A DNA stretch of 64,000 nt from Cryptosporangium phraense (GTDB lineage: Bacteria; Actinomycetota; Actinomycetes; Mycobacteriales; Cryptosporangiaceae), in the NCBI RefSeq assembly GCF_006912135.1, contig NZ_VIRS01000004.1, forward strand, positions 310,001 to 374,000, in the 5' to 3' direction. Under the pieces are notes generated by a model. It searched no databases, was not told the DNA's origin, and saw only the letters and a list, made by a program, of their open reading frames with translations. Below are positions 1 through 64,000 of this stretch, in pieces. Made by a program: the position numbers and the translations under genes. Position 1 is the stretch's first letter; each line of letters starts with the position of its first letter.

Positions 1-200
1 CGCCGGTGTACCGGTGGGCGTACCGGGTGACCGGCCCGCTGACGACGCTTCTCGTCCGGTTCGCGCCGAGGTACGCGACGACGACCGAGAAACTGGGCCG
101 AGCCATGCTCGAGGTAACCCGCACGAAGCCTGAGCAGCACGTTCTGGAGAACCCCGACATCAGCGCTCTAGGCGCCGGACTGGATCGCGAACACGACTAG
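1..200 (+). CDS. NAD-dependent epimerase/reductase family protein, C-terminal fragment (partial)
   Basis: Only the last 60-odd residues are inside the window; the reading frame is open to the left edge, so the start is missing. The tail contains an Arg-rich amphipathic stretch, then TTTEKLGRAMLEV and HVLENPDI, which resemble the C-terminus of actinobacterial NAD(P)-binding epimerase/YbjT-like proteins. The cofactor-binding Rossmann motif would lie upstream and cannot be seen. Its 3' end overlaps the end of the convergent response regulator gene by 33 bases. Family assignment is from the tail alone, so it is tentative. Confidence 0.5.
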   Translation, partial: PVYRWAYRVTGPLTTLLVRFAPRYATTTEKLGRAMLEVTRTKPEQHVLENPDISALGAGLDREHD

Positions 201-809
201 TTGGGCGCGGTCTCGGGCGGCCAGTTTCAGCATGGCTCGGCCTACGTGCGTGCGTACGGTCGCCGGGCTGATCACCAGCCGATCGGCGATCTCGTCGTTC
301 GACAGGCCCTCGGCCACCAGCGCAGCGATCTCCTGCTCCCGGTCGGTCAGGCTCGCCCAGCGCGGATGCGGCTTCGACACCCGGCTCGGCGCATCCACGA
401 ACGTCTTCACGACCCGGCGGGTCACCGACGGCGAGAGCAGCGCTCCCCCGGCGACGACCTGACGGATCGCGTCCAGGAGCTCGGCCGGGCGGGTGTCCTT
501 GAGCAGGAAGCCCGAGGCGCCGACCCGCAGCGCGTCGAAGATGTACTCGTCGATCTCGAACGTCGTGAGCACGATGATCCGGGTCTCGGCCAGCCTGGCG
601 ACGATCCGCCGGGTGGCCTCGATCCCGTCGATACCGGGCATCCGGACGTCCATCAGGATGACGTCCGGCTGTGTCTCGGCCGCCAGAGCGACGGCGGCGA
701 GGCCGTCTGCGACGTCACCGACCACCTCGAGGTCGGGCTCGTTCTCCAGCAGCGCCCGGAGCCCCAGGCGCACCAGCGCCTGATCGTCGGCGAGCAGTAC
801 GCGGATCAC
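168..809 (-). CDS. Two-component response regulator, NarL/LuxR family
   Basis: A 213-residue DNA-binding response regulator. The N-terminal receiver domain has the acidic pair D8-D9, phospho-acceptor D54 (ILMDVRMPG) and the conserved Lys in GFLLKDT. The C-terminal LuxR-type helix-turn-helix reads LTDREQEIAALVAEGLSNDE then SPATVRTHVGR. It starts with GTG overlapping the TGA of the upstream histidine kinase (GTGA), so the two are translationally coupled and form a cognate pair. The likely target is the nearby ABC exporter at 2580-5788. This is inferred from synteny with the many actinomycete NarL-type systems next to MacB-like transporters. Its 3' end runs 33 bases into the convergent epimerase gene. 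Confidence 0.93.
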   Translation of the reverse strand: MIRVLLADDQALVRLGLRALLENEPDLEVVGDVADGLAAVALAAETQPDVILMDVRMPGIDGIEATRRIVARLAETRIIVLTTFEIDEYIFDALRVGASGFLLKDTRPAELLDAIRQVVAGGALLSPSVTRRVVKTFVDAPSRVSKPHPRWASLTDREQEIAALVAEGLSNDEIADRLVISPATVRTHVGRAMLKLAARDRAQLVVFAIQSGA

Positions 810-1876
810 GCGGGCAGCTCCGCCGCGACCTGGAACCCACCCGGAACGCCCCGGGCCGAGAACGTTCCGCCCACCGACTCCACCCGCTCCCGCATGCCGG
901 AGATCCCGTGCCCCTCGGCGACCGGACCGCCGACGCCGGTGTCGGTGACCTCGATCCGGACCGCGTCCGCACGGTAGTCGACCGCGACGGTCGCGGTCGC
1001 CGGCCCGGCGTGCCGGAGCACGTTGGTCAGCGCCTCCTGCACCACCCGGTACGCGACCAGATCGACGGCCGGTGGCAGCGGCCGCCGGGTTCCGGTGATC
1101 GTCGACGACACCGGCGTGCCGCTCGCGGCGATCCGCTCGGTCAACGCGTCCAGCCGGGCCAGCCCCGCCGTCGGAACCCGCTCGGCCCGGAGAACTGCCA
1201 GCGTCGTCCGTAGCTCGTCGAGCGCCTCGCGGCTCGTCGCGCTGATCGCGGCCAGCGCCACCTCGGCGTGCGACGGCTTCGTCGGCAGCAGGTGCAGCGC
1301 GATGTCGGCCTGCATGGTGATCGCGGCCAGCCCGTGCCCGACGACGTCGTGCACCTCCTGGGCGACCCGCAGCCGCTCGTCGTCGGCGGCCCGGCGGGCT
1401 TCGGCGGCCCGCTCCCGGATCGTCGCCTGGCGGTTGAACTTCACCGCCGTCCCCAGCGCGAACGGGACGATCACCCAGGCCGACCCGGGTACCAGCCCGG
1501 GCAGCAGCGACCCGTTGAACGCCAGGTGCGACAGCAGCACCACCATCGCGCTTCCGCAGCTGATCACCGCCCGGCGCACCGGATACCGCAGCACCACCGT
1601 GTAGACCGCGACCGCCACCGAGACCAGCACCGGCCCGTACGGGTAGCCGAGGCCCAGGAACGCGGCCACCGCGACAGCGGTCACCGCCAGCACCGCGGTC
1701 GGGAACCGCCGGCGCAGCGCCAGCGACAGGCACGCGACCACGATCAGCGCGTATCCGGGTCCGTCGACCCGATCCGCGGTCGTCTGCACGGTGTGGGTCG
1801 GGCCGGCGACGGCCACGCTCGCGGCCGCGAGCACGGCCGCGAACCCGGCGTCCAGCAGGTCGGTCCGTCTGCTCAT
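806..1876 (-). CDS. Sensor histidine kinase, HisKA_3 (NarL-partner) type
   Basis: A 356-residue membrane sensor kinase. The N-terminal half has about five hydrophobic segments with very short loops, so it probably senses within or close to the membrane. The HisKA_3 dimerisation domain carries the phosphorylated His near residue 176 (EVHDVVGHGLA). The HATPase_c domain shows VVQEALTNVLRHA (N-box), DTGVGG and GISGMRERV. There is no HAMP or PAS domain. It begins ATG inside the TGA of the preceding DUF2269-like gene (ATGA) and ends in a GTGA overlap with its response regulator, giving one operon of three genes. The signal detected is unknown. Confidence 0.93.
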   Translation of the reverse strand: MSRRTDLLDAGFAAVLAAASVAVAGPTHTVQTTADRVDGPGYALIVVACLSLALRRRFPTAVLAVTAVAVAAFLGLGYPYGPVLVSVAVAVYTVVLRYPVRRAVISCGSAMVVLLSHLAFNGSLLPGLVPGSAWVIVPFALGTAVKFNRQATIRERAAEARRAADDERLRVAQEVHDVVGHGLAAITMQADIALHLLPTKPSHAEVALAAISATSREALDELRTTLAVLRAERVPTAGLARLDALTERIAASGTPVSSTITGTRRPLPPAVDLVAYRVVQEALTNVLRHAGPATATVAVDYRADAVRIEVTDTGVGGPVAEGHGISGMRERVESVGGTFSARGVPGGFQVAAELPA

Positions 1877-2382
1877 GCGGCGCTCGGCACCCGCCGTACC
1901 GGACGTACCGCCCGGCCCCGAGCCGTCCGGCCCCACGGCTTCACCACGCTCAGCACGGTCATGAACAGCAGCAGCACGCAGGCCACCGACGGCGCGATCA
2001 CGAGACTCAGCGCGTCCCGGAACTCCAGGTCGCCGCCGAGCCGGGCCGCCTCGCGCAGGCCCGGCGTCAGCAGGAACAGCACCAGGCCGTTCATCAGCAC
2101 CGTCACCCCGAGCTTCACCGCCACCCACCAGTACCGGAGCAGCCCCCACTTGGTGCCGACGCTCGACACGACCCCGGTGACCAGCGCGGCCACCGTGAGT
2201 GGGGCGATCAGCACGGTACCGATCAACCCGGCGACCGGGTAGACGCCGGCCGGACCGCCGGCCGCTCCGGTGAGGCCCGCGATCCCGAGGACCAGCAGCA
2301 CCGCGTCCGCGCCCAGCCACCCGACCGAGGTCGTGACGTGCACGACCAGCGCGACCTTCCGCCAGCGCGGGCTCAGCTTCAT
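1873..2382 (-). CDS. DUF2269-like integral membrane protein
   Basis: A 169-residue protein with four predicted transmembrane helices. The opening WRKVALVVHVTTSVGWLGAD, with an intramembrane His and a GW motif, and the later SSVGTKWGLLRYWWVAVKLG are typical of the small actinobacterial DUF2269-like membrane proteins. Their function is not known. The ATG was chosen because GAGG and GGAGG lie just upstream on the coding strand. The stop overlaps the start of the histidine kinase by four bases, so it is the first gene of the kinase-regulator operon. It may act as an accessory membrane sensor for the kinase; that is inference from coupling only. Confidence 0.75.
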   Translation of the reverse strand: MKLSPRWRKVALVVHVTTSVGWLGADAVLLVLGIAGLTGAAGGPAGVYPVAGLIGTVLIAPLTVAALVTGVVSSVGTKWGLLRYWWVAVKLGVTVLMNGLVLFLLTPGLREAARLGGDLEFRDALSLVIAPSVACVLLLFMTVLSVVKPWGRTARGRAVRPVRRVPSAA

Positions 2383-2451
2383 GCCTCCGATCCTCGGCCG
2401 CCCCGTCCGGGAAATCGTCCGCCTGCGCTCGGGTTCCGGTGTCCCCCGCCC

Positions 2452-2490
2452 GACGTAGAAAGCCCACCCGCGTACGCAACCTGACGTAGA
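2452..2490. promoter_or_regulatory. Direct repeat GACGTAGA x2 in the divergent promoter region
   Basis: GACGTAGA occurs at 2452-2459 and again at 2483-2490, a 31-base period (about three helical turns), between the divergent DUF2269-kinase-regulator operon and the ABC exporter. Paired direct repeats on one DNA face are a common arrangement for NarL-type regulators. Assignment to either neighbouring regulator is inference. Confidence 0.35.
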
Positions 2491-2542
2491 CCAAGCGCCG
2501 AATCCGGGTGGACGACCGCTCCCCACCCGAAGAGCCAGCCTG

Positions 2543-2570
2543 TGCATGCCATCGCACGCACTGCATGCCA
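2543..2570 (+). repeat. Direct repeat TGCATGCCA x2 upstream of the ABC ATPase
   Basis: The nonamer TGCATGCCA is at 2543-2551 and 2562-2570, 19 bases apart, directly before the AGGAGA ribosome-binding site of the ABC ATPase gene. It may be an operator in the leader or promoter, or chance. Confidence 0.3.
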
Positions 2571-2579
2571 GGAGAACCG

Positions 2580-3308
2580 ATGACCACCGACACCGCCGCC
2601 CGCACCGAGCGGGCCACGAAGATCTACGGCCGGGGCGAGACCGCGGTCACCGCGCTCGACGACGTCACGATCGCGTTCGGCAGCGGACGCTTCACCGCGA
2701 TCATGGGGCCCTCCGGGTCGGGCAAGTCGACGCTGATGCACTGCCTGGCCGGGCTCGATCCGCTCACGTCCGGCCAGGTCTTCCTGGGCGAGACCGACCT
2801 CTCGACGCTCAACGACACCGCGCTGACCAAGCTCCGCCGCGAGCGGGTCGGCTTCGTCTTCCAGTCGTTCAACCTGCTGCCGACGCTGACCGCGGCCGAG
2901 AACATCACGCTCCCGCTGGCCCTGGCCGGCGAGCAGCCCGACGACGACTGGCTCGACCTGGTCACCAGCACCGTCGGGCTGGTCGGCCGGCTGGACCACC
3001 GCCCGTCCGAGCTCTCCGGCGGCCAGCAGCAGCGGGTCGCGGTCGCTCGGGCGCTGGCGACCCGGCCCGACGTCGTGTTCGCCGACGAGCCGACCGGCAA
3101 CCTCGACTCGGCGTCCGGCGCCGAACTGCTCGGCTTTCTCCGGCACGCGGTCGACGAGTTCCACCAGACGGTCGTGATTGTCACCCACGACCCGGTCGCC
3201 GCCGGCTACGCCGACGAGGTCGTCCTGCTCGCCGACGGCCGGGTCGTCGACCGGATCGACGCCCCGACCGCGGAGGTCGTCCGCGACCGGATGGTGGTGC
3301 GGTCGTGA
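2580..3308 (+). CDS. ABC transporter ATP-binding protein, MacB/LolD type
   Basis: A 242-residue ATPase that energises the FtsX-type permease encoded next. Walker A is GPSGSGKST, the signature is LSGGQQQRVAVARAL, Walker B is VVFADEPTGNLD, and the H-loop is VIVTHD. The Q-loop region FVFQSFNLLPTLTAAENITL is classic for the MacB/LolD/FtsE subfamily. The ATG at 2580 was chosen over upstream candidates because AGGAGA precedes it at good spacing. It ends in a GTGA overlap with the permease. The transported substrate is unknown. Related systems export antimicrobial peptides, lipoproteins or antibiotics, and two flanking two-component systems suggest envelope stress or drug response. Confidence 0.95.
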   Translation: MTTDTAARTERATKIYGRGETAVTALDDVTIAFGSGRFTAIMGPSGSGKSTLMHCLAGLDPLTSGQVFLGETDLSTLNDTALTKLRRERVGFVFQSFNLLPTLTAAENITLPLALAGEQPDDDWLDLVTSTVGLVGRLDHRPSELSGGQQQRVAVARALATRPDVVFADEPTGNLDSASGAELLGFLRHAVDEFHQTVVIVTHDPVAAGYADEVVLLADGRVVDRIDAPTAEVVRDRMVVRS

Positions 3309-5788
3309 GGCGCGTCCTGCTCTCGGGGATCAGTTCCCGACGCCGACGGCTGGCCGGGACGTTCCTCGCGGTGCTGCTCGGCGTCGCGTTCCTCGCCGCC
3401 ACGCTGACGATGACCGCGACGATGACCAGCGCGATCGACGGGTTCTTCACCAGGGCCAACGCTGGGATCGACGTCGTGGTCCGGGGCGGAACCGCGCTGG
3501 GTGACGGCCCCAACCCGGCCCGGGCCCCGATCCCCGGCTCGCTGCTGAGCACGGTCCGGAACACGCCGGGCGTCGCGGTCGCCGAGCCGGTCGTCGAGGG
3601 TTTCGGTCAGCTGCTGGGCCGGGACGGCACCGCGATCGCGGTCAACGGGCCGCGGGTCGCCGGGAGCTGGGTGCCGGACCGCGAGCTCAACCCGTACCAC
3701 GTGGTCGAGGGACGGCCCCCGGCGAACAGTGGTGACGTCGTCGTCAACCAGGCGACCGCCGAGGCCGGGAACCTGCACGTCGGCGACCGCACGACGCTGC
3801 TCACCCCGGCCCCGCGACCGGTCCGGGTCGTCGGCATCGTGCGATTCGGCGACTCCGGCGGCTTCGGCGCGACGTCGTACGTGGGCCTGACCCCGGCCGA
3901 CGCGACCGCGTTCGTCGTCGGCGGCAAGAACCAGCTGAGCAGCATCCAGGTCCGGTCCGACGACGAGATCTCCCGGGCCACGCTCGCCGAGCGGATCACG
4001 AAATCGCTCCCGACCGGCGTCGAGGCGGTCACCGGCGACGCGGCCACCGACGAGACGACATCGGCGATCGAGGACGGGTTCCTCACGTTCCTGCGCGCGC
4101 TGCTCGGCGCGTTCGCCGGGGTGGCGCTGCTGGTCGCGGTGCTGAGCATCCACAACACGTTCGCGATCCTGGTCGCCCAGCGGACCCGGGAGACCGCGTT
4201 GCTGCGGGCGGTCGGCGCGACCCGGCGCCAGGTGCTGGCCGGGGTACTGGCCGAGGCGCTGATCGTGGGCGTCGTGGCGTCGGGCGCTGGTGTTGCGGCC
4301 GGGTACGGACTAGCGGGTCTCCTGAAGGCCGCGTTCGGCGCGCTCGGGTTCGACGCGCCGGTCGACGGGCTCGTCTTCCCGCTGTCCACGGTCGCGATCT
4401 GCGTTCCGGTCGGCGTCGTCGCGACGGTCGTCGCCGCGGTGACGCCGGCGGTCCGGGCGTCCCGGGTCGCGCCGATCGAGGCGCTGCGCGAGGCCGCGGC
4501 CGAGGCACCCCGGATCTCGCGGGTGCGCGCGGTCGCCGGGGCCGGGCTGGCCGTCGCCGGGCTCGTCGCGGTCGGCGCGGGGTCCGCGGTGTTCGTGGTC
4601 GGCGTCGGGGCGGTGCTGGTCGTGGCCGGGGTGCTGGCGCTGGCTCCGTTGCTGGTCGGGCCGCTCGCCGCGACCCCGGTGCGCGGGGTGACGGCCCGGC
4701 TGGCCCGCGGGAACACCCGCCGCAACCCGCGCCGGACCGCCGGGGCCGCGGCCGCGCTGCTGATCGGCGTCGGCGTGGTCACGCTGTTCACGGTCGCGGC
4801 CGGGTCGCTGAAGGCGTCGTCCACGTCCGACGTCGAGACCGCGTTCCGGGGGGACTTCGCGATCAGCTCCGGTCAGCGGTTCGGGAACGGGTCGCTGTCG
4901 GCCGACATCGCGCCGGCGCTCGCGCGCCTGCCCCAGGTCGCGACCGTCGCGTCGGTCGGTTCCGGCCAGGCGGTGCTGGCCGGCCAGGGCGCCCAGGTCA
5001 GCTTCGCCGACCCGCCGTCGCTGGCTCGCCTGGTGTCCTTTGCCGACGTGACGGGAGCCGACATTTCCGAGCTGGGCCCCGGGCAGGTCGCGGTGTCGGC
5101 CGATTCCGGGCACTCGCTCGGGGACCGCTTGTCGGTGCGGTATCCGGACGGCGTGCGCTCGACCGTCGTCGTCACGACCGTGTACCGGGCCAATCCGCTG
5201 GTCGGATCCGTGCTGCTCGACACGTCCGAATGGGCGCCGCACTCGTCGCAGGCGCTGGCCAAGAGCGTGTACGTCGGGCTGGCCGACGGGGTGTCGCCGG
5301 CCGACGGCCGGAAGGCGCTGACCTCGGCGTTGCGTCCGTTCGGCAACCCGACGCTGTCGGACGCGGACGAACTGGCCGGCGCGAACGCGGACGCGATCGG
5401 TCAGCTGCTCAACCTGGTGTACGTGCTGCTGGCGATCGCGGTGATCACCGCGCTGCTGGGGATCGCGAACACGCTCTCGCTCGGGGTGCACGAGCGGACG
5501 CGGGAGCTCGGGCTGCTGCGGGCGGTCGGGGCGACGCGCCGCCAGGTGCGGTCGCTGGTGCGCTGGGAGTCGGTGTTGATCGCGCTGTTCGGCACCGTGC
5601 TCGGGGCCGCGCTGGGCACCGCGCTGGGCTGGGCGCTGGTCCGGGTGGCGGGTTCGTCGTTCGCGGTGCCGGCCGTGCCGCTGGCCGTGATCGTGGTCGG
5701 CGGGGCGGCGGCCGGACTGCTGGCCGGAGCCCGGCCGACCCGCACCGCCGCTCGCCTGGACGTCCTCCGGGCGATCGCGACCGAGTAG
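3305..5788 (+). CDS. FtsX-like ABC transporter permease (tandem MacB-type)
   Basis: An 827-residue permease with two FtsX domains in tandem, which makes it a complete dimer-equivalent in one chain. The order is an N-terminal TM helix, a periplasm-like MacB_PCD domain, three TM helices (first FtsX block ending near residue 400), a long hydrophobic linker, a second extracytoplasmic domain, and a final three-TM FtsX block. The repeated motif RTRETALLRAVGATRRQVL / RTRELGLLRAVGATRRQVR marks the coupling helices of both halves. The GTG start overlaps the ATPase stop (GTGA). The gene ends one base before the stop codon of the convergent response regulator. Export of a lipid, peptide or drug is likely; the substrate is not identifiable. 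Confidence 0.93.
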   Translation: MRRVLLSGISSRRRRLAGTFLAVLLGVAFLAATLTMTATMTSAIDGFFTRANAGIDVVVRGGTALGDGPNPARAPIPGSLLSTVRNTPGVAVAEPVVEGFGQLLGRDGTAIAVNGPRVAGSWVPDRELNPYHVVEGRPPANSGDVVVNQATAEAGNLHVGDRTTLLTPAPRPVRVVGIVRFGDSGGFGATSYVGLTPADATAFVVGGKNQLSSIQVRSDDEISRATLAERITKSLPTGVEAVTGDAATDETTSAIEDGFLTFLRALLGAFAGVALLVAVLSIHNTFAILVAQRTRETALLRAVGATRRQVLAGVLAEALIVGVVASGAGVAAGYGLAGLLKAAFGALGFDAPVDGLVFPLSTVAICVPVGVVATVVAAVTPAVRASRVAPIEALREAAAEAPRISRVRAVAGAGLAVAGLVAVGAGSAVFVVGVGAVLVVAGVLALAPLLVGPLAATPVRGVTARLARGNTRRNPRRTAGAAAALLIGVGVVTLFTVAAGSLKASSTSDVETAFRGDFAISSGQRFGNGSLSADIAPALARLPQVATVASVGSGQAVLAGQGAQVSFADPPSLARLVSFADVTGADISELGPGQVAVSADSGHSLGDRLSVRYPDGVRSTVVVTTVYRANPLVGSVLLDTSEWAPHSSQALAKSVYVGLADGVSPADGRKALTSALRPFGNPTLSDADELAGANADAIGQLLNLVYVLLAIAVITALLGIANTLSLGVHERTRELGLLRAVGATRRQVRSLVRWESVLIALFGTVLGAALGTALGWALVRVAGSSFAVPAVPLAVIVVGGAAAGLLAGARPTRTAARLDVLRAIATE

Positions 5789-6403
5789 CTAGCGAAGAAG
5801 CCAGCCGTTCTGGTCGGCCAGGCGGACCGCCTCGGCGCGGGTGCGCGCGCCGGTCTTGCCGATCGCGGCCGAGAGGTGGTTGCGGACCGTCCCCTCCGAC
5901 AGGTGCAGTTCCTTGGCCAGGTCGGCGACCGTGCCGCCGGCGCGGGCCGCTCGCAGTACGTCGGTCTCCCGATCGGTGAGCGGGCTCGCGCCGGCGCCGA
6001 GCGCCTCGGCGGCCAGCGTCGGGTCGACGACCCGCAGGCCGCCGTGCACTCGGCGCACCGCGTCGGCCAGCTGTTTCGCCGGGGTGTCCTTCACGACGAA
6101 ACCGCTGGCGCCCGCCTCCATCGCCCGGCGCAGATATCCGGGGCGGCCGAACGTCGTCACGATCAGGACCTTGCAGCCCGGGACGGCCTCGCGGAGCGCC
6201 TTCGCGGCCGCGATCCCGTCCAGCCCGGGCATCTCGACGTCGAGCAGAGCGACGTCGGGCTCGGACTTCCGGGCCGCCTCGACGACCTCGTCGCCCCGCC
6301 CGACCTCGGCGACCACCTCGAGGTCGGGCTCCAGGTCGAGCAGCGCGGCCAGCGCGCCGCGGACGAGCGCCTGGTCGTCGGCCAGCAGCAGCCGGACGCT
6401 CAT
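5789..6403 (-). CDS. Two-component response regulator, NarL/LuxR family (second system)
   Basis: A 204-residue regulator. The receiver domain has D9-D10, the phospho-acceptor D55 (ALLDVEMPG) and Lys in GFVVKDT. The LuxR helix-turn-helix reads LTDRETDVLRAARAGGTVAD and LSEGTVRNHLSAAIGKTGAR. This KTGARTRAEAVRLA ending is typical of DesR-like regulators. Its ATG overlaps the kinase TGA (ATGA). It is convergent with, and abuts, the ABC permease gene, so the exporter is flanked on both sides by regulator-kinase pairs. Direct control of the exporter by one or both systems is inferred from position. Confidence 0.93.
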   Translation of the reverse strand: MSVRLLLADDQALVRGALAALLDLEPDLEVVAEVGRGDEVVEAARKSEPDVALLDVEMPGLDGIAAAKALREAVPGCKVLIVTTFGRPGYLRRAMEAGASGFVVKDTPAKQLADAVRRVHGGLRVVDPTLAAEALGAGASPLTDRETDVLRAARAGGTVADLAKELHLSEGTVRNHLSAAIGKTGARTRAEAVRLADQNGWLLR

Positions 6404-7608
6404 CGGGCCCCGTCCAACGTCACGCGGAGCAGGAAACCACCCAGGTCCGACCGCCCGAGCACCAGGGTTCCCCCGGCCGCCTCGACCCGCTCCCGGAGCC
6501 CGGTGAGCCCGTTCCCCTCCGAGGTCGCGCCCGGCCCGGCCGTGGCCGAGGCGTCCCAGCCCGGGCCGCGGCCGTCGTCGGCGACCTGCACGCTGGTGCG
6601 GGTGACCCGGACGACGCACTTCCGGGCGGCCGCGTGCCGGATCACGTTGGTGACGCCCTCCCGGACGACCCAGCCGAACAGCTCCCGCCGCTCCCCCGGC
6701 ACGTCGTCGAGCGCGTTCGGGAGCTGGGCGTCGATGCCGGCGGCGTCCAGAGCGACGCGGGCGCTGACGATCTCGCCGGCCAGCGTCACCGCCCGGTAGC
6801 CACTGACCGTCCGCCGGACGTCGGCCAGAGCCTCGCGGGAGAGCCGCTCGAGGTCGGCGACCTCGGCCTCGGCGCGGTCGGGATCGACGCGGATCAGCCG
6901 ACCGGCGAGCTCGGCCTTCACCGTGATGACGGTCAGCGAGTGACCGAGGATGTCGTGCAGGTCACGGGCCGTCCGGGCCCGTTCCTCGGCCACCGCGAGC
7001 GCGGCCACGGTCTCCTGGGCCTGGATCAGGCTGACGTTCCGCGCGATCATCTGCCGGACGCCCCAGATCGCCAACGCGGACACCACGATGCCGAAGATCA
7101 GACCGGCGCCCGTGCTGTATCCGGGCACGAACAGGTCGAGCCCTACGGTCACGGCCAGCAGCGCCCCGACGACGCCGAACGCGGGGCGGAACGGCAGCAC
7201 CATCATCGCCGCGGCGCTGAGGTAGACGAACGTGGCCAGCGCGTCGGCCCCCGAGGCCGGAACGGTCAGCGCGGCCAGCAGGATCAGCACGCTGGTCGCC
7301 ACCCAGCCGCGCACGTACTCGTTCTCCCAGCGCTGAAAGCTCGACGACCGGACGAACGAGAAAATCAGCAGGTACCAGATCGCGAACGCGGCCAGCGCGA
7401 CGACGCCGAGCACCCGGAGCACGACGTTGTGCTGCTCCCACGCCACCTGGAGTGGTTGGACCAGGTAGAACAGCCAGATCCCGCCGAACAGCCAGCCGAA
7501 CTTCGCCATCCGGGGCGCACCCTGGAAGGCCGCGTTCGCCCGCGTCGGGTCGGCGGGGGCAGCGCCCAGCGCGGACCGGACCGGGTCGAGGTCGGTGGCG
7601 GTGGTCAT
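6400..7608 (-). CDS. Sensor histidine kinase, HisKA_3 type (second system)
   Basis: A 402-residue DesK-like kinase. About five to six TM helices fill residues 35-190. HisKA_3 follows with phospho-His near residue 218 (ARDLHDILGHSLTVI), then HATPase_c with REGVTNVIRHA and GLTGLRERVEAAGG. The ATG at 7608 is preferred over an in-frame GTG at 7617. The hexamer TACCGT ends seven bases before the ATG, fitting a leaderless mRNA, whereas the GTG would overlap that hexamer. A GGAG six bases before the GTG keeps the alternative open. It ends in an ATGA overlap with its regulator. DesK-like kinases often sense membrane thickness or cell-envelope state; the signal here is not known. Confidence 0.9.
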   Translation of the reverse strand: MTTATDLDPVRSALGAAPADPTRANAAFQGAPRMAKFGWLFGGIWLFYLVQPLQVAWEQHNVVLRVLGVVALAAFAIWYLLIFSFVRSSSFQRWENEYVRGWVATSVLILLAALTVPASGADALATFVYLSAAAMMVLPFRPAFGVVGALLAVTVGLDLFVPGYSTGAGLIFGIVVSALAIWGVRQMIARNVSLIQAQETVAALAVAEERARTARDLHDILGHSLTVITVKAELAGRLIRVDPDRAEAEVADLERLSREALADVRRTVSGYRAVTLAGEIVSARVALDAAGIDAQLPNALDDVPGERRELFGWVVREGVTNVIRHAAARKCVVRVTRTSVQVADDGRGPGWDASATAGPGATSEGNGLTGLRERVEAAGGTLVLGRSDLGGFLLRVTLDGAR

Positions 7609-7615
7609 GCCGGTC

Positions 7616-7621
7616 ACGGTA
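7616..7621 (-). promoter_or_regulatory. -10 hexamer TACCGT, probable leaderless promoter of the second histidine kinase
   Basis: TACCGT, then seven bases, then the ATG at 7608. This spacing puts the transcription start on or next to the start codon. Confidence 0.5.
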
Positions 7622-7693
7622 TCTCCGGTCGGGCGCGCGTCCCCATGACATCTGGCATGGCCCTAGACAGCAACCGAGCCGAACGCCAACATA

Positions 7694-7713
7694 CATACGG
7701 TCAGGACTGCATC
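7694..7713. promoter_or_regulatory. TetR-type operator, copy 2 (BVMO operon)
   Basis: CATACGGTCAGGACTGCATC matches 16 of 20 bases of the perfect palindrome at 16703-16722 in the promoter of the tetR-fad operon. It lies 37 bases upstream of the monooxygenase start codon. The conserved cores GTC and GAC keep the same two-base centre. This links the two operons to the TetR encoded at 16085-16678. Confidence 0.65.
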
Positions 7714-7749
7714 TTTTTGGGTTCCGCTTCCACTGCCGGAGGTGAAGAC

Positions 7750-9225
7750 GTGCCCGACGAGCTCCCCGCCGAGGTACGGGTCCTGGTCGTCGGCGCCGGC
7801 TGCGGAGGACTCGCGGTCGCCGCGCACCTCCGCGCGGCCGGCTACCGGTCCGCCGGCGATCTGCTGATCATCGAGAAAGCCGACGAGGTCGGCGGCACCT
7901 GGCGCGACAACACGTATCCGGAGTGCGCCTGCGACGTGCAGTCGGTGCTGTACTCGTTCTCGTTCGCGCCGAACCCGGACTGGCCGAACTCGTACGGACG
8001 GCAGCCGGACATCCTCCGGTACCTGATCCGGACGACGCGGGAGTCCGGGCTGATCGACCACATCCGGTTCGGCTGCGAGCTGGTCGACGCGGTCTGGGAC
8101 GGGACCCACTGGGTCGCGACGACGTCGCAGGGCACCGTGCGCGCGCAGGTGCTGGTCGCCGCGACCGGGGCGCTGTCGGCCCCGCGCCTGCCCGACCTGC
8201 CGGGGATCGGGACGTTCGCCGGCCAGGCGTTCCACTCGGCGCGCTGGGACCACTCGGTGCCGCTGGCCGGCCGGCGGGTCGGCGTCGTCGGCACCGGCGC
8301 GTCGGCGGTGCAGTTCGTGCCCGCGATCGCGCCCGAGGTCGGTCGCCTGACCGTGTTCCAGCGGACGCCCGGCTGGGTGTTGCCCCGGGGCGACCGGCCG
8401 TACGTCGCCGGGGAGCGGGCGCTGTACCGGCGCTGGCCGATCACCCAGAAGATCTCCCGCGGGACGACGTACGTGTACCGGGAGAGCATGGTCGTCGGCA
8501 TGGCCCACGTGCCCCGGGCGTTACCGGCGTTCCAGCTGGTCGCCGAGACGCACCTCAAGCGTCAGGTGCGCGATCCCGAGCTGCGCGAGAAACTGCGGCC
8601 GCCGTTCCAGATCGGCTGCAAGCGCGCACTGCTCTCCGACGACTGGTTCCCGGCTCTGCAGCGGCCGAACGTCGAGCTGGTGACGGCGGCGGCGGCCGAG
8701 GTGACGCCGACCGGCGTCGTCGACGCGACCGGCCGCGGGCACGACCTCGACGTGCTGATCTTCGGTACCGGGTTCACGCCGACCGAGCCGCCGGTGGCGC
8801 GGCTGCTGACCGGCTCGGCCGGCCGGTCGCTGGCCGAGACCTGGGACGGCAGCCCGCGGGCGCACCTGGGCATCACCGTGCACGGGTTCCCGAACCTGTT
8901 CCTGATGTACGGCCCGAACACGAACCTCGGGCACAGCTCGATCATCTACATGCTCGAGTCGCAGGCCCGCTACGTCGTCGACGCGGTCCGGACGCTCGAC
9001 CGGGGGCGGCTGGCGTCGGTCGAGGTCCGCGCGGAGGTGGAGTCGGCCGGGGCCGACGCCATGCAGCGGCAGCTCGCCCACTCGGTCTGGAACACCGGTG
9101 GCTGCGCGAGCTGGTACCTCGACCGCAACGGCCGCAACAGCGTGATGTGGCCGACGTTCACCTGGCGGTACCGGCAGCGCACCCGCCGCTTCGACCTCGA
9201 CAGTTACCACCTGAAGGCGGTTTGA
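7750..9225 (+). CDS. Flavin-containing Baeyer-Villiger-type monooxygenase
   Basis: A 491-residue NAD(P)H- and FAD-dependent oxygenase expected to insert oxygen next to a ketone, giving an ester or lactone. The FAD Rossmann motif is VVGAGCGGLAVAAHL near residue 12. The Baeyer-Villiger fingerprint FxGxxxHxxxW is intact at F156, G158, H162 and W166. The NADPH Rossmann motif GVVGTGASAVQF follows, and LIFGTGF with the GPNTNLGHSS region completes the family pattern. The GTG start is supported by a strong GGAGG eight bases upstream. It is the first gene of a three-gene operon with a GMC oxidoreductase and an ADC-like protein. It is probably repressed through the operator at 7694-7713. The substrate is unknown; aliphatic, cyclic or terpenoid ketones are all possible. 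Confidence 0.92.
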   Translation: MPDELPAEVRVLVVGAGCGGLAVAAHLRAAGYRSAGDLLIIEKADEVGGTWRDNTYPECACDVQSVLYSFSFAPNPDWPNSYGRQPDILRYLIRTTRESGLIDHIRFGCELVDAVWDGTHWVATTSQGTVRAQVLVAATGALSAPRLPDLPGIGTFAGQAFHSARWDHSVPLAGRRVGVVGTGASAVQFVPAIAPEVGRLTVFQRTPGWVLPRGDRPYVAGERALYRRWPITQKISRGTTYVYRESMVVGMAHVPRALPAFQLVAETHLKRQVRDPELREKLRPPFQIGCKRALLSDDWFPALQRPNVELVTAAAAEVTPTGVVDATGRGHDLDVLIFGTGFTPTEPPVARLLTGSAGRSLAETWDGSPRAHLGITVHGFPNLFLMYGPNTNLGHSSIIYMLESQARYVVDAVRTLDRGRLASVEVRAEVESAGADAMQRQLAHSVWNTGGCASWYLDRNGRNSVMWPTFTWRYRQRTRRFDLDSYHLKAV

Positions 9226-10890
9226 GTGCACTACGACGTCCTAGTGGTCGGCAGCGGGTTCGGCGGGAGCGTCACCGCGCTGCGGCTGACCGAGAAGGGG
9301 TACCGGGTCGGGGTACTGGAGGCCGGGCGCCGGTTCGACTCCGGCTCGTATCCGAAGACCTCGTGGGACCTGCGGCGGTACCTGTGGGCACCGCAGCTCG
9401 GGTGCTACGGGCTGCAGCGGATCCACCTGCTGCCCGACGTCCTGGTGATGGCCGGGGCGGGGGTCGGCGGTGGGTCGCTGAACTACGCGAACACGCTGTA
9501 CCAGCCGCCGGCGTCGTTCTTCGAGGATCCGCAGTGGGCCGGCATCACCGACTGGGCGTCGGAGCTGGAGCCGCACTACGACCAGGCCCGACGGATGCTG
9601 GGCGTCACGCTCAACCCGACGGTGACGCCGGCCGACGTCGTGATGCGTCGCGTCGCCGACGAGATCGGGGCCGGCGACACCTGGCGCCCGACGCCGGTCG
9701 GGGTGTACTTCGGGCCGACGGGCGGAGACCCGTTCTTCGGCGGAGCGGGGCCGGACCGGGTGGCCTGCACCGAGTGCGGGTCGTGCATGACCGGCTGCCG
9801 GGTCGGGGCGAAGAACACGCTGACCCAGAACTACCTGTACCTGGCCGAGCAGGCCGGCGCCGAGGTGCACCCGCTCACCACCGTGCGCTCGATCCGCCCG
9901 GGCTGGACCGTCGAGACGGTCCGCAGTGGACGCCGATCACAGCGCCGGACGTTCACCGCCGACCACGTCGTGCTGGCGGCCGGGACCTACGGCACCCAGC
10001 GACTGCTGCACGCGATGAAGGACCGCGGGGCGCTGCCGAAGCTGTCGGGACGGCTCGGGCACCAGACCCGGACGAACTCCGAAGCGGTGCTGGCCGCCAC
10101 CTCCCGGCACCGGCGAACCGACTACACCAGGGGCGTGGCGATCACGGCCTCTTTCCACCCGGACCCGACCACCCACGTCGAGCCCGTCCGCTACGGGCCG
10201 GGGAGCAACGTCATCGGGTTGCTGCAGACGCTGCTGGTGGACGGCGGGCGGGGTCCGCGCTGGCTCCGTGCGCTCAAGGTCGCGGCCCGCAATCCCGGGG
10301 CCCTGTGGCGCAGCCTGTCGGTGCGTCACTGGTCGGAGAGGACCGTGATCGCGCTGGTGATGCAGGAGCACGACGACTCGCTGGTCGTGTCGGGCAAGCG
10401 CGGCCTCCTCGGCGGGCAGCGGCTGCGGACCCGTCCCGGGCCGGGAGAACCGCCGCCGCGCTGGATCCCGGTCGGGCACGACGTCGTGCGCCGGTTGGCC
10501 CGCCTGGTCGAGGGGGATCCGGGCGGATCGTTCGCCGACCTCGCCAACATCCCGATGACCGCGCACTTCATCGGGGGCTGCGGCGTCGGGGCGTCGGCCG
10601 AGGAGGGCGTGATCGATCCGTACCACCGGGTGCACGGGTACCCGGGGCTGTCGATCGTGGACGGGTCGACCGTGTCGGCGAACCTCGGCGTGAACCCGGC
10701 CCTGACGATCACCGCGCTGGCCGAGCGGGCGTCGTCGTTCTGGCCCAACCGCGGCGAGGCGGATCCCCGGCCCGAGCCGGGAGCAGCCTACCGGCGGATC
10801 TCCCCGGTGGCGCCGGCCGACCCGGCGGTGCCCGCGCACGCCCCGGCCGCGCTGCTGTTTCCCACGATCCCGGTACGGGAGCAGTCGTGA
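9226..10890 (+). CDS. GMC-family FAD-dependent oxidoreductase (cholesterol-oxidase-like)
   Basis: A 554-residue FAD enzyme that probably oxidises an alcohol to the ketone used by the adjacent monooxygenase. The N-terminal FAD motif is DVLVVGSGFGGSVTALRLTE, followed by AGAGVGGGSLNYAN. The C-terminal GMC domain carries HFIGGCGVG and SANLGVNPALTITALAERA. Inserted between them is a four-cysteine motif, C181-x2-C184-x2-C187-x3-C191 (CTECGSCMTGCRVGAKNTL), which resembles an Fe-S or structural metal site and is seen in some cholesterol-oxidase-like GMC proteins. The GTG start follows the previous stop with no gap. Its own stop overlaps the next start (GTGA), so translation of the three genes is coupled. 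Confidence 0.9.
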   Translation: MHYDVLVVGSGFGGSVTALRLTEKGYRVGVLEAGRRFDSGSYPKTSWDLRRYLWAPQLGCYGLQRIHLLPDVLVMAGAGVGGGSLNYANTLYQPPASFFEDPQWAGITDWASELEPHYDQARRMLGVTLNPTVTPADVVMRRVADEIGAGDTWRPTPVGVYFGPTGGDPFFGGAGPDRVACTECGSCMTGCRVGAKNTLTQNYLYLAEQAGAEVHPLTTVRSIRPGWTVETVRSGRRSQRRTFTADHVVLAAGTYGTQRLLHAMKDRGALPKLSGRLGHQTRTNSEAVLAATSRHRRTDYTRGVAITASFHPDPTTHVEPVRYGPGSNVIGLLQTLLVDGGRGPRWLRALKVAARNPGALWRSLSVRHWSERTVIALVMQEHDDSLVVSGKRGLLGGQRLRTRPGPGEPPPRWIPVGHDVVRRLARLVEGDPGGSFADLANIPMTAHFIGGCGVGASAEEGVIDPYHRVHGYPGLSIVDGSTVSANLGVNPALTITALAERASSFWPNRGEADPRPEPGAAYRRISPVAPADPAVPAHAPAALLFPTIPVREQS

Positions 10891-11531
10891 GCCTGCGCGA
10901 GATCCCGAGCGTCCCCGAGTCGCTGCTGGCCGCCGACGTCGAGCTGCCCACCGCGTCGGCTCCGGCGCCGTGGCGGACGCGGATCGACGCCGCGTTCTGG
11001 TGGCACCGCGCCACCCCGGACGCGTCGTCGGTGTCGTTGCCGGGAAAGGTCGTCCCGGTGACGCTGGCGGCGTTCGTCCGGTACCTCGACACTCCGGTGG
11101 GGCCGTACCACGAGATCTTCGCCAGCCCGGTGCTGCTGCGGGAGTGGCCGGTGCCGCCGCTGCACATTCCGTTCATCGCGGTCGACTCGCTGGCGTCGGT
11201 GCACGGCGGCCGGGCCAACTGGGCGCTGCCGAAGACGCTGGCCACGTTCACCTGGGGCGGGTCGTCGATCGCCGCGGCCGGCGAGGGCTGGCAGGTCAGC
11301 GCTTCGGCCCGGGCGGCGACCCCGAAATTCCCGGTGGTGGGCGGGCTGCGGGTGGCGCAGCCGTCCGGCGGGACCCTGCGTCGCGCCTGGATCGGCCTGC
11401 ACGGCCGCGCGCGCCTGGGCCGGGTGACCGTGACCGCGACCGGCCCGACGCTGGCCCGCTGGCTCGCGCCGGGGCGTCATCCGGCGCTGCTCATCTCCGA
11501 CTCCACGATGACGGTCGGCGCACCGCGCTGA
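10887..11531 (+). CDS. Acetoacetate decarboxylase-like (ADC superfamily) protein
   Basis: A 214-residue ADC-superfamily protein. The segment GGRANWALPKTLATF contains Lys116, which aligns by context with the Schiff-base lysine of acetoacetate decarboxylase. The preceding YHEIFASPVLL and WPVPPLHIPFIAVDS blocks are typical of the fold. It may decarboxylate, hydrate or hydrolyse a beta-keto product of the operon; ADC-like proteins are functionally diverse, so the reaction is open. The GTG start is embedded in the stop of the GMC gene (GTGA). The operon ends 12 bases before a strong hairpin terminator shared with the convergent fadB gene. Confidence 0.8.
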   Translation: MSLREIPSVPESLLAADVELPTASAPAPWRTRIDAAFWWHRATPDASSVSLPGKVVPVTLAAFVRYLDTPVGPYHEIFASPVLLREWPVPPLHIPFIAVDSLASVHGGRANWALPKTLATFTWGGSSIAAAGEGWQVSASARAATPKFPVVGGLRVAQPSGGTLRRAWIGLHGRARLGRVTVTATGPTLARWLAPGRHPALLISDSTMTVGAPR

Positions 11532-11542
11532 CCCGGCCGTGG

Positions 11543-11570
11543 GCCGTGGAGGGCGGGCGCCCTCCACGGC
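11543..11570. terminator. Bidirectional terminator hairpin between convergent operons
   Basis: A perfect 12-bp stem, GCCGTGGAGGGC at 11543-11554 and its complement at 11559-11570, encloses a GGGC loop and is followed by CGTTTCT. It lies between the ADC-like gene (plus) and fadB (minus), whose stop codons are 46 bases apart. Confidence 0.8.
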
Positions 11571-11576
11571 CGTTTC

Positions 11577-13712
11577 TCACGCCAGTGCGGCCCGCAGGCT
11601 GCCCGCCGCCACGGCCCGGTCGCGCAGCAGCGCGGGCGGACGGAAACGCTCGCCGAACTTGTCGGCCAGCTCGTCGGCCCGAGCCACGAACGCCTCGACC
11701 CCGTACTGGTCGACGAACTGAGCAACGCCGCCGAGCCCGGGCGGGAAGCCGATGCCCATGATCGAGCCGATGTTGGCGTCCTCGACCGAGCTCAGCACGC
11801 CTTCTTCGAAGCAGCGCGCGGTCTCCACCGCCATGATGAACAGCAGCCGGTCCTTGGCGTCCTGGAACCGGACACCGGGCCCGCTGCCGGGGGCCAGCCC
11901 GTCCATGTTCGGCGGGAACACCTCGGCCAGGCCGGGCCAGACCTGCTTGGCCGGCTCCCAGTCGAAGAAGCCCTTACCGGCCGCCTTACCCGTGCGTCCG
12001 TGCTCGTTCACCAGGGTTCGGAGGACGGCCAGCCCCGGGTGCTCGGCGGCGGCTCCGCCCTGCTCCTCGATCTTCAGCGGCAACGTCAGCGTCACCTCGT
12101 CGAGCAGCGTCAGCGGGCCGGCCGGGAAGCCGGACTGCAGCGCGGCCCGCTCGATGCTCATCGCCGGCAGGCCCTCGGCCAGCAGCGCCGCGCCCTCCAT
12201 GACCATCGTCCCGAACACCCGGCTGGTGAAGAACCCGCGGCTGTCCTTGACGACGATCGGCGTCTTCCCGATCGCCCGCGTGTAGTCGTAGGCCTTGGCC
12301 ACGGCCTCGGGGGACGTGTTCGCGCCGACGATCAGCTCGATCAGCGGCATCTTGTCGACCGGCGAGAAGAAGTGCACGCCGACCAGATCGGGCAGGCCCG
12401 CGCCCTCCTGCAGCTCGGTGATCGGCAGCGTCGAGGTGTTCGACGTGATCAGCGCGTCCGGGGCGGCCGCGGCCGCCTCGGCCAGCACGCGGTGCTTGAC
12501 CGCGACGTCCTCGAACACCGCCTCGATGACGAAGTCGCAGCCGGCGAGGTCGGCGTAGTCGTCGGTCGGCTGGATCCGGGCCAGGAGCGCCTGGTTCTTC
12601 TCCGGGGTGCCGCGCCGCTTCTCGAGGATCTTCTGCGAGTACGCCTTGCCCTTCTCCGCGGCCTCGGCCGACACGTCCTTCAGGACGACGTCGATGCCGG
12701 CCTTCGCGGTGACGTAGGCGATCCCGGCGCCCATCATCCCGGCCCCGATCACCCCGACCTTGGTCGGCGCGAACGACGGAACACCGTCCGGGCGGCTGCC
12801 ACCGCCGTTGATCCGGTTCAGGTCGAACCAGAACGCCTGGATCATGTTCGTCGAGATCGGGCCGGTCGCCAGGTCGGCGAAGTACCGGCCCTCGATCACG
12901 AACGCGGTGTCGACGTCGACCAGCAGGCCCTCGACCGCGGCGCAGAGGATGTGGTGCGGGGCCGGCAGGTTCGCGCCCTTGAGTTGCTTGTGGAGGTTCG
13001 CGGGCAGCGCGGGCAGCAGCCCGGCCAGCGACGGCGAGGTCGGCAGGCCACCGGGCACCTTGTAGCCCTTGGTGTCGTAGGGCTGGGCCGCCGTCGGGTT
13101 CGCCGCGATCCAGGATCGCGCCGAAGCCAGCAGCTCCTCCGGGGTGCTCACGACCTCGTGCACCAGCCCGAGGTCCTTGGCCGCCGGTGCACGCAGCTGC
13201 TGACCCTGCAGCAGGAGCTGAAGCAGCGCGTTGAACAGCCCGAGCAGCCGCACCGATCGCACGACCCCGCCCGCGCCGGGCAGCAGGCCGAGCGTCACCT
13301 CCGGGAAGCCGAGCTTCGTCGCCGGGGTGTCGAGCACGACCCGGTAGTGCGCAGCCAGTGCGATCTCCAGCCCACCGCCGAGCGCGGCCCCGTTGATCGC
13401 CGCCACCACCGGCACGCCGAGCGTCTCGATCGTGCGCAGCCGGCGCTTGATGTCGGTGACCGTCGCCAACAGGTCGGCCCGGTTCTCCGGACGGGCCCGG
13501 ATCAGCTCGTCGAGGTCACCGCCGGCGAAGAACGTCTTCTTCGCGCTCGTGATGATGACGCCCTTCACCGTGTCCTTCTCGGCGACCAGCCGGTCGACGG
13601 TCTCGCCGAACGCGGCCTGGAACGCCGCGTCCATCGTGTTCGCCGACGAGCTCGGCTTGTCCAGCGTCAACGTGACGACGCCGTCCTCGTCGCGGTCCCA
13701 ACGGATGCTCAC
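11577..13712 (-). CDS. fadB: Fatty acid beta-oxidation multifunctional protein, FadB type
   Basis: A 711-residue fusion of enoyl-CoA hydratase and 3-hydroxyacyl-CoA dehydrogenase, the middle two steps of beta-oxidation. The N-terminal crotonase domain shows [21 protein letters not shown] and [14 protein letters not shown]. The dehydrogenase domain begins [19 protein letters not shown] (NAD+ motif), followed by [24 protein letters not shown] (catalytic His) and [12 protein letters not shown]. Length matches the actinobacterial FadB family. The GTG start overlaps the stop of the thiolase gene (GTGA). It is the last gene of the tetR-acyl-CoA dehydrogenase-thiolase-fadB operon, which gives a complete beta-oxidation round in one transcript. 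Confidence 0.95.
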
Positions 13713-14923
13713 AGCTTCTCCACCACCGTCGCGATTCCCATTCCGCCACCGACGCACAACGTCACCAGGCCGTACCGTTCGTCGCGCCGCTCCAGCTCGT
13801 CGACCATCGTGCCGAGCAGCATCGCGCCGGTCGCGCCGAGCGGGTGACCCATCGCGATCGCGCCGCCGTTGACGTTGACGATGTCCTCGGAGAACCCGGT
13901 GTCGGCCATGAACCGCAGCACGACGGCCGCGAACGCCTCGTTCATCTCGACCAGCGCGATGTCGTCGACGGTCAGCCCGGCCTTGGCCAGCGCCTTCTTC
14001 GACGCCGGAGCCGGGCCGGTGAGCATGATCAGCGGGTCGGCACCGGAGACCGCGGTCGACACGATCCGGGCCCGCGGGGTCAGCCCGTGGTTCCGGCCGG
14101 CCTCCTCGCTGCCGATCACCACCAGCGCGGCCCCGTCCACGATCCCGGACGAGTTGCCGGCCGTGTGCACGTGGTTGATGCTCTCGACCCAGTGGTAGCG
14201 GTCGAGCGCGACCGCGTCGAATCCGCCCTGGTCACCGATGCCGGCGAAGCTCGCGGGCAGCCCCGACAGCGATTCGACCGTCGTGTCCGGCCGGACGTGC
14301 TCGTCCTGGTCGAGGACGACGTCCCCGTTCAGGTCACGCACCGGCACGACCGAACGCGCGAAGTACCCGTTGGCCCAGGCCTTGGCCGCCCGGGCCTGCG
14401 AGCGGGCCGCGTAGGCGTCCACGTCGGTGCGCGACCAGCCGTGCAGCGTCGCGATCAGGTCGGCGCCGATGCCCTGGGGCACGAACCCGGTCTCGTACGC
14501 GGTCTCCGGGTCCTGGGCCCAGGCCCCGCCGTCCGAGCCCATCGCCACCCGGGACATCGCCTCGACCCCACCGGCGAACACCAGGTCTTCCCAGCCCGAG
14601 CGCACCTTCTGGGCGGCGATGTTGACCGCCTCCAGGCCGGACGCGCAGAACCGGTTGAGCTGGACGCCGGACACCGTGTCGGGCAGGCCGGCCGCGATCG
14701 CCGCGGTCTTGGCGATGTCACCGCCCTGCTCGCCGACCGGGCTCACCACGCCCAGCACGACGTCGTCGACGCCGCCCGGGTCGAGGTGCGGGTTGCGGGC
14801 CCTGACCTCGTCGATCAGGCCGGTTACCAGCGAGATCGGTTTCACCGAGTGCAGCGACCCGGTCTTCTTGCCGCGACCGCGCGGGGTGCGGATCGCGTCG
14901 TAGACGTAAGCCTCAGTGCTCAT
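13709..14923 (-). CDS. fadA: Acetyl-CoA acyltransferase (thiolase)
   Basis: A 404-residue thiolase that cleaves 3-ketoacyl-CoA with CoA. The nucleophile is C93 in [12 protein letters not shown], the His is in [15 protein letters not shown], and the second Cys is C390 in CVGGGMG. The N-terminal [20 protein letters not shown] is typical of the FadA/trifunctional-beta subfamily, not the biosynthetic acetoacetyl-CoA thiolases. AGGAGG precedes the ATG at ideal spacing. It is separated from the upstream dehydrogenase by only 13 bases and overlaps fadB downstream. Substrate chain length cannot be read from the sequence. Confidence 0.95.
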
Positions 14924-14936
14924 GGGACGCCTCCTG

Positions 14937-16088
14937 CTAGACGCCGAGCGATCGCCCGACGATCTCCTTCATGATTTCCGTGGTCCCGCCGTAGATCGTC
15001 GTGATCCGGGTATCCGTGTAAGCACGGGCGATCGGATATTCGCGCATGAAGCCGTAGCCGCCGTGCAGCTGCAGACACCGGTCGACGACCCGCTTCTGCA
15101 TCTCGGTCGTCCACCACTTGGCCATCGCCGCGTCGGTGACCGTGTACCGGCCCTCGTTGTGTTCCAGGATCGCCTTCTCGATGTACGTTTCGGCCAGCTC
15201 CAGTTCCGTCGCCATCTCGGCCAGGACGAACCGGTTGTGCTGGAAGCTGCCGACCGGACGTCCGAAGGCCCGTCGTTCCTTGGTGTATTGGAGCGTGCGG
15301 TCGAAGACCGCGCGGGCCCCGGCGACCGCGGCCACCGCGATCGAGAGCCGCTCCTGGGGCAGCATCGACATCAGGTGGAAGAACCCCTGGTTGAGCTGGC
15401 CGATCAGGTTGGTCTCGGGCACGCGGACGTCGTCGAAGAAGAGCTCGGCCGTGTCTTGGGCCTTCATGCCGATCTTGTCGAGGTTGCGGCCGCGTTCGAA
15501 GCCGGGCGTGCCCCGCTCGACCGCGATGAGGCTCAGGCCGTGGGCGGCCTTCGCGTCGGGGTCGGTGCGGGCGACGACGAGGACGAGGTCGGCGAGGATG
15601 CCGTTGGTGATGAACGTCTTCGAGCCGTTGAGCACGAAGTCGGTGCCGTCCCGCTTGGCGGTCGTGGCGATGCCCTGGAGGTCGGAGCCGGCGCCCGGCT
15701 CGGTCATCGCGATCGCGGTGATGATCGTGCCGTCGCAGAAGCCCGGTAACCAGCGCTGCTTCTGCTCGTCGGTGGTGAACTCGAGCAGGTACGGCGCGGT
15801 GACGTCGTTGTGCAGCGAGAACCCGACGCCGCTGGCGCCGACCGCGATCGTCTCCTCGGAGAGCACCGCGTTGTAGCGGAAGTCCTTGATGCCCCCGCCG
15901 CCGTACTGCTCGGGGACGTCGGTGCCGAGCAGGCCCTGGGCGCCGGCCGCGGTCCAGATGCGCCGGTCGACCTGACCCTCCTTCTCCCACTCGTCGTGGA
16001 ACGGGACGACCTCCTTGGCCAGGAACGTGCGGGCGATCGCTCGGAACGCCTCGTGGTCTTCGTCGTACAGGGTTCGTCGCATCGTCAC
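14937..16088 (-). CDS. Acyl-CoA dehydrogenase (LCAD/IVD-type active site)
   Basis: A 383-residue FAD enzyme for the first oxidation of beta-oxidation. FAD- and substrate-binding signatures are [15 protein letters not shown] and [17 protein letters not shown]. The catalytic glutamate is predicted at E246 ([10 protein letters not shown]), as in long-chain and isovaleryl-CoA dehydrogenases. The position used in medium-chain enzymes is Gly here (IYGGTTEIM). This suggests a long or branched acyl substrate. The GTG at 16088 overlaps the TGA of tetR (GTGA); an ATG two codons later is the alternative. It belongs to the tetR-controlled fad operon. Confidence 0.93.
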
Positions 16089-16678
16089 TCCCTCGAGGCC
16101 AGCATCGAAGCCCAGGCGTCCAAGGCCCGGGCCCGCTGGGTCGCGTTCCAGTCGGTGAGCAGGCCGCTGACCCCGCGGCCGAGGAGCAGGTCGAGCGTCA
16201 TCTGCTGGAGCAGCGGGTCGGGGGTGACGTACTCGCGGCAGAGCTCACGCAGGTCGGTGGCGAGCTTCGCCTCGACCGGGATCAGTACCTCGCGCAGCGC
16301 GGGATCGCTCCGGGCGGCGACCCAGAGCTCGACCGCGGCCGCGTAGAGCGGGCCCGAGAGCAGGTCGGCGAGCAGGTCGAGCGTGCGCCGGAGCTGGTTC
16401 TCGCCGGCCAGGCCGGCGAGCTGCTCCCGGACGACGGCCGCGCGCTGGTCGGCCAGGTGCCCGACCGCGGCCGCGACCAGCTTCTCCTTGGTGCCGTAGT
16501 GGTGCAGCTGGGCGCCGCGGCTGACGCCGGCCCGCTGGGCGACCGCGGTCGTCGTGGTGCCGGCGTAACCGGCGTCGACCAGGCAGGCGAGCGTGGCGTC
16601 GAGCAGCCTCTGCCGCGTAGCGGCGCTGCGATCGGCCTGCGTCCGGCGAGCCGGCTGGGTGTCGGTCGGCTGGGCCAC
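16085..16678 (-). CDS. TetR family repressor of the fad/BVMO regulon
   Basis: A 197-residue TetR-type repressor. The helix-turn-helix reads RLLDATLACLVDAGYAGTTT then VAQRAGVSRGAQLHHYGTKE. The C-terminal ligand domain is not conserved enough to name an inducer; acyl-CoA or a ketone pathway intermediate is likely. An ATG at 16705 opens the frame further, but it lies inside the palindromic operator with no ribosome-binding site. The GTG at 16678 is preferred. It has GGAG nine bases upstream, and a TTGACT-N17-GAGACT promoter would place the transcript start on or near it. It is the first gene of the operon with acyl-CoA dehydrogenase, thiolase and fadB, so it is autoregulated. The same operator occurs upstream of the monooxygenase gene. 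Confidence 0.9.
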   Translation of the reverse strand: MAQPTDTQPARRTQADRSAATRQRLLDATLACLVDAGYAGTTTTAVAQRAGVSRGAQLHHYGTKEKLVAAAVGHLADQRAAVVREQLAGLAGENQLRRTLDLLADLLSGPLYAAAVELWVAARSDPALREVLIPVEAKLATDLRELCREYVTPDPLLQQMTLDLLLGRGVSGLLTDWNATQRARALDAWASMLASRE

Positions 16679-16702
16679 AGGCTGAGTCTCCGTGCCGGAC
16701 CG

Positions 16703-16722
16703 CATACAGTCAAGACTGTATG
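16703..16722. promoter_or_regulatory. TetR-type operator, copy 1 (tetR-fad operon)
   Basis: CATACAGTCAAGACTGTATG is a perfect inverted repeat, two 9-bp arms around AA. On the minus strand it contains TTGACT. Seventeen bases further is GAGACT, and six bases after that is the GTG of tetR. The operator therefore covers a -35 element. A near copy (16/20) lies at 7694-7713. Confidence 0.8.
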
Positions 16723-16724
16723 TT

Positions 16725-17045
16725 TTATGCGGCCCGCTCCTCCAGGTAGCGCCCGAGCAGCGCGGCCGTCAGCACCGGAGCCATCGCCCGGAGATCGAGC
16801 AGGTCGAGTTCGGGCAGGCCGACCCGGCCGTGCCGCCGGTCGATGACGACATCGCGCAGAGCCGGCGACGGGTCGGGCTCGCGCCGGGCCGCGCGGGTGG
16901 CCAGTTCGACCAGCGCGACGGTCTCCGGCTCGACCGGGACCATCGTCCCCACCCCGGCGTACAGGCGGTGCAGGTCGCTGTCCGGGAGCGTCGGATTCCA
17001 GAGGCTCTCGAGCCGCGCGACGAGCGCCTGCGGGACGACGGTCAT
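16725..17045 (-). CDS. Hypothetical protein, coupled to the preceding small membrane protein
   Basis: A 106-residue soluble protein that I do not recognise. It is rich in Leu, Ala and charged residues, with VARLESLWNPTLPDSDLHRL and VALVELATRAARREPDPSPA, and is probably all-helical. The ATG lies in the stop codon of the upstream small membrane protein (ATGA), which strongly supports that both are real and made together. A membrane anchor with a soluble partner is a plausible reading. Its TAA is three bases before the tetR operator, so the pair could read through into the fad operon. Confidence 0.6.
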   Translation of the reverse strand: MTVVPQALVARLESLWNPTLPDSDLHRLYAGVGTMVPVEPETVALVELATRAARREPDPSPALRDVVIDRRHGRVGLPELDLLDLRAMAPVLTAALLGRYLEERAA

Positions 17046-17278
17046 CGGTCGTTCCGGCCGACGAGGGCCAGGCCGGTGGATACGGTCTGGCTGGCCGCGG
17101 ACAGGGCCGGGGACTCGGTCGGGAGCGTCGTCACTCCCCCGCTCACCGTGAGCGAGAACGTGGCCGCGGCGGCCAGGACCGCCGCCGCCACCGCCAGGCG
17201 CGGGCCACGGGCCCGGGCGCGGTGCCGTCCGAGGGCTCGGAGCGCCGGGGGAAGCAGGGGAGCAGCAACGGCGGTCAT
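17042..17278 (-). CDS. Small single-pass membrane or secreted hypothetical protein
   Basis: A 78-residue protein with a basic N-terminal region (RALGRHRARARGPR) followed by one hydrophobic helix (AVAAAVLAAAATFSLTVSG), then a Ser/Thr-rich outward-facing tail. It could be a signal-anchored or secreted peptide. AGAGGA is correctly spaced before the ATG. It overlaps the next gene by four bases. No family recognised. Confidence 0.6.
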   Translation of the reverse strand: MTAVAAPLLPPALRALGRHRARARGPRLAVAAAVLAAAATFSLTVSGGVTTLPTESPALSAASQTVSTGLALVGRNDR

Positions 17279-17380
17279 CGTTTCGTCCTCTCGTCCGCTG
17301 ATGCCTCCACGATCGGCGGCCGCCGTGAGGCCCGGCTGAACGCGAGCTGTGCGGCCGCCCTGAATCACCCTGCGTAATAC

Positions 17381-17408
17381 CGAAGGGCCCCCTCGCGGGG
17401 GCCCTTCG
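17381..17408 (-). terminator. Terminator hairpin after the ABC-2 operon
   Basis: A 12-bp perfect stem, CGAAGGGCCCCC at 17381-17392 and its complement at 17397-17408, with a TCGC loop. It lies 11 bases beyond the stop codon of the ABC-2 permease gene. No U tract, as is usual in high-GC actinomycetes. Confidence 0.75.
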
Positions 17409-17419
17409 GGAGGAGAGCG

Positions 17420-18196
17420 TCAGACGCGGGCGGTGTCCCGCTTGAAGAGCCGGGCGGCGCCGAGGCTGAACGCGACGGTCCAGGCGATCACGTTGACCAC
17501 CTCGGTCATCGTCACCGAGTCGCCGGTCAGCGGGCTCCGGGCGATCGTGCCGATCCCGTAGACCGGGGTCCACTTCGCGATCTCCTGGAACGCGTGCGGC
17601 AGGACCTCCAGCGGCACGAACAGCCCGCCGAACATCGCCAGGATGGCCAGGATCGGGCCGAGGAACTGCATCACGTTCTCGGCCGGAACCAGGTACCCGA
17701 TGAACAGGCCGAACGCGGCGAACACCAGCGAACCGATCCAGGCCGCCAGCCCGGCCAGCACCCAGACGTGCATCGGCATCCGCACGCCGGCGACCCCACC
17801 GACGACGAACTCGACGATCACCGCGGCCAGGCCCAGCGTCATCGCGCTCAGCACCTTGGTCGCGATGTAGGCCGAGGGCCTGAGCGGAGTCAGCCGCAGC
17901 TGGCGGCTCCAGCCCTGGGCCCGCTCCACCGCGACGCCCGCGCCACCGCTGGTGGTCGCGACCATCGCGCCGTAGACGGCCAGGCTGATCATGATGTAGC
18001 CGGCCACCGGCTGGCCGTTGTCGAGGTGCTGGCCCTTCTGCGGCAGGCCGAAGAGCAGGAAGAACGCGGCCGGCATGATCAGGATGAAGAACAGCGTCCG
18101 GCGGTTGCGGAGGATCCGGCGGATCTCCAGGCTCAGGTAGGTGAAGTTCAGGCCGCCCATCCGCGGCGTCCGGCGCTCGCCGACGTAGGTGGTCAT
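17420..18196 (-). CDS. ABC-2 type transporter permease
   Basis: A 258-residue permease with six predicted TM helices. The N-terminal soluble segment (TYLSLEIRRILRNRRTLFFILI) leads into the first helix. The central VERAQGWSRQLRLTPLRPSAYIATKVLSA and the later GGLFVPLEVLPHAFQEIAKWTPVYG are the hallmark of ABC-2 drug or lipid exporters of the DrrB/NodJ type. Its ATG overlaps the TGA of the ATPase gene (ATGA). With the ATPase and the TetR upstream it forms a compact tetR-ATPase-permease exporter operon. Such systems often confer resistance to hydrophobic antibiotics; the substrate is not known. Confidence 0.93.
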   Translation of the reverse strand: MTTYVGERRTPRMGGLNFTYLSLEIRRILRNRRTLFFILIMPAAFFLLFGLPQKGQHLDNGQPVAGYIMISLAVYGAMVATTSGGAGVAVERAQGWSRQLRLTPLRPSAYIATKVLSAMTLGLAAVIVEFVVGGVAGVRMPMHVWVLAGLAAWIGSLVFAAFGLFIGYLVPAENVMQFLGPILAILAMFGGLFVPLEVLPHAFQEIAKWTPVYGIGTIARSPLTGDSVTMTEVVNVIAWTVAFSLGAARLFKRDTARV

Positions 18197-19119
18197 CGGT
18201 CCGTCTCCTTGCTGTCCGTGGTGAGCGCGATGAACGCGTCTTCGAGGTTGCGCGAGGTGATCTCGAGGTCCCGGGCGGCCGTCGAGTTGAGCAGGTACCG
18301 GGCCACCGCGTCCGAGTCGGACGCGTGCACCAGCACCGAGTCGCCCCGCAGCTCGACCTGGTCGACGCCGGGGAGCGCGGCCAGCGTCGCCGGGTCGGCG
18401 CCGGGCAGCGTGGCCCGCACCGTCCGCCCCGACGCCAGGCCCTTGATCTCGGCCGACGTGCCGTCCGCGACCACGCGGCCCTGCCGGACCAGCACGATCC
18501 GGTCGGCGTAGGCGTCGGCCTCGTCCAGGTAGTGGGTGGCGAACATGATCGTCCGGCCGCGGCGGGCGTCCTCCCGGATCGCGCCCCAGAACTCGCGCCG
18601 GCCCTCGACGTCCATGCCGGTCGTCGGCTCGTCCAGGACCATCAGGTCGGGGTCGGGCAGGAGCGCCATCGCGAACCGGAGCCGCTGCTGCTGGCCGCCG
18701 GAGCACTTGCCGACGCGACGGTCGGCGATCTCGGCGATGCCGGCGCGGCGGAGCACCTCGTCGACCGGGCGGGTGCGGCCGAACAGCGAGGCGGTCATCC
18801 GGACCGTCTCCGCGACCGTGAGGTCCTTGAGCAGGCCGCCGCTCTGCATGACCGCGGCGATCCGGCCGTGGGCGACCGCGTCGGCCGGCTTCTCGCCGTA
18901 GACCTCGACGGTGCCCGCGGTCGGCTGGGCCAGGCCCAGCATCATGTCGACGGTCGTGGTCTTGCCGGCCCCGTTCGGCCCGAGGAACGCAACCACCTCA
19001 CCGGGCTCGATCGTGAGCGAGAGGTCGTCCACCGCGGTGACCGAGCCGAAGCGCTTGGTGAGACCGGTGAGCCGAACGGCGGCGGTGGTGGCCGTTGGCG
19101 TCAGCGTCGTGTTCTCCAT
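18193..19119 (-). CDS. ABC transporter ATP-binding protein, DrrA-like
   Basis: A 308-residue ATPase for the ABC-2 permease. Walker A is GPNGAGKTT, the signature is the variant KCSGGQQQRLRFA, Walker B is LMVLDEPTTGMD, and the switch His is in ATHYLDEAD. The C-terminal extension of about 80 residues (DUF4162-like) is usual in DrrA/CcmA-type exporters. The ATG at 19119 (MENTTL) is chosen because it fits family length; an upstream in-frame GTG would add eleven unsupported residues. It lies 49 bases after the TetR gene, in the same direction. Confidence 0.93.
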   Translation of the reverse strand: MENTTLTPTATTAAVRLTGLTKRFGSVTAVDDLSLTIEPGEVVAFLGPNGAGKTTTVDMMLGLAQPTAGTVEVYGEKPADAVAHGRIAAVMQSGGLLKDLTVAETVRMTASLFGRTRPVDEVLRRAGIAEIADRRVGKCSGGQQQRLRFAMALLPDPDLMVLDEPTTGMDVEGRREFWGAIREDARRGRTIMFATHYLDEADAYADRIVLVRQGRVVADGTSAEIKGLASGRTVRATLPGADPATLAALPGVDQVELRGDSVLVHASDSDAVARYLLNSTAARDLEITSRNLEDAFIALTTDSKETDR

Positions 19120-19168
19120 GCCGACAACGATCGGCCTCCGGGGCGGCCGCACCCCGGATCGGGCGTCA

Positions 19169-19780
19169 TCACACGCCTATGACATTCGTCAGGGGGTTCT
19201 CTCCGTTGTCCAGCACGTGGGCGCTGACCAGCAGCGCCGTGAGCAGAGTGCGGGCCTGTTCGAGGAACTCCCCGCGGGCCGAGGGGCCCTGGGAGAGCGC
19301 GCGCATCATCAGGCCGTCCACGCAGGCGACGATCAGCGTCGCGCGTTCGGCGGCCTTCCCCAGACCCACGTCGACGAGGATCCGGGCGACCAGCGCCTCG
19401 AACGCCGTCCGCCAGGTGGTGATCGCCTCGCTCAGCTCGGGCCGGCGGGTCGCCTCCAGCGTGAGCTCGAGCCGGGCGGCGAGCGGGGCCGGGTCCGACA
19501 GCCAGCAGTCCAGGAGTTCGAGCGTGCGCTCGATCGCCGCGGCCGCGTCGCCGGGGTGCCGGGCGGCCTCCGCGGCCAGGCCGTCGACGTCGGCCCCGAT
19601 GCGTTCGGCCAGCCGCTCGACGACCGCGGTGAGCAACGCCGCCCTCGTCCGGAAGTAGGCCGAGGTGGACCCCTCGGGCAGGCCGGCTGCGGCGTCCACC
19701 GCCCGGTGGGTGAGGCCGCGCAGGCCGGCGTCGGCCACCAGGGCGATCGCCGCGTCCAGGAGATCGGTTCGGCGGCTCAC
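19169..19780 (-). CDS. TetR family regulator of the ABC-2 exporter
   Basis: A 203-residue regulator. The HTH reads SRRTDLLDAAIALVADAGLR then VDAAAGLPEGSTSAYFRTRA; the C-terminal ligand domain follows. The GTG at 19780 is preferred over one at 19789. TACGGT ends seven bases before it, consistent with a leaderless transcript, and a -35-like TGTAGA 17 bases further upstream is part of operator O1. The gene reads into the ABC-2 ATPase gene 49 bases downstream and is divergent from a small membrane protein gene. Three operator copies in the divergent region imply that it controls both directions. Confidence 0.9.
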   Translation of the reverse strand: MSRRTDLLDAAIALVADAGLRGLTHRAVDAAAGLPEGSTSAYFRTRAALLTAVVERLAERIGADVDGLAAEAARHPGDAAAAIERTLELLDCWLSDPAPLAARLELTLEATRRPELSEAITTWRTAFEALVARILVDVGLGKAAERATLIVACVDGLMMRALSQGPSARGEFLEQARTLLTALLVSAHVLDNGENPLTNVIGV

Positions 19781-19787
19781 GCTGCTC

Positions 19788-19793
19788 ACCGTA
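19788..19793 (-). promoter_or_regulatory. -10 hexamer TACGGT, leaderless promoter of the exporter tetR
   Basis: TACGGT is followed by seven bases and GTG (19780). The -35 position at 19811-19816 (TGTAGA) falls inside the first operator. Confidence 0.5.
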
Positions 19794-19810
19794 CTGTGAC
19801 GCGCGCGACT

Positions 19811-19881
19811 TCTACAGCTGTAGACGCTCGCCGGATCTCGACGTATCTTCTACAGGTGTAGAGAGTTTCTACAGAAGTAGA
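19811..19881. promoter_or_regulatory. Triple TetR operator array
   Basis: Three copies of TCTACAnnnGTAGA, usually TCTACAnnTGTAGA: a perfect palindrome TCTACAGCTGTAGA at 19811-19824, TCTACAGGTGTAGA at 19849-19862, and TCTACAGAAGTAGA at 19868-19881. The last extends to TTTCTACAGAAGTAGAAA. Centres are 38 and 19 bases apart. They sit between tetR (minus) and the small membrane protein gene (plus). Confidence 0.75.
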
Positions 19882-19916
19882 AACCCACCGACCGGAAAGA
19901 CACCGGAGGGATCAGG

Positions 19917-20126
19917 ATGATCGACCAGGGTCTCCTCACCGCGGCCAGCGTTTACGTCGGCCTGCTCATCGTGGTCGGTGCCGTGGTGCTGCTCGCGCTC
20001 GCCGCGTGGGGTGTGCGCTCCTCGTTCCGCGGTCAGGCGACGCGTTCGCCGCTGACCGCGCGGGCCGAGCGCCACAGCAGCGACACCGACGACGCCGTCG
20101 ACCGCACGCCGCACCTCGTCCACTGA
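19917..20126 (+). CDS. Small membrane protein under TetR control
   Basis: A 69-residue protein with a single N-terminal TM helix (ASVYVGLLIVVGAVVLLALAAWGV) and a basic, then polar, cytoplasmic-type tail. GGAGG lies eight bases before the ATG. It is divergent from tetR, directly behind the operator array, and is followed by a terminator, so it is transcribed alone. It may assist or regulate the ABC-2 exporter; no family is recognised. Confidence 0.7.
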   Translation: MIDQGLLTAASVYVGLLIVVGAVVLLALAAWGVRSSFRGQATRSPLTARAERHSSDTDDAVDRTPHLVH

Positions 20127-20150
20127 CTTCACTGAGACCGTTCTGACAAA

Positions 20151-20174
20151 GAGCCCCGCGACGCCGCGGGGCTC
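20151..20174 (+). terminator. Terminator hairpin after the small membrane protein gene
   Basis: A 10-bp stem, GAGCCCCGCG at 20151-20160 with its complement at 20165-20174, ACGC loop, followed by TCGTCGTCTC. Confidence 0.75.
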
Positions 20175-20199
20175 TCGTCGTCTCGGGCAGACTGCGGCG

Positions 20200-21048
20200 A
20201 TGGACTACGAGTTCGACGAGAAGCTGACCGCCCTGGAGGCGACGCGGCACGGCACGGACGGTGCCGTCGTCCGTGTGACGCTGCTCGGACCGGGCAAGGG
20301 CAACGCGATGGGCCCGGCGTTCTGGGCCGAGACCCCGAGGCTGTTCCGGGCGCTCTCGGCCGACGAGAGCGTGCGCGCGATCGTGATCACCGGTTCCGGC
20401 CCGCACTTCACCTACGGCCTCGACCTCACCTCGTTCGCCAGCGGCGCCGGTAGCACGCTGGCCGACGACGGCGGGCTGGCTCGGGCCCGGACCCGCTTCC
20501 TGTACGAGATCCGCGAGATGCAGACGTCGCTGGACGAGGTGGCAGCCTGCCGGAAGCCGGTCGCCGCGGCGATCAGCGGCTGGTGCATCGGCGGCGGCAT
20601 CGACCTGCTCGCCGCCTGCGACGTACGGTTCGGCAGCGCGGACGCGAAGTTCAGCATCCGCGAGGTCCGGATGGCGATCGTCGCCGACATGGGCAGCCTG
20701 GCCCGTCTGCCCGGCATCCTCTCCGAGGGGCACCTGCGCGAGCTCGCGCTCACCGGCCGCGACTTCGACGCGGCCAAGGCCGAGCGGATCGGCCTGCTCA
20801 ACGAGGTGCTCGCTTCCCCCGAGGAGGCGGTGGCGGCCGCCCACGCGTTCGCCGACGAGATCGCCGCCAACCCGCCTCTCGTCGTCCAGGGCGTCAAGGA
20901 AGTGCTGGACGTCAACCGGGCCGAGCGGGTCGCGGCCGCGCAGCGGTACGTGACGACCTGGAACGCCGCGTTCCTGCCCTCGCACGACCTCACCGAGGCG
21001 ATGACCGCGTTCGCGCAGCGGCGCGCGCCCGAGTTCGGAGGACGCTAG
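20200..21048 (+). CDS. Delta(3,5)-delta(2,4)-dienoyl-CoA isomerase, crotonase family
   Basis: A 282-residue crotonase-fold enzyme needed to degrade unsaturated fatty acids with odd-position double bonds. The oxyanion-hole region is SGWCIGGGIDLLAACDVRF. D135 (GGGIDLL), E155 (IREVRM) and D163 (IVADMG) reproduce the 20- and 8-residue spacing of the three catalytic acids of mammalian ECH1 (D176, E196, D204), and ADMGSLARLPGI matches its context. That is stronger support than a generic enoyl-CoA hydratase label. No good ribosome-binding site is seen; a CAGACT hexamer six bases before the ATG might indicate a leaderless start. The enoyl-CoA isomerase gene begins at the very next base. Confidence 0.85.
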   Translation: MDYEFDEKLTALEATRHGTDGAVVRVTLLGPGKGNAMGPAFWAETPRLFRALSADESVRAIVITGSGPHFTYGLDLTSFASGAGSTLADDGGLARARTRFLYEIREMQTSLDEVAACRKPVAAAISGWCIGGGIDLLAACDVRFGSADAKFSIREVRMAIVADMGSLARLPGILSEGHLRELALTGRDFDAAKAERIGLLNEVLASPEEAVAAAHAFADEIAANPPLVVQGVKEVLDVNRAERVAAAQRYVTTWNAAFLPSHDLTEAMTAFAQRRAPEFGGR

Positions 21049-21699
21049 ATGCAGCGCGACGGCGACGTCTTCATCCTCGACCTGGGGGCCGACGAGAACC
21101 GCTTCCACCCCGACCGGCTGGCCGCGATCAACGCCTCGCTCGACGAGGTCGAGGCGTTCGACGGCCCGAAGGCCCTGGTCACCTCGGCCACCGGCAAGTT
21201 CTTCTCGAACGGTCTCGACACCGACTGGCTGGGCGAGCACCCGGACCAGTGGCAGACCTACGTCGCCGACGTCGAGGCGCTGCTGGCCCGGGTGCTGGTG
21301 TTCCCGGCCCCGACCGTCGCCGCGGTGCAGGGCCACAACTTCGGCGCCGGCGCGATGCTGGCCCTGGCCCACGACTTCCGGATCATGCGCGCCGACCGCG
21401 GCTACTTCTGCCTGCCCGAGGTCGACCTCGGGCTGCCGTTCACGGCCGGGATGGCAGCGCTGGTCCAGGGCCGGCTGGAGAAGCAGACCGCGCACGAGGC
21501 GATGACGACCGGACGTCGCTACGGCGGCGCCGACGCGGCCGCGGCCCGGATCGTCGACGCGGTCGCGGACGAGGGCAAGGTCCTCGCGGCCGCCGTCGAG
21601 CTGGCCCGGCCGCTGGCCGGAAAGCCGGCCGAGACGCTGGGCACGATCAAGTCGCGGATGTACGCCGAGGTGGTCAGGGCCCTCAGGGATGGCGCCTAG
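21049..21699 (+). CDS. Delta(3)-delta(2)-enoyl-CoA isomerase-like crotonase
   Basis: A 216-residue, short crotonase-fold protein. The oxyanion-hole segments are KFFSNGLDTDWL and QGHNFGAGAMLALAHDFR. E124 in FCLPEVDLGLPF is the predicted catalytic base, matching the plant/peroxisomal ECI pattern. It shifts a 3-enoyl to a 2-enoyl double bond, complementing the dienoyl-CoA isomerase immediately upstream with no intergenic base. Together they form an accessory module for unsaturated acyl chains. The start is the ATG after the previous TAG. Confidence 0.8.
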   Translation: MQRDGDVFILDLGADENRFHPDRLAAINASLDEVEAFDGPKALVTSATGKFFSNGLDTDWLGEHPDQWQTYVADVEALLARVLVFPAPTVAAVQGHNFGAGAMLALAHDFRIMRADRGYFCLPEVDLGLPFTAGMAALVQGRLEKQTAHEAMTTGRRYGGADAAAARIVDAVADEGKVLAAAVELARPLAGKPAETLGTIKSRMYAEVVRALRDGA

Positions 21700-21704
21700 A
21701 GGGG

Positions 21705-21726
21705 TACTATTTCATCGTGCGATGAA
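21705..21726 (+). promoter_or_regulatory. Promoter -10 (TACTAT) with adjacent palindromic operator
   Basis: TACTAT at 21705-21710 is directly followed by TTCATCGTGCGATGAA at 21711-21726, two 7-bp arms around TG. The operator would cover the transcription start of the flavin monooxygenase gene at 21748. The cognate regulator is not in the immediate neighbourhood. Confidence 0.55.
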
Positions 21727-21747
21727 TTCGCCGGAAGGAGGCGCGCG

Positions 21748-22935
21748 ATGGAGACCGACGTCTGCGTGGTGGGCGGTGGCCCGGCCGGGCTGGTTCTCGG
21801 CCTGCTGCTGGCCCGCGAGGGCACCGAGGTCGTCGTCTGCGAGAAGCACGAGGACTTCCTGCGTGACTTCCGCGGCGACACCGTCCACCCGTCCACGCTC
21901 GACCTGCTGGCCGACCTCGGGCTGAGCAAGGAGTTCGACGCGCTCCCCCACCGGGCGCTCACCCGCCTGGCCATCGACCTGCCGGACGGCGAGTGGCCGG
22001 CCGTCGACTTCGACCGGCTGTCGATCCGGCACCCGTACATCGCGCTGGTCCCGCAGTGGGACCTGCTGGAGATGCTGGCCCGGCACGCGGCCCAGTCCCC
22101 CGGGTTCACGCTGCTCCGCTCGACCGAGGTCACCGACGTCATCCGGGAGAACGGGGTGGTGACCGGCGTCCGGACGGCCGAGCACGGCGAGATCCGGGCC
22201 CGGCTGACCGTGGCCGCCGACGGTCGTCACTCGACGGTCCGGGAGAAGCTCGGCCTGCGCTCGCACGACTTCGGCGCGCCGATGGACGTCGCCTGGTTCC
22301 GGCTGCCGCGCCGGGCCGGCGACGGCGACGGGCTGATCGGCCACGTCCGCAAGGGCCGGATCCTGATCACGATCGACCGCGGCGACTACTGGCAGATCGC
22401 GTACGTGTTTCCGAAGAACGGCTACGCGCAGGTGCAGGCCGACGGGCTGCCGGCGTTCCGGGCGTCGATCGCCGACCTCGCACCGTTCCTCGGCGACCGG
22501 GTGGACGCGATCGACGACTGGGACGCGGTCCGGGTGCTGACCGTGACCGTCGACCGGCTCGACCGCTGGCACGCGCCGGGCGTCCTGCTCCTCGGCGACG
22601 CCGCCCACGCGATGTCGCCGATCGGCGGCGTCGGCATCAACCTCGCGGTGCAGGACGCGGTCGCGGCCGCGCGGATCCTGGCGAAGCCGCTGCGCGAGCG
22701 GAAACTCTCCAGCGCGGTGCTGGCCGAGGTCCAGCGCCGGCGCACGCTGCCGACGATCGGCACCCAGCTGTTCCAGCGGCTGGCCCAGAACGCGGTGATC
22801 CGGCCGGTGCTGGCCGGCGGCCGTCCGGTGACCGCGCCGTTCCCGCTGCGGATGCTGCGCCGGTTCCCGGCCCTGCAGGCGATCCCGGCCCGCCTGATCG
22901 GCGTCGGCATCCGGCCCGAGCGCCTAACGGACTAG
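21748..22935 (+). CDS. FAD-dependent aromatic hydroxylase-type monooxygenase (PHBH fold)
   Basis: A 395-residue flavin monooxygenase of the p-hydroxybenzoate hydroxylase fold. Motifs in order: GxGxxG in VVGGGPAGLVLGLLLAREG, the DG motif in TVAADGRHSTVRE, and the GD motif LLLGDAAHAMSPIGGVGINL. AAGGAGG precedes the ATG. Proteins of this group hydroxylate phenols, polyketides or antibiotics such as tetracycline or rifampicin; the substrate cannot be told from sequence. It has its own promoter and palindromic operator and is transcribed alone. Its last 12 bases overlap the end of the convergent permease gene. Confidence 0.9.
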   Translation: METDVCVVGGGPAGLVLGLLLAREGTEVVVCEKHEDFLRDFRGDTVHPSTLDLLADLGLSKEFDALPHRALTRLAIDLPDGEWPAVDFDRLSIRHPYIALVPQWDLLEMLARHAAQSPGFTLLRSTEVTDVIRENGVVTGVRTAEHGEIRARLTVAADGRHSTVREKLGLRSHDFGAPMDVAWFRLPRRAGDGDGLIGHVRKGRILITIDRGDYWQIAYVFPKNGYAQVQADGLPAFRASIADLAPFLGDRVDAIDDWDAVRVLTVTVDRLDRWHAPGVLLLGDAAHAMSPIGGVGINLAVQDAVAAARILAKPLRERKLSSAVLAEVQRRRTLPTIGTQLFQRLAQNAVIRPVLAGGRPVTAPFPLRMLRRFPALQAIPARLIGVGIRPERLTD

Positions 22936-24072
22936 AACCGCGGCCAGCAGGGCCACCGCCGCGGTGACCGCGCTGGTCAGCACGAAGCGGACCCAGGAGA
23001 TCGGCACGCCGGCGGCCCGGCAGCGTTCGTACCAGAGCAGCGTCGCCACCGACGCCCACGGCACCACGATCGGCCCGACGTTCACCCCGATCAGCAGCGC
23101 GAGCAGCGCATCGTGCGGTACCGCCGCCTCCACCGCCACGTACGCGGGCAGGTTGTTGACCAGGTTCGCCATCACCGCGCCCACGGCCGCGACCCGTCCG
23201 TCCGACGGGTCGTCGCCCAGCACCGTCCGGAGCAGGTCGGAGAGGCCGAGCCGGCCGATCGCGTCCATCACCAGGAACAGGCCGGTGACGAGGACCAGGA
23301 GCCGCCACGGGATCAGCGACCACCGCAGGGCGGAGCGGTCGCGCACCGCGAACGCCACCAGGACGACGACCGCGCAGACCGGCGCGCCGACCTCCAGCGG
23401 AACCCCGACCAGCACCAGGAGCACGAACAGGACGCAGGCGGCGGCGCAGACGCCGGTCAGACGCCGGTCCGGGGGCCGGTGCGGGTCGGGCACCTCGTAG
23501 TTCTGTCCGGCGACCCGCCGCCAGTAGAAGACCCACAGACACAGCGCCGTCGCCAGCACCGAGGCCAGCTCGGGCAGCGCCATCCGGACCGCGAACGCGA
23601 CCGGCGACAGCCCCACCCGATCGGCCGCCAGCAGGTTCGTCAGGTTCGAGACCGGCAGCAGCAGGCTCGCGGTGTTGGCCAGCCACACCGTCGTCATCGC
23701 GAACGGCAACGGCCGGACGCCGAGCCGGGTGCCGAGCGCGATCATCACCGGGGTCAGCAACACCGCGGTCGTGTCAAGGTTGAGCACGGCGGTGACCAGC
23801 GTCGCGAACCCCACGCAGAGCGCGAACAGCACCGGGTACCGGCCCCGGCCGAGCCGCGCGAGCCAGCTCGCGACCACGTCGAACACCTGGGCCTGCGCGG
23901 TGAGCTCGGCCAGCACGATCACCGTGCCGAGGAAGATCAGCAGCGGCACGACCCGGTGCATCGTCCCTTCGGCGTCGTGCAGCGGTACCAGCCGGAACGC
24001 CAGCGCCAGCAGACCGGCCGCGAACAGGCCCAGGCCGACCCAATCCAGCGGTTCGAGTCGGAGGCGGTGCAT
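22924..24072 (-). CDS. ArsB/NhaD-like (ion transporter superfamily) membrane permease
   Basis: A 382-residue permease with about ten to twelve TM helices. LNLDTTAVLLTPVMIALG and the pseudo-symmetric ANLVNNLPAYVAVEA are the paired re-entrant motifs of the IT superfamily (ArsB, CitMHS, NhaD). No arsR or arsC gene is nearby, so arsenite is not implied; a proton- or sodium-coupled anion carrier is equally likely. The ATG at 24072 (MHRLRLEPL) is preferred because GAGGTGG lies nine bases upstream; an ATG at 24090 has no ribosome-binding site. It is divergent from the PfkB kinase gene. Confidence 0.8.
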   Translation of the reverse strand: MHRLRLEPLDWVGLGLFAAGLLALAFRLVPLHDAEGTMHRVVPLLIFLGTVIVLAELTAQAQVFDVVASWLARLGRGRYPVLFALCVGFATLVTAVLNLDTTAVLLTPVMIALGTRLGVRPLPFAMTTVWLANTASLLLPVSNLTNLLAADRVGLSPVAFAVRMALPELASVLATALCLWVFYWRRVAGQNYEVPDPHRPPDRRLTGVCAAACVLFVLLVLVGVPLEVGAPVCAVVVLVAFAVRDRSALRWSLIPWRLLVLVTGLFLVMDAIGRLGLSDLLRTVLGDDPSDGRVAAVGAVMANLVNNLPAYVAVEAAVPHDALLALLIGVNVGPIVVPWASVATLLWYERCRAAGVPISWVRFVLTSAVTAAVALLAAVLVR

Positions 24073-24089
24073 GCCGTAATCCCACCTCA

Positions 24090-24095
24090 TAGGCT
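24090..24095 (+). promoter_or_regulatory. -10 hexamer TAGGCT, leaderless promoter of the PfkB-family gene
   Basis: TAGGCT, seven bases, then ATG at 24103; no Shine-Dalgarno sequence is present. Confidence 0.55.
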
Positions 24096-24102
24096 CAGAT
24101 TC

Positions 24103-24918
24103 ATGTCACGTGGGGTGTTCGTCGGTATCGCGACGGTCGACGTCGTCCATCGGCTGGAACGACCGGTGCGACCGAACGAGAAGGTGACGGCACTGCGCCA
24201 AGACATCTCCGCCGGCGGCCCGGCCGCAAACGCGGCGGTGGCATTTGCCCGGCTGGGCGGGGACGCGACGCTCGTCACAGCGCTGGGTGCGCACCCGCTG
24301 GCCCGGTACGCGGCGAACGAGCTGGCCTCGCACGGAGTGGAGGTCCGGGACGCGGCCCCGGCGGCGACCGTCTCCCCCGCGGTCTCGCTCATCCAGGTCA
24401 TCGACGACACCGGCGACCGGCAGGTGTCGTCGATCAACGCGGGCGAGTACTGGGCCGCGCACCCGGCCCAGCCGCCGGAGGACCTCACCACGGGCGCTGA
24501 CGTCGTCCTGGTCGACGGCCACCACCCCGACCTGGCCCGGGCCGCGGTGCGCACGGACGCGCCGACCGTGCTCGACGGCGGCAGCTGGAAGCCGGTGCTG
24601 TCCGAGCTGCTGCCGTCGATCGACTACGCGGTGTGTTCAGCGGTGTTCCCGTCGCCGTCCTCGCTCGAGGTTCCGCACGTCGCGGTGACCCGCGGGCCGG
24701 ACCCGGTGCTCTGGTGGTCCGGCGGGCGGTCGGGGGAAGTGCCGGTACCGTCGGTCGTCGTGCGGGACACGCTCGGCGCCGGTGACGCGTTCCACGGCGC
24801 CTTCGCGTATGCGCTGGCCACCGGCTCGTCGTTCGTGACAGCACTTTCGACCGGAGTCCGGGTGGCCGCGCTGCGGTGCTCGGTCGCCGGGCCGCGCGAC
24901 TGGTTGGAGCAGCTGTGA
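24103..24918 (+). CDS. PfkB-family carbohydrate kinase
   Basis: A 271-residue ribokinase/PfkB-fold kinase. The N-terminal substrate motif is SAGGPAANAAVAFARLGGDA. The C-terminal PfkB signature with the catalytic Asp is DTLGAGDAFHGAFAYALA. It phosphorylates a sugar or nucleoside; the substrate is unknown. Translation is coupled to the next P-loop kinase by a GTGA overlap. The start is leaderless with TAGGCT seven bases upstream. The neighbouring uridine-kinase-like protein suggests a two-kinase sugar or nucleoside salvage module. Confidence 0.9.
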   Translation: MSRGVFVGIATVDVVHRLERPVRPNEKVTALRQDISAGGPAANAAVAFARLGGDATLVTALGAHPLARYAANELASHGVEVRDAAPAATVSPAVSLIQVIDDTGDRQVSSINAGEYWAAHPAQPPEDLTTGADVVLVDGHHPDLARAAVRTDAPTVLDGGSWKPVLSELLPSIDYAVCSAVFPSPSSLEVPHVAVTRGPDPVLWWSGGRSGEVPVPSVVVRDTLGAGDAFHGAFAYALATGSSFVTALSTGVRVAALRCSVAGPRDWLEQL

Positions 24919-25520
24919 ACCCTTCCCTGCTGGACCGGGCCCGGGAACTGGCGTCCGGCCCGCGGCGCATTCTCGGCCTCACCGGAGCCCCCGGCGCCGG
25001 CAAGTCCACGCTGGCCGCTTCGCTGGTCGAGGCGTTGGACCCGCTCGCCGTCCTCGTCCCGATGGACGGGTTCCACCTGGCCAACGAGGAGCTGCTCCGG
25101 CTCGGCCGGCGCGACCGCAAGGGCGCGGTCGACACGTTCGACGCCGCCGGGTACGTCGCTCTGCTCCGCCGTCTGCGCGACCCCGCCGACGACCTGGTCT
25201 ACGCCCCGCGCTTCGTCCGCGAGATCGAGGAACCGATCGCGTGCGCGCTCCCGGTTCCGTCCGCGGTGCCGCTCGTCGTCACCGAAGGCAACTACCTCCT
25301 GGTGGACGACGGCCCCTGGGCCGCCGTGCGCGGGCTCCTGGACGAGGTCTGGTACCTCGAAGTGGACGAGGAAGTGCGGATGGACCGGCTGGTCGCCCGG
25401 CACATCGCGTTCGGGAAGGAACCCGAGGCGGCCCGGGCCTGGAGCTACGGCACCGACCAGCGCAACGCCGACCTCATCGCGTCCACCAGAGCGCGCGCCG
25501 ACCGCGTCGTCCGGCCCTGA
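24915..25520 (+). CDS. Uridine kinase/FrcK-like P-loop kinase
   Basis: A 201-residue nucleoside or sugar kinase of the uridine kinase/pantothenate kinase-like P-loop group. Walker A is GLTGAPGAGKSTLA, followed by VLVPMDGFHLANEEL (substrate Asp), the RDRKGAVDTFDAAGYVALL region, and VVTEGNYLLVDDGPW. The DGFHLAN and F-D-A-A-G-Y pattern matches the kinases encoded with fructose or ribose uptake systems (FrcK). GTG start inside the stop of the PfkB gene. No transporter is adjacent, so the substrate remains open. Confidence 0.85.
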   Translation: MNPSLLDRARELASGPRRILGLTGAPGAGKSTLAASLVEALDPLAVLVPMDGFHLANEELLRLGRRDRKGAVDTFDAAGYVALLRRLRDPADDLVYAPRFVREIEEPIACALPVPSAVPLVVTEGNYLLVDDGPWAAVRGLLDEVWYLEVDEEVRMDRLVARHIAFGKEPEAARAWSYGTDQRNADLIASTRARADRVVRP

Positions 25521-25538
25521 AAAGTTCTTCGGGCGCGG

Positions 25539-25603
25539 TGTCGATCCGGCGGAACCTCGTTCGAGAGAGGGGTGAAGGGCCGGGAAGCGGCCCCGATCTC
25601 GAA
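25539..25603 (+). promoter_or_regulatory. ECF42-type promoter and structured leader
   Basis: TGTCGA at 25539-25544 and CGA at 25562-25564, 17 bases apart, match the reported ECF42 signature (TGTCGA at -35, CGA/TC at -10). This operon itself encodes an ECF42 sigma factor. Overlapping it is an inverted repeat: 25560-25572 pairs with 25591-25603 through 7 bp, a tandem G-A mismatch and 4 bp. Its 3' arm abuts the AAGGAG ribosome-binding site. Confidence 0.65.
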
Positions 25604-25612
25604 GGAGTCCGG

Positions 25613-26212
25613 ATGACCGTCACCGCCGCCGTGCGGCGAACCGACGCTCGCCTCTTGACCGCCGGCGCCGTCGCCGGGCCGCTCTACCTGGGGGTCTCGC
25701 TGATCGAAGCGTCGGTCCGCGACGGCTTCGATCCGACCCGGCACGCCTGGAGCCAGCTCTCCAACGGCCCGTACGGCTGGGTACACATCACGTTGTTCCT
25801 GGTCACCGGGTCTTTGGTGACGGCCGCCGCCGTCGGGCTGCACACCCGTGCGGGGCTGCCGCTCGGGCTGTACGGCCTCGGGCTGATCGGCAGCGGGATC
25901 TTCCGCGCCGATCCCGGGCGGGGCTTCCCGGCCGGGACGCCCGAGGTCGTGCCGATGAGCTGGCACGGCACGCTGCACTTCGTCTGCGGGGGCATCGGGT
26001 TCGTCGGGCTCGTGGCCGCGTGCTTCGTCGTCGCCCGGCGGTACCGGCCGGTCTTCTCCCGGGTCACCGGCGCGATGTTTGGCGTCGCGTTCGTGGCCCT
26101 GGCCGCCAGCGGCGGTGCGGCCTGGGCGCTGCTCGGGTTCACCGCCGCGGTGGTCCTGTCGTTCGTCTGGCTGACGCTGGTTTGTCTCCACTTCCGAGGA
26201 AAGGCCCTCTGA
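25613..26212 (+). CDS. DUF998 family membrane protein
   Basis: A 199-residue protein with about six TM helices and the DUF998 pattern: TAGAVAGPLYLGVSLIEA, then FDPTRHAWSQLSNGPYGWVH, then GIFRADPGRGFPAG. The function of the family is not established. AAGGAG stands six bases before the ATG. It is the first gene of the operon with the YCII-type DGPF protein and the ECF42 sigma factor. A membrane protein in this place may be a target or a sensor of the sigma factor; this is inference. Confidence 0.85.
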   Translation: MTVTAAVRRTDARLLTAGAVAGPLYLGVSLIEASVRDGFDPTRHAWSQLSNGPYGWVHITLFLVTGSLVTAAAVGLHTRAGLPLGLYGLGLIGSGIFRADPGRGFPAGTPEVVPMSWHGTLHFVCGGIGFVGLVAACFVVARRYRPVFSRVTGAMFGVAFVALAASGGAAWALLGFTAAVVLSFVWLTLVCLHFRGKAL

Positions 26213-26213
26213 C

Positions 26214-26579
26214 ATGCGATACCTGACTCTGCTGCGTGGCACCCACTCGACGACCCCGCCGCCGCCCGAGCTGATGGCCGCGATCATGACGCTCGGCGAG
26301 GAGGCGACGAAGTCCGGCGCGCTGCTCGACACGTCCGGGCTGGCCCCCAGCGCCAGCGGAGCCCGGGTGACGCTGGCCGGCGGCGAGCTCACCACCACCG
26401 ACGGTCCGTTCGCGGAGTCGAAGGAGGTCATCAGCTACGCGGTGTACGACGTCGGGGCCAAGGAGGAGGCCGTCGAGTGGGCGTCCCGGTTCCTCAAGGT
26501 GCACCGTGACCTCTGGCCCGGCTGGGAGGGCGAGGTCGACGTCCTCAAGCTGTTCGGTCCGGAAGACTTCCCGATGTGA
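26214..26579 (+). CDS. YCII-related DGPF-domain protein
   Basis: A 121-residue YCII/DGPF protein, a ferredoxin-like fold that typically accompanies ECF41/ECF42 sigma factors. The name-giving motif DGPF is at residues 63-66 (TTDGPFAESKEVISYAVYDV). Only one base separates it from the DUF998 gene. The sigma factor GTG overlaps its stop (GTGA). The DGPF proteins are the known targets of ECF42 regulation in Streptomyces; their biochemical role remains unclear. Confidence 0.92.
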   Translation: MRYLTLLRGTHSTTPPPPELMAAIMTLGEEATKSGALLDTSGLAPSASGARVTLAGGELTTTDGPFAESKEVISYAVYDVGAKEEAVEWASRFLKVHRDLWPGWEGEVDVLKLFGPEDFPM

Positions 26580-27808
26580 GTGTCGAATCGGTGCGGCGCG
26601 TCGTCGATGCGGTCTGGCGCATCGACGGCGCGCACATCGTGGCCGGCATCGCCCGCCTGGTGAACGACGTCGGGCTGGCCGAGGAGATCGCGCAGGACAC
26701 GCTGGTCATCGCGCTCGAGCAGTGGCCGCGCGACGGCGTACCGGACGACCCGGGGCCGTGGCTCCGGGCGACCGCGAGGCACCGGGCGATCGACGTGATC
26801 CGGCGTCGCACCCGGTACGCCGAGAAACTCCGGCTGTTCAGCCGCGACGCCGAGGGCGGGGTCGAGGACGGGACCGACCTGGACGACCACATCGGCGACG
26901 ACCTGCTCCGGCTGATCTTCACCGCGGCCCACCCGGTGCTCTCCACCGAGGGCAAGGTCGCGCTGACGCTGCGGCTGCTGGGCGGGTTGAGCACGGTCGA
27001 GATCGCGCGGGCGTTCCTGATTCCCGAAGCGACGGCCGCCCAGCGGATCGTCCGGGCCAAGCGGATGCTCTCCGGGGTCGGATTCACGATGCCGACGCCG
27101 GCCGAGACCGCCGAGCGGCTCGGCGCCGTGCTCGGCGTCGTCTATCTGATCTTCAACGAGGGGTACTCGGCGACGAGCGGGACCGACTGGGCGCGGCCCG
27201 CGCTCTGTTCGGAGGCGATGCGCCTCGGCCGGGTGCTGGCCGGCCTGCTGCCGGACGAACCCGAGGTGCACGGGCTGGTCGCGCTGATGGAGCTGCAGGC
27301 GTCCCGGCTGCCGGCCCGCACCGACGCCGACGGGCGGCCGGTGCTGCTCGGCGACCAGGACCGGCGCCGGTGGGACCGGCTGCTGATCCGCCGGGGCCTG
27401 GCCGCGCTCGACCGCGCCGAGACGCTCGGCGGCGGCCCGTACACGCTGCAGGCCGCGATCGCCGCCTGCCATGCCCGCGCGGTCTCGTCCGACGACACCG
27501 ACTGGGGCCGGATCGCCGCGCTCTACGAGGTGCTGGTGTACGTCCGGCCGTCGCCGGTCGTCCGGCTCAACCAGGCGGTCGCGGTCGGGAAGGCCGGGGA
27601 CCCGGCGCGGGGGCTGCGGATCGTGGACGCACTGAGCGCGGAACGCGCGCTGCGCGACTACCCCCAGCGCCCGGCCGTGCGAGGCGAGCTGCTGGCCCAG
27701 CTGGACCGCACGCCGGAAGCCGCGGCCGAGTTCCGCCGAGCCGCCACCCTCACCCACAACGAGAGCGAACGAACCCTCTTCGAAGCCCGAGCGGCCGAAC
27801 TCGGTTGA
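26576..27808 (+). CDS. ECF sigma factor, ECF42 group, with long C-terminal extension
   Basis: A 410-residue RNA polymerase sigma factor. Region 2 is RLVNDVGLAEEIAQDTLVIALEQWP with WLRATARHRAIDVIRRR. Region 4 is LRLLGGLSTVEIARAFLIPEATAAQRIVRAKRML. The remaining 220 or so residues form the helical, TPR-like extension characteristic of ECF42 (VYLIFNEGYSATSG is the conserved junction). In this group the extension is required for activity, and no anti-sigma factor is used. Regulation is probably autogenous through the TGTCGA-N17-CGA promoter in front of the operon. Confidence 0.95.
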   Translation: MSVESVRRVVDAVWRIDGAHIVAGIARLVNDVGLAEEIAQDTLVIALEQWPRDGVPDDPGPWLRATARHRAIDVIRRRTRYAEKLRLFSRDAEGGVEDGTDLDDHIGDDLLRLIFTAAHPVLSTEGKVALTLRLLGGLSTVEIARAFLIPEATAAQRIVRAKRMLSGVGFTMPTPAETAERLGAVLGVVYLIFNEGYSATSGTDWARPALCSEAMRLGRVLAGLLPDEPEVHGLVALMELQASRLPARTDADGRPVLLGDQDRRRWDRLLIRRGLAALDRAETLGGGPYTLQAAIAACHARAVSSDDTDWGRIAALYEVLVYVRPSPVVRLNQAVAVGKAGDPARGLRIVDALSAERALRDYPQRPAVRGELLAQLDRTPEAAAEFRRAATLTHNESERTLFEARAAELG

Positions 27809-27827
27809 GCCGCGAGCGGCGGACTCG

Positions 27828-29936
27828 TCACAGCGTGAATCGGGCCACCAGCTCGGTGAGGTGACGCGCGGTGCCGTTCAGCTCGTCGGCCGCCTGCTGG
27901 GAGTCGCGCACGGCGTCCCGGGTCGTGTCGACCGTGACCAGGACCGCCCCCAGGCTGCGGGCGATCTCGTCGCTCCGGTCGGCCGCGACCCCGACGTTGC
28001 GGCTCATCTCGCCGGTGGCCGCCGTCTGCTGCTCGACGGCCGCGGCGATCGCGGTCTGGAAGTCGTTGACCCGGGCGATCGCGCTCGAGATGCCCTCGAT
28101 CGCCGCCACCGCGTGCCGGGTGTCGTCGGCGATCTCCTCGACCCGCGCGGTGACGTCCTCGGTGGCCCTGGCGGTCTCCTGGGCGAGGTCCTTGACCTCG
28201 CTCGCCACCACCGCGAAGCCCTTGCCGGACTCGCCGGCCCGAGCCGCCTCGATCGTCGCGTTGAGCGCGAGCAGGTTGGTCTGTTCGGCGATCCCGTTGA
28301 TCGCCTTCACCACCTCGGCGATCCGGGTGCCGGACTCGCCGAGCTTCGCGATCACCTCCCCGGCCTGCTGGGAGAGCTGCACGCTCTCCCGCGCCACCTC
28401 GGCCGCCTCCTGCGCGTTCGTGGTGATCTCGGCGATCGCCGCGCCCATCTGCTCGGAGCTCTCGGAGACCATCTGGACGTTGTCGCTGACCTCGGAGGCC
28501 GCGTGCGTGGCCTCCCCGGTCTGCTCGGACGCCCGGCTCGACGAGCCGGCCAGCGCGGTCCCGGCGGCGGACACCCAACCGGCCGCCCCGGCCACGTCGG
28601 TCGACGCGCGGCTGATCCCGGAGAGCAGTTCACGCAGTTCACCGATCGCGGTGCGCAGCGCCGAGCCCATCCGGCCGATCTCGTCCGGCCCGTCGACCGA
28701 GACGTCGACGGTGAGGTCCCGGTGCGACAGCCCGACCAGGGACCCGGTCAGGCGCTCCATCCGGTCCGACAGCCGGTGGGCCCAGATCCAGGCGATCGCC
28801 CCGCCGATCGCCGCCAGCACGAGCCCGGCGATCACGAACGCCCAGAGCATGGCGTTGCGCTCGGAGTCGATCTGCTCGATCGCGTCGTCGTGGTCGGGCA
28901 GGTAGGACGCGACCTCGATCGCCCAGCCGTAGGCCGCGTAGTACGAGATCGCGACCCGGGTGGCGGCGGCCGTGGTGTTCTCGATGCCCGGCAGGCGGTA
29001 GTTCCTGGTGACGATCTGGTTCGCGTCGAGCCCGCCGGCCGTCTCGATGATCTGGCGCACGTACGTTTTTCCGTCGGCGTCCGTCTCGTCCAGAGCGTCG
29101 GCGCCGACGCGGTCGGGGTCGGTCGCGGCCAGGACGCGTCCCTGGTCGGCGGCGCCGGTGCTGTAGACCGTGACCCCGCCGTTCGTCCCGACCTTGGTCG
29201 CGGCGATCGCCGCGCGCAGCGAGGCGGTCGCCTCGGCCTGCGGAATCCCGACGTAGATGGCTCCGATCACCTGCCCGGACGCGTTCCGCAGCGGGTTGTA
29301 CGCAGTGACGTACCAGGTGTCGACGACCTTCGCGACGCCCCGGTACGGCTTGCCGCTCTTGATCGCCGCGGCCACCGCATTGGGTGACCCGTCGGCGGCC
29401 GTCGCCGGGATGTAGGTGCCGATCGCCCGGGCGCCGGTCTTCGTCCTGACGTTCGTCGCGACGCGGAGCAGGTCGCCGGCCGGGTTCATCCGCTGGAAGA
29501 CCGTGACCGTGCCGCCGACCATGCTGCGGATGTCGTCGACCAGCGGGGTCCGGACGCTCGGGCTGCGGTTCTGGCCGAGCCAGGTGCCGCCGACCAGCAT
29601 CCGGCGCAGCGTGACCGACCGGGCCGCCTGGCTGGTCTGGTTGATCGCGTTCCAGGTCACGGTGCTTCCCGAGAGGGTGGCCCCGCCACGCTGGGCCAGC
29701 ACGGTCGTGGCCACCGTCATACCGCTGTTGACCTGCGTCTGGATCGCCGCGCCGGCCGTGCTGGTCAGCCGGTCGACGCCCTGGGCGACGTGGTCCAGAT
29801 CGGCCGCGCTCAGGCTGGCGACGTTCTCACGGGCATGGTCACTGAAGCTGTTCGTCTGCCAGGCGCCGACGATGACGAGCACGATCGCCGTGCTCACCAC
29901 CCCGCCGACGCCCAGCAGAAGCAAACAGTGCTTCAT
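27828..29936 (-). CDS. Methyl-accepting chemotaxis protein with Cache sensor
   Basis: A 702-residue transmembrane chemoreceptor. TM1 lies near residues 4-22. It is followed by an extracytoplasmic Cache-type ligand domain (about 30-350), with GTYIPATAADGSPNAVAAAI, TWYVTAYNPLRNASGQVIGAIYVG and the later YAAYGWAIEVASYLP. TM2 (WAFVIAGLVLAAIGGAIAWIWAH) leads to HAMP and a signalling domain. The hairpin tip is EVVKAINGIAEQTNLLALNATIEAARAG in family terms (residue 540 region). The ATG at 29936 has GAGG eight bases upstream; an ATG 24 bases earlier has none. Chemoreceptors are rare in actinomycetes and point to a motile stage. No che gene is in the window. Confidence 0.92.
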   Translation of the reverse strand: MKHCLLLLGVGGVVSTAIVLVIVGAWQTNSFSDHARENVASLSAADLDHVAQGVDRLTSTAGAAIQTQVNSGMTVATTVLAQRGGATLSGSTVTWNAINQTSQAARSVTLRRMLVGGTWLGQNRSPSVRTPLVDDIRSMVGGTVTVFQRMNPAGDLLRVATNVRTKTGARAIGTYIPATAADGSPNAVAAAIKSGKPYRGVAKVVDTWYVTAYNPLRNASGQVIGAIYVGIPQAEATASLRAAIAATKVGTNGGVTVYSTGAADQGRVLAATDPDRVGADALDETDADGKTYVRQIIETAGGLDANQIVTRNYRLPGIENTTAAATRVAISYYAAYGWAIEVASYLPDHDDAIEQIDSERNAMLWAFVIAGLVLAAIGGAIAWIWAHRLSDRMERLTGSLVGLSHRDLTVDVSVDGPDEIGRMGSALRTAIGELRELLSGISRASTDVAGAAGWVSAAGTALAGSSSRASEQTGEATHAASEVSDNVQMVSESSEQMGAAIAEITTNAQEAAEVARESVQLSQQAGEVIAKLGESGTRIAEVVKAINGIAEQTNLLALNATIEAARAGESGKGFAVVASEVKDLAQETARATEDVTARVEEIADDTRHAVAAIEGISSAIARVNDFQTAIAAAVEQQTAATGEMSRNVGVAADRSDEIARSLGAVLVTVDTTRDAVRDSQQAADELNGTARHLTELVARFTL

Positions 29937-30010
29937 CTGCAGTCCCTCGATCCCGCGCATGCGCGACTGATCGGCGGGCCGGGACCGGACTCAAGTGCTC
30001 TGCTCCCGAA

Positions 30011-31564
30011 TTACTCCGGACTCGCTACCGACACCGGCTCGGACTGCCCGGTCTTCTCGGCCGTCCAGGCCGGCGCCTCGGCCGGAGTGTTGCTGCGCAG
30101 GCGCGTCAGAATGAGCGTCGCCAAGGCTCCGACCAGGGCGATCGCGGCCGCGAGCAGGAAGATCGTCCGCAGGCCGGTGGCGAAGGCCTGGTGCACCAGG
30201 TCCTCGGCCGCGCCGCGGGCCGCGGCCGGCGCGCTCTGCGCGACGACCCGCGCCTGACCGCCGGAGATCAGGTCCGCGACCCGGTGCGGGTCGTCCAGCG
30301 AGCCGTTGTCGCGGACGACCGACTCGACCCGGCCGGCGAACACCGCGCCGAGCACCGCGATCCCGAGCACGTACCCGAGCTGGCGGAACATCGTCACCGC
30401 ACCACCGGCCATGCCGCTGCGCTCGCGCGGCACGGCCGCGGTCGCCGCGGACGAGAGCGTCGGCATCGCCATCCCCACACCGATGCCCATCACGGCCAGG
30501 CCCGGCAGCAGGACGCTCCAGGACGAGCCGTCGCTGACCAGCGCCATCAGCGCACTACCGGCCCCGACCAGCGCGATCCCGATCCCGATGACGGTTCCGG
30601 CGGGAATCCGGTCGTGCAGGAACCGCCCGGTGAGCACGGAGACGACCAGCGAGAAGATCGACAGCGGCAGGAACACCGCGCCGGCCCCGATCGGGCCGAG
30701 TCCCAGCACCGACTGCACCCAGAGCGACGTGAACGCCATCGCGCTGAACGCGCCGGCCTGCAGCATGATCGCGCCGAGCATCAGGCCGGTGAACGCCGGT
30801 CGCTTGAACAGCGCCAGGTCGAGCATCGGGTAGGCGCGGGAGCGCTCGACCAGCAGGAACGCGGCCAGCGCGACCGCTCCGACGATCCAGGCGACGATCG
30901 CGGCGGTCTCGGTCCAGCCGTCCTCGGCCGCCCGGATCAGCCCGTAGGTGACCGCTGCGGCGGAGATCGTGAACGTCACCACGCCGGCCGGGTCGAGCTT
31001 CGCCGACGGGTCGCGGGTCTCCTTGAGCACCCGCATCGCCAGGACGAACGTCAGGATGCTGATCGGGATGTTGATCACGAAGATCGACGGCCAGCCGAAC
31101 GTCTCGGCCAGCAGACCGCCGAGGATCGGGCCGGCCGCCGCGGCGGCGCCGTTGATCGCGCCCCAGACGCCGAACGCGATGCCCCGGTCCTTGCCCGTGT
31201 ACGCGGTGTTGATCAGCGCGATCGTGGTCGCGAACATCGCCGCACCGCCGATGCCCTGCACCGCGCGGGCGGCGATCAGCGTCTCGGAGCTGGTGGCCAG
31301 CGCGCAGCCGAGGGAGGACAGCGCGAACAGCACCATCCCGACGAGGTAGACCCGTTTCCGGCCGAACCGGTCGGCCAGGGATCCGACGCCGAGCAGGAGC
31401 GCGGCCAGCGCCAACGCGTAGATGTCGATGACCCACTGGAGGTCGCCGAGGCCGGTCTGCAGGTCGGACGCGATGTCGGGCAGAGCGACGTTCACGATCG
31501 TGACGTCGATCAGCAGCATGAAGGTGCCCAACCCGATCGCGATCAGGGGCATCCACTTGCGCAT
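30011..31564 (-). CDS. MFS transporter, DHA2 (EmrB/QacA) family
   Basis: A 517-residue drug:proton antiporter with 14 predicted TM helices. Motif C-like and D1 patterns are visible: LLIDVTIVNVALPDIASDLQ (TM1), LADRFGRKRVYLVG (motif A), AVQGIGGAAMFATTIALI and GPILGGLLAETFGWPSIFVI (motif C). It exports hydrophobic compounds. It is divergent from an Lrp-type regulator with 151 bases between the starts. The leader contains a strong inverted repeat at 31584-31601. AGAGGA precedes the ATG. Confidence 0.93.
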   Translation of the reverse strand: MRKWMPLIAIGLGTFMLLIDVTIVNVALPDIASDLQTGLGDLQWVIDIYALALAALLLGVGSLADRFGRKRVYLVGMVLFALSSLGCALATSSETLIAARAVQGIGGAAMFATTIALINTAYTGKDRGIAFGVWGAINGAAAAAGPILGGLLAETFGWPSIFVINIPISILTFVLAMRVLKETRDPSAKLDPAGVVTFTISAAAVTYGLIRAAEDGWTETAAIVAWIVGAVALAAFLLVERSRAYPMLDLALFKRPAFTGLMLGAIMLQAGAFSAMAFTSLWVQSVLGLGPIGAGAVFLPLSIFSLVVSVLTGRFLHDRIPAGTVIGIGIALVGAGSALMALVSDGSSWSVLLPGLAVMGIGVGMAMPTLSSAATAAVPRERSGMAGGAVTMFRQLGYVLGIAVLGAVFAGRVESVVRDNGSLDDPHRVADLISGGQARVVAQSAPAAARGAAEDLVHQAFATGLRTIFLLAAAIALVGALATLILTRLRSNTPAEAPAWTAEKTGQSEPVSVASPE

Positions 31565-31583
31565 TTGGAGTTCCTCTTCCTAC

Positions 31584-31601
31584 CCCGGGCGCTCGCCCGG
31601 G
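31584..31601. promoter_or_regulatory. Inverted repeat in the MFS leader
   Basis: Perfect 8-bp arms CCCGGGCG and CGCCCGGG around CT, 20 bases upstream of the MFS ATG. A second repeat, CGCGCC-N5-GGCGCG, is at 31634-31650. Either could be the site of the divergently encoded Lrp-type regulator; a leader hairpin is the alternative. Confidence 0.4.
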
Positions 31602-31715
31602 TCCGGGACCTACTGTCCTGGAGGTTCGTTGCACGCGCCATCCAGGCGCGCGTGGGGCGACAGATCTCGACATCGGCGACGCCTTTTCGGCGGATACTCT
31701 CGACTCGGAGGGATC

Positions 31716-32672
31716 ATGCTCGACGAACTCGACCGTCAGATCGTCCACGCGCTGCAACTCGACGGCCGGGCGTCGTTCAGCCGGATCGCCGAGGTGCTCG
31801 GCGTCTCCGACCAGACCGTCGCCCGCCGCTACCGCCGGTTGCGGGCCGACGAGGAGCTGCGGGTGGTCGGCAACCTGAACACCTGGCGGATCGGTGCGAC
31901 GTCCTGGTACCTGCGCCTGCAGTGCACGCCGGACGCCGCCCAGTCGATCGCCGACGCGCTGGCCCGGCGTCCGGACACGGCGTGGGTGCGGCTGGCGTCG
32001 GGCGGCACCGAGATCAGTTGCGTCACCCGGTCGCGGACGAAGGCCGAGACCGACGCGCTGCTGCTCAACAAGCTGCACCGGACGCCGCGGATCGTCGGGA
32101 TCAGCGCGCACTGCCTGATCCACATGTTCTACGGCGGCCCCGACTCGCTCTTCACCAAGATCGGCGCGCTCACCGAGGAGCAGGTCGCGGCGATCAGCCC
32201 GCCGCACGACCCGCACGACGACGTGCCCGAGCTGGGACCGGGCGACCGTGCGCTGATCACCGCGCTCAACCGCGACGGCCGCGCCGGGCTGCCCGAGCTC
32301 GCCTCGGCGACCGGCTGGTCGGAGACGACCGTCCGTCGCCGGCTGACCGACCTCCGCCGGTCCGGTGCCCTGCATTTCGACGTGGACGTGCCCGGACCGG
32401 CGTTGGGGCTGCAGATGGAGGCGATGATGTGGCTGTCGGTGGCCCCGCACGCGATGGTCGAGGCCGCGGAGACGCTGGCGAGGCACCCGGAGGTGCCGTT
32501 CGTGGCCGCGACGACGGGCCCGTCGAATCTGGTGGCCAGTCTGGTGTGCAAAGACGTGGGGGCCCTGTACGAGTACCTGACCCAGCGCGTGTCGGCGATC
32601 CCGGCGATCCACCACATCGAGACCAACCCGATCGTCCGAACCCTGAAACGCGAGGGCGCGATCCTGCCCTAG
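31716..32672 (+). CDS. Lrp/AsnC family regulator with two HTH-RAM modules
   Basis: A 318-residue regulator made of two Lrp units in tandem. The first HTH is LDRQIVHALQLDGRASFSRI with VSDQTVARRYRRLRADEEL. The second begins near residue 175: GDRALITALNRDGRAGLPEL with WSETTVRRRLTDLRRSGAL. The C-terminal RAM-like ligand domain ends in IPAIHHIETNPIVRTLKREG. GGAGG precedes the ATG. It is divergent from the MFS exporter, its probable target. Its stop codon interlocks (CTAG) with the stop of the convergent acyl-CoA dehydrogenase gene. Confidence 0.9.
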   Translation: MLDELDRQIVHALQLDGRASFSRIAEVLGVSDQTVARRYRRLRADEELRVVGNLNTWRIGATSWYLRLQCTPDAAQSIADALARRPDTAWVRLASGGTEISCVTRSRTKAETDALLLNKLHRTPRIVGISAHCLIHMFYGGPDSLFTKIGALTEEQVAAISPPHDPHDDVPELGPGDRALITALNRDGRAGLPELASATGWSETTVRRRLTDLRRSGALHFDVDVPGPALGLQMEAMMWLSVAPHAMVEAAETLARHPEVPFVAATTGPSNLVASLVCKDVGALYEYLTQRVSAIPAIHHIETNPIVRTLKREGAILP

Positions 32673-33826
32673 ATGGCCACGTGCCCCTTCAGGACGTTTC
32701 GGGCGATCGTGCGACGCTGGATCTCGTCGGTGCCCTCGTAGATGCGTAGCAGGCGGAGCTCTCGGTACCAACGCTCGATCGGCAGCTCCCGGGTGTACCC
32801 CATCCCACCGTGAATCTGGAGCACCCGGTCGACGATCTCGTTCGCCTTCACGCCGCCGTAGAGCTTGGCTATCGACTGGGCCTGACGCGAATCCTGGCCG
32901 GACTCCACCTGCCAGGCCGCGTGCAGCACCAGCAGGCGCAGGGCCTGCAGCTCCACCACCGAGTCGGCGATCATCCACTGGATGGCCTGCCGCTCGGCCA
33001 GCAGCTCGCCGAACGTCGAGCGGGTGTTGGCCTGCTGCACGGCCATCTCGATCAGCCGCTCGCAGGAGCCGATCGCCCGGGACGGCAGCAGATAGCGTCC
33101 CTGGCCGATCCACTGCAGGGCCAGCGCGAACCCGAACCCGACCTCACCCAGCACGTTCTCGGCCGGCACCCGCACGTTGTCGAACACCAGCGCGGCCGGG
33201 CCCCACTCGCCCATCGTCTGGATCGGCTCGGACTTCCAGCCCATGTCCCGGTCGACGAGGAAGCACGTCACCCCGCCGTTGGCGCCCTTCTCGCGATCGG
33301 TCACCGCGAAGACCATCGTGAAGTCGGCCTCGTTGCCCTGGGTGATGAACGTCTTCTCGCCGTTGATCACCCACTCGTCGCCGTCGCGGCGGGCCGACGT
33401 CCGGATCGCCTTCGCGTCCGAACCGGCGCCGGGCTCGGTGATGGCGAAGCACGAGATGCGCTCGCCCTCGATCGTCGGGAGCAGGTAGCGCTGCTTCTGC
33501 TCCTCCGTGCCGTGGAACAGGATGTTGTCGGCGGCCCCGCCGAACCGGAAAGGCACGAACGTGCGGCCCAGCTCGGCCTCGAGCACCGACGCGGTGATCG
33601 CGCCGAGGTTCATGCCGCCGTACTCCTCGGGCGTCAGGATGCCCCAGAACCCGGACTCGCGCGCCTTCCGCTGCAGCGCCCGGCTCTCCTCACGGGTGAT
33701 GCCGGGCTCCCCGGCGCGCTCGCGTCGCAACACCTCGGGCTCGAGCGGGATCAGTTCGCGCTCGACGAACGTCCGCACCCAGTCGCGGACCGCGCGCTGT
33801 TCGTCGGACAAGGCGAAGTCGACCAC
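32669..33826 (-). CDS. Acyl-CoA dehydrogenase (SCAD/MCAD-type active site)
   Basis: A 385-residue flavoenzyme. Signatures are [17 protein letters not shown] and VLQIHGGMGYTRELPIERWY. The catalytic glutamate is E364 in RIYEGTDEIQRRT, the medium- and short-chain position, unlike the dehydrogenase at 14937-16088. The GTG start has TTAGGAGAG upstream. It is transcribed divergently from a TetR gene, with a CTAACAGTGTTAG operator ten bases upstream of its start codon, so it is probably repressed by that TetR. No other beta-oxidation gene is attached. Confidence 0.93.
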   Translation of the reverse strand: MVDFALSDEQRAVRDWVRTFVERELIPLEPEVLRRERAGEPGITREESRALQRKARESGFWGILTPEEYGGMNLGAITASVLEAELGRTFVPFRFGGAADNILFHGTEEQKQRYLLPTIEGERISCFAITEPGAGSDAKAIRTSARRDGDEWVINGEKTFITQGNEADFTMVFAVTDREKGANGGVTCFLVDRDMGWKSEPIQTMGEWGPAALVFDNVRVPAENVLGEVGFGFALALQWIGQGRYLLPSRAIGSCERLIEMAVQQANTRSTFGELLAERQAIQWMIADSVVELQALRLLVLHAAWQVESGQDSRQAQSIAKLYGGVKANEIVDRVLQIHGGMGYTRELPIERWYRELRLLRIYEGTDEIQRRTIARNVLKGHVAI

Positions 33827-33836
33827 GGCGTCTCTC

Positions 33837-33849
33837 CTAACAGTGTTAG
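33837..33849. promoter_or_regulatory. TetR operator between acyl-CoA dehydrogenase and tetR
   Basis: CTAACAGTGTTAG is a perfect 13-base palindrome around a central G. It lies in the 44-base divergent gap, overlapping the ribosome-binding region of the dehydrogenase and sitting nine bases upstream of the tetR -10 hexamer. One site could repress both genes. Confidence 0.65.
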
Positions 33850-33857
33850 TTACTGGC

Positions 33858-33863
33858 TAGGCT
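33858..33863 (+). promoter_or_regulatory. -10 hexamer TAGGCT, leaderless promoter of tetR
   Basis: TAGGCT, seven bases, then GTG at 33871, with no Shine-Dalgarno sequence. Confidence 0.55.
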
Positions 33864-33870
33864 ATCCCCC

Positions 33871-34494
33871 GTGGCCCGCCCTAGCAGCCCTTTGCTGAAC
33901 CGCGATCGCATCTGCGCGACCGCGCTGGCGATGATCGACCGGGACGGCCTCGACGGGCTCTCGATGCGTCGGCTCGCGGCCGAAATGGGCGTGCGCGCGG
34001 CGTCGCTCTACGGGTATCTGAAGACCAAGGAAGAGCTGCTCACCGACCTGGCCGACCAGGTGATGGCGCCGGTCGACACGAGCGGCTTCGCCGACGGGTG
34101 GCGCAACGGTCTGACGGTCTGGGCCCGCTCGTACCGGGAGGCGCTGGCCGCGCACCCGAACCTGGTGCCGTTCCTGGCCCACTCCCCCGGCCGACGCCCG
34201 CAGGCGCTGCAGCACGCGGACGCCGTCCACGGCGGCCTCACCAGCGCGGGCTGGCCCCCGCGCTACGCGACGATGATCGGCGCCTCGACCAAGTACCTGG
34301 TCGTCGGGGCGGCGATGACGTCGTTCTCGGGCGGGTTCGCGGACGACTTCGAGGTATACGTCGGTCGGTATCCGAACCTGAGCCAGGCGCACCTGCTGGC
34401 CGGCCACGAGGAGATCGACCGGGACAGTTTCGAACTGGCCCTGACCGCGTTCCTGAACGGCCTCGCCGACCTGCACCACCAGATCTCTCACTGA
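33871..34494 (+). CDS. TetR/AcrR family regulator (TetR_C type)
   Basis: A 207-residue repressor. The HTH is ICATALAMIDRDGLDGLSMR with AAEMGVRAASLYGYLKTKEE. The C-terminal domain follows the TetR_C pattern, with HPNLVPFLAHSPGRRPQALQ and KYLVVGAAMTSFSGGF. It is divergent from an acyl-CoA dehydrogenase; the shared palindrome at 33837-33849 suggests joint repression, lifted by an acyl-CoA or related ligand. The start is the GTG directly after a TAGGCT hexamer and seven bases, consistent with a leaderless message. Confidence 0.9.
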   Translation: MARPSSPLLNRDRICATALAMIDRDGLDGLSMRRLAAEMGVRAASLYGYLKTKEELLTDLADQVMAPVDTSGFADGWRNGLTVWARSYREALAAHPNLVPFLAHSPGRRPQALQHADAVHGGLTSAGWPPRYATMIGASTKYLVVGAAMTSFSGGFADDFEVYVGRYPNLSQAHLLAGHEEIDRDSFELALTAFLNGLADLHHQISH

Positions 34495-34553
34495 TTCAAT
34501 ACAGTCCCGTGGGGTAAGCCCCACGTCAGCATCCCGGAGGTGAGGACAACCCG

Positions 34554-34976
34554 ATGAGCGAAACCCGCCCGGACATCGACGATGTCGAGGACGACGGCGT
34601 GCTCGACCCAGGCGACAGCCTGGACGACGACGACCTGAACAGCGACGTCCTCGACACCGGCATCGACCCCGGCGACCGCTACCGGGCGTCGGACCGGTTC
34701 GGCACGACGGCCGACGAGCAGTCCCAGGGCGAGACCCTCGACCAGCGCCTGGCCGAGGAAGAGCCCGACGTCACCGCCGACTTCGACGACGAGGACGAGG
34801 ACGCTCCGGCCGACCCCGGTTCGACCACCCAGGAGCGGGCCGGCCGGTTGGTCGAGCCGGACGAGGGCGCCCACGAGGACGACGAGGACGAGCTCTTCGC
34901 GACCGACGCCGGCATCGACGGCGCGGGCGCCGGAGCCGAGGAAGCCGCGATCCACCTCGTGGAGGACGACCGCTGA
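34554..34976 (+). CDS. DUF5709 family acidic protein
   Basis: A 140-residue, extremely acidic protein without TM helices. DDGVLDPGDSLDDDDL, RFGTTADEQSQGETLDQRLA and AGRLVEPDEGAHEDDEDE, ending in GIDGAGAGAEEAAIHLVED, follow the DUF5709 pattern of actinobacteria. Probably disordered; function unknown. GGAGGTGAGG lies a little far from the ATG (about 12 bases) but is the only candidate site. It precedes the Ser/Thr kinase gene by 19 bases; that gene appears to have its own promoter. Confidence 0.85.
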   Translation: MSETRPDIDDVEDDGVLDPGDSLDDDDLNSDVLDTGIDPGDRYRASDRFGTTADEQSQGETLDQRLAEEEPDVTADFDDEDEDAPADPGSTTQERAGRLVEPDEGAHEDDEDELFATDAGIDGAGAGAEEAAIHLVEDDR

Positions 34977-34983
34977 TTCTCGG

Positions 34984-34989
34984 TACTGT
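34984..34989 (+). promoter_or_regulatory. -10 hexamer TACTGT, leaderless promoter of the Ser/Thr kinase
   Basis: TACTGT, six bases, then ATG at 34996; no ribosome-binding site in between. Confidence 0.45.
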
Positions 34990-34995
34990 GATCGG

Positions 34996-36831
34996 ATGCC
35001 TCGTCCGGGACTACTGATCAGCAACCGCTACCTGTTGGACGAACGGGTCGCGGGTGGCGGGATGGGTGAGGTCTGGCGAGGCACCGATCCGGTGCTGCAA
35101 CGTCCGGTGGCGGTGAAGGTCCTGCTGCCCGCGTTGCACGCGGACGCGGAGTTCATCTCCCGCTTCCGCGCCGAGGCGCAGATGATGGCCGCGCTGCGGC
35201 ATCCCGGGATCGTGCAGGTCTACGACTGCGGCGCGTCTTTGGTCGACGACGTCCAGCGCGACTATCTCGTCATGGAGTACGTCGACGGGACGCCGCTGGC
35301 CGACCGGATCACCGCGGCCGGGGCGTTGCCGGTGGACGAGACGCTCTCGGTGGTCGCGCAGGCGGCCGAGGCGTTACAGGTCGCGCACGACGCGGGCATC
35401 GTGCACCGGGACGTGAAGCCGAGCAACCTGATGGTGCGGCCGGACGGGTCGGTGGTGCTGCTCGACTTCGGCGTGGCGCGATCGGTGGACGCGGGCGGGG
35501 TCACGAAGGTGAACCAGGTCGTCGGGTCGCCGCAGTACATGGCTCCGGAGCAGGTCGCGGGGCTGCCGGTGACCGGGGCGACGGATGTGTACGCGCTCGG
35601 GGCGGTGGCGTACACGTGTCTGGCCGGGCGGGCGCCGTTCGTCGGGGAGAACCCGGCGCAGGTGATCGCGCAACTCCTCTACGGCGAGCCGGCGCCGCTG
35701 CCGGTGGATCTGCCGCCGACGGTTGCCGCCCTGGTGACCCGAGCCATGTCCAAGGCCCCCGCCCACCGCTTCCCGACCGCGACCGCCCTGGCCACGGCGG
35801 CCCGCGCCGCATCTGCCGGGGATGCGCCACCCGGCGCAGGGTGGGCCGCCCCGGCGCCCCCGGCCGCCCCGGCCGCCTCGCCCGTCGCCGCCTGGGGCGC
35901 TCCACCGGCCGCGGCCCAGCACCCCGCCTGGGGAACCCCACCGACTTCCGCCCCACCGACTTCCGCCCCGCCCGCCTCCGCCCCGCCCGCCTCTGCCCCG
36001 CCCGCCCCCGGGCCGCCCGCCTCCGGGCCGCCCGCCTCCGGGCCACCCGCGGCCGCCTCGAGCGCGCCGTTCTTCCCGGCCCCACCGGGCGTGCCCCCTA
36101 CCCCACCCTCCGCCGCCCGGGCCGGGGCCGGCCGGCCGGACGCGTGGATCGACAAACGCCCACGCTCCCGGAAACCGCTGGTCGCCGGCTTGGCGGCGCT
36201 CGTGATCGGGATAGCGGCGGTGGCCGGAGCTCTCACTCTCCGACCCGAGAACTCCTCACCAGCCTCCCCGAACGGCGACGCCCCGGTGAGCGCCGCCGCC
36301 GCCCTCGACAATGGCGCCGCCGGCGACTCCAGCGGCCGAGCCGCCGGCCAACCCACCCCCACCCCGCCGGCGTCCAACCCCCCACCGACGCCGAGCGCGA
36401 CGACCCCCGCGACCCCCTCGCCCGCGAGCACTTCTACGGCCCCCGCCAGCCCCACCCCGGCCCCGTCTGCCTCGAAAACGCCAGCTCCCAAACCCGTCAC
36501 CACCGAGATCAACAAGGCCGTCGCCAAGACCGGCAAACGCGGCGCCGGCCCGTGCTCGGCCAAACTCGTCGGCGGCTACGGCTGCTACCAGACCTACGGC
36601 GACGTCTGGTGGGTCTTCGACACCAAAGCCGACGGCCACTCCGCCGTCGTTTTCTGGGAGGTCGGCGGACGCAAGGGCCAGTGCGCGAACTCGATGGGCA
36701 ACGGCAAGACCGGCGTGTGCAACAAGAACTACGCCGAGGGCCTCACCGGCACCGCGAAGGTCTGCATCATGGACTGGGACACCAAACAGATGCACGGCTG
36801 CACGGCCAACTTCAGGTTCAGCACCAGCTAG
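34996..36831 (+). CDS. Transmembrane Ser/Thr protein kinase with cysteine-rich ectodomain
   Basis: A 611-residue eukaryotic-like kinase. The catalytic domain spans about 9-270: glycine loop VAGGGMGEVW, K41, catalytic D139 (IVHRDVKPSNL), DFG 157-159, and GSPQYMAPEQ. A Pro/Ala/Ser-rich juxtamembrane region of about 100 residues contains repeats of SAPPA/SGPPA. One TM helix at about 394-416 (LVAGLAALVIGIAAVAGAL) is followed by a Pro/Thr-rich outer linker. A C-terminal domain of about 105 residues carries six cysteines, probably three disulfides, with YGDVWWVFDTKADGHSAVVF. It is not a PASTA domain, and I do not recognise it. The MMPL transporter gene lies 76 bases downstream in the same direction. 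Confidence 0.93.
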   Translation: MPRPGLLISNRYLLDERVAGGGMGEVWRGTDPVLQRPVAVKVLLPALHADAEFISRFRAEAQMMAALRHPGIVQVYDCGASLVDDVQRDYLVMEYVDGTPLADRITAAGALPVDETLSVVAQAAEALQVAHDAGIVHRDVKPSNLMVRPDGSVVLLDFGVARSVDAGGVTKVNQVVGSPQYMAPEQVAGLPVTGATDVYALGAVAYTCLAGRAPFVGENPAQVIAQLLYGEPAPLPVDLPPTVAALVTRAMSKAPAHRFPTATALATAARAASAGDAPPGAGWAAPAPPAAPAASPVAAWGAPPAAAQHPAWGTPPTSAPPTSAPPASAPPASAPPAPGPPASGPPASGPPAAASSAPFFPAPPGVPPTPPSAARAGAGRPDAWIDKRPRSRKPLVAGLAALVIGIAAVAGALTLRPENSSPASPNGDAPVSAAAALDNGAAGDSSGRAAGQPTPTPPASNPPPTPSATTPATPSPASTSTAPASPTPAPSASKTPAPKPVTTEINKAVAKTGKRGAGPCSAKLVGGYGCYQTYGDVWWVFDTKADGHSAVVFWEVGGRKGQCANSMGNGKTGVCNKNYAEGLTGTAKVCIMDWDTKQMHGCTANFRFSTS

Positions 36832-36907
36832 TCGTCACCAAGTCAACGCCAAGTACCCCGCGCGAACGTCGTCGCGACAGCAAATCGCGCAAAGGGGTGC
36901 TTCGAGG

Positions 36908-39085
36908 ATGTCCCGCTTCCTGTACCGGCTCGGCGGTGCGGCCGCCGCCCACCCGGGCCGGACCATCGCCGCCTGGCTGGCCGTCCTGGTCGCCACGATC
37001 ACGATCGCCGGTCTGGCCGGCGGCACACCGCACGACAACTACAACGTCGCCGGGACCTCGTCCCAGCGCGGCACCGAGCTGCTCCGCGAGGAGTTCCCGG
37101 CCCTGGCCGGCGCCGACGCCCGCGTCGTCGTCCACAGCGACACGAGCATCGACCCGGCCCTGCTCGCCACCCTCCGCACCCGCCTGGCGGACGTCGAGCA
37201 CGTCGGAACCGTCTCACCGCCGCGCCTCTCGACCGACCGCGACACCGCGCTGTTCTCGCTGACCTACACCGTCCCGGTGACCGACTTCGAGGGAACCGAG
37301 GCCCTCGACGCGTTGGAACGAGCCGCGGCCCCGGCCGCGCGGGCCGGCCTCCAGGTCGAGTACGGCGGCCAGGTCGCGGAGAACATCCGGACGATCAGCG
37401 GCGCCGCCGAAGCGATCGGGATCGTCGCCGCGCTGGTCATCCTGCTGCTGGCGTTCCGGTCGGTCGTCGCGGCCGGGCTGCCGATCGCGGCCGCGTTCGT
37501 CGGCCTGGGCATCGGCTCGGCCGGCATCACGATCCTGGCCGCGTTCTCGGACCTCAGCACGACCGCGCCGACGGTGGCCGCGATGGTGGGCCTCGGCGTC
37601 GGCATCGACTACGCGTTGCTGCTGGTCACCCGCTTCACCGAGGGGATCCGCTCCGGTCTGGACCCGCGGACCGCGGCGGCGACCGCCACCGCGACCTCGG
37701 GCACGTCGATCGTCGTCGCCGGCGCGACCGTGCTGCTCTCGCTGTTCGGCCTCGCGTTCGCCGGGCTGCCGGTCTACCGCTCGTTCGGGTCGGCCACCGC
37801 GTTGGTGGTGGCGGTCGTCGTGCTGTCCGCGGTCACGCTGGTCCCGGCCCTCTGCGCCCTGTCGGGCCGCCGCGCCCTGCCGCGCGCCGAACGCCGGCTC
37901 CCCACCCGTCCCCATGCGGACGTCACGGACGCGGACGCCGCGGCCGAGGTGGACGCGAACGGCGCTGGGAGCGGGACGCTCACCGGGCGGTGGGCCGCGC
38001 GGGTGGGGCGGCGACCGCTGCCGTGGGCGCTGGGAGCACTGGCGATCCTCCTCCTGCTGGCCACGCCGATGCTCGGCATGCGGACCTGGCCGCAGGACGC
38101 CGGCAGCCAGCCGACCGACAACACCTCGCGCCGCGCGTACGACCTGATCGCGGCCGAGTACGGCGAGGGCGCGAACGGCCCGCTGGTCGTGGCCGTCGAC
38201 CTGGATCGGGTGCCCGTGGCCGGGCTGCCGGCGCTGGCCGGGAAGCTCGCCGCCGATCCCGGCGTAGCCGGGGTGACCCCGCCGGTCGTGTCCCCGACCG
38301 GGAAGGCCGCCGCCGTCGTCGTCGAACCGAAGTACGGTCCGCAGGACGCGCGGGCGTCCGCGCTGGTCGATCATTTGCGCGCGGACGTCCTTCCGGCCGG
38401 CGCCGAGATCACCGGCATCACCGCGGTCTTCCGCGACATCGCCGAGCTGGTGTCGGAGCGCCTCTGGCTGGTGGTCGGCGTCGTCGTCGGGCTCTCGCTG
38501 GTGTTCCTGCTGGTGATGTTCCGCTCGCTGATCGTGCCGGTGAAGGCGGCGCTGCTGAACCTGCTGTCGATCTCGGCGGCTTACGGCGTGATCACGGTCG
38601 TGTTCCAGTGGGGCTGGGGCGCCGAGGCGCTCGGGCTGCCGCACGCGGTGCCGGTCTCGACCTGGGTGCCGCTGCTGATGTTCGCGGTCCTGTTCGGACT
38701 CTCGATGGACTACGAGGTGTTCCTGCTCTCCCGGATCCGCGAGGACTGGCTGCGCACCGGCGACGCCCACGGCAGCGTGGTGCGCGGGCTGGCCGCGACC
38801 GGCCGGGTGATCACCGGGGCGGCGCTGATCATGGTCGCGGTGTTCGTCGGTTTCGGGATGGACAGTGACGTGACCGTGAAGATGATCGGCGTCGGCATGG
38901 CCACCGCGGTCGCGGTCGACGCGACGATCGTCCGGATGGTGCTGGTGCCGGCGACGATGGCGCTGCTCGGTCAGGCCAACTGGTGGCTGCCGGGCTGGCT
39001 CGACCGGCTGTTGCCCCACGTCGACCTGCACGTCGAGGCGACGCCGACGGTGGCCCCGGAACCTGAGCTCGCCACCGTCCGCTGA
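36908..39085 (+). CDS. MMPL family (RND superfamily) transporter
   Basis: A 725-residue exporter with 12 predicted TM helices arranged as two RND halves, each with an extracytoplasmic domain after its first helix. VGLGVGIDYALLLVTRFTEG in TM4 and FGLSMDYEVFLLSRIREDW in TM10 carry the paired Asp-Tyr motifs of the MMPL proton relay. This family exports lipids or siderophores in mycobacteria. AAGGGG lies nine bases before the ATG. The preceding kinase may control it, as PknA/PknB do for mycobacterial MmpL3; that is inference. A hairpin terminator follows 10 bases after the stop. Confidence 0.93.
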   Translation: MSRFLYRLGGAAAAHPGRTIAAWLAVLVATITIAGLAGGTPHDNYNVAGTSSQRGTELLREEFPALAGADARVVVHSDTSIDPALLATLRTRLADVEHVGTVSPPRLSTDRDTALFSLTYTVPVTDFEGTEALDALERAAAPAARAGLQVEYGGQVAENIRTISGAAEAIGIVAALVILLLAFRSVVAAGLPIAAAFVGLGIGSAGITILAAFSDLSTTAPTVAAMVGLGVGIDYALLLVTRFTEGIRSGLDPRTAAATATATSGTSIVVAGATVLLSLFGLAFAGLPVYRSFGSATALVVAVVVLSAVTLVPALCALSGRRALPRAERRLPTRPHADVTDADAAAEVDANGAGSGTLTGRWAARVGRRPLPWALGALAILLLLATPMLGMRTWPQDAGSQPTDNTSRRAYDLIAAEYGEGANGPLVVAVDLDRVPVAGLPALAGKLAADPGVAGVTPPVVSPTGKAAAVVVEPKYGPQDARASALVDHLRADVLPAGAEITGITAVFRDIAELVSERLWLVVGVVVGLSLVFLLVMFRSLIVPVKAALLNLLSISAAYGVITVVFQWGWGAEALGLPHAVPVSTWVPLLMFAVLFGLSMDYEVFLLSRIREDWLRTGDAHGSVVRGLAATGRVITGAALIMVAVFVGFGMDSDVTVKMIGVGMATAVAVDATIVRMVLVPATMALLGQANWWLPGWLDRLLPHVDLHVEATPTVAPEPELATVR

Positions 39086-39095
39086 CCGGCACAGC

Positions 39096-39126
39096 GCTGG
39101 CCCGGTACCCCTCGCACCGGGCCAGC
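39096..39126 (+). terminator. Terminator hairpin after the MMPL gene
   Basis: An 11-bp stem, GCTGGCCCGGT at 39096-39106 and its complement at 39116-39126, with a 9-base loop. Confidence 0.75.
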
Positions 39127-39322
39127 AATGTGGTGTGTTGCGTTATTTCGGTCTTGCCTGCACCCGCCGGTTGTCCGATCCGGCGTTACCTATTCTGCGC
39201 ACGATCGACAGCTACCTCATCAGCCGCACGCTCGGTGCGGCAGGGACATGCGCCCGGGTGTCCGGGCGGTTGGCCCGCGGGTTCTCTGAGGGGCGCGGAC
39301 GGGGGCTAGCCTGGCGTCCGCT
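39127..39322. other. Intergenic region with two small hairpins
   Basis: No gene is supported. It holds two inverted repeats, CCGCAC-N5-GTGCGG at 39224-39240 and GCCCGG-GTGT-CCGGGC at 39252-39267. A TAGCCT hexamer at 39307-39312 lies ten bases before the lipoprotein ATG and is the likely promoter -10 with a very short leader. Confidence 0.4.
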
Positions 39323-40261
39323 ATGAGGAAACGTCTCGCGCTCGCCGTGCTGGCCGCGGTCGCGCTCACGCTGCCGGCCGCCTGCTCGTCCGGTTCGGCC
39401 GACGAGCCGGCCGCGGCTACGTCGGCTCCGGCCGTCTCGACCGCACCGGCGCCGAGCGCCGGTGGCTCGGCCAGCCCGTCCGGGTGCGGCGACACGACGG
39501 GCTGGGGCTGCACCTGGAGCCCGCGCCTGGCCGCGGCCGCCCAGATCGCTGACAACGCACCGGGCCGGCTGGGCGTCGTCGTGCTCGACCGGCAGACCGG
39601 CAAACGCTGGCAGACCGGGGACACGGCCAACCTGTACTGGACCGGGTCGACGATCAAGCTCGGGCTGGTCGCGACCGCGCTCGAGCAGTCGCGCACCGGG
39701 GTGCGGGAGCTCTCCGACACCGACACCGACCGGATCGGCGACATCCTCTCGTACTCGTCCGACGATGCCGCCGACGCGCTCTGGCGCGAGTACGGCCGGG
39801 CCGCGCTGCTGTCGCGTTTCAAGTCGCGGTACGGGATGACGCACGCGACGTACGTGAGCGGGTTCGACCAGTACTGGGGGTTCGTCAAGTGCACGCCCGG
39901 TGATCTGGTCAGGATGATGGATTACATCCTCGAGAAGCTCGGTCCGGCCGATAAGGACCTGGTGGTGACCGGGATGCGGCAGACGGACGAGATTCAGCAC
40001 TGGGGTGTGTGGTCGGCGGGCGAGTCGGTCGACCCGGGGAACAAGAACGGTTGGTCGATAGAGAAGGACGACGGGCAAGATCATTGGCTGACCAGTTCGG
40101 TGGGGTTTGCTGGTGACGATGAGCGGTACGTGATCGCGGAGATGTATTCGATGCCGCCGGGGCAGGATTCGTTGGAGCTGGGCGCGCATACGTTGAGCAA
40201 CATTTCGGCGGCGCTGTTCGGCCAGGCGACGCCGGCTCCGGCGGTCATCAAGGCCAGCTGA
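39323..40261 (+). CDS. Class A beta-lactamase-like serine hydrolase lipoprotein
   Basis: A 312-residue exported protein. A signal peptide ends in a lipobox-like TLPAAC with the acylated Cys at 21, followed by an Ala/Ser/Thr/Pro linker. The penicillin-binding fold motifs are present in altered form: SxxK as S109-T-I-K112 (GSTIKLGL), an SDN-like S-D-D at 146-148, and K-N-G at 240-242 in place of KTG. C55 and C63 could pair. There is no E166-type segment that I can identify with confidence, so it may be a beta-lactamase-fold hydrolase or a cell-wall-binding protein rather than an antibiotic-resistance enzyme. It has its own promoter region. Confidence 0.8.
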   Translation: MRKRLALAVLAAVALTLPAACSSGSADEPAAATSAPAVSTAPAPSAGGSASPSGCGDTTGWGCTWSPRLAAAAQIADNAPGRLGVVVLDRQTGKRWQTGDTANLYWTGSTIKLGLVATALEQSRTGVRELSDTDTDRIGDILSYSSDDAADALWREYGRAALLSRFKSRYGMTHATYVSGFDQYWGFVKCTPGDLVRMMDYILEKLGPADKDLVVTGMRQTDEIQHWGVWSAGESVDPGNKNGWSIEKDDGQDHWLTSSVGFAGDDERYVIAEMYSMPPGQDSLELGAHTLSNISAALFGQATPAPAVIKAS

Positions 40262-40626
40262 ACCCGCGCTCTGCGCTGAGGCCGGGCCGGCGGGCTGCCG
40301 CTGCCGCGCCCGGTTACCGACCGGGACGACCAGTTACTGATGGCCGAGCGCGCACTGGCGTCAGGTGCCCTCGCTACGAACCGGGATCGCGCGACGGCCG
40401 CTCAGGGTCGACCGCGGGGCGAAGGTCGTAGGCGGCCTGGTGCGGGTCGGGTCTGCGGGGTGCTGCGTGAGACGGGCACGGCCGCACGAGACGGCGAGGC
40501 TGCAGGAGACGGGAGGGGATCCCGGCTGGGGCCCGACACGCTGAGACCGGTCCGGTGGCCGGCCGACCCGCCGGGATCGCACCAGAGCTGGGATGAATGA
40601 TTCCGGAGGTCAGCGGTCGTAGGCGA
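40262..40626. other. Poorly coding 365-bp stretch
   Basis: I see no supportable gene. Open frames here give Arg/Gly/Ala-rich products with no recognisable fold, no ribosome-binding site and no neighbour coupling. Base composition is less GC-extreme at third positions than in the flanking genes. It may hold the lipoprotein gene terminator and remnants of a decayed gene continuous with 40627-40953. Confidence 0.4.
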
Positions 40627-40953
40627 TCAGCGATCGGGTGGCTGGTTGTGCGGTGTGGTCGTTGCGGTCGATGCGAGGAATCGCTGGGCGATGCGGGCGC
40701 AGACGCCGGTCACGATGGCGGGTAGGCCGGGTTCGGTGTCGAACAGGTCGAGCAGGACGTCACGCTCGTCGGTCGTGGCGTGGTAGCCGGACTGAGGGGC
40801 AGGGCGGGGAACATGCCGGGCAGGAGGCCGGTGATCAGCCGCAGCCGGACCCGCACCGCAGCCCGGGCCCGGGTCGGGCGAAGCACGGGGCGGGAGCTCG
40901 AGCCACGGGCCAGGGCGATCGCGTCGGAGGGGACGGGGCCGGCGGGCAGGCAC
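40627..40953 (-). CDS. Uncertain small ORF, possibly a decayed gene fragment
   Basis: A possible 108-residue product starting at a GTG directly after the TGA of the TetR gene. The first 55 residues are Pro/Arg-rich low-complexity sequence that looks non-coding. The last 45 (DERDVLLDLFDTEPGLPAIV and GVCARIAQRFLAS) look like genuine amphipathic helices. A frameshifted or truncated gene whose C-terminal end is preserved is a plausible reading. No family is recognised. Confidence 0.3.
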   Translation of the reverse strand: MPARRPRPLRRDRPGPWLELPPRASPDPGPGCGAGPAAADHRPPARHVPRPAPQSGYHATTDERDVLLDLFDTEPGLPAIVTGVCARIAQRFLASTATTTPHNQPPDR

Positions 40954-41544
40954 TCAGGCAGGTGCGGCGGCTACCGCCGCTACCGCCTGGGCCGCGTGAC
41001 GCAGATCGTCAGCGGCCCGACCCGGGTCCGGGTCGGCCAAATACTGCAACAGCAACCCGTCGAGCATGGCCATCACCAACCGAGCAACCTGATCCACCGG
41101 AATCCGCAAATTCCAACTCGACAGCGCCGCCGTCTTCCCCGCCCAGAGCTGAATCCGATCACTCTGCCAGCGCGCCAGCTCCCGAGTCAGCCCGGTCCGC
41201 ACCGCGTAGAGCGTTACTTCCAGGCGCCCCAGTTGCGATTCCGGCGACGCTCGGATGACGTACTCCCAGAGCGCCTGCAAAGTCTCGGACAGCCACTCGG
41301 CGAACGGTTGATCAGGGGTACCCAGGGGCGTCGGGTTGTGGCTCTGGACGAACAGCAACTCCTCGACCACGGCTCCGAGCAGGGCTTCTCTCGTGCTGAA
41401 CACGTGCTGCAGGGTGCTCAGCGCAATACCGGCCTCGTCGGCGACGGCCCGTAGGGACGCCCGCGACAGGCCCTCTCGCTCCACAACGCGACGCGCCGCT
41501 AGCACGATCTGTCGCCGCCGCACGGCGGACGAGACGTACGGCAC
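40954..41544 (-). CDS. TetR family regulator
   Basis: A 196-residue regulator. The HTH is VRRRQIVLAARRVVEREGLS with VADEAGIALSTLQHVFSTRE. The rest is an all-helical ligand domain with MAMLDGLLLQYLADPDPGRAA near the end. The GTG start has AGGAG six bases upstream. It is divergent from the large SARP-type regulator gene; a palindrome in that promoter (41679-41691) is a candidate site. The gene that once followed it, at 40627-40953, seems decayed, so its original target may be lost. Confidence 0.88.
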   Translation of the reverse strand: MPYVSSAVRRRQIVLAARRVVEREGLSRASLRAVADEAGIALSTLQHVFSTREALLGAVVEELLFVQSHNPTPLGTPDQPFAEWLSETLQALWEYVIRASPESQLGRLEVTLYAVRTGLTRELARWQSDRIQLWAGKTAALSSWNLRIPVDQVARLVMAMLDGLLLQYLADPDPGRAADDLRHAAQAVAAVAAAPA

Positions 41545-41678
41545 CAGCGGCTCCTGTGGCGGTTCGGCGATCGGACCGGAAGATCCGACCGTAAGTCCAG
41601 TGTGAACAGATTCGGAACCGGGTACCAGGCCCCTTTTGGGAGTCAGTCCGGTGCTGGACAGTGCCCCTTCACCTGCGG

Positions 41679-41691
41679 CTAGGGGCCCTAG
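41679..41691. promoter_or_regulatory. Palindrome overlapping the SARP promoter
   Basis: CTAGGGGCCCTAG, two 6-bp arms around G. Its last three bases are the first three of the TAGGCT hexamer at 41689-41694, so a bound protein would block the promoter. A weaker repeat, TCGGA-N8-TCCGA, lies near 41571-41588. Confidence 0.45.
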
Positions 41692-41694
41692 GCT
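41689..41694 (+). promoter_or_regulatory. -10 hexamer TAGGCT, leaderless promoter of the SARP gene
   Basis: TAGGCT, eight bases, then ATG at 41703. No Shine-Dalgarno sequence. Confidence 0.5.
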
Positions 41695-41702
41695 TCCGTT
41701 CC

Positions 41703-44700
41703 ATGGTTCGGTTGAGCGTGCTCGGTCCGCTGCGGGCCGAGGTCGCCGGCCGGCCGGTGGAGCTCGGCAGCCCTCGCCAGCGGGCGGTGCTGGCCCGCCT
41801 AGTGAGCGCCCGGGGGCACGTCGTCTCGACCGAGCGGTTCGTCGACGACCTGTGGCAGGGGGAGCCGCCGCCGAAGGCGTTGGCCGCTCTCCAGGTCTAC
41901 GTCTCCCATCTGCGGCGGGTGCTGGAGCCCGATCGGGCGCCTCGGACCCCGGCCCAGGTGCTGGTCAGCGCCGCTCCCGGGTACGCGCTGCGGCTCGCGG
42001 CCGACGGGGCCGACGCCTGGCGTTTCGAGCGTCTGATCGAGGAGGCGGGCAAGGCCGCACCGGCCGGCGCGGTCGTCCTGCTGGACCGGGCGCTGGCTCA
42101 GTGGAACGGCCCGGCCTACGCCGAGTTCGCCGACGAGCCGTGGGCCGTGCCGGAGGCCGAGCGGCTCGAGGAGCTGCGCCGGATCGTGGTCGAGCGGCGG
42201 GCCGAGGCGCTCCTGGCCGCCGGATCCAGCGCCGAGGCGGTCGTGGACCTCGAGCGGCACGTGCGGGCCCATCCGTTGCGCGAGGACGCGGTCGCGCTGC
42301 TCGCGTTGGCGCTGTACCGGGCCGGCCGCCAGGCCCATGCGCTGGCCGCTCTGCGCGCGGCCCGCGAGCGGCTGGCCGGCGAACTGGGCGTCGACCCGGG
42401 TCCGGCGCTCCGGGCGCTGGAGGCCGACGTGCTCGCCCACTCCCCCACCCTCGACGCCCCGCCGACCCCCGCTCCGAGAAAAGCCCCCGCGCCCAGGGCG
42501 ACCGGGATCGTCGGGCGCGACGCGGAGCTGCGCCGGCTCCTCGAGACCGCCGAGGTGGCCGCGAGCGGGCAGTTCCGCGTCACCTGGGTGAGCGGCGACC
42601 CCGGCGCCGGGAAGTCCACGCTGGCGGCCGCCCTCTCGACCGATCTGGGCCGGTCAGGATGGCGAACGGTCCGCGGACGCTGCCCCGAGGTCGACGGCGC
42701 GCCGCCGGCCTGGGCCTGGTCCGAGGTCGTCCGCGCGCTCCCCGGCGACCACGAGGAGAACCCACGGCTCTCGCCGCTGCTGCGCGACGAACCGGCGACC
42801 TTCCCGCCGTTCTGGCTCGGCCGGGCGCTCGCCGACCTCCTCGCGAGCCGCAGCGGCGAGGCGCCGCTGTTCGTCGCCCTCGACGACGTGCACCGCGCCG
42901 ACGGCGAGACCCTGCAGCTGCTGCGCGCGGTCGCCTCCGAGCTCACCGGGCACCGGGTCCTGGTCGTGGCCACCTACCGACCGGCCGAGGTCACCGACGA
43001 CCTGCGGACCTGCTGGGCCGCGCTGGCCGGCCCGCAGGCCGACCGCATCGACCTCTCCGGCCTCTCCGCCGCCGAGGTCGCCGAACTGCTCCGCCGCCAG
43101 GGCGCACCCTCCGATGCCGGCCTGGTCCGGCTGGTCACCCGCCGGACCGGCGGCAACCCGCTCTTCGTCTCCGAGACCGCCCGGCTGATCGCCGCCGAGG
43201 GTCCCGACGCGGCCGCGCACGCGGTCCCGGCCGGCGTCCGCGACGTGCTCCGCCGCCGGGTGGCCCGCCTGCCCGAGCAGGCCCGGTCGGTGCTGCGCAC
43301 CGCGTCCGTGCTGGGTGTCGACGTGGACGTCTTGCTCGCGCTGGAGACCGACGACGAGGACGCGGTTCTGGACGCTCTGGAGGCCGGCGTCGTCACCGGC
43401 CTGCTGGTGGAGCCGGCGGCCGACAGTCTCCGGTTCGCGCACGCGCTGGTCCGGGACACGCTCTACGAGGACATCCCCCACCTGCGCCGGACCCGCCTGC
43501 ACGGCCGGGCGCTGGCCGCGCTGGAGGCGGTGCGCCCCCACGACCGGGCCGCGCTGGCCCATCACGCGCTGACGGCGGCGACTCCGGCCACCGCGGTCCG
43601 GGCCGCGCAGCTGGCTGCCGACGCGGCTCGCACAGCGTCCGCATTGTCGGCGCACCAGGAAGCGGCGGGACTGTTGCACCGGGCGCTGCAAGCGCTCGAC
43701 CTGGCCGACGGCCGGGAAGTCGACGGCCGGGGATCAGACGGCCGGGGATCAGACCGGCTCGACCTGCTGTGCGCGCTGGTCTCGGCCCAGGGCTACGCGG
43801 GCAACGTCAACGGGGCCAGGGCCACCCGGCAGCGGGCGGTCACGGTCGCCGAGGAACTCGGCGCGGCCGAGCCGCTGGCCGAGGCGTACGGGTCGTTCGA
43901 CGCGCCGGTGATCTGGAGCGTGCGCGAGAACCGGTCGCTGGACGAGCCGTTCGTGGCCGGGCTGAGGCGGGTCCTCGACCGGCTGCCGACCGACCAGGAC
44001 GTCCGGCGCGGCCGGCTGCTGGCCACGCTGACCGTCGAGCTCGAGGGCGTCGACCCGGCCGGGGCCGAGCGCGCGAGCGACGAGGCGATGGCGATCGCCC
44101 GGCGGGTGGGCGACCCGGAGCTGCTCTGCCGGGCGCTCTCGGCCCGGTACTACGTGCAGGTCGCGCCGGACCGGCGCCACCGGCTCGGTGAGGTGGGCAC
44201 CGAACTGCGCGACGTCGCGACGAGCGCCGGGCTGACCGGGTACCGGGCCCAGGGGCACCACATCCTGTTCCAGGTCGAGCTCGGGCGCCCCTTCCTGGAC
44301 GAACTGGAGTCGGCGCAGGCCCAGGCCGATCTCGCGGTCGAGCACTCGAGCACCGGGCAGCTCGGGCTCGCGCTCGGGGTCGTCCAGATGTTCAGCGGGC
44401 TCCGGTCGCTGGTCGGCGGACGCTTCGACGAGGCGGCCGAGCGGTACGCGTCGGTGATCGCGCAGATGCGCGCGCTGGGCGCGCCGAACGCGGACGGCGT
44501 CGAGCAGCTGACGTTCTACGTGGTCGAGCGGGCGCGGGGCAGCGACGCGGTGCTCGGCCTGGTCGAGCCGATCGGGCGGCTGTACGCCCAGGAGCCGTAC
44601 CTGGTCGCCGAGCCGTACACCCGGCTCCTGCTGCACGCGGGCCGCACCGAGGAGGCCCGGGCGGCCTGGCGGCCCGAGTCGCCGGTGCCGCCGGACTACT

Positions 44701-45041
44701 ACTGGCTGCTGTGGATGGCGTTCCGGGCCGAGAACGCGCTCGGCCTGGGCACGGCCGACGTCGCCGAGGACTGCTACCGGGTGCTGACGCCGTACCGCGG
44801 GGCGCTGCCGGGCATGTCGAGCGGCTCGGTGACGCTGGGGCCGGTCGACACGATCCTCGGCGATCTGGCCGCGTTTCTCGGCCGCCCGGACGACGCCAGG
44901 ACGCACTACCGCGAAGGCTTCCGCGCGGCCGAACTGCTCGGCGCGACCCACTGGACCGAAGCGGCCACCGAGCGAACCGCGCAACTCGAGAGCTGGCAGC
45001 GCAACGACGGGCCGCCCCCGTGGACGCGCCCACTCCGCTGA
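41703..45041 (+). CDS. Large SARP/AfsR-type transcriptional regulator (BTAD-ATPase-TPR)
   Basis: A 1112-residue regulator. An OmpR-type winged helix is at about 1-90 (RLSVLGPLRAEVAGRPVELG, QVYVSHLRRVLEPD). A BTAD domain is at about 95-245 (LLDRALAQWNGPAYAEFADE, ALYRAGRQAHALAALRAARE). An AAA/STAND ATPase carries Walker A GDPGAGKSTLAAAL near residue 300 and Walker B-like LFVALDDVHRADGETL. A long TPR-like helical region fills the C-terminal 450 residues. Regulators of this size activate antibiotic or catabolic clusters in actinomycetes in response to ATP and a ligand. No biosynthetic cluster is adjacent. Nucleotide repeats near 43715-43755 encode DGREVDGRGSDGRGS, a small expansion. Confidence 0.93.
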   Translation: MVRLSVLGPLRAEVAGRPVELGSPRQRAVLARLVSARGHVVSTERFVDDLWQGEPPPKALAALQVYVSHLRRVLEPDRAPRTPAQVLVSAAPGYALRLAADGADAWRFERLIEEAGKAAPAGAVVLLDRALAQWNGPAYAEFADEPWAVPEAERLEELRRIVVERRAEALLAAGSSAEAVVDLERHVRAHPLREDAVALLALALYRAGRQAHALAALRAARERLAGELGVDPGPALRALEADVLAHSPTLDAPPTPAPRKAPAPRATGIVGRDAELRRLLETAEVAASGQFRVTWVSGDPGAGKSTLAAALSTDLGRSGWRTVRGRCPEVDGAPPAWAWSEVVRALPGDHEENPRLSPLLRDEPATFPPFWLGRALADLLASRSGEAPLFVALDDVHRADGETLQLLRAVASELTGHRVLVVATYRPAEVTDDLRTCWAALAGPQADRIDLSGLSAAEVAELLRRQGAPSDAGLVRLVTRRTGGNPLFVSETARLIAAEGPDAAAHAVPAGVRDVLRRRVARLPEQARSVLRTASVLGVDVDVLLALETDDEDAVLDALEAGVVTGLLVEPAADSLRFAHALVRDTLYEDIPHLRRTRLHGRALAALEAVRPHDRAALAHHALTAATPATAVRAAQLAADAARTASALSAHQEAAGLLHRALQALDLADGREVDGRGSDGRGSDRLDLLCALVSAQGYAGNVNGARATRQRAVTVAEELGAAEPLAEAYGSFDAPVIWSVRENRSLDEPFVAGLRRVLDRLPTDQDVRRGRLLATLTVELEGVDPAGAERASDEAMAIARRVGDPELLCRALSARYYVQVAPDRRHRLGEVGTELRDVATSAGLTGYRAQGHHILFQVELGRPFLDELESAQAQADLAVEHSSTGQLGLALGVVQMFSGLRSLVGGRFDEAAERYASVIAQMRALGAPNADGVEQLTFYVVERARGSDAVLGLVEPIGRLYAQEPYLVAEPYTRLLLHAGRTEEARAAWRPESPVPPDYYWLLWMAFRAENALGLGTADVAEDCYRVLTPYRGALPGMSSGSVTLGPVDTILGDLAAFLGRPDDARTHYREGFRAAELLGATHWTEAATERTAQLESWQRNDGPPPWTRPLR

Positions 45042-45065
45042 CGCGGCGAGATGGTACCGGCCACT

Positions 45066-45071
45066 TACCGT
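45066..45071 (+). promoter_or_regulatory. -10 hexamer TACCGT, leaderless promoter of the GPP34 gene
   Basis: TACCGT, six bases, then ATG at 45078; no ribosome-binding site. Confidence 0.45.
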
Positions 45072-45077
45072 GGACCC

Positions 45078-45746
45078 ATGACTGTGATCCCGTTGCCCGA
45101 CGAGCTGCTGCTGCTCGGTTACGACGACGCGGCCGGAACGCCCCTGATCTCGACGTCCGCCCTCGACCTCGGGCTCGCCGGCGCGGTACTGGTCGAGCTC
45201 GCGCTGGCCGGCCGGATCGACGTCGAGAGCAAGAAGGTGCGGATCGTCGACCCGGCACCGGTCGACGACCCGATCGCCGAGGCGGCGCTGGACAAGATCC
45301 GGGCCTCGCGCAAACCGCGCAGCCCCCAGCACTGGGTGCAGACGCTGCGCTCGGGCCTGCGGGAGCAGGTCCTCGACCGGCTGGTCGAGACCGGGGTCGT
45401 GGAGCGCGAGGAGAGCCGGGTGCTGGGCCTGTTCCGGCGGGTCCGCTACCCGGCGCTGAACCCGGCGCCGGAGACCGCGGCCCAGATGCGCCTGGACGCG
45501 GCGATCCGCAGCAACGACCTGTCCGGACGTCACACCGCCGCCCTGGCCTCGCTGGTGCAGGCGGTCGACCTCGGGCCGAAGCTGTTCCCGGACCTGCCGG
45601 CCAGGCAGGTCAAGGCCCGCCTGAAGGAGATCTCCGAGGGCGACTGGGCCGGCAAGGCGGTCAAGGACGCGATCACCGCGATCAACGCGGCGATGATCGC
45701 GGCCACGACGGCGGCGACCACGGCCGCGGTGACGACCTCGAACTGA
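45078..45746 (+). CDS. GPP34 (GOLPH3-like) family protein
   Basis: A 222-residue all-helical protein of the GPP34 family. LPDELLLLGYDDAAGTPLIS, then LAGAVLVELALAGRIDVESK and SGLREQVLDRLVETGVVERE, follow the family order. Eukaryotic GOLPH3 binds phosphatidylinositol 4-phosphate at the Golgi; the bacterial role is not known. It lies 36 bases after the SARP gene, in the same direction, and also has its own promoter hexamer. The C-terminal tail is an Ala/Thr-rich hydrophobic stretch. Confidence 0.9.
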   Translation: MTVIPLPDELLLLGYDDAAGTPLISTSALDLGLAGAVLVELALAGRIDVESKKVRIVDPAPVDDPIAEAALDKIRASRKPRSPQHWVQTLRSGLREQVLDRLVETGVVEREESRVLGLFRRVRYPALNPAPETAAQMRLDAAIRSNDLSGRHTAALASLVQAVDLGPKLFPDLPARQVKARLKEISEGDWAGKAVKDAITAINAAMIAATTAATTAAVTTSN

Positions 45747-45810
45747 ACGATGTTCGCCCACATGCGACTCGGGGTACTGGGACTTCCAAGAACGACTCGA
45801 GGAGAGACCG

Positions 45811-45999
45811 ATGCCGATCCAGTACCGGAAGCAGCACTCTTTCGGCCCCTTCAAGTTCAACGTGACCCAGAACGGCTTCTCGTCCTGGGGCATCAAGCTC
45901 GGCCGCTGGTCGTGGAACTCGCGCACCCGCGAGCAGCGCTACGACCTGCCGGGCCCGTTCACCTGGCGCAGCCGCCGCGGCCGCCGCGCCGAGGGTTAG
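45811..45999 (+). CDS. DUF4236-like small protein
   Basis: A 62-residue protein, rich in aromatic and basic residues. FGPFKFNVTQNGFSSWGIKL fits the DUF4236 pattern of short beta-rich proteins of unknown function in actinobacteria. GAGGAGAG precedes the ATG at good spacing. It converges with the phosphodiesterase gene; the two stop codons overlap by three bases. Confidence 0.75.
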   Translation: MPIQYRKQHSFGPFKFNVTQNGFSSWGIKLGRWSWNSRTREQRYDLPGPFTWRSRRGRRAEG

Positions 46000-48125
46000 A
46001 GAAGCTCGGCCTCGCCGGTGGTCACGCTGTCGAACGGGAGATCCAGCGCGGCCACCGGCGGAGCCGGTTCCTCGACCGCGGCGGTCGCCGCCACGGCGTC
46101 CGCATAGGCGTCGTGACCGAGCCAGGCGAGCCAGGCACGTAGCACCTTGTGCACCTCCTCCGGCCCCACCAGGGGCTCCACCGGAGTGGGGAGGTCGACC
46201 GGGTGCAGCAGGAACGCGGTCGTCTGCGGGCCGCCGAGGCCGCCGTGCGAGCCGACCAGCGGCTCGAAGGCCGCGACCTCGTCGGTCTGCGGGTCGTAGA
46301 GGCTGTTGATCATGATGTCGGCGACGTGCGGGTACGAGTCGGTGCGCCGGACCTGGGCCGGGGCGTGCGGCCCGAACGGCGCCAGCGGGTCCGCCCCGCG
46401 CACCTCGCCGGACTCCAAGTAGTGCGCGCCGTGACGGCCCAGCGCCACCGAGCCCCGCTCCGCGGTCGCCACCAGCAGGAACGCTACCCCCGGGTGCTCG
46501 ACCAGCGTCGGTAGCAGCTCGGGATAGGCGGTCTGGATCGCCTCCAGCGTCATCCGCCCGGTGTGCTCGGTGAAGTAGACGAGCCCGAGGTTGCCCGACC
46601 CGAGCACGAGAACGCCCTCGCGCGCGGCCGCTTCCTCCTCGGCCGTCCGGACCCGCTCGCCCGGGTTGGCCGGCTTGTGTTCGCCCGGCGGCACGAGCCG
46701 TCGGAGGGCCCGCGCGGCGAAGCCGAGCGTGCTGCCGTCCGGCCCGGTCAGGCTGTCTTCCGTGGTGCGGGGTTGCTGTCCGCAGGACGCCTGGACGATC
46801 TGCTCCAGCGTGACGCCGTAGCGCTGGGCGAACGTGGCCCCCTGGCTCTGCCCGTGGTCGGAGAGCACGACGAGCCGGTACGGGCGGGGGGCGAGCTCGG
46901 CGGCCCGGTCGAGGCGTCCGATCTGCTGGTCGATCGAGCGCAGGACGGCCAGCGAGTCGTACCGCTCGATCCCCGAGTGGTGGGCGACCTCGTCGTAGCC
47001 GGTGAGGTCGGCGTACACGACCGAGCGGCCGGCCATCATGTCGTCGAGCACGCCTTCCACCACCAGGTCGCGGGTGACGACCGTGGCCAGCGCGCGCACG
47101 AGCGGATAGATCCCGCCCCGCGGCACCCGCGGTCGCACGTCCCGCTGCCGCTGCGTGGTGCCCGCGACCACTTCCCGGACGACGTCCACCAGCGCGCCGG
47201 TGAGCGTGCGGACCGCGTTGTACGGGTTGGCGAAGTAGCCCTGGTAGCCCGCGCCGAGGCGGCCCTTGCGGCGGCCGGCGCTGCTCAGCGTCACGCTCTT
47301 GTGCTCAGCGTCGCCGGTGAACAGGTTGCCGCGGCTGGCGCCGTCCTCGTGGAGCAGCCCGCGGCCGTCGGAGTGGCGTCGCTCGATCTCGGCCGCGTCG
47401 GCCGGGCGGTTGCTGACCATCAGCCGGCCGTGGTCCTTCTCGTACCAGCGGAAAGCCGGCATGTCCCGGTTCGAGCCGTGCAGGATGCCGCACTGCGACG
47501 CCCCGGTCTGCGACGACCAGTCGGTCGTCCACGGGATCAGCCGGTGGGTGCCGTTGCCCAGCCAGCGGGCCAGCGTCGGGACGTCACCGTCGCGGATCGC
47601 GCGCTGCAGCACCTCGTGCCCGAGCCCGTCGATCTGGACCATGACGAGCCCGGGGATGTTGTTGTGCTCGACGATCCGGCGGCGGGCCCGGCGTCGGGCC
47701 CGCCGGTGGAAGAACTCGTCCTCGTCGACGCCGACCAGCGAACTCGTCAGGCCGGTGACCGCCGAGACCGTGAGCGCGACCAGGACGCCGGCCGGGGCGC
47801 CGGGCAGCCGGACGTCCGGGATCTCGCGGAGCCCGTAATACACCAGGAGTCCGTTGAGGACGAACGCGCCGACGCCGAGCGTCAGCACCGAGATCGCCAG
47901 CGCGAAACGCATCAGGAACGGCCAGACCACCGCGTTGATCGCGCTCAGCACGACCGACACGACGACCGCGTTGACCGGCCGGCCGATGTCGAAGCCGGGC
48001 AGCGTCACCGAGAGAGCACCGACCGAGCCCGCCCCGACCAGCCAGACCAGCGTCAGGCGGGTCGCGGTCCGTCCACCCCGGAGGAGGCGGCGCCCGCCGC
48101 TACGCAGCCGTCGGAATCGGGTCAC
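45996..48125 (-). CDS. Holin-domain / alkaline phosphatase-superfamily phosphodiesterase fusion
   Basis: A 709-residue membrane enzyme. The first 125 residues hold four TM helices of the mycobacteriophage-holin-IV type (PF04020-like): VLSAINAVVWPFLMRFA, GAFVLNGLLVYYGL. A catalytic domain of the type I phosphodiesterase/nucleotide pyrophosphatase group follows: metal-binding VMVQIDGLGHEVL, nucleophile region TTDWSSQTGASQ, VVYADLTGYDEVAHHSG, LVVLSDHGQSQG, and GSHGGLGG. It probably hydrolyses a phosphodiester or lipid headgroup at the outer membrane face. The GTG start lies 7 bases after the DedA stop, in an operon with DedA and an MBL-fold hydrolase, which suggests lipid-phosphate metabolism. 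Confidence 0.88.
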   Translation of the reverse strand: MTRFRRLRSGGRRLLRGGRTATRLTLVWLVGAGSVGALSVTLPGFDIGRPVNAVVVSVVLSAINAVVWPFLMRFALAISVLTLGVGAFVLNGLLVYYGLREIPDVRLPGAPAGVLVALTVSAVTGLTSSLVGVDEDEFFHRRARRRARRRIVEHNNIPGLVMVQIDGLGHEVLQRAIRDGDVPTLARWLGNGTHRLIPWTTDWSSQTGASQCGILHGSNRDMPAFRWYEKDHGRLMVSNRPADAAEIERRHSDGRGLLHEDGASRGNLFTGDAEHKSVTLSSAGRRKGRLGAGYQGYFANPYNAVRTLTGALVDVVREVVAGTTQRQRDVRPRVPRGGIYPLVRALATVVTRDLVVEGVLDDMMAGRSVVYADLTGYDEVAHHSGIERYDSLAVLRSIDQQIGRLDRAAELAPRPYRLVVLSDHGQSQGATFAQRYGVTLEQIVQASCGQQPRTTEDSLTGPDGSTLGFAARALRRLVPPGEHKPANPGERVRTAEEEAAAREGVLVLGSGNLGLVYFTEHTGRMTLEAIQTAYPELLPTLVEHPGVAFLLVATAERGSVALGRHGAHYLESGEVRGADPLAPFGPHAPAQVRRTDSYPHVADIMINSLYDPQTDEVAAFEPLVGSHGGLGGPQTTAFLLHPVDLPTPVEPLVGPEEVHKVLRAWLAWLGHDAYADAVAATAAVEEPAPPVAALDLPFDSVTTGEAELL

Positions 48126-48132
48126 GCCGGGC

Positions 48133-48786
48133 TCAGCCGACCGACGACTTCTGCCGGTTGGCCAGCCAGCGCTGGATGTAGCGGGCGATCGCCGAGACCA
48201 GCAGGGTCGCGACCACGGTCACCGCGATGCCGACCAGCGGATTCGAGAACAGGCTCCCGCCCAGCAGACCCATCACCGCGTAGGCGACCGCCCAGACCGC
48301 GGCCGCGAACGCGGCCCCGGTGAGATACCGCGGCCACGGGTACCGCACGGCGCTGGCCGCGAACAGCGTCGGCAGCCGGCCGCCGGGGATCAGCCGGGAG
48401 ACGACGAGCACCTGGGTGCCGTTCTCGGTCAGCCGCCGCCGGGTGTCGTCGAGGCGCGACCGGCCTTCGGCGCTGTCCGGCGAGAACGACGGGAGGTTGC
48501 GCCCGATGAACCGGGTCACCCCGCGCCGCCCCCAGCGGAACAGCGCGTAGACCACGCAGTCGCCGACCCAGGCCGACACCGCGGCCAACCCGATGACCTG
48601 CACCAGCGACACGCCGCCGTGGTGCACGGCCAGCACCGCGGCCGCGCTCACCGCCGCGCCGGTGGGGATCACCGGGATGATCGCGCCGATCAGCACCGCG
48701 ACCACCAGCACCGGATAGCTCGCCGAAGCCGCGTCGGCGACCCGATCCGGCCAGGCGGTAGCCAGGATGGTTGCCGTCGTCGTCAT
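48133..48786 (-). CDS. DedA/VTT-domain family membrane protein
   Basis: A 217-residue protein with about five TM helices and the DedA/SNARE-associated (VTT) core: VLIGAIIPVIPTGAAVSAAA (first re-entrant), VSAWVGDCVVYALFRWGRRG, and RLIPGGRLPTLFAASAVRYP, including the functionally important Arg of the second. DedA proteins flip phospholipids or undecaprenyl phosphate across the membrane. GGAGG precedes the ATG, which overlaps the MBL-fold gene stop (ATGA). The coupled phosphodiesterase downstream fits a role in recycling lipid carriers. Confidence 0.88.
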   Translation of the reverse strand: MTTTATILATAWPDRVADAASASYPVLVVAVLIGAIIPVIPTGAAVSAAAVLAVHHGGVSLVQVIGLAAVSAWVGDCVVYALFRWGRRGVTRFIGRNLPSFSPDSAEGRSRLDDTRRRLTENGTQVLVVSRLIPGGRLPTLFAASAVRYPWPRYLTGAAFAAAVWAVAYAVMGLLGGSLFSNPLVGIAVTVVATLLVSAIARYIQRWLANRQKSSVG

Positions 48787-49550
48787 GCCACCTCCACCCG
48801 GCAGCCCGGCTCCGTGTGCAGGACACGGGTGGACAGGCCGAGTTCGGTGACGGCTTGGGCGTAGCGACGGGGCGGATCGACCAGGTGCGCACGCATCCAC
48901 CGGCCGATGCCGAACGGGTGCAGCGTCCCCCAGTGGATCGGTACCGCGTACGTCGGCTTGAGCCGACCGGTCGCGTGTGCGGCGCCGCTCGGATCGAGGT
49001 GGCCGGGGCCGAGGTTCGGCCCCCACCCCCACACCGGTATCAAGGCGACGTCGAGACCGAGCGCGCCCAGGTCGTCCATCTCGTCGAACTCGTCGGTATC
49101 ACCGGCGAAGTAGACGCGTGACGTCGCACCCTCGACGACGTAGCCGACCGCGAGCGCGCGCGGTCCGAACGGCGGGCGGTGGCCGTCGTGAACGGCCGGG
49201 GTGGCGGTGATCCGCACCCGGCCGACGTCGTGGAACTTGCCCGGGGCGAGCTCGACGACCTCCCGGAAACCCTTGCGGTACAGGAACTCGCCGGCGCCCT
49301 CGGGCACCACCAGCAGCGTGGAGCGGCCCAGCCGGCGCAGCGAGGCCAGATCGAGGTGATCGGCGTGCAGGTGCGAGATGCAGACCGCGTCGACGTTCGC
49401 GTGCAGGGCCGGGTCGAGCGGCGCGGCCGTGCGCCGGAGCACGTTGGCCACCCGGGGCAGCAGCACCGGATCGGTGAGCACGCGGACGCCGTCGAGCTCG
49501 ATCAGCACCGTCGAATGCCCGAGGAAGTGCAACGACGGGAACTCGGCCAC
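48783..49550 (-). CDS. MBL-fold metallohydrolase, UlaG/NAPE-PLD-like
   Basis: A 255-residue metallo-beta-lactamase-fold hydrolase. LGHSTVLIELDGVRVLTDPV and CISHLHADHLDLAS give the HxHxDH dinuclear zinc site; YFAGDTDEFDEM supplies the bridging Asp and VPIHWGTLHP the last His. The pattern resembles UlaG- and NAPE-PLD-like enzymes, so a phosphodiesterase or lactonase role is likely. It is the first gene of the operon with DedA and the holin-phosphodiesterase. TACGGT ends six bases before the GTG. Confidence 0.88.
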   Translation of the reverse strand: MAEFPSLHFLGHSTVLIELDGVRVLTDPVLLPRVANVLRRTAAPLDPALHANVDAVCISHLHADHLDLASLRRLGRSTLLVVPEGAGEFLYRKGFREVVELAPGKFHDVGRVRITATPAVHDGHRPPFGPRALAVGYVVEGATSRVYFAGDTDEFDEMDDLGALGLDVALIPVWGWGPNLGPGHLDPSGAAHATGRLKPTYAVPIHWGTLHPFGIGRWMRAHLVDPPRRYAQAVTELGLSTRVLHTEPGCRVEVA

Positions 49551-49556
49551 GTGGTT

Positions 49557-49562
49557 ACCGTA
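49557..49562 (-). promoter_or_regulatory. -10 hexamer TACGGT, leaderless promoter of the MBL-DedA-phosphodiesterase operon
   Basis: TACGGT, six bases, then GTG at 49550. The hexamer lies 11 bases beyond the stop of the GH6 gene, so this promoter is packed into a 22-base gap. Confidence 0.5.
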
Positions 49563-49572
49563 CCCCGACGGC

Positions 49573-50721
49573 CTAGGAGCTCAGCTCGTACGCGGTCTCG
49601 GCGATGAACTGCCCGGCCGCGCCGCTGCACCCGTCGGACTCGCCCGGACGCTTGACCCACAGATACGCCGCCACCTGGGCGTCCCCGGTGGCCGTGGTCG
49701 GGTTGCGGCCCAGCTTGCGGCCCGACGGGTCGCACCACTCCCCGTCGCCGGCCGGGCCGTTGCCGTTGCGTGACGTGTCGACCACCAGCTGCCCGCCGCC
49801 GAGCGCGGCCAGCACCCGCTTGCCGTACGCGACCTCGGCGCCGGACGTCCGGTAGTTCGACGTGTTGAGCGCGATTCCGTCGCCGTAGCGGGCCGCTCCG
49901 GCCCGTTTCGCGCGGCTCGCGGCCTCGCTCGGCCCGAGCCAGGCGGAGTGGCCGACGTCGTAGTAGACGCGCGCCTTGGGGCTCTGCTGTTTGATCGTCT
50001 TCGCGGCGTACCCGAGCAGGTCGAGACGCTCCTGATGGCCGTCGGCGGAGAGGCAGTCGGTCAGGTGCGGGAGCGCGTCCGGTTCGAGGACGACGATCGA
50101 CGTCCCGGAGCCCAGGCCGGACGCGAAATTGCCGATCCAGGTGCGGTAGCCGTCCGCGCTGTCGGCCCCGCCGGCGCTGGCGCCACCACAGTCGCGGTTC
50201 GTCATGTTGTAGGCGACGAGCACCGGCACCCGGCCTCTCGACGCCGCCCGCGCGGCATACGTCCGCACCTCGCCGCGGACGTCTCCGGGGTTGTCGACCG
50301 CGAACCACCGGGCCTGGGGCTGATCAGCGATGCGGTCCCGGATCAGGCCGACCCGCGAGTCGCCGGAATTCGCGGCCACCCACTCCACGGCCTGGCCCTC
50401 GGAATCGACGTAGAGCGGGCCCAAGGCGGCCTTTACCGGCTTGGGCGTCGGCTTCGCCGAGGCCGGAACACCCGGCGGTAAGGCGATGGCCGACCGCTTT
50501 GGCGAAGCGCTCTCACGCGCACCCTTGGATTTGCGGTCCTCGGACGATGAGCATCCAGTGGGGGCGCAGGTGGGTTCCGGGCGACCGGTCGCGTTCGCCG
50601 CGATCAGGCTCGTGCCGCCGATGACGACGGCCGACCCCAGTGCGGCCGCACCCAATCCAGCGGTGAGCACTCGGCCCTTCGTGCGTCCACGACGGTGTCG
50701 AGCGAGAGGCATGCGCTCCAT
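49573..50721 (-). CDS. Secreted glycoside hydrolase family 6 (cellulase/endoglucanase)
   Basis: A 382-residue exported hydrolase. An N-terminal basic segment (RHRRGRTKGR) precedes a hydrophobic signal helix (VLTAGLGAAALGSAVVIGG), and then a Ser/Lys-rich linker. The GH6 domain shows VPVLVAYNMTNRDCGGASAG, catalytic-acid region SIVVLEPDALPHLTDCLSAD, YYDVGHSAWLGPSEAA, and the late GEWCDPSGRKLG and YLWVKRPGESDGC. There is no carbohydrate-binding module. It cleaves beta-1,4-glucan. The start is uncertain: ATG at 50721 is chosen; GTG at 50757 (AAGGG upstream) and ATG at 50712 are alternatives. Confidence 0.9.
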   Translation of the reverse strand: MERMPLARHRRGRTKGRVLTAGLGAAALGSAVVIGGTSLIAANATGRPEPTCAPTGCSSSEDRKSKGARESASPKRSAIALPPGVPASAKPTPKPVKAALGPLYVDSEGQAVEWVAANSGDSRVGLIRDRIADQPQARWFAVDNPGDVRGEVRTYAARAASRGRVPVLVAYNMTNRDCGGASAGGADSADGYRTWIGNFASGLGSGTSIVVLEPDALPHLTDCLSADGHQERLDLLGYAAKTIKQQSPKARVYYDVGHSAWLGPSEAASRAKRAGAARYGDGIALNTSNYRTSGAEVAYGKRVLAALGGGQLVVDTSRNGNGPAGDGEWCDPSGRKLGRNPTTATGDAQVAAYLWVKRPGESDGCSGAAGQFIAETAYELSS

Positions 50722-50757
50722 CTTGTCGAAAGCGAACGCGTGCTCCCATTCCGGCAC

Positions 50758-51001
50758 CCGGCCCTTGAGGACTCTTTAAGAGTTCCTCGTGGTGTTACCA
50801 CTCCCTTCCGGAGTTACACGGTCAATCGCCTTAGACCGCTCCAAATCCCCGCGTTCTGGGTTCACACCGATTCGGCTGAACACTAGGGACCGCATTGAGG
50901 CCTTAATGGTCTCGCGCGACACTTTTCTGTATCACGGGCGGGTAACTTGGCATTCACCCTATTTTGTGGTTCTGTCGTTTTCGTCCGTTCACCGCGGACC
51001 T
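50758..51001. other. Divergent promoter region between GH6 and rpf
   Basis: This 244-base stretch has no gene. It is notably AT-richer than the surroundings. It holds a near-perfect hairpin, GAGGACTCTT pairing with AAGAGTTCCTC around 50766-50787, and CCTATTTTGTGG at 50958-50970, a plausible promoter element for the riboswitch-rpf transcript. Confidence 0.4.
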
Positions 51002-52025
<1,024 letters not shown>

Positions 52026-52045
52026 ACGGACAGAACACCTGAAAG

Positions 52046-52079
52046 CAGGGGGTCCCGGTCGCCGTGCCGGGACCCCCTG
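52046..52079 (+). terminator. Terminator hairpin after rpf
   Basis: A 13-bp perfect stem, CAGGGGGTCCCGG at 52046-52058 with its complement at 52067-52079, and an 8-base loop. Confidence 0.85.
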
Positions 52080-52201
52080 GCGTACGGCCGTCCGAGTCGG
52101 TCTGAACGGAGGACTGCGGGCCGCCCGGCGCGACCGCCATCATGGCTCTTCCTGCAGGTGGCGGGGGTCACGCCTGCCGTAAATGACCACAAAGGAGTGT
52201 C

Positions 52202-52648
52202 ATGTCGGCCACACCGGGCGCGGTCGCCGACGAGCTGAGCGTGCTGCTCGGTCGGCTACATCGGACACTTCGCCGGGCGTCCCGGAGCGACCTGCCGGAC
52301 GAGCCGCTCCCGTCCGCGCAGATGGAAGTGTTACGCGTCGTGCAGAACGCGCCCGGCATCGGGGTGAAGGCGGTCGCGGCCGCGCTGGGCACCGCGCCGA
52401 ACACCGTGAGCACGCTGGTCGGCGATCTCACCGCCAGCGGACACCTGGAGCGCCTGCCCGATCCGCAGAACCGCCGCGCGGTCCGGCTCACGCTGACGGC
52501 GTCGGCGACCGAGCTCGTCGACGGGTACACCGATCACCGGCGCCGGATCGCCGCGGCCGCCGCCGAGCAGCTCGGATCCGACGATCTCGAGGCGCTCGCG
52601 GCCGCCCTCCCGGCACTGAACCGCCTGCTGGTCTTACTGGGCGGCTAG
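52202..52648 (+). CDS. MarR family transcriptional regulator
   Basis: A 148-residue winged-helix regulator. PSAQMEVLRVVQNAPGIGVK, then VAAALGTAPNTVSTLVGDLT (recognition helix), and the wing LERLPDPQNRRAVRLTLTAS give the MarR pattern with the conserved D-x-R-R. AAGGAG precedes the ATG. No partner gene is attached, so the target is unknown. Its TAG stop lies inside the left arm of the foldback element at 52645-52828. Confidence 0.9.
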   Translation: MSATPGAVADELSVLLGRLHRTLRRASRSDLPDEPLPSAQMEVLRVVQNAPGIGVKAVAAALGTAPNTVSTLVGDLTASGHLERLPDPQNRRAVRLTLTASATELVDGYTDHRRRIAAAAAEQLGSDDLEALAAALPALNRLLVLLGG

Positions 52649-52828
52649 GCCCTGTCCTGCGAATCTCGCTCGCAGCGAGGCACCGCTCAGCCGTCGTCAG
52701 GCAAGGCGGAGGGATGTCCGGCTGTCGCTCATTTGGTGCAGCTGTTGTATCCGGACATCCCGACAACGCGGCCTGGCGGCGGCTGAGCGGAGCCGCAGCC
52801 GAGCACGGATTCGCAGGACAGGGCCTAG
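52645..52828. mobile_element. 184-bp foldback element (MITE-like), no transposase
   Basis: The outer arms, 52645-52665 and 52808-52828, are a perfect 21-bp inverted repeat bounded by CTAG. Further in, CCGCTCAGCCG (52683-52693) pairs with 52780-52790, and GGGATGTCCGG (52711-52721) pairs with 52751-52761, around a 29-base loop. The whole unit is therefore one imperfect palindrome. The CTAG ends supply the stop codon of marR on the left and of the large helicase gene on the right. A miniature inverted-repeat transposon fits best; a very large bidirectional terminator is the alternative. Confidence 0.65.
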
Positions 52829-55800
52829 GACCGTCGCAGCAGGACCGTGGGACTCTCCGGGTCCGGAGTGAAGCGGACCAGGCCGACCGGGCCGTAGGCC
52901 GGGTCGACGACCGGGACGTCCTGGCCCTGCTCGGCCGCGGACACGATCGCGGTCGCTTCCGCCGCGGTCAGCCAGCCCGCCGTCTCCGTGCTCGCCTCTT
53001 CCTGACGCATCAGCTCGACGTTGGCCCGGTTGCGTTGCGCCTCGATCGAGCCGTCCGGGTAGTAGCAGGCCCAGCCGACGATCTTGCCGCCCAGCTGCAC
53101 CGGGGTGTCCACTCCCGAGCGATAGGCCCGCAGGATCGCGCGGGCCTCGTCCGGGCGGATCGCGCCGACCTCCTGGTACGACACCTCGACCGCGGGTTCC
53201 GGTTCCGGCTCGGGCTCCTTGATCACCGGGAGCTGACGGGTCAGGTCGGTCGGTTCGTCCTTCTGTTCCTTCCACCAGCTGACCGGCGAACCGGCCGGCG
53301 AGACCTGGGCCGCGCCGTCCGGGGCCGGGGAGGTCGGGCGACGGGTGGGGAGCGCCGGGGGCGTCAGCGGGACGAGTACCGCGTCGGCGGTCTTGGCCAG
53401 GCCGGGGAGACGGATCGCCGGGTGGGACGGGTCGCGGCGGAGCAGTTCGTCGGGGGTCGGGATCGTGGGGGCGTCGACCATCGAGGGTTCGAGGTTCTGC
53501 ACCGCGGTGCGGAGTTCGTCGAGGCGGCCGGCGATGGCCGGTTCCGGCTCTTCGTCGTCGGCAGGTTCCGGGTCGGGCACGGTGATCATCGGGAGCAGGA
53601 CGGTGAGGTCGTTGTAGGGCGCGGGGGTCTCGGCCGGCCAGTCGTCGGCCCACTCGTCCGGGTCGTCGGAATCTTCCTCGGCCGCCGGGAGCGTGACCTC
53701 AGGGTCGGTGGCCTCGTCGGGGAGGTCGGGCCTGGCCTCGGCGACGACGAGGGGAGCCTCGTCCTCCGGCGCTTCATCGATCGGTTCCTCGGCCGGCGCC
53801 TCGTCGACCGGCGTCACCTCGGTCTCCGCCTCGTCGGCCGACCGGGCCGGCTGCGCCTCGCGGTCCGGCTGCTCGTCGTAGGCCGGCTGCTCGTCATACG
53901 CAGGCTGGGTCTCGTCGGCCGGCCAGGCCGGCTGGGCGTCCTCGGCCGGCCAGGCCGGCTGGGCGTCCTCGGCCGGCCAGGCCGGCTGGGCGTCCTCGGC
54001 CGGCTCGGCCGGGTCGCGGGCCACCAGCCAGCGGGATTCCTCCGGCAGGAGGCCGAGGTCGTCCATCAGGGGCCAGAGGCCGGCCAGCGCGGCGTCCGGG
54101 TCGCGGGCGAACAGCGTGCCGCGCACCCGCCAGAACACGCACCCGCCGACCCGCTCCAGCACGGCCTGCCGACGCATCTCCTCGGCCCACCGGGCCGCAC
54201 CCCGGTACCGCCCGTGATCGCACTCGATCGCCAGCCGGCGCCCGTCGTTCGTCGGCAGCACGAAGTCGACCCGGTGCCGCCCGATCGGGTACTGCACGGC
54301 CGGACGCACGCCCAGGTCGAGCAGCCGGCGCAGGACCGACCGCTCCAGTTCGGACTCGCACGCCGCGTACAGCGTCTCGTCCGGGATCGGCTCGGCCGCC
54401 ACGGCGGCCAGCCCGAGCTTCGGCGCCGCGCAGTACCGCAGCAGCGCGGCCCGGGCGTCGTCCGGATGGAGGTTCTCCGGGCCGACCGAGTGGAACACCC
54501 ACATCTGGTCCTTGGCCCGGCTCGCGGCGACGTTGACCCGGCGGTGGTGGTCGGCCCCGGTGAAGGCGGCTCGCGCTTCGTCGCGGTCGGACACGACCAG
54601 GCTGACGAACATCACGTCCCGCTCGGCGCCCTGGAACGTGTACGAGTCGCCGACCTTGAGCGCCCGCCGGGCCATCTCCTGCTCGCCCAGGTGACGCACG
54701 AGCTGCTCGTTGATGTACTGCGCCTGCCCGCTGCTGGCCAGCAGGCTGATCACGCCGAACGTCAGCCCGGCGTACTCGGGGTCGGCGGCCAGCCGGGAGA
54801 TCGTCGCGACCAGCGCGTCGGCCTCGGCCAGGTTGACCTCGCCGTACCGGTCGCGCTTCTCGCGCATGCCCGGCACCCGCACGACCCGCACCGGGTCGAG
54901 CTTGCCGCGGTCGGCCCGCAGCGGCTGGACCGTGCCGTCGTACCACTGCTCGCTGGAGAACGAGATGATCTCCGGCACGCACCGGAAGTGCTCGGTGAGC
55001 ATCAGCGGTTCCGGCGACCGGCGCACCGCGTGGTCGTACAGGCTCGTCGTCACGTCGAACAGCGGCCACGACGGCAGGTCACCCAGGTGGTCCTGCCCGA
55101 GCCGGGCCACCTCGTCGTGGGCCAGCCCGATCGCGTACGGCCCGATCTGCCGGTCGTCGCCGACGACGACGGCCCTGGTCCCCAGCGACAGCACCGGCAT
55201 CGACAGCAGCCCGCACTGGCTCGCCTCGTCGACGATCACCACGTCGAACGGCGTCGTCCCGCCGGTGAACTGCGCCACCGCCCGGTCGACCGACATGATC
55301 CAGACCGGTACCGCGGCCACCGCGTCCCGCATGTGCTGCTGCGCCAGCGCGGTCCAGCCGGCCGACCGGCGTCCGGATCCCTTTCCGACCTTGCGCAATG
55401 CGGACGCCCAGCCGGCCAGCGCGTCGCGGGCCTGATCGTCCATCCGGCCTGCCGCCGCCAGCCAGGCCGACCGGGTGGCCAGCTCGCCGACCAGTTCCCG
55501 GGCCCGCTCGCGCAGCGCGTCGGCCTGCCGCCCGAGCGCGCCGGTGTCTTCCGGCCCGATGACGAGCCGGAGCCAGGTGTCGGCGCGTCGCCAGTTCCAG
55601 GCCTGGTGGCTGGTCGCCGGGTCGGGCAGCCGGCCCTCGGCGGCGATCCGGCTGGCCCACAGCGGCGCCACGGTGGCCAGCGACGCGTGCAGCTCCTGCC
55701 AGCGCTGCATGGCCGGACCGGCGGCACGCAGCCGGTCGGCGTCCGCGAGCACGGCCTCCCAGAGGTCGTAGTCGCCGGTCGCCCAGGCCCGGTCGAGCTC

Positions 55801-58404
55801 GCGCCAGTGCGGCGACGCGTTGGCGTCCAGCAGCGCCTCGTCGAGCACCGCGCGGACCGCCCGGCCTTCGCGCTCGGCGTCGTCGCTGTCGAAGACCGCC
55901 ACCAGCTCGGCGACCCGCGTCGCCACCGTGGCCAGCGCGTTCGGGTCGGCCCAGTCGGCCTCGCCGGGGTTGCCGGCCCGCAGGTAGGGGGCCAGCCGGT
56001 CGCGCACGGTCGGCCAGTAGCGCAGCCCGATGTCGACGACGTCCCCGACCTCGCGCAGGTACCCGCCGATCACCTCGACCGTGCTGGGGTCGTCGGGCGC
56101 CTGCGGGCCGTCGAGCTCGGCGACGAAGTGGTTCCAGCGCTCGGTGAGGCGGTGGCGGGCCCAGTCCAGCCGCACGGTCGCGAGAGCGGCGTCCACGTCG
56201 TCGACCGTGCGCAGCGGAGCGCCGTCGACGCGGATCTCGTCCCGGACGGAGGCCAGCCGACGGTGGATCAGACGGCTGACCCCGCGCGCCTCCACCAGGC
56301 GTAGCCGCAGCATGTCGAGGTCGGTGCGGAGCTGACGCGGGTCGGCCCAGAGTTCGTCCGGGATCTGCACCGCGCGTCCGGCCAGGACGCTGCGCCAGCG
56401 GGCGGTCTCGGTGAGCATCTCGGTGCAGCCGGCGACCTCGGCCTGGCAGGTCTCACGCCAGGCCGGCGAGACCGCGAGCCGACCGGCGAGCCGCCACTGC
56501 CAGGGCTGGTAGGCCCGGGCCCGGTGGGCGATCCGCCAGATCTCGTCGGCCGTCCCGGCGATCGTCGGACGTCCGGCCGACCGCACCGCGTTGATGTCGA
56601 CGCCGAGCGACGCGAGCGAACCGACCCGCTGGCGCAGCGACTCGCTGTGCTCGTCGGCGCGGGCCAACCGGCTGCCGTCGGGAAGGGACTCCCGCTCCGG
56701 GAGCCGGCGCTGGGCGTCGCCCAGGTCCTCCGGCCGGTAGGTGTTCGTGAGCACGGTGAACTCGGCGAACTCAGCGTCGGTGAGCGGGAACGGCGCGGAC
56801 GGGTCGATCGTGTCGGCGACCAGCGCGAGCCGGGCCTCGTTGGCCCACAGCCACTCGGCCACCTCGACCGCGGTCGCCTCGGCGCCGTCGACCAGGAACG
56901 TGCTGCTCTCGCGGTCGGCGACCGTGCGCATCGCGTTGTACCTGCCGGCCAGGTCCTGCTCGGCGGTGTCGAGCGCGGCCCAGAGCTCGGCCAGGCTCTC
57001 GGCCGCGGCCTCCTGGTCGAGCGCGCCGGCCTCGGCCTGCAGCTGGCGGACCGCGGTCTCCAGCTGCCCCAGCTGCTTGGCGCTGGACCCCATCACGCTG
57101 ATCGCCAGCGGTTTCAGCGCCTGCGGGAGCTTGTCGCGCACCTCGGCCAGCGGTTCGTCGCGATGGGACACGACCAGCACCCGGCGGCCGTGCGCGACCA
57201 GGTGGCAGATCAGGTTCGCGATCGTGTGGGTCTTGCCGGTGCCGGGCGGGCCCTGCACCGCGACCATCCGCTGCCGGGCCAGCCGGCGCGCGATCGTCTC
57301 CTGCTCGAGGTTCGCGGGCAGCGGGAACAGCAGCCGCTCGCCGATCGACTGCCACTGCTCGGGCGGGTCGTCGGGCAGCACGAGCGTCGACGGGTCGTCG
57401 GCCAGCAGCGCGGCCAGCGACCCGGACGGGACGTGCCCGGCCGCGAGCGCGGCCCGGAAATCGCCCAGGAACCCGGCCAGCGCGGTCCGCCGGGGCCGGA
57501 GCATCAGCAGGCTGGTGTCGCGGATGTGCGGCTCGGCGAGTTGGGCGTCGTGGCGGACGACCCGCGGTGGCAGGCCGAGACGACGCAGCGCCGAGCGGTA
57601 GAACTCGGTGCGGGCGGCCTGCTCCCAGGGGTCGAGGCTCATCGCGCCGCCCGGGCCGGCCAGGTCGTGCAGGCGGGCGTCCGGTGCGTCGGGCAGCGCT
57701 TCGAACGCGTCGGTCTGCAGCCGGAGCTCGCCGGTCGGCGTCACGGTGAGCGCGCCGGAGTCGGGGTCGACGTCGATCGAGATCGGCGCGGCCAGCAGCG
57801 GGTCTTCGACGGTCAGGCCGCCGACCAGGCCGCGGAACAGGCCGAAGCCCCAGACCAGCTCGTGCGAGGCCTCCAGCCGCACGGCCGCCTGACGGAGCTC
57901 GACCAGCCGCGAATACGTGCCACGGACCGCGTCGGCCTCGGCCGCCTTGATCGACCAGGGTTGCCAGAGCCGGGCCAGCCACTCGTCGACGGCGGGCTCG
58001 ACGGCGTCCAGATCGAGGTCGGGGTCGCGCTCGGCCGCGATCTCGCGCCACCCCTCGCGGAGCGCGGGGCGGCGGCGGGGGTCGTCGACCGTGCCGTCGA
58101 GGAGCGAGCGGACGACGGCCGGCAGGTCCGGCGGACGCGGCCGCGGCGGACGACGGAGCTCGAGCCATCGCTCGGCCTCGGGCGCGGGTTCGGTCTCGGG
58201 GATCGGGTCACCGGCGAGCCAGCAGCCCGGTTTCCCGGCCGGAAGGGTCGCCTGCCACACGACCGACTCGGCCGCGTCGAGCGTTCGGGCCGGGCGGGCG
58301 GAGAGCGCTCGCACCGCCGATAGATAGTCGGCGAAGCGCGACACGCGACTACGTAATGCCTCGACCCGGTCGGTCGCCGCCGTCACTGGAAACACCGCCG
58401 TCAC
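52825..58404 (-). CDS. Giant SF1 helicase-nuclease (Hhe/DUF4011-like) with acidic repeat tail
   Basis: A 1859-residue protein. N-terminal 350 residues: DUF4011-like region. SF1 helicase: Walker A GPPGTGKTHTIANLI near residue 385, motif II DEASQCGLLSMPVLS near 1058, motif III GDDRQIGPYAIG, motif V/VI DSYTFQGAERDVMFVSLVVS and RRVNVAASRAKDQMWVF near 1250-1300. Vsr/DUF559-like endonuclease at about 1365-1450: HRVDFVLPTNDGRRLAIECD, FWRVRGTLFARD. Next come 9-residue repeats of AQPAWPAED, about 200 acidic residues and a C-terminal segment (WACYYPDGSIEAQRNRANVE). GTG 58404 is chosen because GAGAGG precedes it. The architecture resembles the Hhe anti-phage protein. A defence role is inferred. Confidence 0.85.
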   Translation of the reverse strand: MTAVFPVTAATDRVEALRSRVSRFADYLSAVRALSARPARTLDAAESVVWQATLPAGKPGCWLAGDPIPETEPAPEAERWLELRRPPRPRPPDLPAVVRSLLDGTVDDPRRRPALREGWREIAAERDPDLDLDAVEPAVDEWLARLWQPWSIKAAEADAVRGTYSRLVELRQAAVRLEASHELVWGFGLFRGLVGGLTVEDPLLAAPISIDVDPDSGALTVTPTGELRLQTDAFEALPDAPDARLHDLAGPGGAMSLDPWEQAARTEFYRSALRRLGLPPRVVRHDAQLAEPHIRDTSLLMLRPRRTALAGFLGDFRAALAAGHVPSGSLAALLADDPSTLVLPDDPPEQWQSIGERLLFPLPANLEQETIARRLARQRMVAVQGPPGTGKTHTIANLICHLVAHGRRVLVVSHRDEPLAEVRDKLPQALKPLAISVMGSSAKQLGQLETAVRQLQAEAGALDQEAAAESLAELWAALDTAEQDLAGRYNAMRTVADRESSTFLVDGAEATAVEVAEWLWANEARLALVADTIDPSAPFPLTDAEFAEFTVLTNTYRPEDLGDAQRRLPERESLPDGSRLARADEHSESLRQRVGSLASLGVDINAVRSAGRPTIAGTADEIWRIAHRARAYQPWQWRLAGRLAVSPAWRETCQAEVAGCTEMLTETARWRSVLAGRAVQIPDELWADPRQLRTDLDMLRLRLVEARGVSRLIHRRLASVRDEIRVDGAPLRTVDDVDAALATVRLDWARHRLTERWNHFVAELDGPQAPDDPSTVEVIGGYLREVGDVVDIGLRYWPTVRDRLAPYLRAGNPGEADWADPNALATVATRVAELVAVFDSDDAEREGRAVRAVLDEALLDANASPHWRELDRAWATGDYDLWEAVLADADRLRAAGPAMQRWQELHASLATVAPLWASRIAAEGRLPDPATSHQAWNWRRADTWLRLVIGPEDTGALGRQADALRERARELVGELATRSAWLAAAGRMDDQARDALAGWASALRKVGKGSGRRSAGWTALAQQHMRDAVAAVPVWIMSVDRAVAQFTGGTTPFDVVIVDEASQCGLLSMPVLSLGTRAVVVGDDRQIGPYAIGLAHDEVARLGQDHLGDLPSWPLFDVTTSLYDHAVRRSPEPLMLTEHFRCVPEIISFSSEQWYDGTVQPLRADRGKLDPVRVVRVPGMREKRDRYGEVNLAEADALVATISRLAADPEYAGLTFGVISLLASSGQAQYINEQLVRHLGEQEMARRALKVGDSYTFQGAERDVMFVSLVVSDRDEARAAFTGADHHRRVNVAASRAKDQMWVFHSVGPENLHPDDARAALLRYCAAPKLGLAAVAAEPIPDETLYAACESELERSVLRRLLDLGVRPAVQYPIGRHRVDFVLPTNDGRRLAIECDHGRYRGAARWAEEMRRQAVLERVGGCVFWRVRGTLFARDPDAALAGLWPLMDDLGLLPEESRWLVARDPAEPAEDAQPAWPAEDAQPAWPAEDAQPAWPADETQPAYDEQPAYDEQPDREAQPARSADEAETEVTPVDEAPAEEPIDEAPEDEAPLVVAEARPDLPDEATDPEVTLPAAEEDSDDPDEWADDWPAETPAPYNDLTVLLPMITVPDPEPADDEEPEPAIAGRLDELRTAVQNLEPSMVDAPTIPTPDELLRRDPSHPAIRLPGLAKTADAVLVPLTPPALPTRRPTSPAPDGAAQVSPAGSPVSWWKEQKDEPTDLTRQLPVIKEPEPEPEPAVEVSYQEVGAIRPDEARAILRAYRSGVDTPVQLGGKIVGWACYYPDGSIEAQRNRANVELMRQEEASTETAGWLTAAEATAIVSAAEQGQDVPVVDPAYGPVGLVRFTPDPESPTVLLRRS
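53914..53994 (-). repeat. 27-bp tandem repeat, three copies, in the helicase gene
   Basis: Three near-identical 27-base units at 53914-53940, 53941-53967 and 53968-53994 encode AQPAWPAED. The second and third units are identical, so copy number may vary between strains. Confidence 0.85.
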
Positions 58405-58766
58405 TAGCGCCTCTCGATCCCCCACCGGCCTTCGGCCGACCGTACCGGTGAACACCGCCCCGAGGGCAGGGGTCCAGCGACACCTCACCCGGCCGGATGA
58501 GGCACGGTAGACCACCTGACTACCCTGTGGCATCCGGTGACTACGAGCCGAGATCGCGCCCTTGCGACGAGCGAGAATTTACGTCACTCGACTCGCGGCC
58601 GCGTCGACGGCTCCACCCGACGCTCGAATCGCTCGATCATCGCGGTGAGAGCGGCGCGTGATTCGTCGCTCGATCCGGCGTGATCGCGTAGGTGGTGCGG
58701 CTCCGGTTGCCGGTACTTCAGACTGGAGCAACCCTGATGCTCCAGACTTGAGCGAGGGAGGGCTCG
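58405..58766. other. Divergent intergenic region (362 bp)
   Basis: No gene is supported; the open frames give low-complexity Arg/Ser products. It carries the divergent promoters of the giant helicase and MDMPI genes. An inverted repeat AGACTGGAGCAACCCTGATGCTCCAGACT-like unit lies at about 58720-58749, reading CAGACTGGAGCA then TGCTCCAGACTTG: the 9-base arms TGGAGCA and TGCTCCA flank ACCCTGA, close to the MDMPI start, and may be an operator or leader hairpin. Confidence 0.4.
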
Positions 58767-59432
58767 ATGCGCGCGGAGATCGAGGACGCACTGGAGCGGG
58801 CGCACTCGCGGTTCGTCGCGTCGGTGCGGGCGACCCCGGCCGGGGCGGGCGGGCGGACCGTGCCCGCCTGTCCGGAGTGGTCGGTGGCCGACCTGGTCGC
58901 GCACGTGCTCACGGTCTACCGGCGGGCGCTCGGTGACCGGCGCCGGAGCAGGACTCCGGAGGAGACCGCCGCGCTGAACGCCACGGTTCTGGCCGAGACC
59001 CCGGAGCGCGACCTCGCCGTGCTCGCCTCCCTGCTCGAGGCCGACGGTCCGGCGAGCTTCGCCGTGCTCCGCGGGTTTCCCGACGACCTCAGCTTCCGCT
59101 TCCACGGCGGCGGACGCACCACGGTGACGCCGGTCAGCGCGGTGATCCTGGGCGAGCTGCTGATCCACGGGCACGATCTGGCCGAGGCGACCGGCGGTTC
59201 CTGGACGATTCCCCCGGACGAGGCGTCGCTGGTGCTCCGCGGGGCGAGCGCACCGGGGCCGGACGGGTACCCGCCGATCTTCGCGGCCTGGCTCGCGCCG
59301 GGCGGGGAAAAGTTGCTCGCCGCGGTGACCGAGGGCGACGACCCGGTCGGGACGATGCTCGCGCTCTACCGCCGCACCGCCCCGACCACCCCGTCGGTCA
59401 CCGCCCTGGCTCCTTACCTGCGCTCGCTCTAG
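58767..59432 (+). CDS. Mycothiol-dependent maleylpyruvate isomerase (MDMPI/DinB-fold) family protein
   Basis: A 221-residue protein of the TIGR03083 group. RTVPACPEWSVADLVAHVLT gives the conserved W-S-V-x-D-L-x-x-H metal-binding helix, and VILGELLIHGHDLAEATG carries the second pair of His and Asp. The DinB four-helix fold uses a divalent metal and usually mycothiol. The substrate is unknown; most members are uncharacterised. GAGGGAGGG lies before the ATG. It is a single-gene unit between two long minus-strand genes. Confidence 0.88.
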   Translation: MRAEIEDALERAHSRFVASVRATPAGAGGRTVPACPEWSVADLVAHVLTVYRRALGDRRRSRTPEETAALNATVLAETPERDLAVLASLLEADGPASFAVLRGFPDDLSFRFHGGGRTTVTPVSAVILGELLIHGHDLAEATGGSWTIPPDEASLVLRGASAPGPDGYPPIFAAWLAPGGEKLLAAVTEGDDPVGTMLALYRRTAPTTPSVTALAPYLRSL

Positions 59433-59569
59433 GACCCGGCACGGAGCGGCAGCGCGGTCTGCCAGAGCAGCGCCCGGGCCAGGACGCTCGCCTACATGCC
59501 CTGCGCGGACAGCGCAGCCAGGGACCGGCGTCGGTCCACGACCGGGCCGGCGCCACACCCGACATTTCC
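59433..59569. terminator. Intergenic gap with two short hairpins
   Basis: Two hairpins, CTGCGC-N5-GCGCAG at 59501-59517 and GGACCG-GCGT-CGGTCC at 59522-59537, lie between the convergent MDMPI and XPB-associated genes and could stop transcription from both sides. Confidence 0.45.
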
Positions 59570-61849
59570 TCAGGCGGGAGTGACCGCGCGGATTCGGGAC
59601 AGGATGAACATTCGTTCGGCGGTGCGGAGTCGGCAGAACGCGGTGACCGCGTCGCCGGTCAGTTCGGCGTTCTCGATGACCCGGGTGGTCGACGCGCCGG
59701 TCGCGCTGACGTAGTCGATGCGAACCGGCGCGCCGGTCTCGATCGCCTCGACCAGCGCGGCCTGCTCGAGATCCGAGAGCGCCCAGGCCTGCCGAGCGAC
59801 GACGTGCTCGGCACCCTCGGCCACCCGAGGCAACGGCAACGGCAACGGCAGCGCGACGACCGGAACCACCGGCGCCTCGCTGAGCAGGCGATCGGCGACC
59901 GCCTCGGCGTCGACCGCGAAGGCCGGCGCACCGGGTGGCGCGGCCGGAGCGGTGGCCCGTCGCCGGGCTCGGCGCTCGATCCGGGCGCCCCCGCTCTCGG
60001 TCAGGCCGGCCGGCGCGTAGCCGGCGTCCCGGAGCGCGGCGAGCGTTCCGTCGGGGTCGGCGGCCGAGACGAGGACGCCGGGCGCGACCGCGCGCAGCCG
60101 CAGGCCGGCCAGCGCCTTCGTCGCGATCAGCTCGGCGATCAGCGCCGGGTCGTCGGCACTGATGACGCAGCCGGCCGGGGCGACTCGGAGCTGCCCGTGC
60201 CGCCGGGCGACGTCGCGGACCAGGTACTCCAGCGCCTGCGGCAACGCGTTGGTGGCGACGCCGCCCAGCGCGGTGAGCAGCGCGTCCGGCTCGAACCCGG
60301 CGTCCAACGCGGCCCGGACGCTGGCCGCCGAGAACCGCCAGGTCGACGCCGCTCCGGACGCCTCCCGCTCGGCCGCGCCGTCGAGCAGCGTGGCCAGCGC
60401 GGGCGCCGGGACACCGGCCACGACCGCCGACAGGTCGGACTGGAACGTCGCGGTCGTCACCAACGGCGGGACGAGCACCTCGGCCGCCTCGGCGAGCCGG
60501 TCCGGGTCACCGGCCACCAGCGCCCGGGCCAGCGGGGTCGCCGCACCGCAGGCCACCACCCCGAGCCGCTCGGCCTCCCCGACGACGGCCAGCGTCCGGG
60601 CGACGACCGTCTCCTGGTCGGCCGGCGTCGGTGCCAGCTCGATCGGCGCCCGCCAGGCCAGCACCGCGGCCAGCGCCTCGACGTCGTCCACGCCCGCCCC
60701 GACGTCGGTCAGGTAGGTCAGCACCCGGCGACGCAACTCGGACTCGGCCACGCGAGGCCCCGACCACCAGCCCGCCAGCAGCGTCGCCAGCCGGGCCGCG
60801 GGCCCGGCCTCGCGCCAGGCGTCGGCGGTCTCGGTCGGCATGATCTCGCCCTCGATCGTCCCGAGCAGGCCCGACCCGACCGTGAGGGCCAGCAACCGGT
60901 CGACGCCGTCGTCGGCGAGACCGAGGGCCTTCGCGGCCCGGCGCAGCTCGCGGACCGCGATCCGTCCGGTCTTCGTCGTGAGCAGCGGGGTCCGGTCGCA
61001 CAGATCGAGCAGCCGGCCGACGTCGGCCAGGGTCTGGGTCACCGCCGCGGTGCCGGCCGCGATCACGTCGGCCTCGGCCACCGGGCCGGCCACCGGCGAC
61101 GGCGGCTCGGCGCTGAACGGCGCCCGGTAGTCCGGCCCGCGGAGCGCGAGCCCGATCTCCCCCGGGAGCTCGACCTGGTCCCAGCTGATCCGGGACAGCA
61201 GGCCCCGCTCGAAGGCCTCGTCGACGGCGGCGCTGCGGAACGCGTCGGACCGCGGGCCGTTCCAGGCCAGCGAGCGGAGCAGGCGCTGCACGTTCGGGGA
61301 GGCGGAATCGACCCAGGCGCGCACCGCCTCCGGATCGGCCAGCGCGTCCCGGACCTGGCCCAGCAGCTCGGCCTTGCGCTTCGCCGGCCGGTCGACCAGG
61401 CCCTGGGCCACGGCCCGGAGCCGGTCGCCGATCAGCAGCGGCAGCGCGTCGGTGAGGCGGACGCCGAGCCCGAGCGGCTCGGCCAGCAGCCGCAGCGGCG
61501 CGGCCAGCACGAGGTTCTGGTCGTCGTCGCCGATCAGCAGGGCCAGCTCGCGGAGCTGGGCGAGCGTCTCGCCGAACAGCGCGCTGCGCGTAGCGTCCAC
61601 ATCGAGCAGTTGGGCCAGCCGGGCCTCGGAGGCGAGGCCGCCGAGCGCGGCCATCGCCTCGGCGACCTGGAGCCCGGCCCGGCTGACGCGGGCCAGCGCG
61701 CGCTGGACGGAGTGGGCCGCGGAGAGCCGCTCGGCGAGCTCGGGGAGCGAGCGGGGCTCCGGCCAGGCGGCGGCGTCCGGCCGCGCGGCCAGCAGAGAGG
61801 CGAGAGCGGCCCGGTCGAGCCCGCGCACGTGCGCGACCAACTGGTCCAC
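59570..61849 (-). CDS. Helicase-associated protein (XPB/Ssl2-like N-terminal partner)
   Basis: A 759-residue soluble protein of the actinobacterial helicase-associated family, orthologous in type to the gene usually found directly upstream of the XPB (ERCC3) helicase. LAERLSAAHSVQRALARVSR, then ALRGPDYRAPFSAEP and the C-terminal ALVEAIETGAPVRIDYVSAT with REMRERI-type WYL-like ending (CRLRTAERMFILSRIRAV), follow the family. There is no Walker A motif, so it is not itself a helicase. TACGGT ends six bases before the GTG, indicating a leaderless start. The expected helicase gene is not downstream. Confidence 0.85.
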   Translation of the reverse strand: MDQLVAHVRGLDRAALASLLAARPDAAAWPEPRSLPELAERLSAAHSVQRALARVSRAGLQVAEAMAALGGLASEARLAQLLDVDATRSALFGETLAQLRELALLIGDDDQNLVLAAPLRLLAEPLGLGVRLTDALPLLIGDRLRAVAQGLVDRPAKRKAELLGQVRDALADPEAVRAWVDSASPNVQRLLRSLAWNGPRSDAFRSAAVDEAFERGLLSRISWDQVELPGEIGLALRGPDYRAPFSAEPPSPVAGPVAEADVIAAGTAAVTQTLADVGRLLDLCDRTPLLTTKTGRIAVRELRRAAKALGLADDGVDRLLALTVGSGLLGTIEGEIMPTETADAWREAGPAARLATLLAGWWSGPRVAESELRRRVLTYLTDVGAGVDDVEALAAVLAWRAPIELAPTPADQETVVARTLAVVGEAERLGVVACGAATPLARALVAGDPDRLAEAAEVLVPPLVTTATFQSDLSAVVAGVPAPALATLLDGAAEREASGAASTWRFSAASVRAALDAGFEPDALLTALGGVATNALPQALEYLVRDVARRHGQLRVAPAGCVISADDPALIAELIATKALAGLRLRAVAPGVLVSAADPDGTLAALRDAGYAPAGLTESGGARIERRARRRATAPAAPPGAPAFAVDAEAVADRLLSEAPVVPVVALPLPLPLPRVAEGAEHVVARQAWALSDLEQAALVEAIETGAPVRIDYVSATGASTTRVIENAELTGDAVTAFCRLRTAERMFILSRIRAVTPA

Positions 61850-61855
61850 GCCCCA

Positions 61856-61861
61856 ACCGTA
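61856..61861 (-). promoter_or_regulatory. -10 hexamer TACGGT, leaderless promoter of the helicase-associated gene
   Basis: TACGGT, six bases, then GTG at 61849. Confidence 0.5.
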
Positions 61862-61894
61862 GCGCGCACCCCCTTTCCCGGGGGCCCGCGCACT

Positions 61895-61946
61895 TTGACG
61901 ACATCCCGGGGTTCTGAAGCCCGCCAGAACCCCGGAATGTCGTCAA
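61895..61946. terminator. Long hairpin between the GGDEF-EAL and helicase-associated genes
   Basis: Arms 61895-61916 and 61925-61946 pair over 22 positions with one mismatch, around AAGCCCGC. The left arm begins TTGACGACAT and ends GGGGTTCTG. It starts two bases after the stop codon of the GGDEF-EAL gene (reading on the minus strand), so it is its terminator; the size also fits an extragenic palindrome. Confidence 0.65.
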
Positions 61947-61947
61947 C

Positions 61948-64000
61948 CTACGCGCGGACCCGCGCCGGGGCCTCCCGCACGTACTCGGGGTGCACCGGCA
62001 CCGGGCCCGCGGGCGCGGGGCGGCCGAACAGCCAGCCCTGCAGCCAGTCGCATCCCCGATCCACCAGCGCGTCGGCCAGATCCTGGGTCTCGATCCCCTC
62101 GGCCACGACCTCGAGACCCAGCGTGTGGGCCAGGTCGATGCAGGCCTGCACGATCGCCGCGGCCGCCGGGTCCTCGAGGATCTTCGTGGTCAGCGACCGA
62201 TCCAGCTTCAGCTCGGTCGCCGGCAGCCGCTGCAGGTACGAGAGCGCCGAGTACCCGGTCCCGAAGTCGTCGATCGCGACGCCGATCCCGGCCCGGCGCA
62301 GCACGGCCAGGTTGTCCCGCCCGGTGTCCAGGTCCCCGATCGCGGTCTGCTCGGTGATCTCGACGGTCAGCGCCTCCGGGGGCAGCCCGCGGGCGGCCAG
62401 CCCGTCGAGCACCTCGTCCATCAGCGTCGGCGAGGCCATGTCGGAGGCCGACAGGTTCACCGAGACGGTCACCGGCGCCCCGGCGGCCCGCCAGACCGCC
62501 ACCTGGTCGAGCGCCAGCTGCAGCACGTGTCGGGTCAGGTACGGCACCAGCCCGGTCCGCTCGGCCAGCCCGACGAACCGGTCCGGCGGCACCATCCCGT
62601 ACCGCGGGTGGACCCACCGGATCAGCGCCTCGGCCCGGATGCCCTCCATCCCGGAGACCGCGACCAGCGGCTGGTAGTGCAGCTCCAACCAGCCGCAGTC
62701 GGCGTTCGACCGATCGGCCGCGGCCATCGCCGGTGTCGTCGGCGCTCCGGTGAGCACCGTGCGCAGCTCGCCGGCCAGCTCCAGCGCGTCCCGCTGCTGG
62801 TCGGCCCCGAGCGGGTCGAACCGGGTCCAGCCCTTCCGTTCGGCCTTGGCGCGGTACATCGCCATGTCCGCGCAGCGCAGCAGCTCCAGCGCCCGCTCCG
62901 CGGGCGTCCCCTCGGGCGCGTCCGACTCGACTGTCACCCCGATGCTGACGTCGATGGGCAGCGCGATCCGGCCGGCCTGGAGCGGCTGGCGGACCGCCCG
63001 GAACAGCCGTTCGACGACGTCGGCGAACGATTGGCCGGCCGGCACCGCGGTGAGCACCGCGAACTCGTCCCCGCCGAGCCGCGCGACCAGGTCGTCGGGA
63101 TCCAGCGCGTCGGCCAGCCGGGTGCCGACCGCGGCCAGCACCCGGTCGCCGGTCTGGTGGCCGAGCCCGTCGTTGATGTCCTTGAAGTGGTCCAGGTCGA
63201 GCATCAGCACCGCCCGCACGGCGGCGGTGGGCGGACGTCCGCCCAGCGCCTCCTCGACGCCCTGCAGGAAGCCCCGGCGGTTGTAGAGGCCGGTCAGGTC
63301 GTCGGAGAGCGCCAGCCGGTGGTACTCGGCCGCGGACAGCATCGAGTGCAGGCCGAGCCCCAGCCGGATCGCCGACAGCGCGATCGCGCCCGCGGCCAGC
63401 ACGATCACGACCAACGGCAGGTTGGCGACCTCCGCCCCCACCACCATCGCGGCCGCGAGCACCATGCTGACCAGCGGTGTCGCCAGCTCCACCAGGCCCA
63501 GCGGCCGGTAGTTGAGCCGGTGCGGGCGCTGCCAGGCCGCCGCGGCGATCAGCAGGCCCGCGAACGACCAGCAGGGATCGAGGATCTCGACGTCGGTGCC
63601 GGCGTCGGCGACCAGCCGGGCCAGCCAGGCGTCGGCCAGCGCGGTCAGGATCACGGCGGCGGCGATCATCCCCCAGGCCCGGCCGAGTCGTCCGCCGGCC
63701 AGCGTCGCGACCGCGGCCAGCGACCCGAGCATCACCATGTCGAGCGTCGGGTAGTACAGGTTGACCAGCGAGTCCAGCGGCCCGTCGGTGTCCCAGGTCA
63801 GCGCCCCCGAGCCGACCGCGGCCGCGAACAGCGACGCGGCCAGCAGCGCCACCGCGCCCGCGCCGACGTACACCTCGGTGCGCATCGCGCCGACCCGGGC
63901 CCGGGCCAGCGTCCAGATACCGAGGATGAAGTGCGGGATCACCGGGAACCAGACGACGTCGGCGAGCGAGGCGCTGGGAACGCGTCCGGACCAGGCGACG
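61948..64000 (-). CDS. Membrane-bound GGDEF-EAL protein, c-di-GMP turnover (5' end outside the window)
   Basis: At least 684 residues; the frame has no stop up to the window edge (about 19 codons before an internal GTG at 63942), so the start is missing. The visible N-terminal part has about seven TM helices. The GGDEF domain is intact (LSDDLTGLYNRRGF, ARLGGDEFAVL), as is the EAL domain (RAEALIRWVHPRYG, IDDFGTGYSALSYL, VVAEGIETQDLA). Both diguanylate cyclase and phosphodiesterase activities are therefore possible; regulatory interplay decides the direction. There is no PAS domain between membrane and GGDEF. c-di-GMP controls development and motility in actinomycetes, which fits the chemoreceptor seen in this window. 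Confidence 0.92.
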   Translation of the reverse strand, partial: VAWSGRVPSASLADVVWFPVIPHFILGIWTLARARVGAMRTEVYVGAGAVALLAASLFAAAVGSGALTWDTDGPLDSLVNLYYPTLDMVMLGSLAAVATLAGGRLGRAWGMIAAAVILTALADAWLARLVADAGTDVEILDPCWSFAGLLIAAAAWQRPHRLNYRPLGLVELATPLVSMVLAAAMVVGAEVANLPLVVIVLAAGAIALSAIRLGLGLHSMLSAAEYHRLALSDDLTGLYNRRGFLQGVEEALGGRPPTAAVRAVLMLDLDHFKDINDGLGHQTGDRVLAAVGTRLADALDPDDLVARLGGDEFAVLTAVPAGQSFADVVERLFRAVRQPLQAGRIALPIDVSIGVTVESDAPEGTPAERALELLRCADMAMYRAKAERKGWTRFDPLGADQQRDALELAGELRTVLTGAPTTPAMAAADRSNADCGWLELHYQPLVAVSGMEGIRAEALIRWVHPRYGMVPPDRFVGLAERTGLVPYLTRHVLQLALDQVAVWRAAGAPVTVSVNLSASDMASPTLMDEVLDGLAARGLPPEALTVEITEQTAIGDLDTGRDNLAVLRRAGIGVAIDDFGTGYSALSYLQRLPATELKLDRSLTTKILEDPAAAAIVQACIDLAHTLGLEVVAEGIETQDLADALVDRGCDWLQGWLFGRPAPAGPVPVHPEYVREAPARVRA

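What the first reader, a model, noticed from the sequence alone, without database searches (positions are those of the whole stretch)
52825..58404. Hhe-like helicase-nuclease with an extra acidic, repeat-bearing tail
Seen: DUF4011-like start, full SF1 helicase motifs, a Vsr/DUF559-like nuclease, then AQPAWPAED repeats, a long acidic stretch and a distinct C-terminal segment; 1859 residues. Known: Hhe (DUF4011-helicase-Vsr) is an experimentally found anti-phage gene. Inference: this is a variant defence gene whose roughly 400-residue tail may sense phage DNA or proteins or block activity until needed. It stands alone, next to a foldback element and a MarR gene, as expected for an acquired defence gene.
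Basis: partly seen in the sequence, partly recalled or inferred. Interest (0 to 1): 0.72.

Follow-up and report, generated by a model that had tools for sequence, protein, structure and literature searches.

The report
Defence-type helicase with altered nuclease, swappable tail
This gene encodes a large DNA-motor protein of a family found beside anti-phage genes, but in this genus its DNA-cutting domain carries altered active-site residues and its end carries an exchangeable small domain that, in relatives, is also found on a neighbouring sigma-factor-like protein, which hints at how such defence proteins are steered to their target.

Summary
The gene (52825-58404, minus strand, GTG start, 1859 aa) has intact SF1 (Upf1-like) helicase motifs and a Vsr/EDxHD-fold nuclease. 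It has no DUF4011. Its closest named families are ProA (NF058533) and PDC-S37, both matched only in part. It is not a lone acquired gene: all 4 sampled genomes of the genus carry it between the same neighbours. The foldback element is a later MITE (7 full copies in the genome), absent from the three sister species. In the genus-core copy the nuclease His and last Asp of the EDxHD motif are Arg and Glu in 4/4, whereas 42 relatives keep them in 37 and 41; yet the domain is under strong purifying selection. The tail splits into a fast-evolving acidic linker (the repeats lie here) and a conserved, internally duplicated ~115-residue domain. Across relatives the C-terminus is a swappable module: this domain, a DUF3320-like domain, a complete sigma-70 factor, or nothing. 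In two relatives a convergent sigma-region-4 protein beside Mza genes carries the same tail domain. Most likely: a defence-derived motor with a re-tuned or dead nuclease, steered by a tethered recruitment domain. Phage defence here is untested.

The parts
52825..58404 (-). Helicase-nuclease gene, GTG start, 1859 aa (an upstream ATG at 58533 would give 1902 aa; residue numbers below use the 1902-aa frame)
57334..58404 (-). N-terminal region (residues 44-400), shared with homologues, no Pfam match (not DUF4011)
   Evidence: dN/dS 0.12-0.20
57034..57333 (-). RecA1 of the SF1 motor, Walker A GPPGTGKT at residues 428-435
   Evidence: AAA_11; motif conserved in all aligned sequences apart from T/S at the last position; dN/dS 0.01-0.09
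55324..57033 (-). Long insertion between the two RecA halves (residues 501-1070)
54424..55323 (-). RecA2 of the SF1 motor with DEAS box and motifs III-VI
   Evidence: AAA_12 1.6e-17
54043..54366 (-). Vsr/EDxHD-fold nuclease (MTES_1575), residues 1390-1497; E1397, D1423, E1437, D1439 kept; G1440>H, H1444>R (54202-54204), D1452>E (54178-54180)
   Evidence: dN/dS 0.04-0.12
53179..54036 (-). Acidic/proline-rich variable linker (residues 1500-1785), holding the 27-bp / 9-residue repeats at 53903-54012
   Evidence: dN/dS 0.34-0.98; repeats; composition
52828..53178 (-). C-terminal duplicated domain (residues 1786-1902), two tandem halves
   Evidence: alignment A1; halves alike, at most 2 of 1000 shuffles in 8 of 9 sequences; dN/dS 0.21-0.26
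52645..52828 (.). MITE with 21-nt perfect inverted ends, inserted at a CTAG so that the marR and helicase genes both keep a TAG stop; not part of the system
58405..58585 (-). Conserved leader: ~75 nt before the start codon nearly invariant in the genus, and an invariant 22-nt block at 58564-58585

Best explanation
It is a genus-core member of the ProA/PDC-S37 type of large single-protein defence helicase-nucleases. Shown by sequence: an intact SF1 motor; a Vsr/EDxHD nuclease fold whose catalytic His and last Asp are replaced by Arg and Glu while the domain stays under strong selection; an acidic, poorly conserved linker (presumably disordered); a conserved duplicated C-terminal domain. Inferred: the C-terminal domain is a tethered recruitment or sensing module that docks the motor on a partner. 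In related genomes the probable partner is a sigma-region-4/alpha-CTD-like protein that carries the same domain, and in one relative a complete sigma-70 factor is fused in its place. The motor then translocates on or remodels the captured nucleic acid, and the nuclease fold binds it and cuts weakly, differently, or not at all. Role: innate defence, or a domesticated derivative of it.
For: Best named match is ProA (171.6 bits), then PDC-S37 (129.6 bits). Relatives of the sister clade lie beside MzaD/MzaE, a DUF3427-PLD type IV restriction enzyme, and DISARM drmA/drmB/vsr/drmD with GmrSD. Modular C-termini among closely related cores. The same tail domain occurs on an adjacent sigma-region-4 protein, E=1e-43 and 4e-37, and on no other kind of protein in 299 order or 396 phylum genomes. 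Helicase and partner family fused in one 2160-aa frame in G286, beside a NERD-kinase gene. Active-site replacements 4/4 against His in 37/42 and Asp in 41/42 of others. Selection profile: motor and nuclease strong, tail domain clear, linker weak.
Against: No phage challenge data. The genus-core locus is not in a defence island: its neighbours are glycosidase, Rpf, MarR, TIGR03083-like and helicase-like genes (names by eye). The sigma-like partner is absent from all four genomes of the genus at E<=1e-5, so whatever the tail docks here is unknown. Some Vsr-like enzymes may tolerate the replaced residues. The tail model is low confidence (pLDDT 58, single sequence).
Confidence: 0.5

Rival explanations
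1. Domesticated housekeeping helicase: a genus-specific protein for repair or for clearing replication-transcription conflicts, with the nuclease kept as a DNA-binding pseudo-nuclease.
For: 4/4 syntenic in the genus, low dN/dS across motor and nuclease; no defence genes next to it; altered nuclease; nearly invariant leader.
Against: Patchy in the order (39 of 299). The nearest relatives sit beside known defence genes. No core-genome homologue outside the genus was seen.
Confidence: 0.3
2. Active single-gene restriction factor: motor loads on phage DNA, nuclease cuts, tail senses or inhibits.
For: Motor intact; metal-binding E1397, D1423, E1437, D1439 kept; family similarity to ProA and Hhe models.
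Against: His>Arg and Asp>Glu at catalytic positions in 4/4; a second lineage (L069) shows the same pair of changes and three more relatives (L016-L018) have lost His and Glu, so loss recurs.
Confidence: 0.15
3. Decaying relic of a defence gene.
For: Altered active site; MITE directly downstream.
Against: Open frame in all four species; dN/dS 0.04-0.12 in the nuclease and 0.01-0.09 in RecA1; the MITE leaves both stop codons intact.
Confidence: 0.03
4. The acidic tail is mainly an autoinhibitor (DNA mimic) that occupies the motor or nuclease until infection.
For: 25% D+E in the linker.
Against: Linker sequence and length are poorly conserved (dN/dS up to 0.98), and relatives without any tail exist with closely related cores.
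Confidence: 0.1

Closest known systems
ProA anti-phage protein (NCBIfam NF058533)
   Same: Motor with long insertion, Vsr-like nuclease; aligned residues 400-1594 to profile 643-1793 of 1903, 171.6 bits
   Different: Far below the 1500-bit cut-off; first ~640 profile positions unmatched; the DUF3320-like C-terminus that ProA-like relatives carry is replaced by the duplicated domain; nuclease residues altered
PDC-S37 (PADLOC candidate system)
   Same: 1076-1492 aligned to 918-1340 of 1550, 129.6 bits
   Different: Partial match; I found no paper that names this candidate system
Hhe (DUF4011-helicase-Vsr; NF042953, PDLC02194)
   Same: SF1 motor plus Vsr-like nuclease order
   Different: No DUF4011; 79.5 bits against the cut-off of 2000; 53.9 bits in PADLOC
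Mokosh (MkoA / MkoC)
   Same: Upf1-like SF1 motor, RecA2 region at 116-128 bits
   Different: Only the motor aligns; Mokosh carries a PLD nuclease (own knowledge), this a Vsr/EDxHD fold
Vsr and I-Bth0305I EDxHD nucleases
   Same: Fold of the nuclease domain, Z 9.8 and 12.1; E and D of EDxHD kept
   Different: H>R and last D>E; the domain is part of a motor protein

Membership tests
Hhe | DUF4011 domain at the N-terminus | tested here: not met
   no PF13195 match at E<=1 in the protein, no Pfam match at E<=10 in the N-terminal part, none in the genome
Hhe | NCBIfam equivalog cut-off of 2000 bits | tested here: not met
   79.5 bits
Hhe | SF1 helicase motifs | tested here: met
Hhe | Vsr-like nuclease after the motor | tested here: met
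   fold met; catalytic set incomplete
ProA (NF058533) | equivalog cut-off of 1500 bits over the full length | tested here: not met
   171.6 bits, profile 643-1793 of 1903
ProA (NF058533) | C-terminal DUF3320-like region (profile end) | tested here: not met
   match stops at residue 1594; relative L009 aligns to profile position 1903 with a DUF3320-like end (weak)
PDC-S37 | match to the PADLOC model | tested here: inconclusive
   129.6 bits over 918-1340 of 1550, no cut-off available
Vsr/EDxHD nucleases | fold | tested here: met
   AlphaFold model pLDDT 89; 1cw0 Z 9.8, 3r3p Z 12.1
Vsr/EDxHD nucleases | catalytic E, D, H, D | tested here: not met
   E1397 and D1423 kept; H1444 is R, D1452 is E in 4/4
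Anti-phage defence systems | protects against phage | not testable with these tools
   needs phage challenge
Mokosh | PLD-family nuclease partner or domain | tested here: inconclusive
   nuclease domain matches MTES_1575 and no PLD family is among the Pfam matches shown; a separate PLD partner elsewhere in the genome was not sought

The most novel reading that the evidence does not exclude
The C-terminal module is a recruitment tag that links defence helicase-nucleases to transcription-initiation-like proteins. The same duplicated domain sits on the helicase and on an adjacent protein with sigma-70 region 4, an alpha-CTD-like and a HARE-HTH segment; in one relative a full sigma-70 factor replaces it. 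These proteins would then watch RNA polymerase or promoter DNA for phage takeover, and in this genus the nuclease has become a clamp rather than a cutter.
Probability: 0.2. Interest if true: 0.78.

Novelty: new variant of a known kind. Interest (0 to 1): 0.5.

Why it matters
If right, a widespread class of single-protein defence motors chooses its target through an exchangeable C-terminal domain, and the sigma-factor fusion and the shared domain name the likely target (the transcription machinery). That would make the open question of how such proteins tell phage from self directly testable by domain swaps. It would also give a case in which a defence nuclease has been re-tuned and fixed in a genus core genome.

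Tried and rejected
Hhe membership (no DUF4011). Recent acquisition (synteny in 4/4). MITE as a mobility signal or gene-truncating element (both stops kept; copies genome-wide). Relic (dN/dS). Tail domain in viruses: viral-contig scan with A1 found no relative. Whole protein in phage records: only the RecA2 part matched, in 4 records. A second own-genome copy of the tail: only a chance hit, E 0.29. MITE in plasmids: no match. Sigma-like partner in this genus: none. Full-length genome search failed twice, so residues 1067-1519 were used. Literature searches found no paper describing ProA as an anti-phage protein, PDC-S37 or Hhe by name; PMC10250203 uses a DUF4011 gene only as a conserved flank of a defence hotspot.

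Full report
Observation. The frame runs from 58533 (ATG) or, better, 58404 (GTG) down to the TAG at 52825. Residue numbers here follow the 1902-aa frame (P0001).

Domains. Pfam finds AAA_11 and AAA_12 (SF1, Upf1-like) and MTES_1575 (63 bits, cut-off 38), and no DUF4011; the N-terminal part gives nothing even at E=10 and the genome holds no DUF4011. All SF1 motifs are intact. PADLOC ranks PDC-S37 (129.6 bits) and MkoC first, Hhe far below. NCBIfam ranks ProA (171.6 bits, cut-off 1500) above Hhe (79.5 bits, cut-off 2000). So it belongs to the superfamily but is neither ProA nor Hhe by their own cut-offs.

Nuclease. The AlphaFold model of residues 1380-1502 on 21 sequences (pLDDT 89) matches I-Bth0305I (Z 12.1), NGO0050 (Z 11.4) and Vsr (Z 9.8 and 9.2). 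That is the EDxHD/Vsr fold (EDxHD as a named homing-endonuclease family: PMC3943268). By motif, [WY]HG here corresponds to Vsr FWHG and the Asp of D..RQ..L to the last D; the mapping of His to Vsr H69 is from my knowledge, not from a printed structural alignment. In 42 relatives the four positions are E 42, D 41, H 37, D 41; in the four genus-core sequences they are E, D, R, E, and the Gly after ECD is His. The paralogue in G001 keeps H and D (L040). L069, in another clade, shows the same H>R and D>E pair independently, and L016-L018 lost His and the Glu before CD, so the active site is lost or altered more than once. Yet within the genus the domain has dN/dS 0.04-0.12, as low as the motor (Nei-Gojobori, pairwise). 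That argues for a changed but useful domain, not decay.

Tail. After the nuclease comes a linker of about 286 residues, 25% acidic and 18% Pro, dN/dS 0.34-0.98. The 27-bp repeat lies here, and the sister proteins shown do not carry this 9-residue repeat in their tails. The last ~115 residues are different: alignable in all four species, in the paralogue and in four genomes of another family (alignment A1), dN/dS 0.21-0.26, and made of two tandem halves (0-2 of 1000 shuffles reach the score in 8 of 9 sequences; L038 alone is not significant).

Swappable C-terminus. Relatives with the same core end differently: the duplicated domain followed by a further LWE-type segment (L060, L061, L062, L064), a DUF3320-like domain (L001-L014, L019-L021 and others; pattern match, and a weak Pfam match in L009), a complete sigma-70 factor with regions 1.2, 2, 3 and 4 (L063, one 2180-aa frame; region 1.2 is below its cut-off), or nothing (L041, L059). 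In the tree L041, L059, L060-L064 are close (end branches 0.025-0.066), so the ends were exchanged recently; the genus-core copies and the paralogue form their sister clade with full support (quick method).

Partner. A search with the domain finds it in only 8 of 299 order genomes and in none but the window's own among 396 phylum genomes. Besides helicases, it occurs only on a protein (frames of 969 and 931 aa) convergent to the helicase in G244 and G083 (E 1e-43 and 4e-37). That protein has sigma-70 region 4, a weak RNA polymerase alpha-CTD match, and a weak HARE-HTH match. Next to it lie MzaE (AIPR) in both and MzaD (DUF4420) in G083. Its family occurs in 18 of 299 genomes; in G286 it is fused to the helicase in one 2160-aa frame beside a NERD-kinase gene, and elsewhere it lies near genes that look like DndBCD or PLD/SMC genes (by eye). 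It is absent from all four genomes of the window's genus.

Context. L063 overlaps drmA and lies beside drmB, vsr, drmD, GmrSD and part of a type IV enzyme; L061 is beside a DUF3427-PLD type IV enzyme, and by eye L064 and L059 have the same gene. So the sister clade lives in defence islands. The window's locus does not: the same glycosidase, Rpf, MarR and TIGR03083-like genes flank it in 4 of 4 genomes (gene names by eye). At order level the family is patchy, 39 of 299 at E<=1e-60.

Foldback element. 52645-52828 has perfect 21-nt ends, six further full copies at 87-91% in the genome, and is missing from the three sisters. It sits in a CTAG shared by the two convergent stop codons, and after insertion both genes still end in TAG (sequence).

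Mechanism, step by step. Shown by sequence: motor intact; nuclease fold with altered catalytic residues under selection; tethered conserved domain; module exchange; shared domain with a sigma-like protein in relatives. Inferred: the domain recruits the motor, the target is connected with transcription, and the protein acts in defence or descends from such a protein. Not shown: any activity, any phage effect, any partner in this genus.

Organism names. Genome sizes suggest Cryptosporangium for the window's genus and Nocardia for the sister clade; this is inference and nothing rests on it.

Noticed in passing
L063:6426-12923 (+), genome G279: Helicase-nuclease fused in frame to a complete sigma-70 factor (regions 1.2, 2, 3, 4), the stop overlapping the start of drmA in a DISARM locus. 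Possible transcription-linked defence.
   Followed up: partly
L062:12718-15444 (-), L060:12059-14839 (-): Protein with sigma-70 region 4, alpha-CTD-like and HARE-HTH segments, carrying the same duplicated tail domain as the convergent helicase, next to MzaE (and MzaD in L060).
   Followed up: partly
L111, L112, L113 (about 8400-18300): Relatives of the sigma-like protein without the tail, near genes that look like DndB/C/D or PLD/SMC-type restriction genes (read by eye).
   Followed up: no
window 52645-52828: MITE family, 7 full copies in this genome, inserted at CTAG between convergent genes so that both keep a TAG stop.
   Followed up: yes
window 58586-58720: Remnant of a PadR-type regulator gene that is intact (218 aa) in sister species L037 and L039 directly upstream of the helicase gene; here most of it is deleted.
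   Followed up: partly
window 58405-58585: Leader of the helicase gene: the last ~75 nt and a 22-nt block (58564-58585) are nearly invariant in four species although synonymous divergence is about 0.3-0.7.
   Followed up: partly
window 51032-51178: c-di-AMP riboswitch (RF00379, 65.5 bits) in front of an Rpf-like gene at 51180-52025.
   Followed up: no
G001:C11:134311-135630 (L040): Second, divergent copy (52% identity) with canonical nuclease residues and the same tail domain, in a different genomic place.
   Followed up: partly
L069 (G086): Independent H>R and D>E replacement in the nuclease of another lineage, the same pair as in this genus.
   Followed up: no
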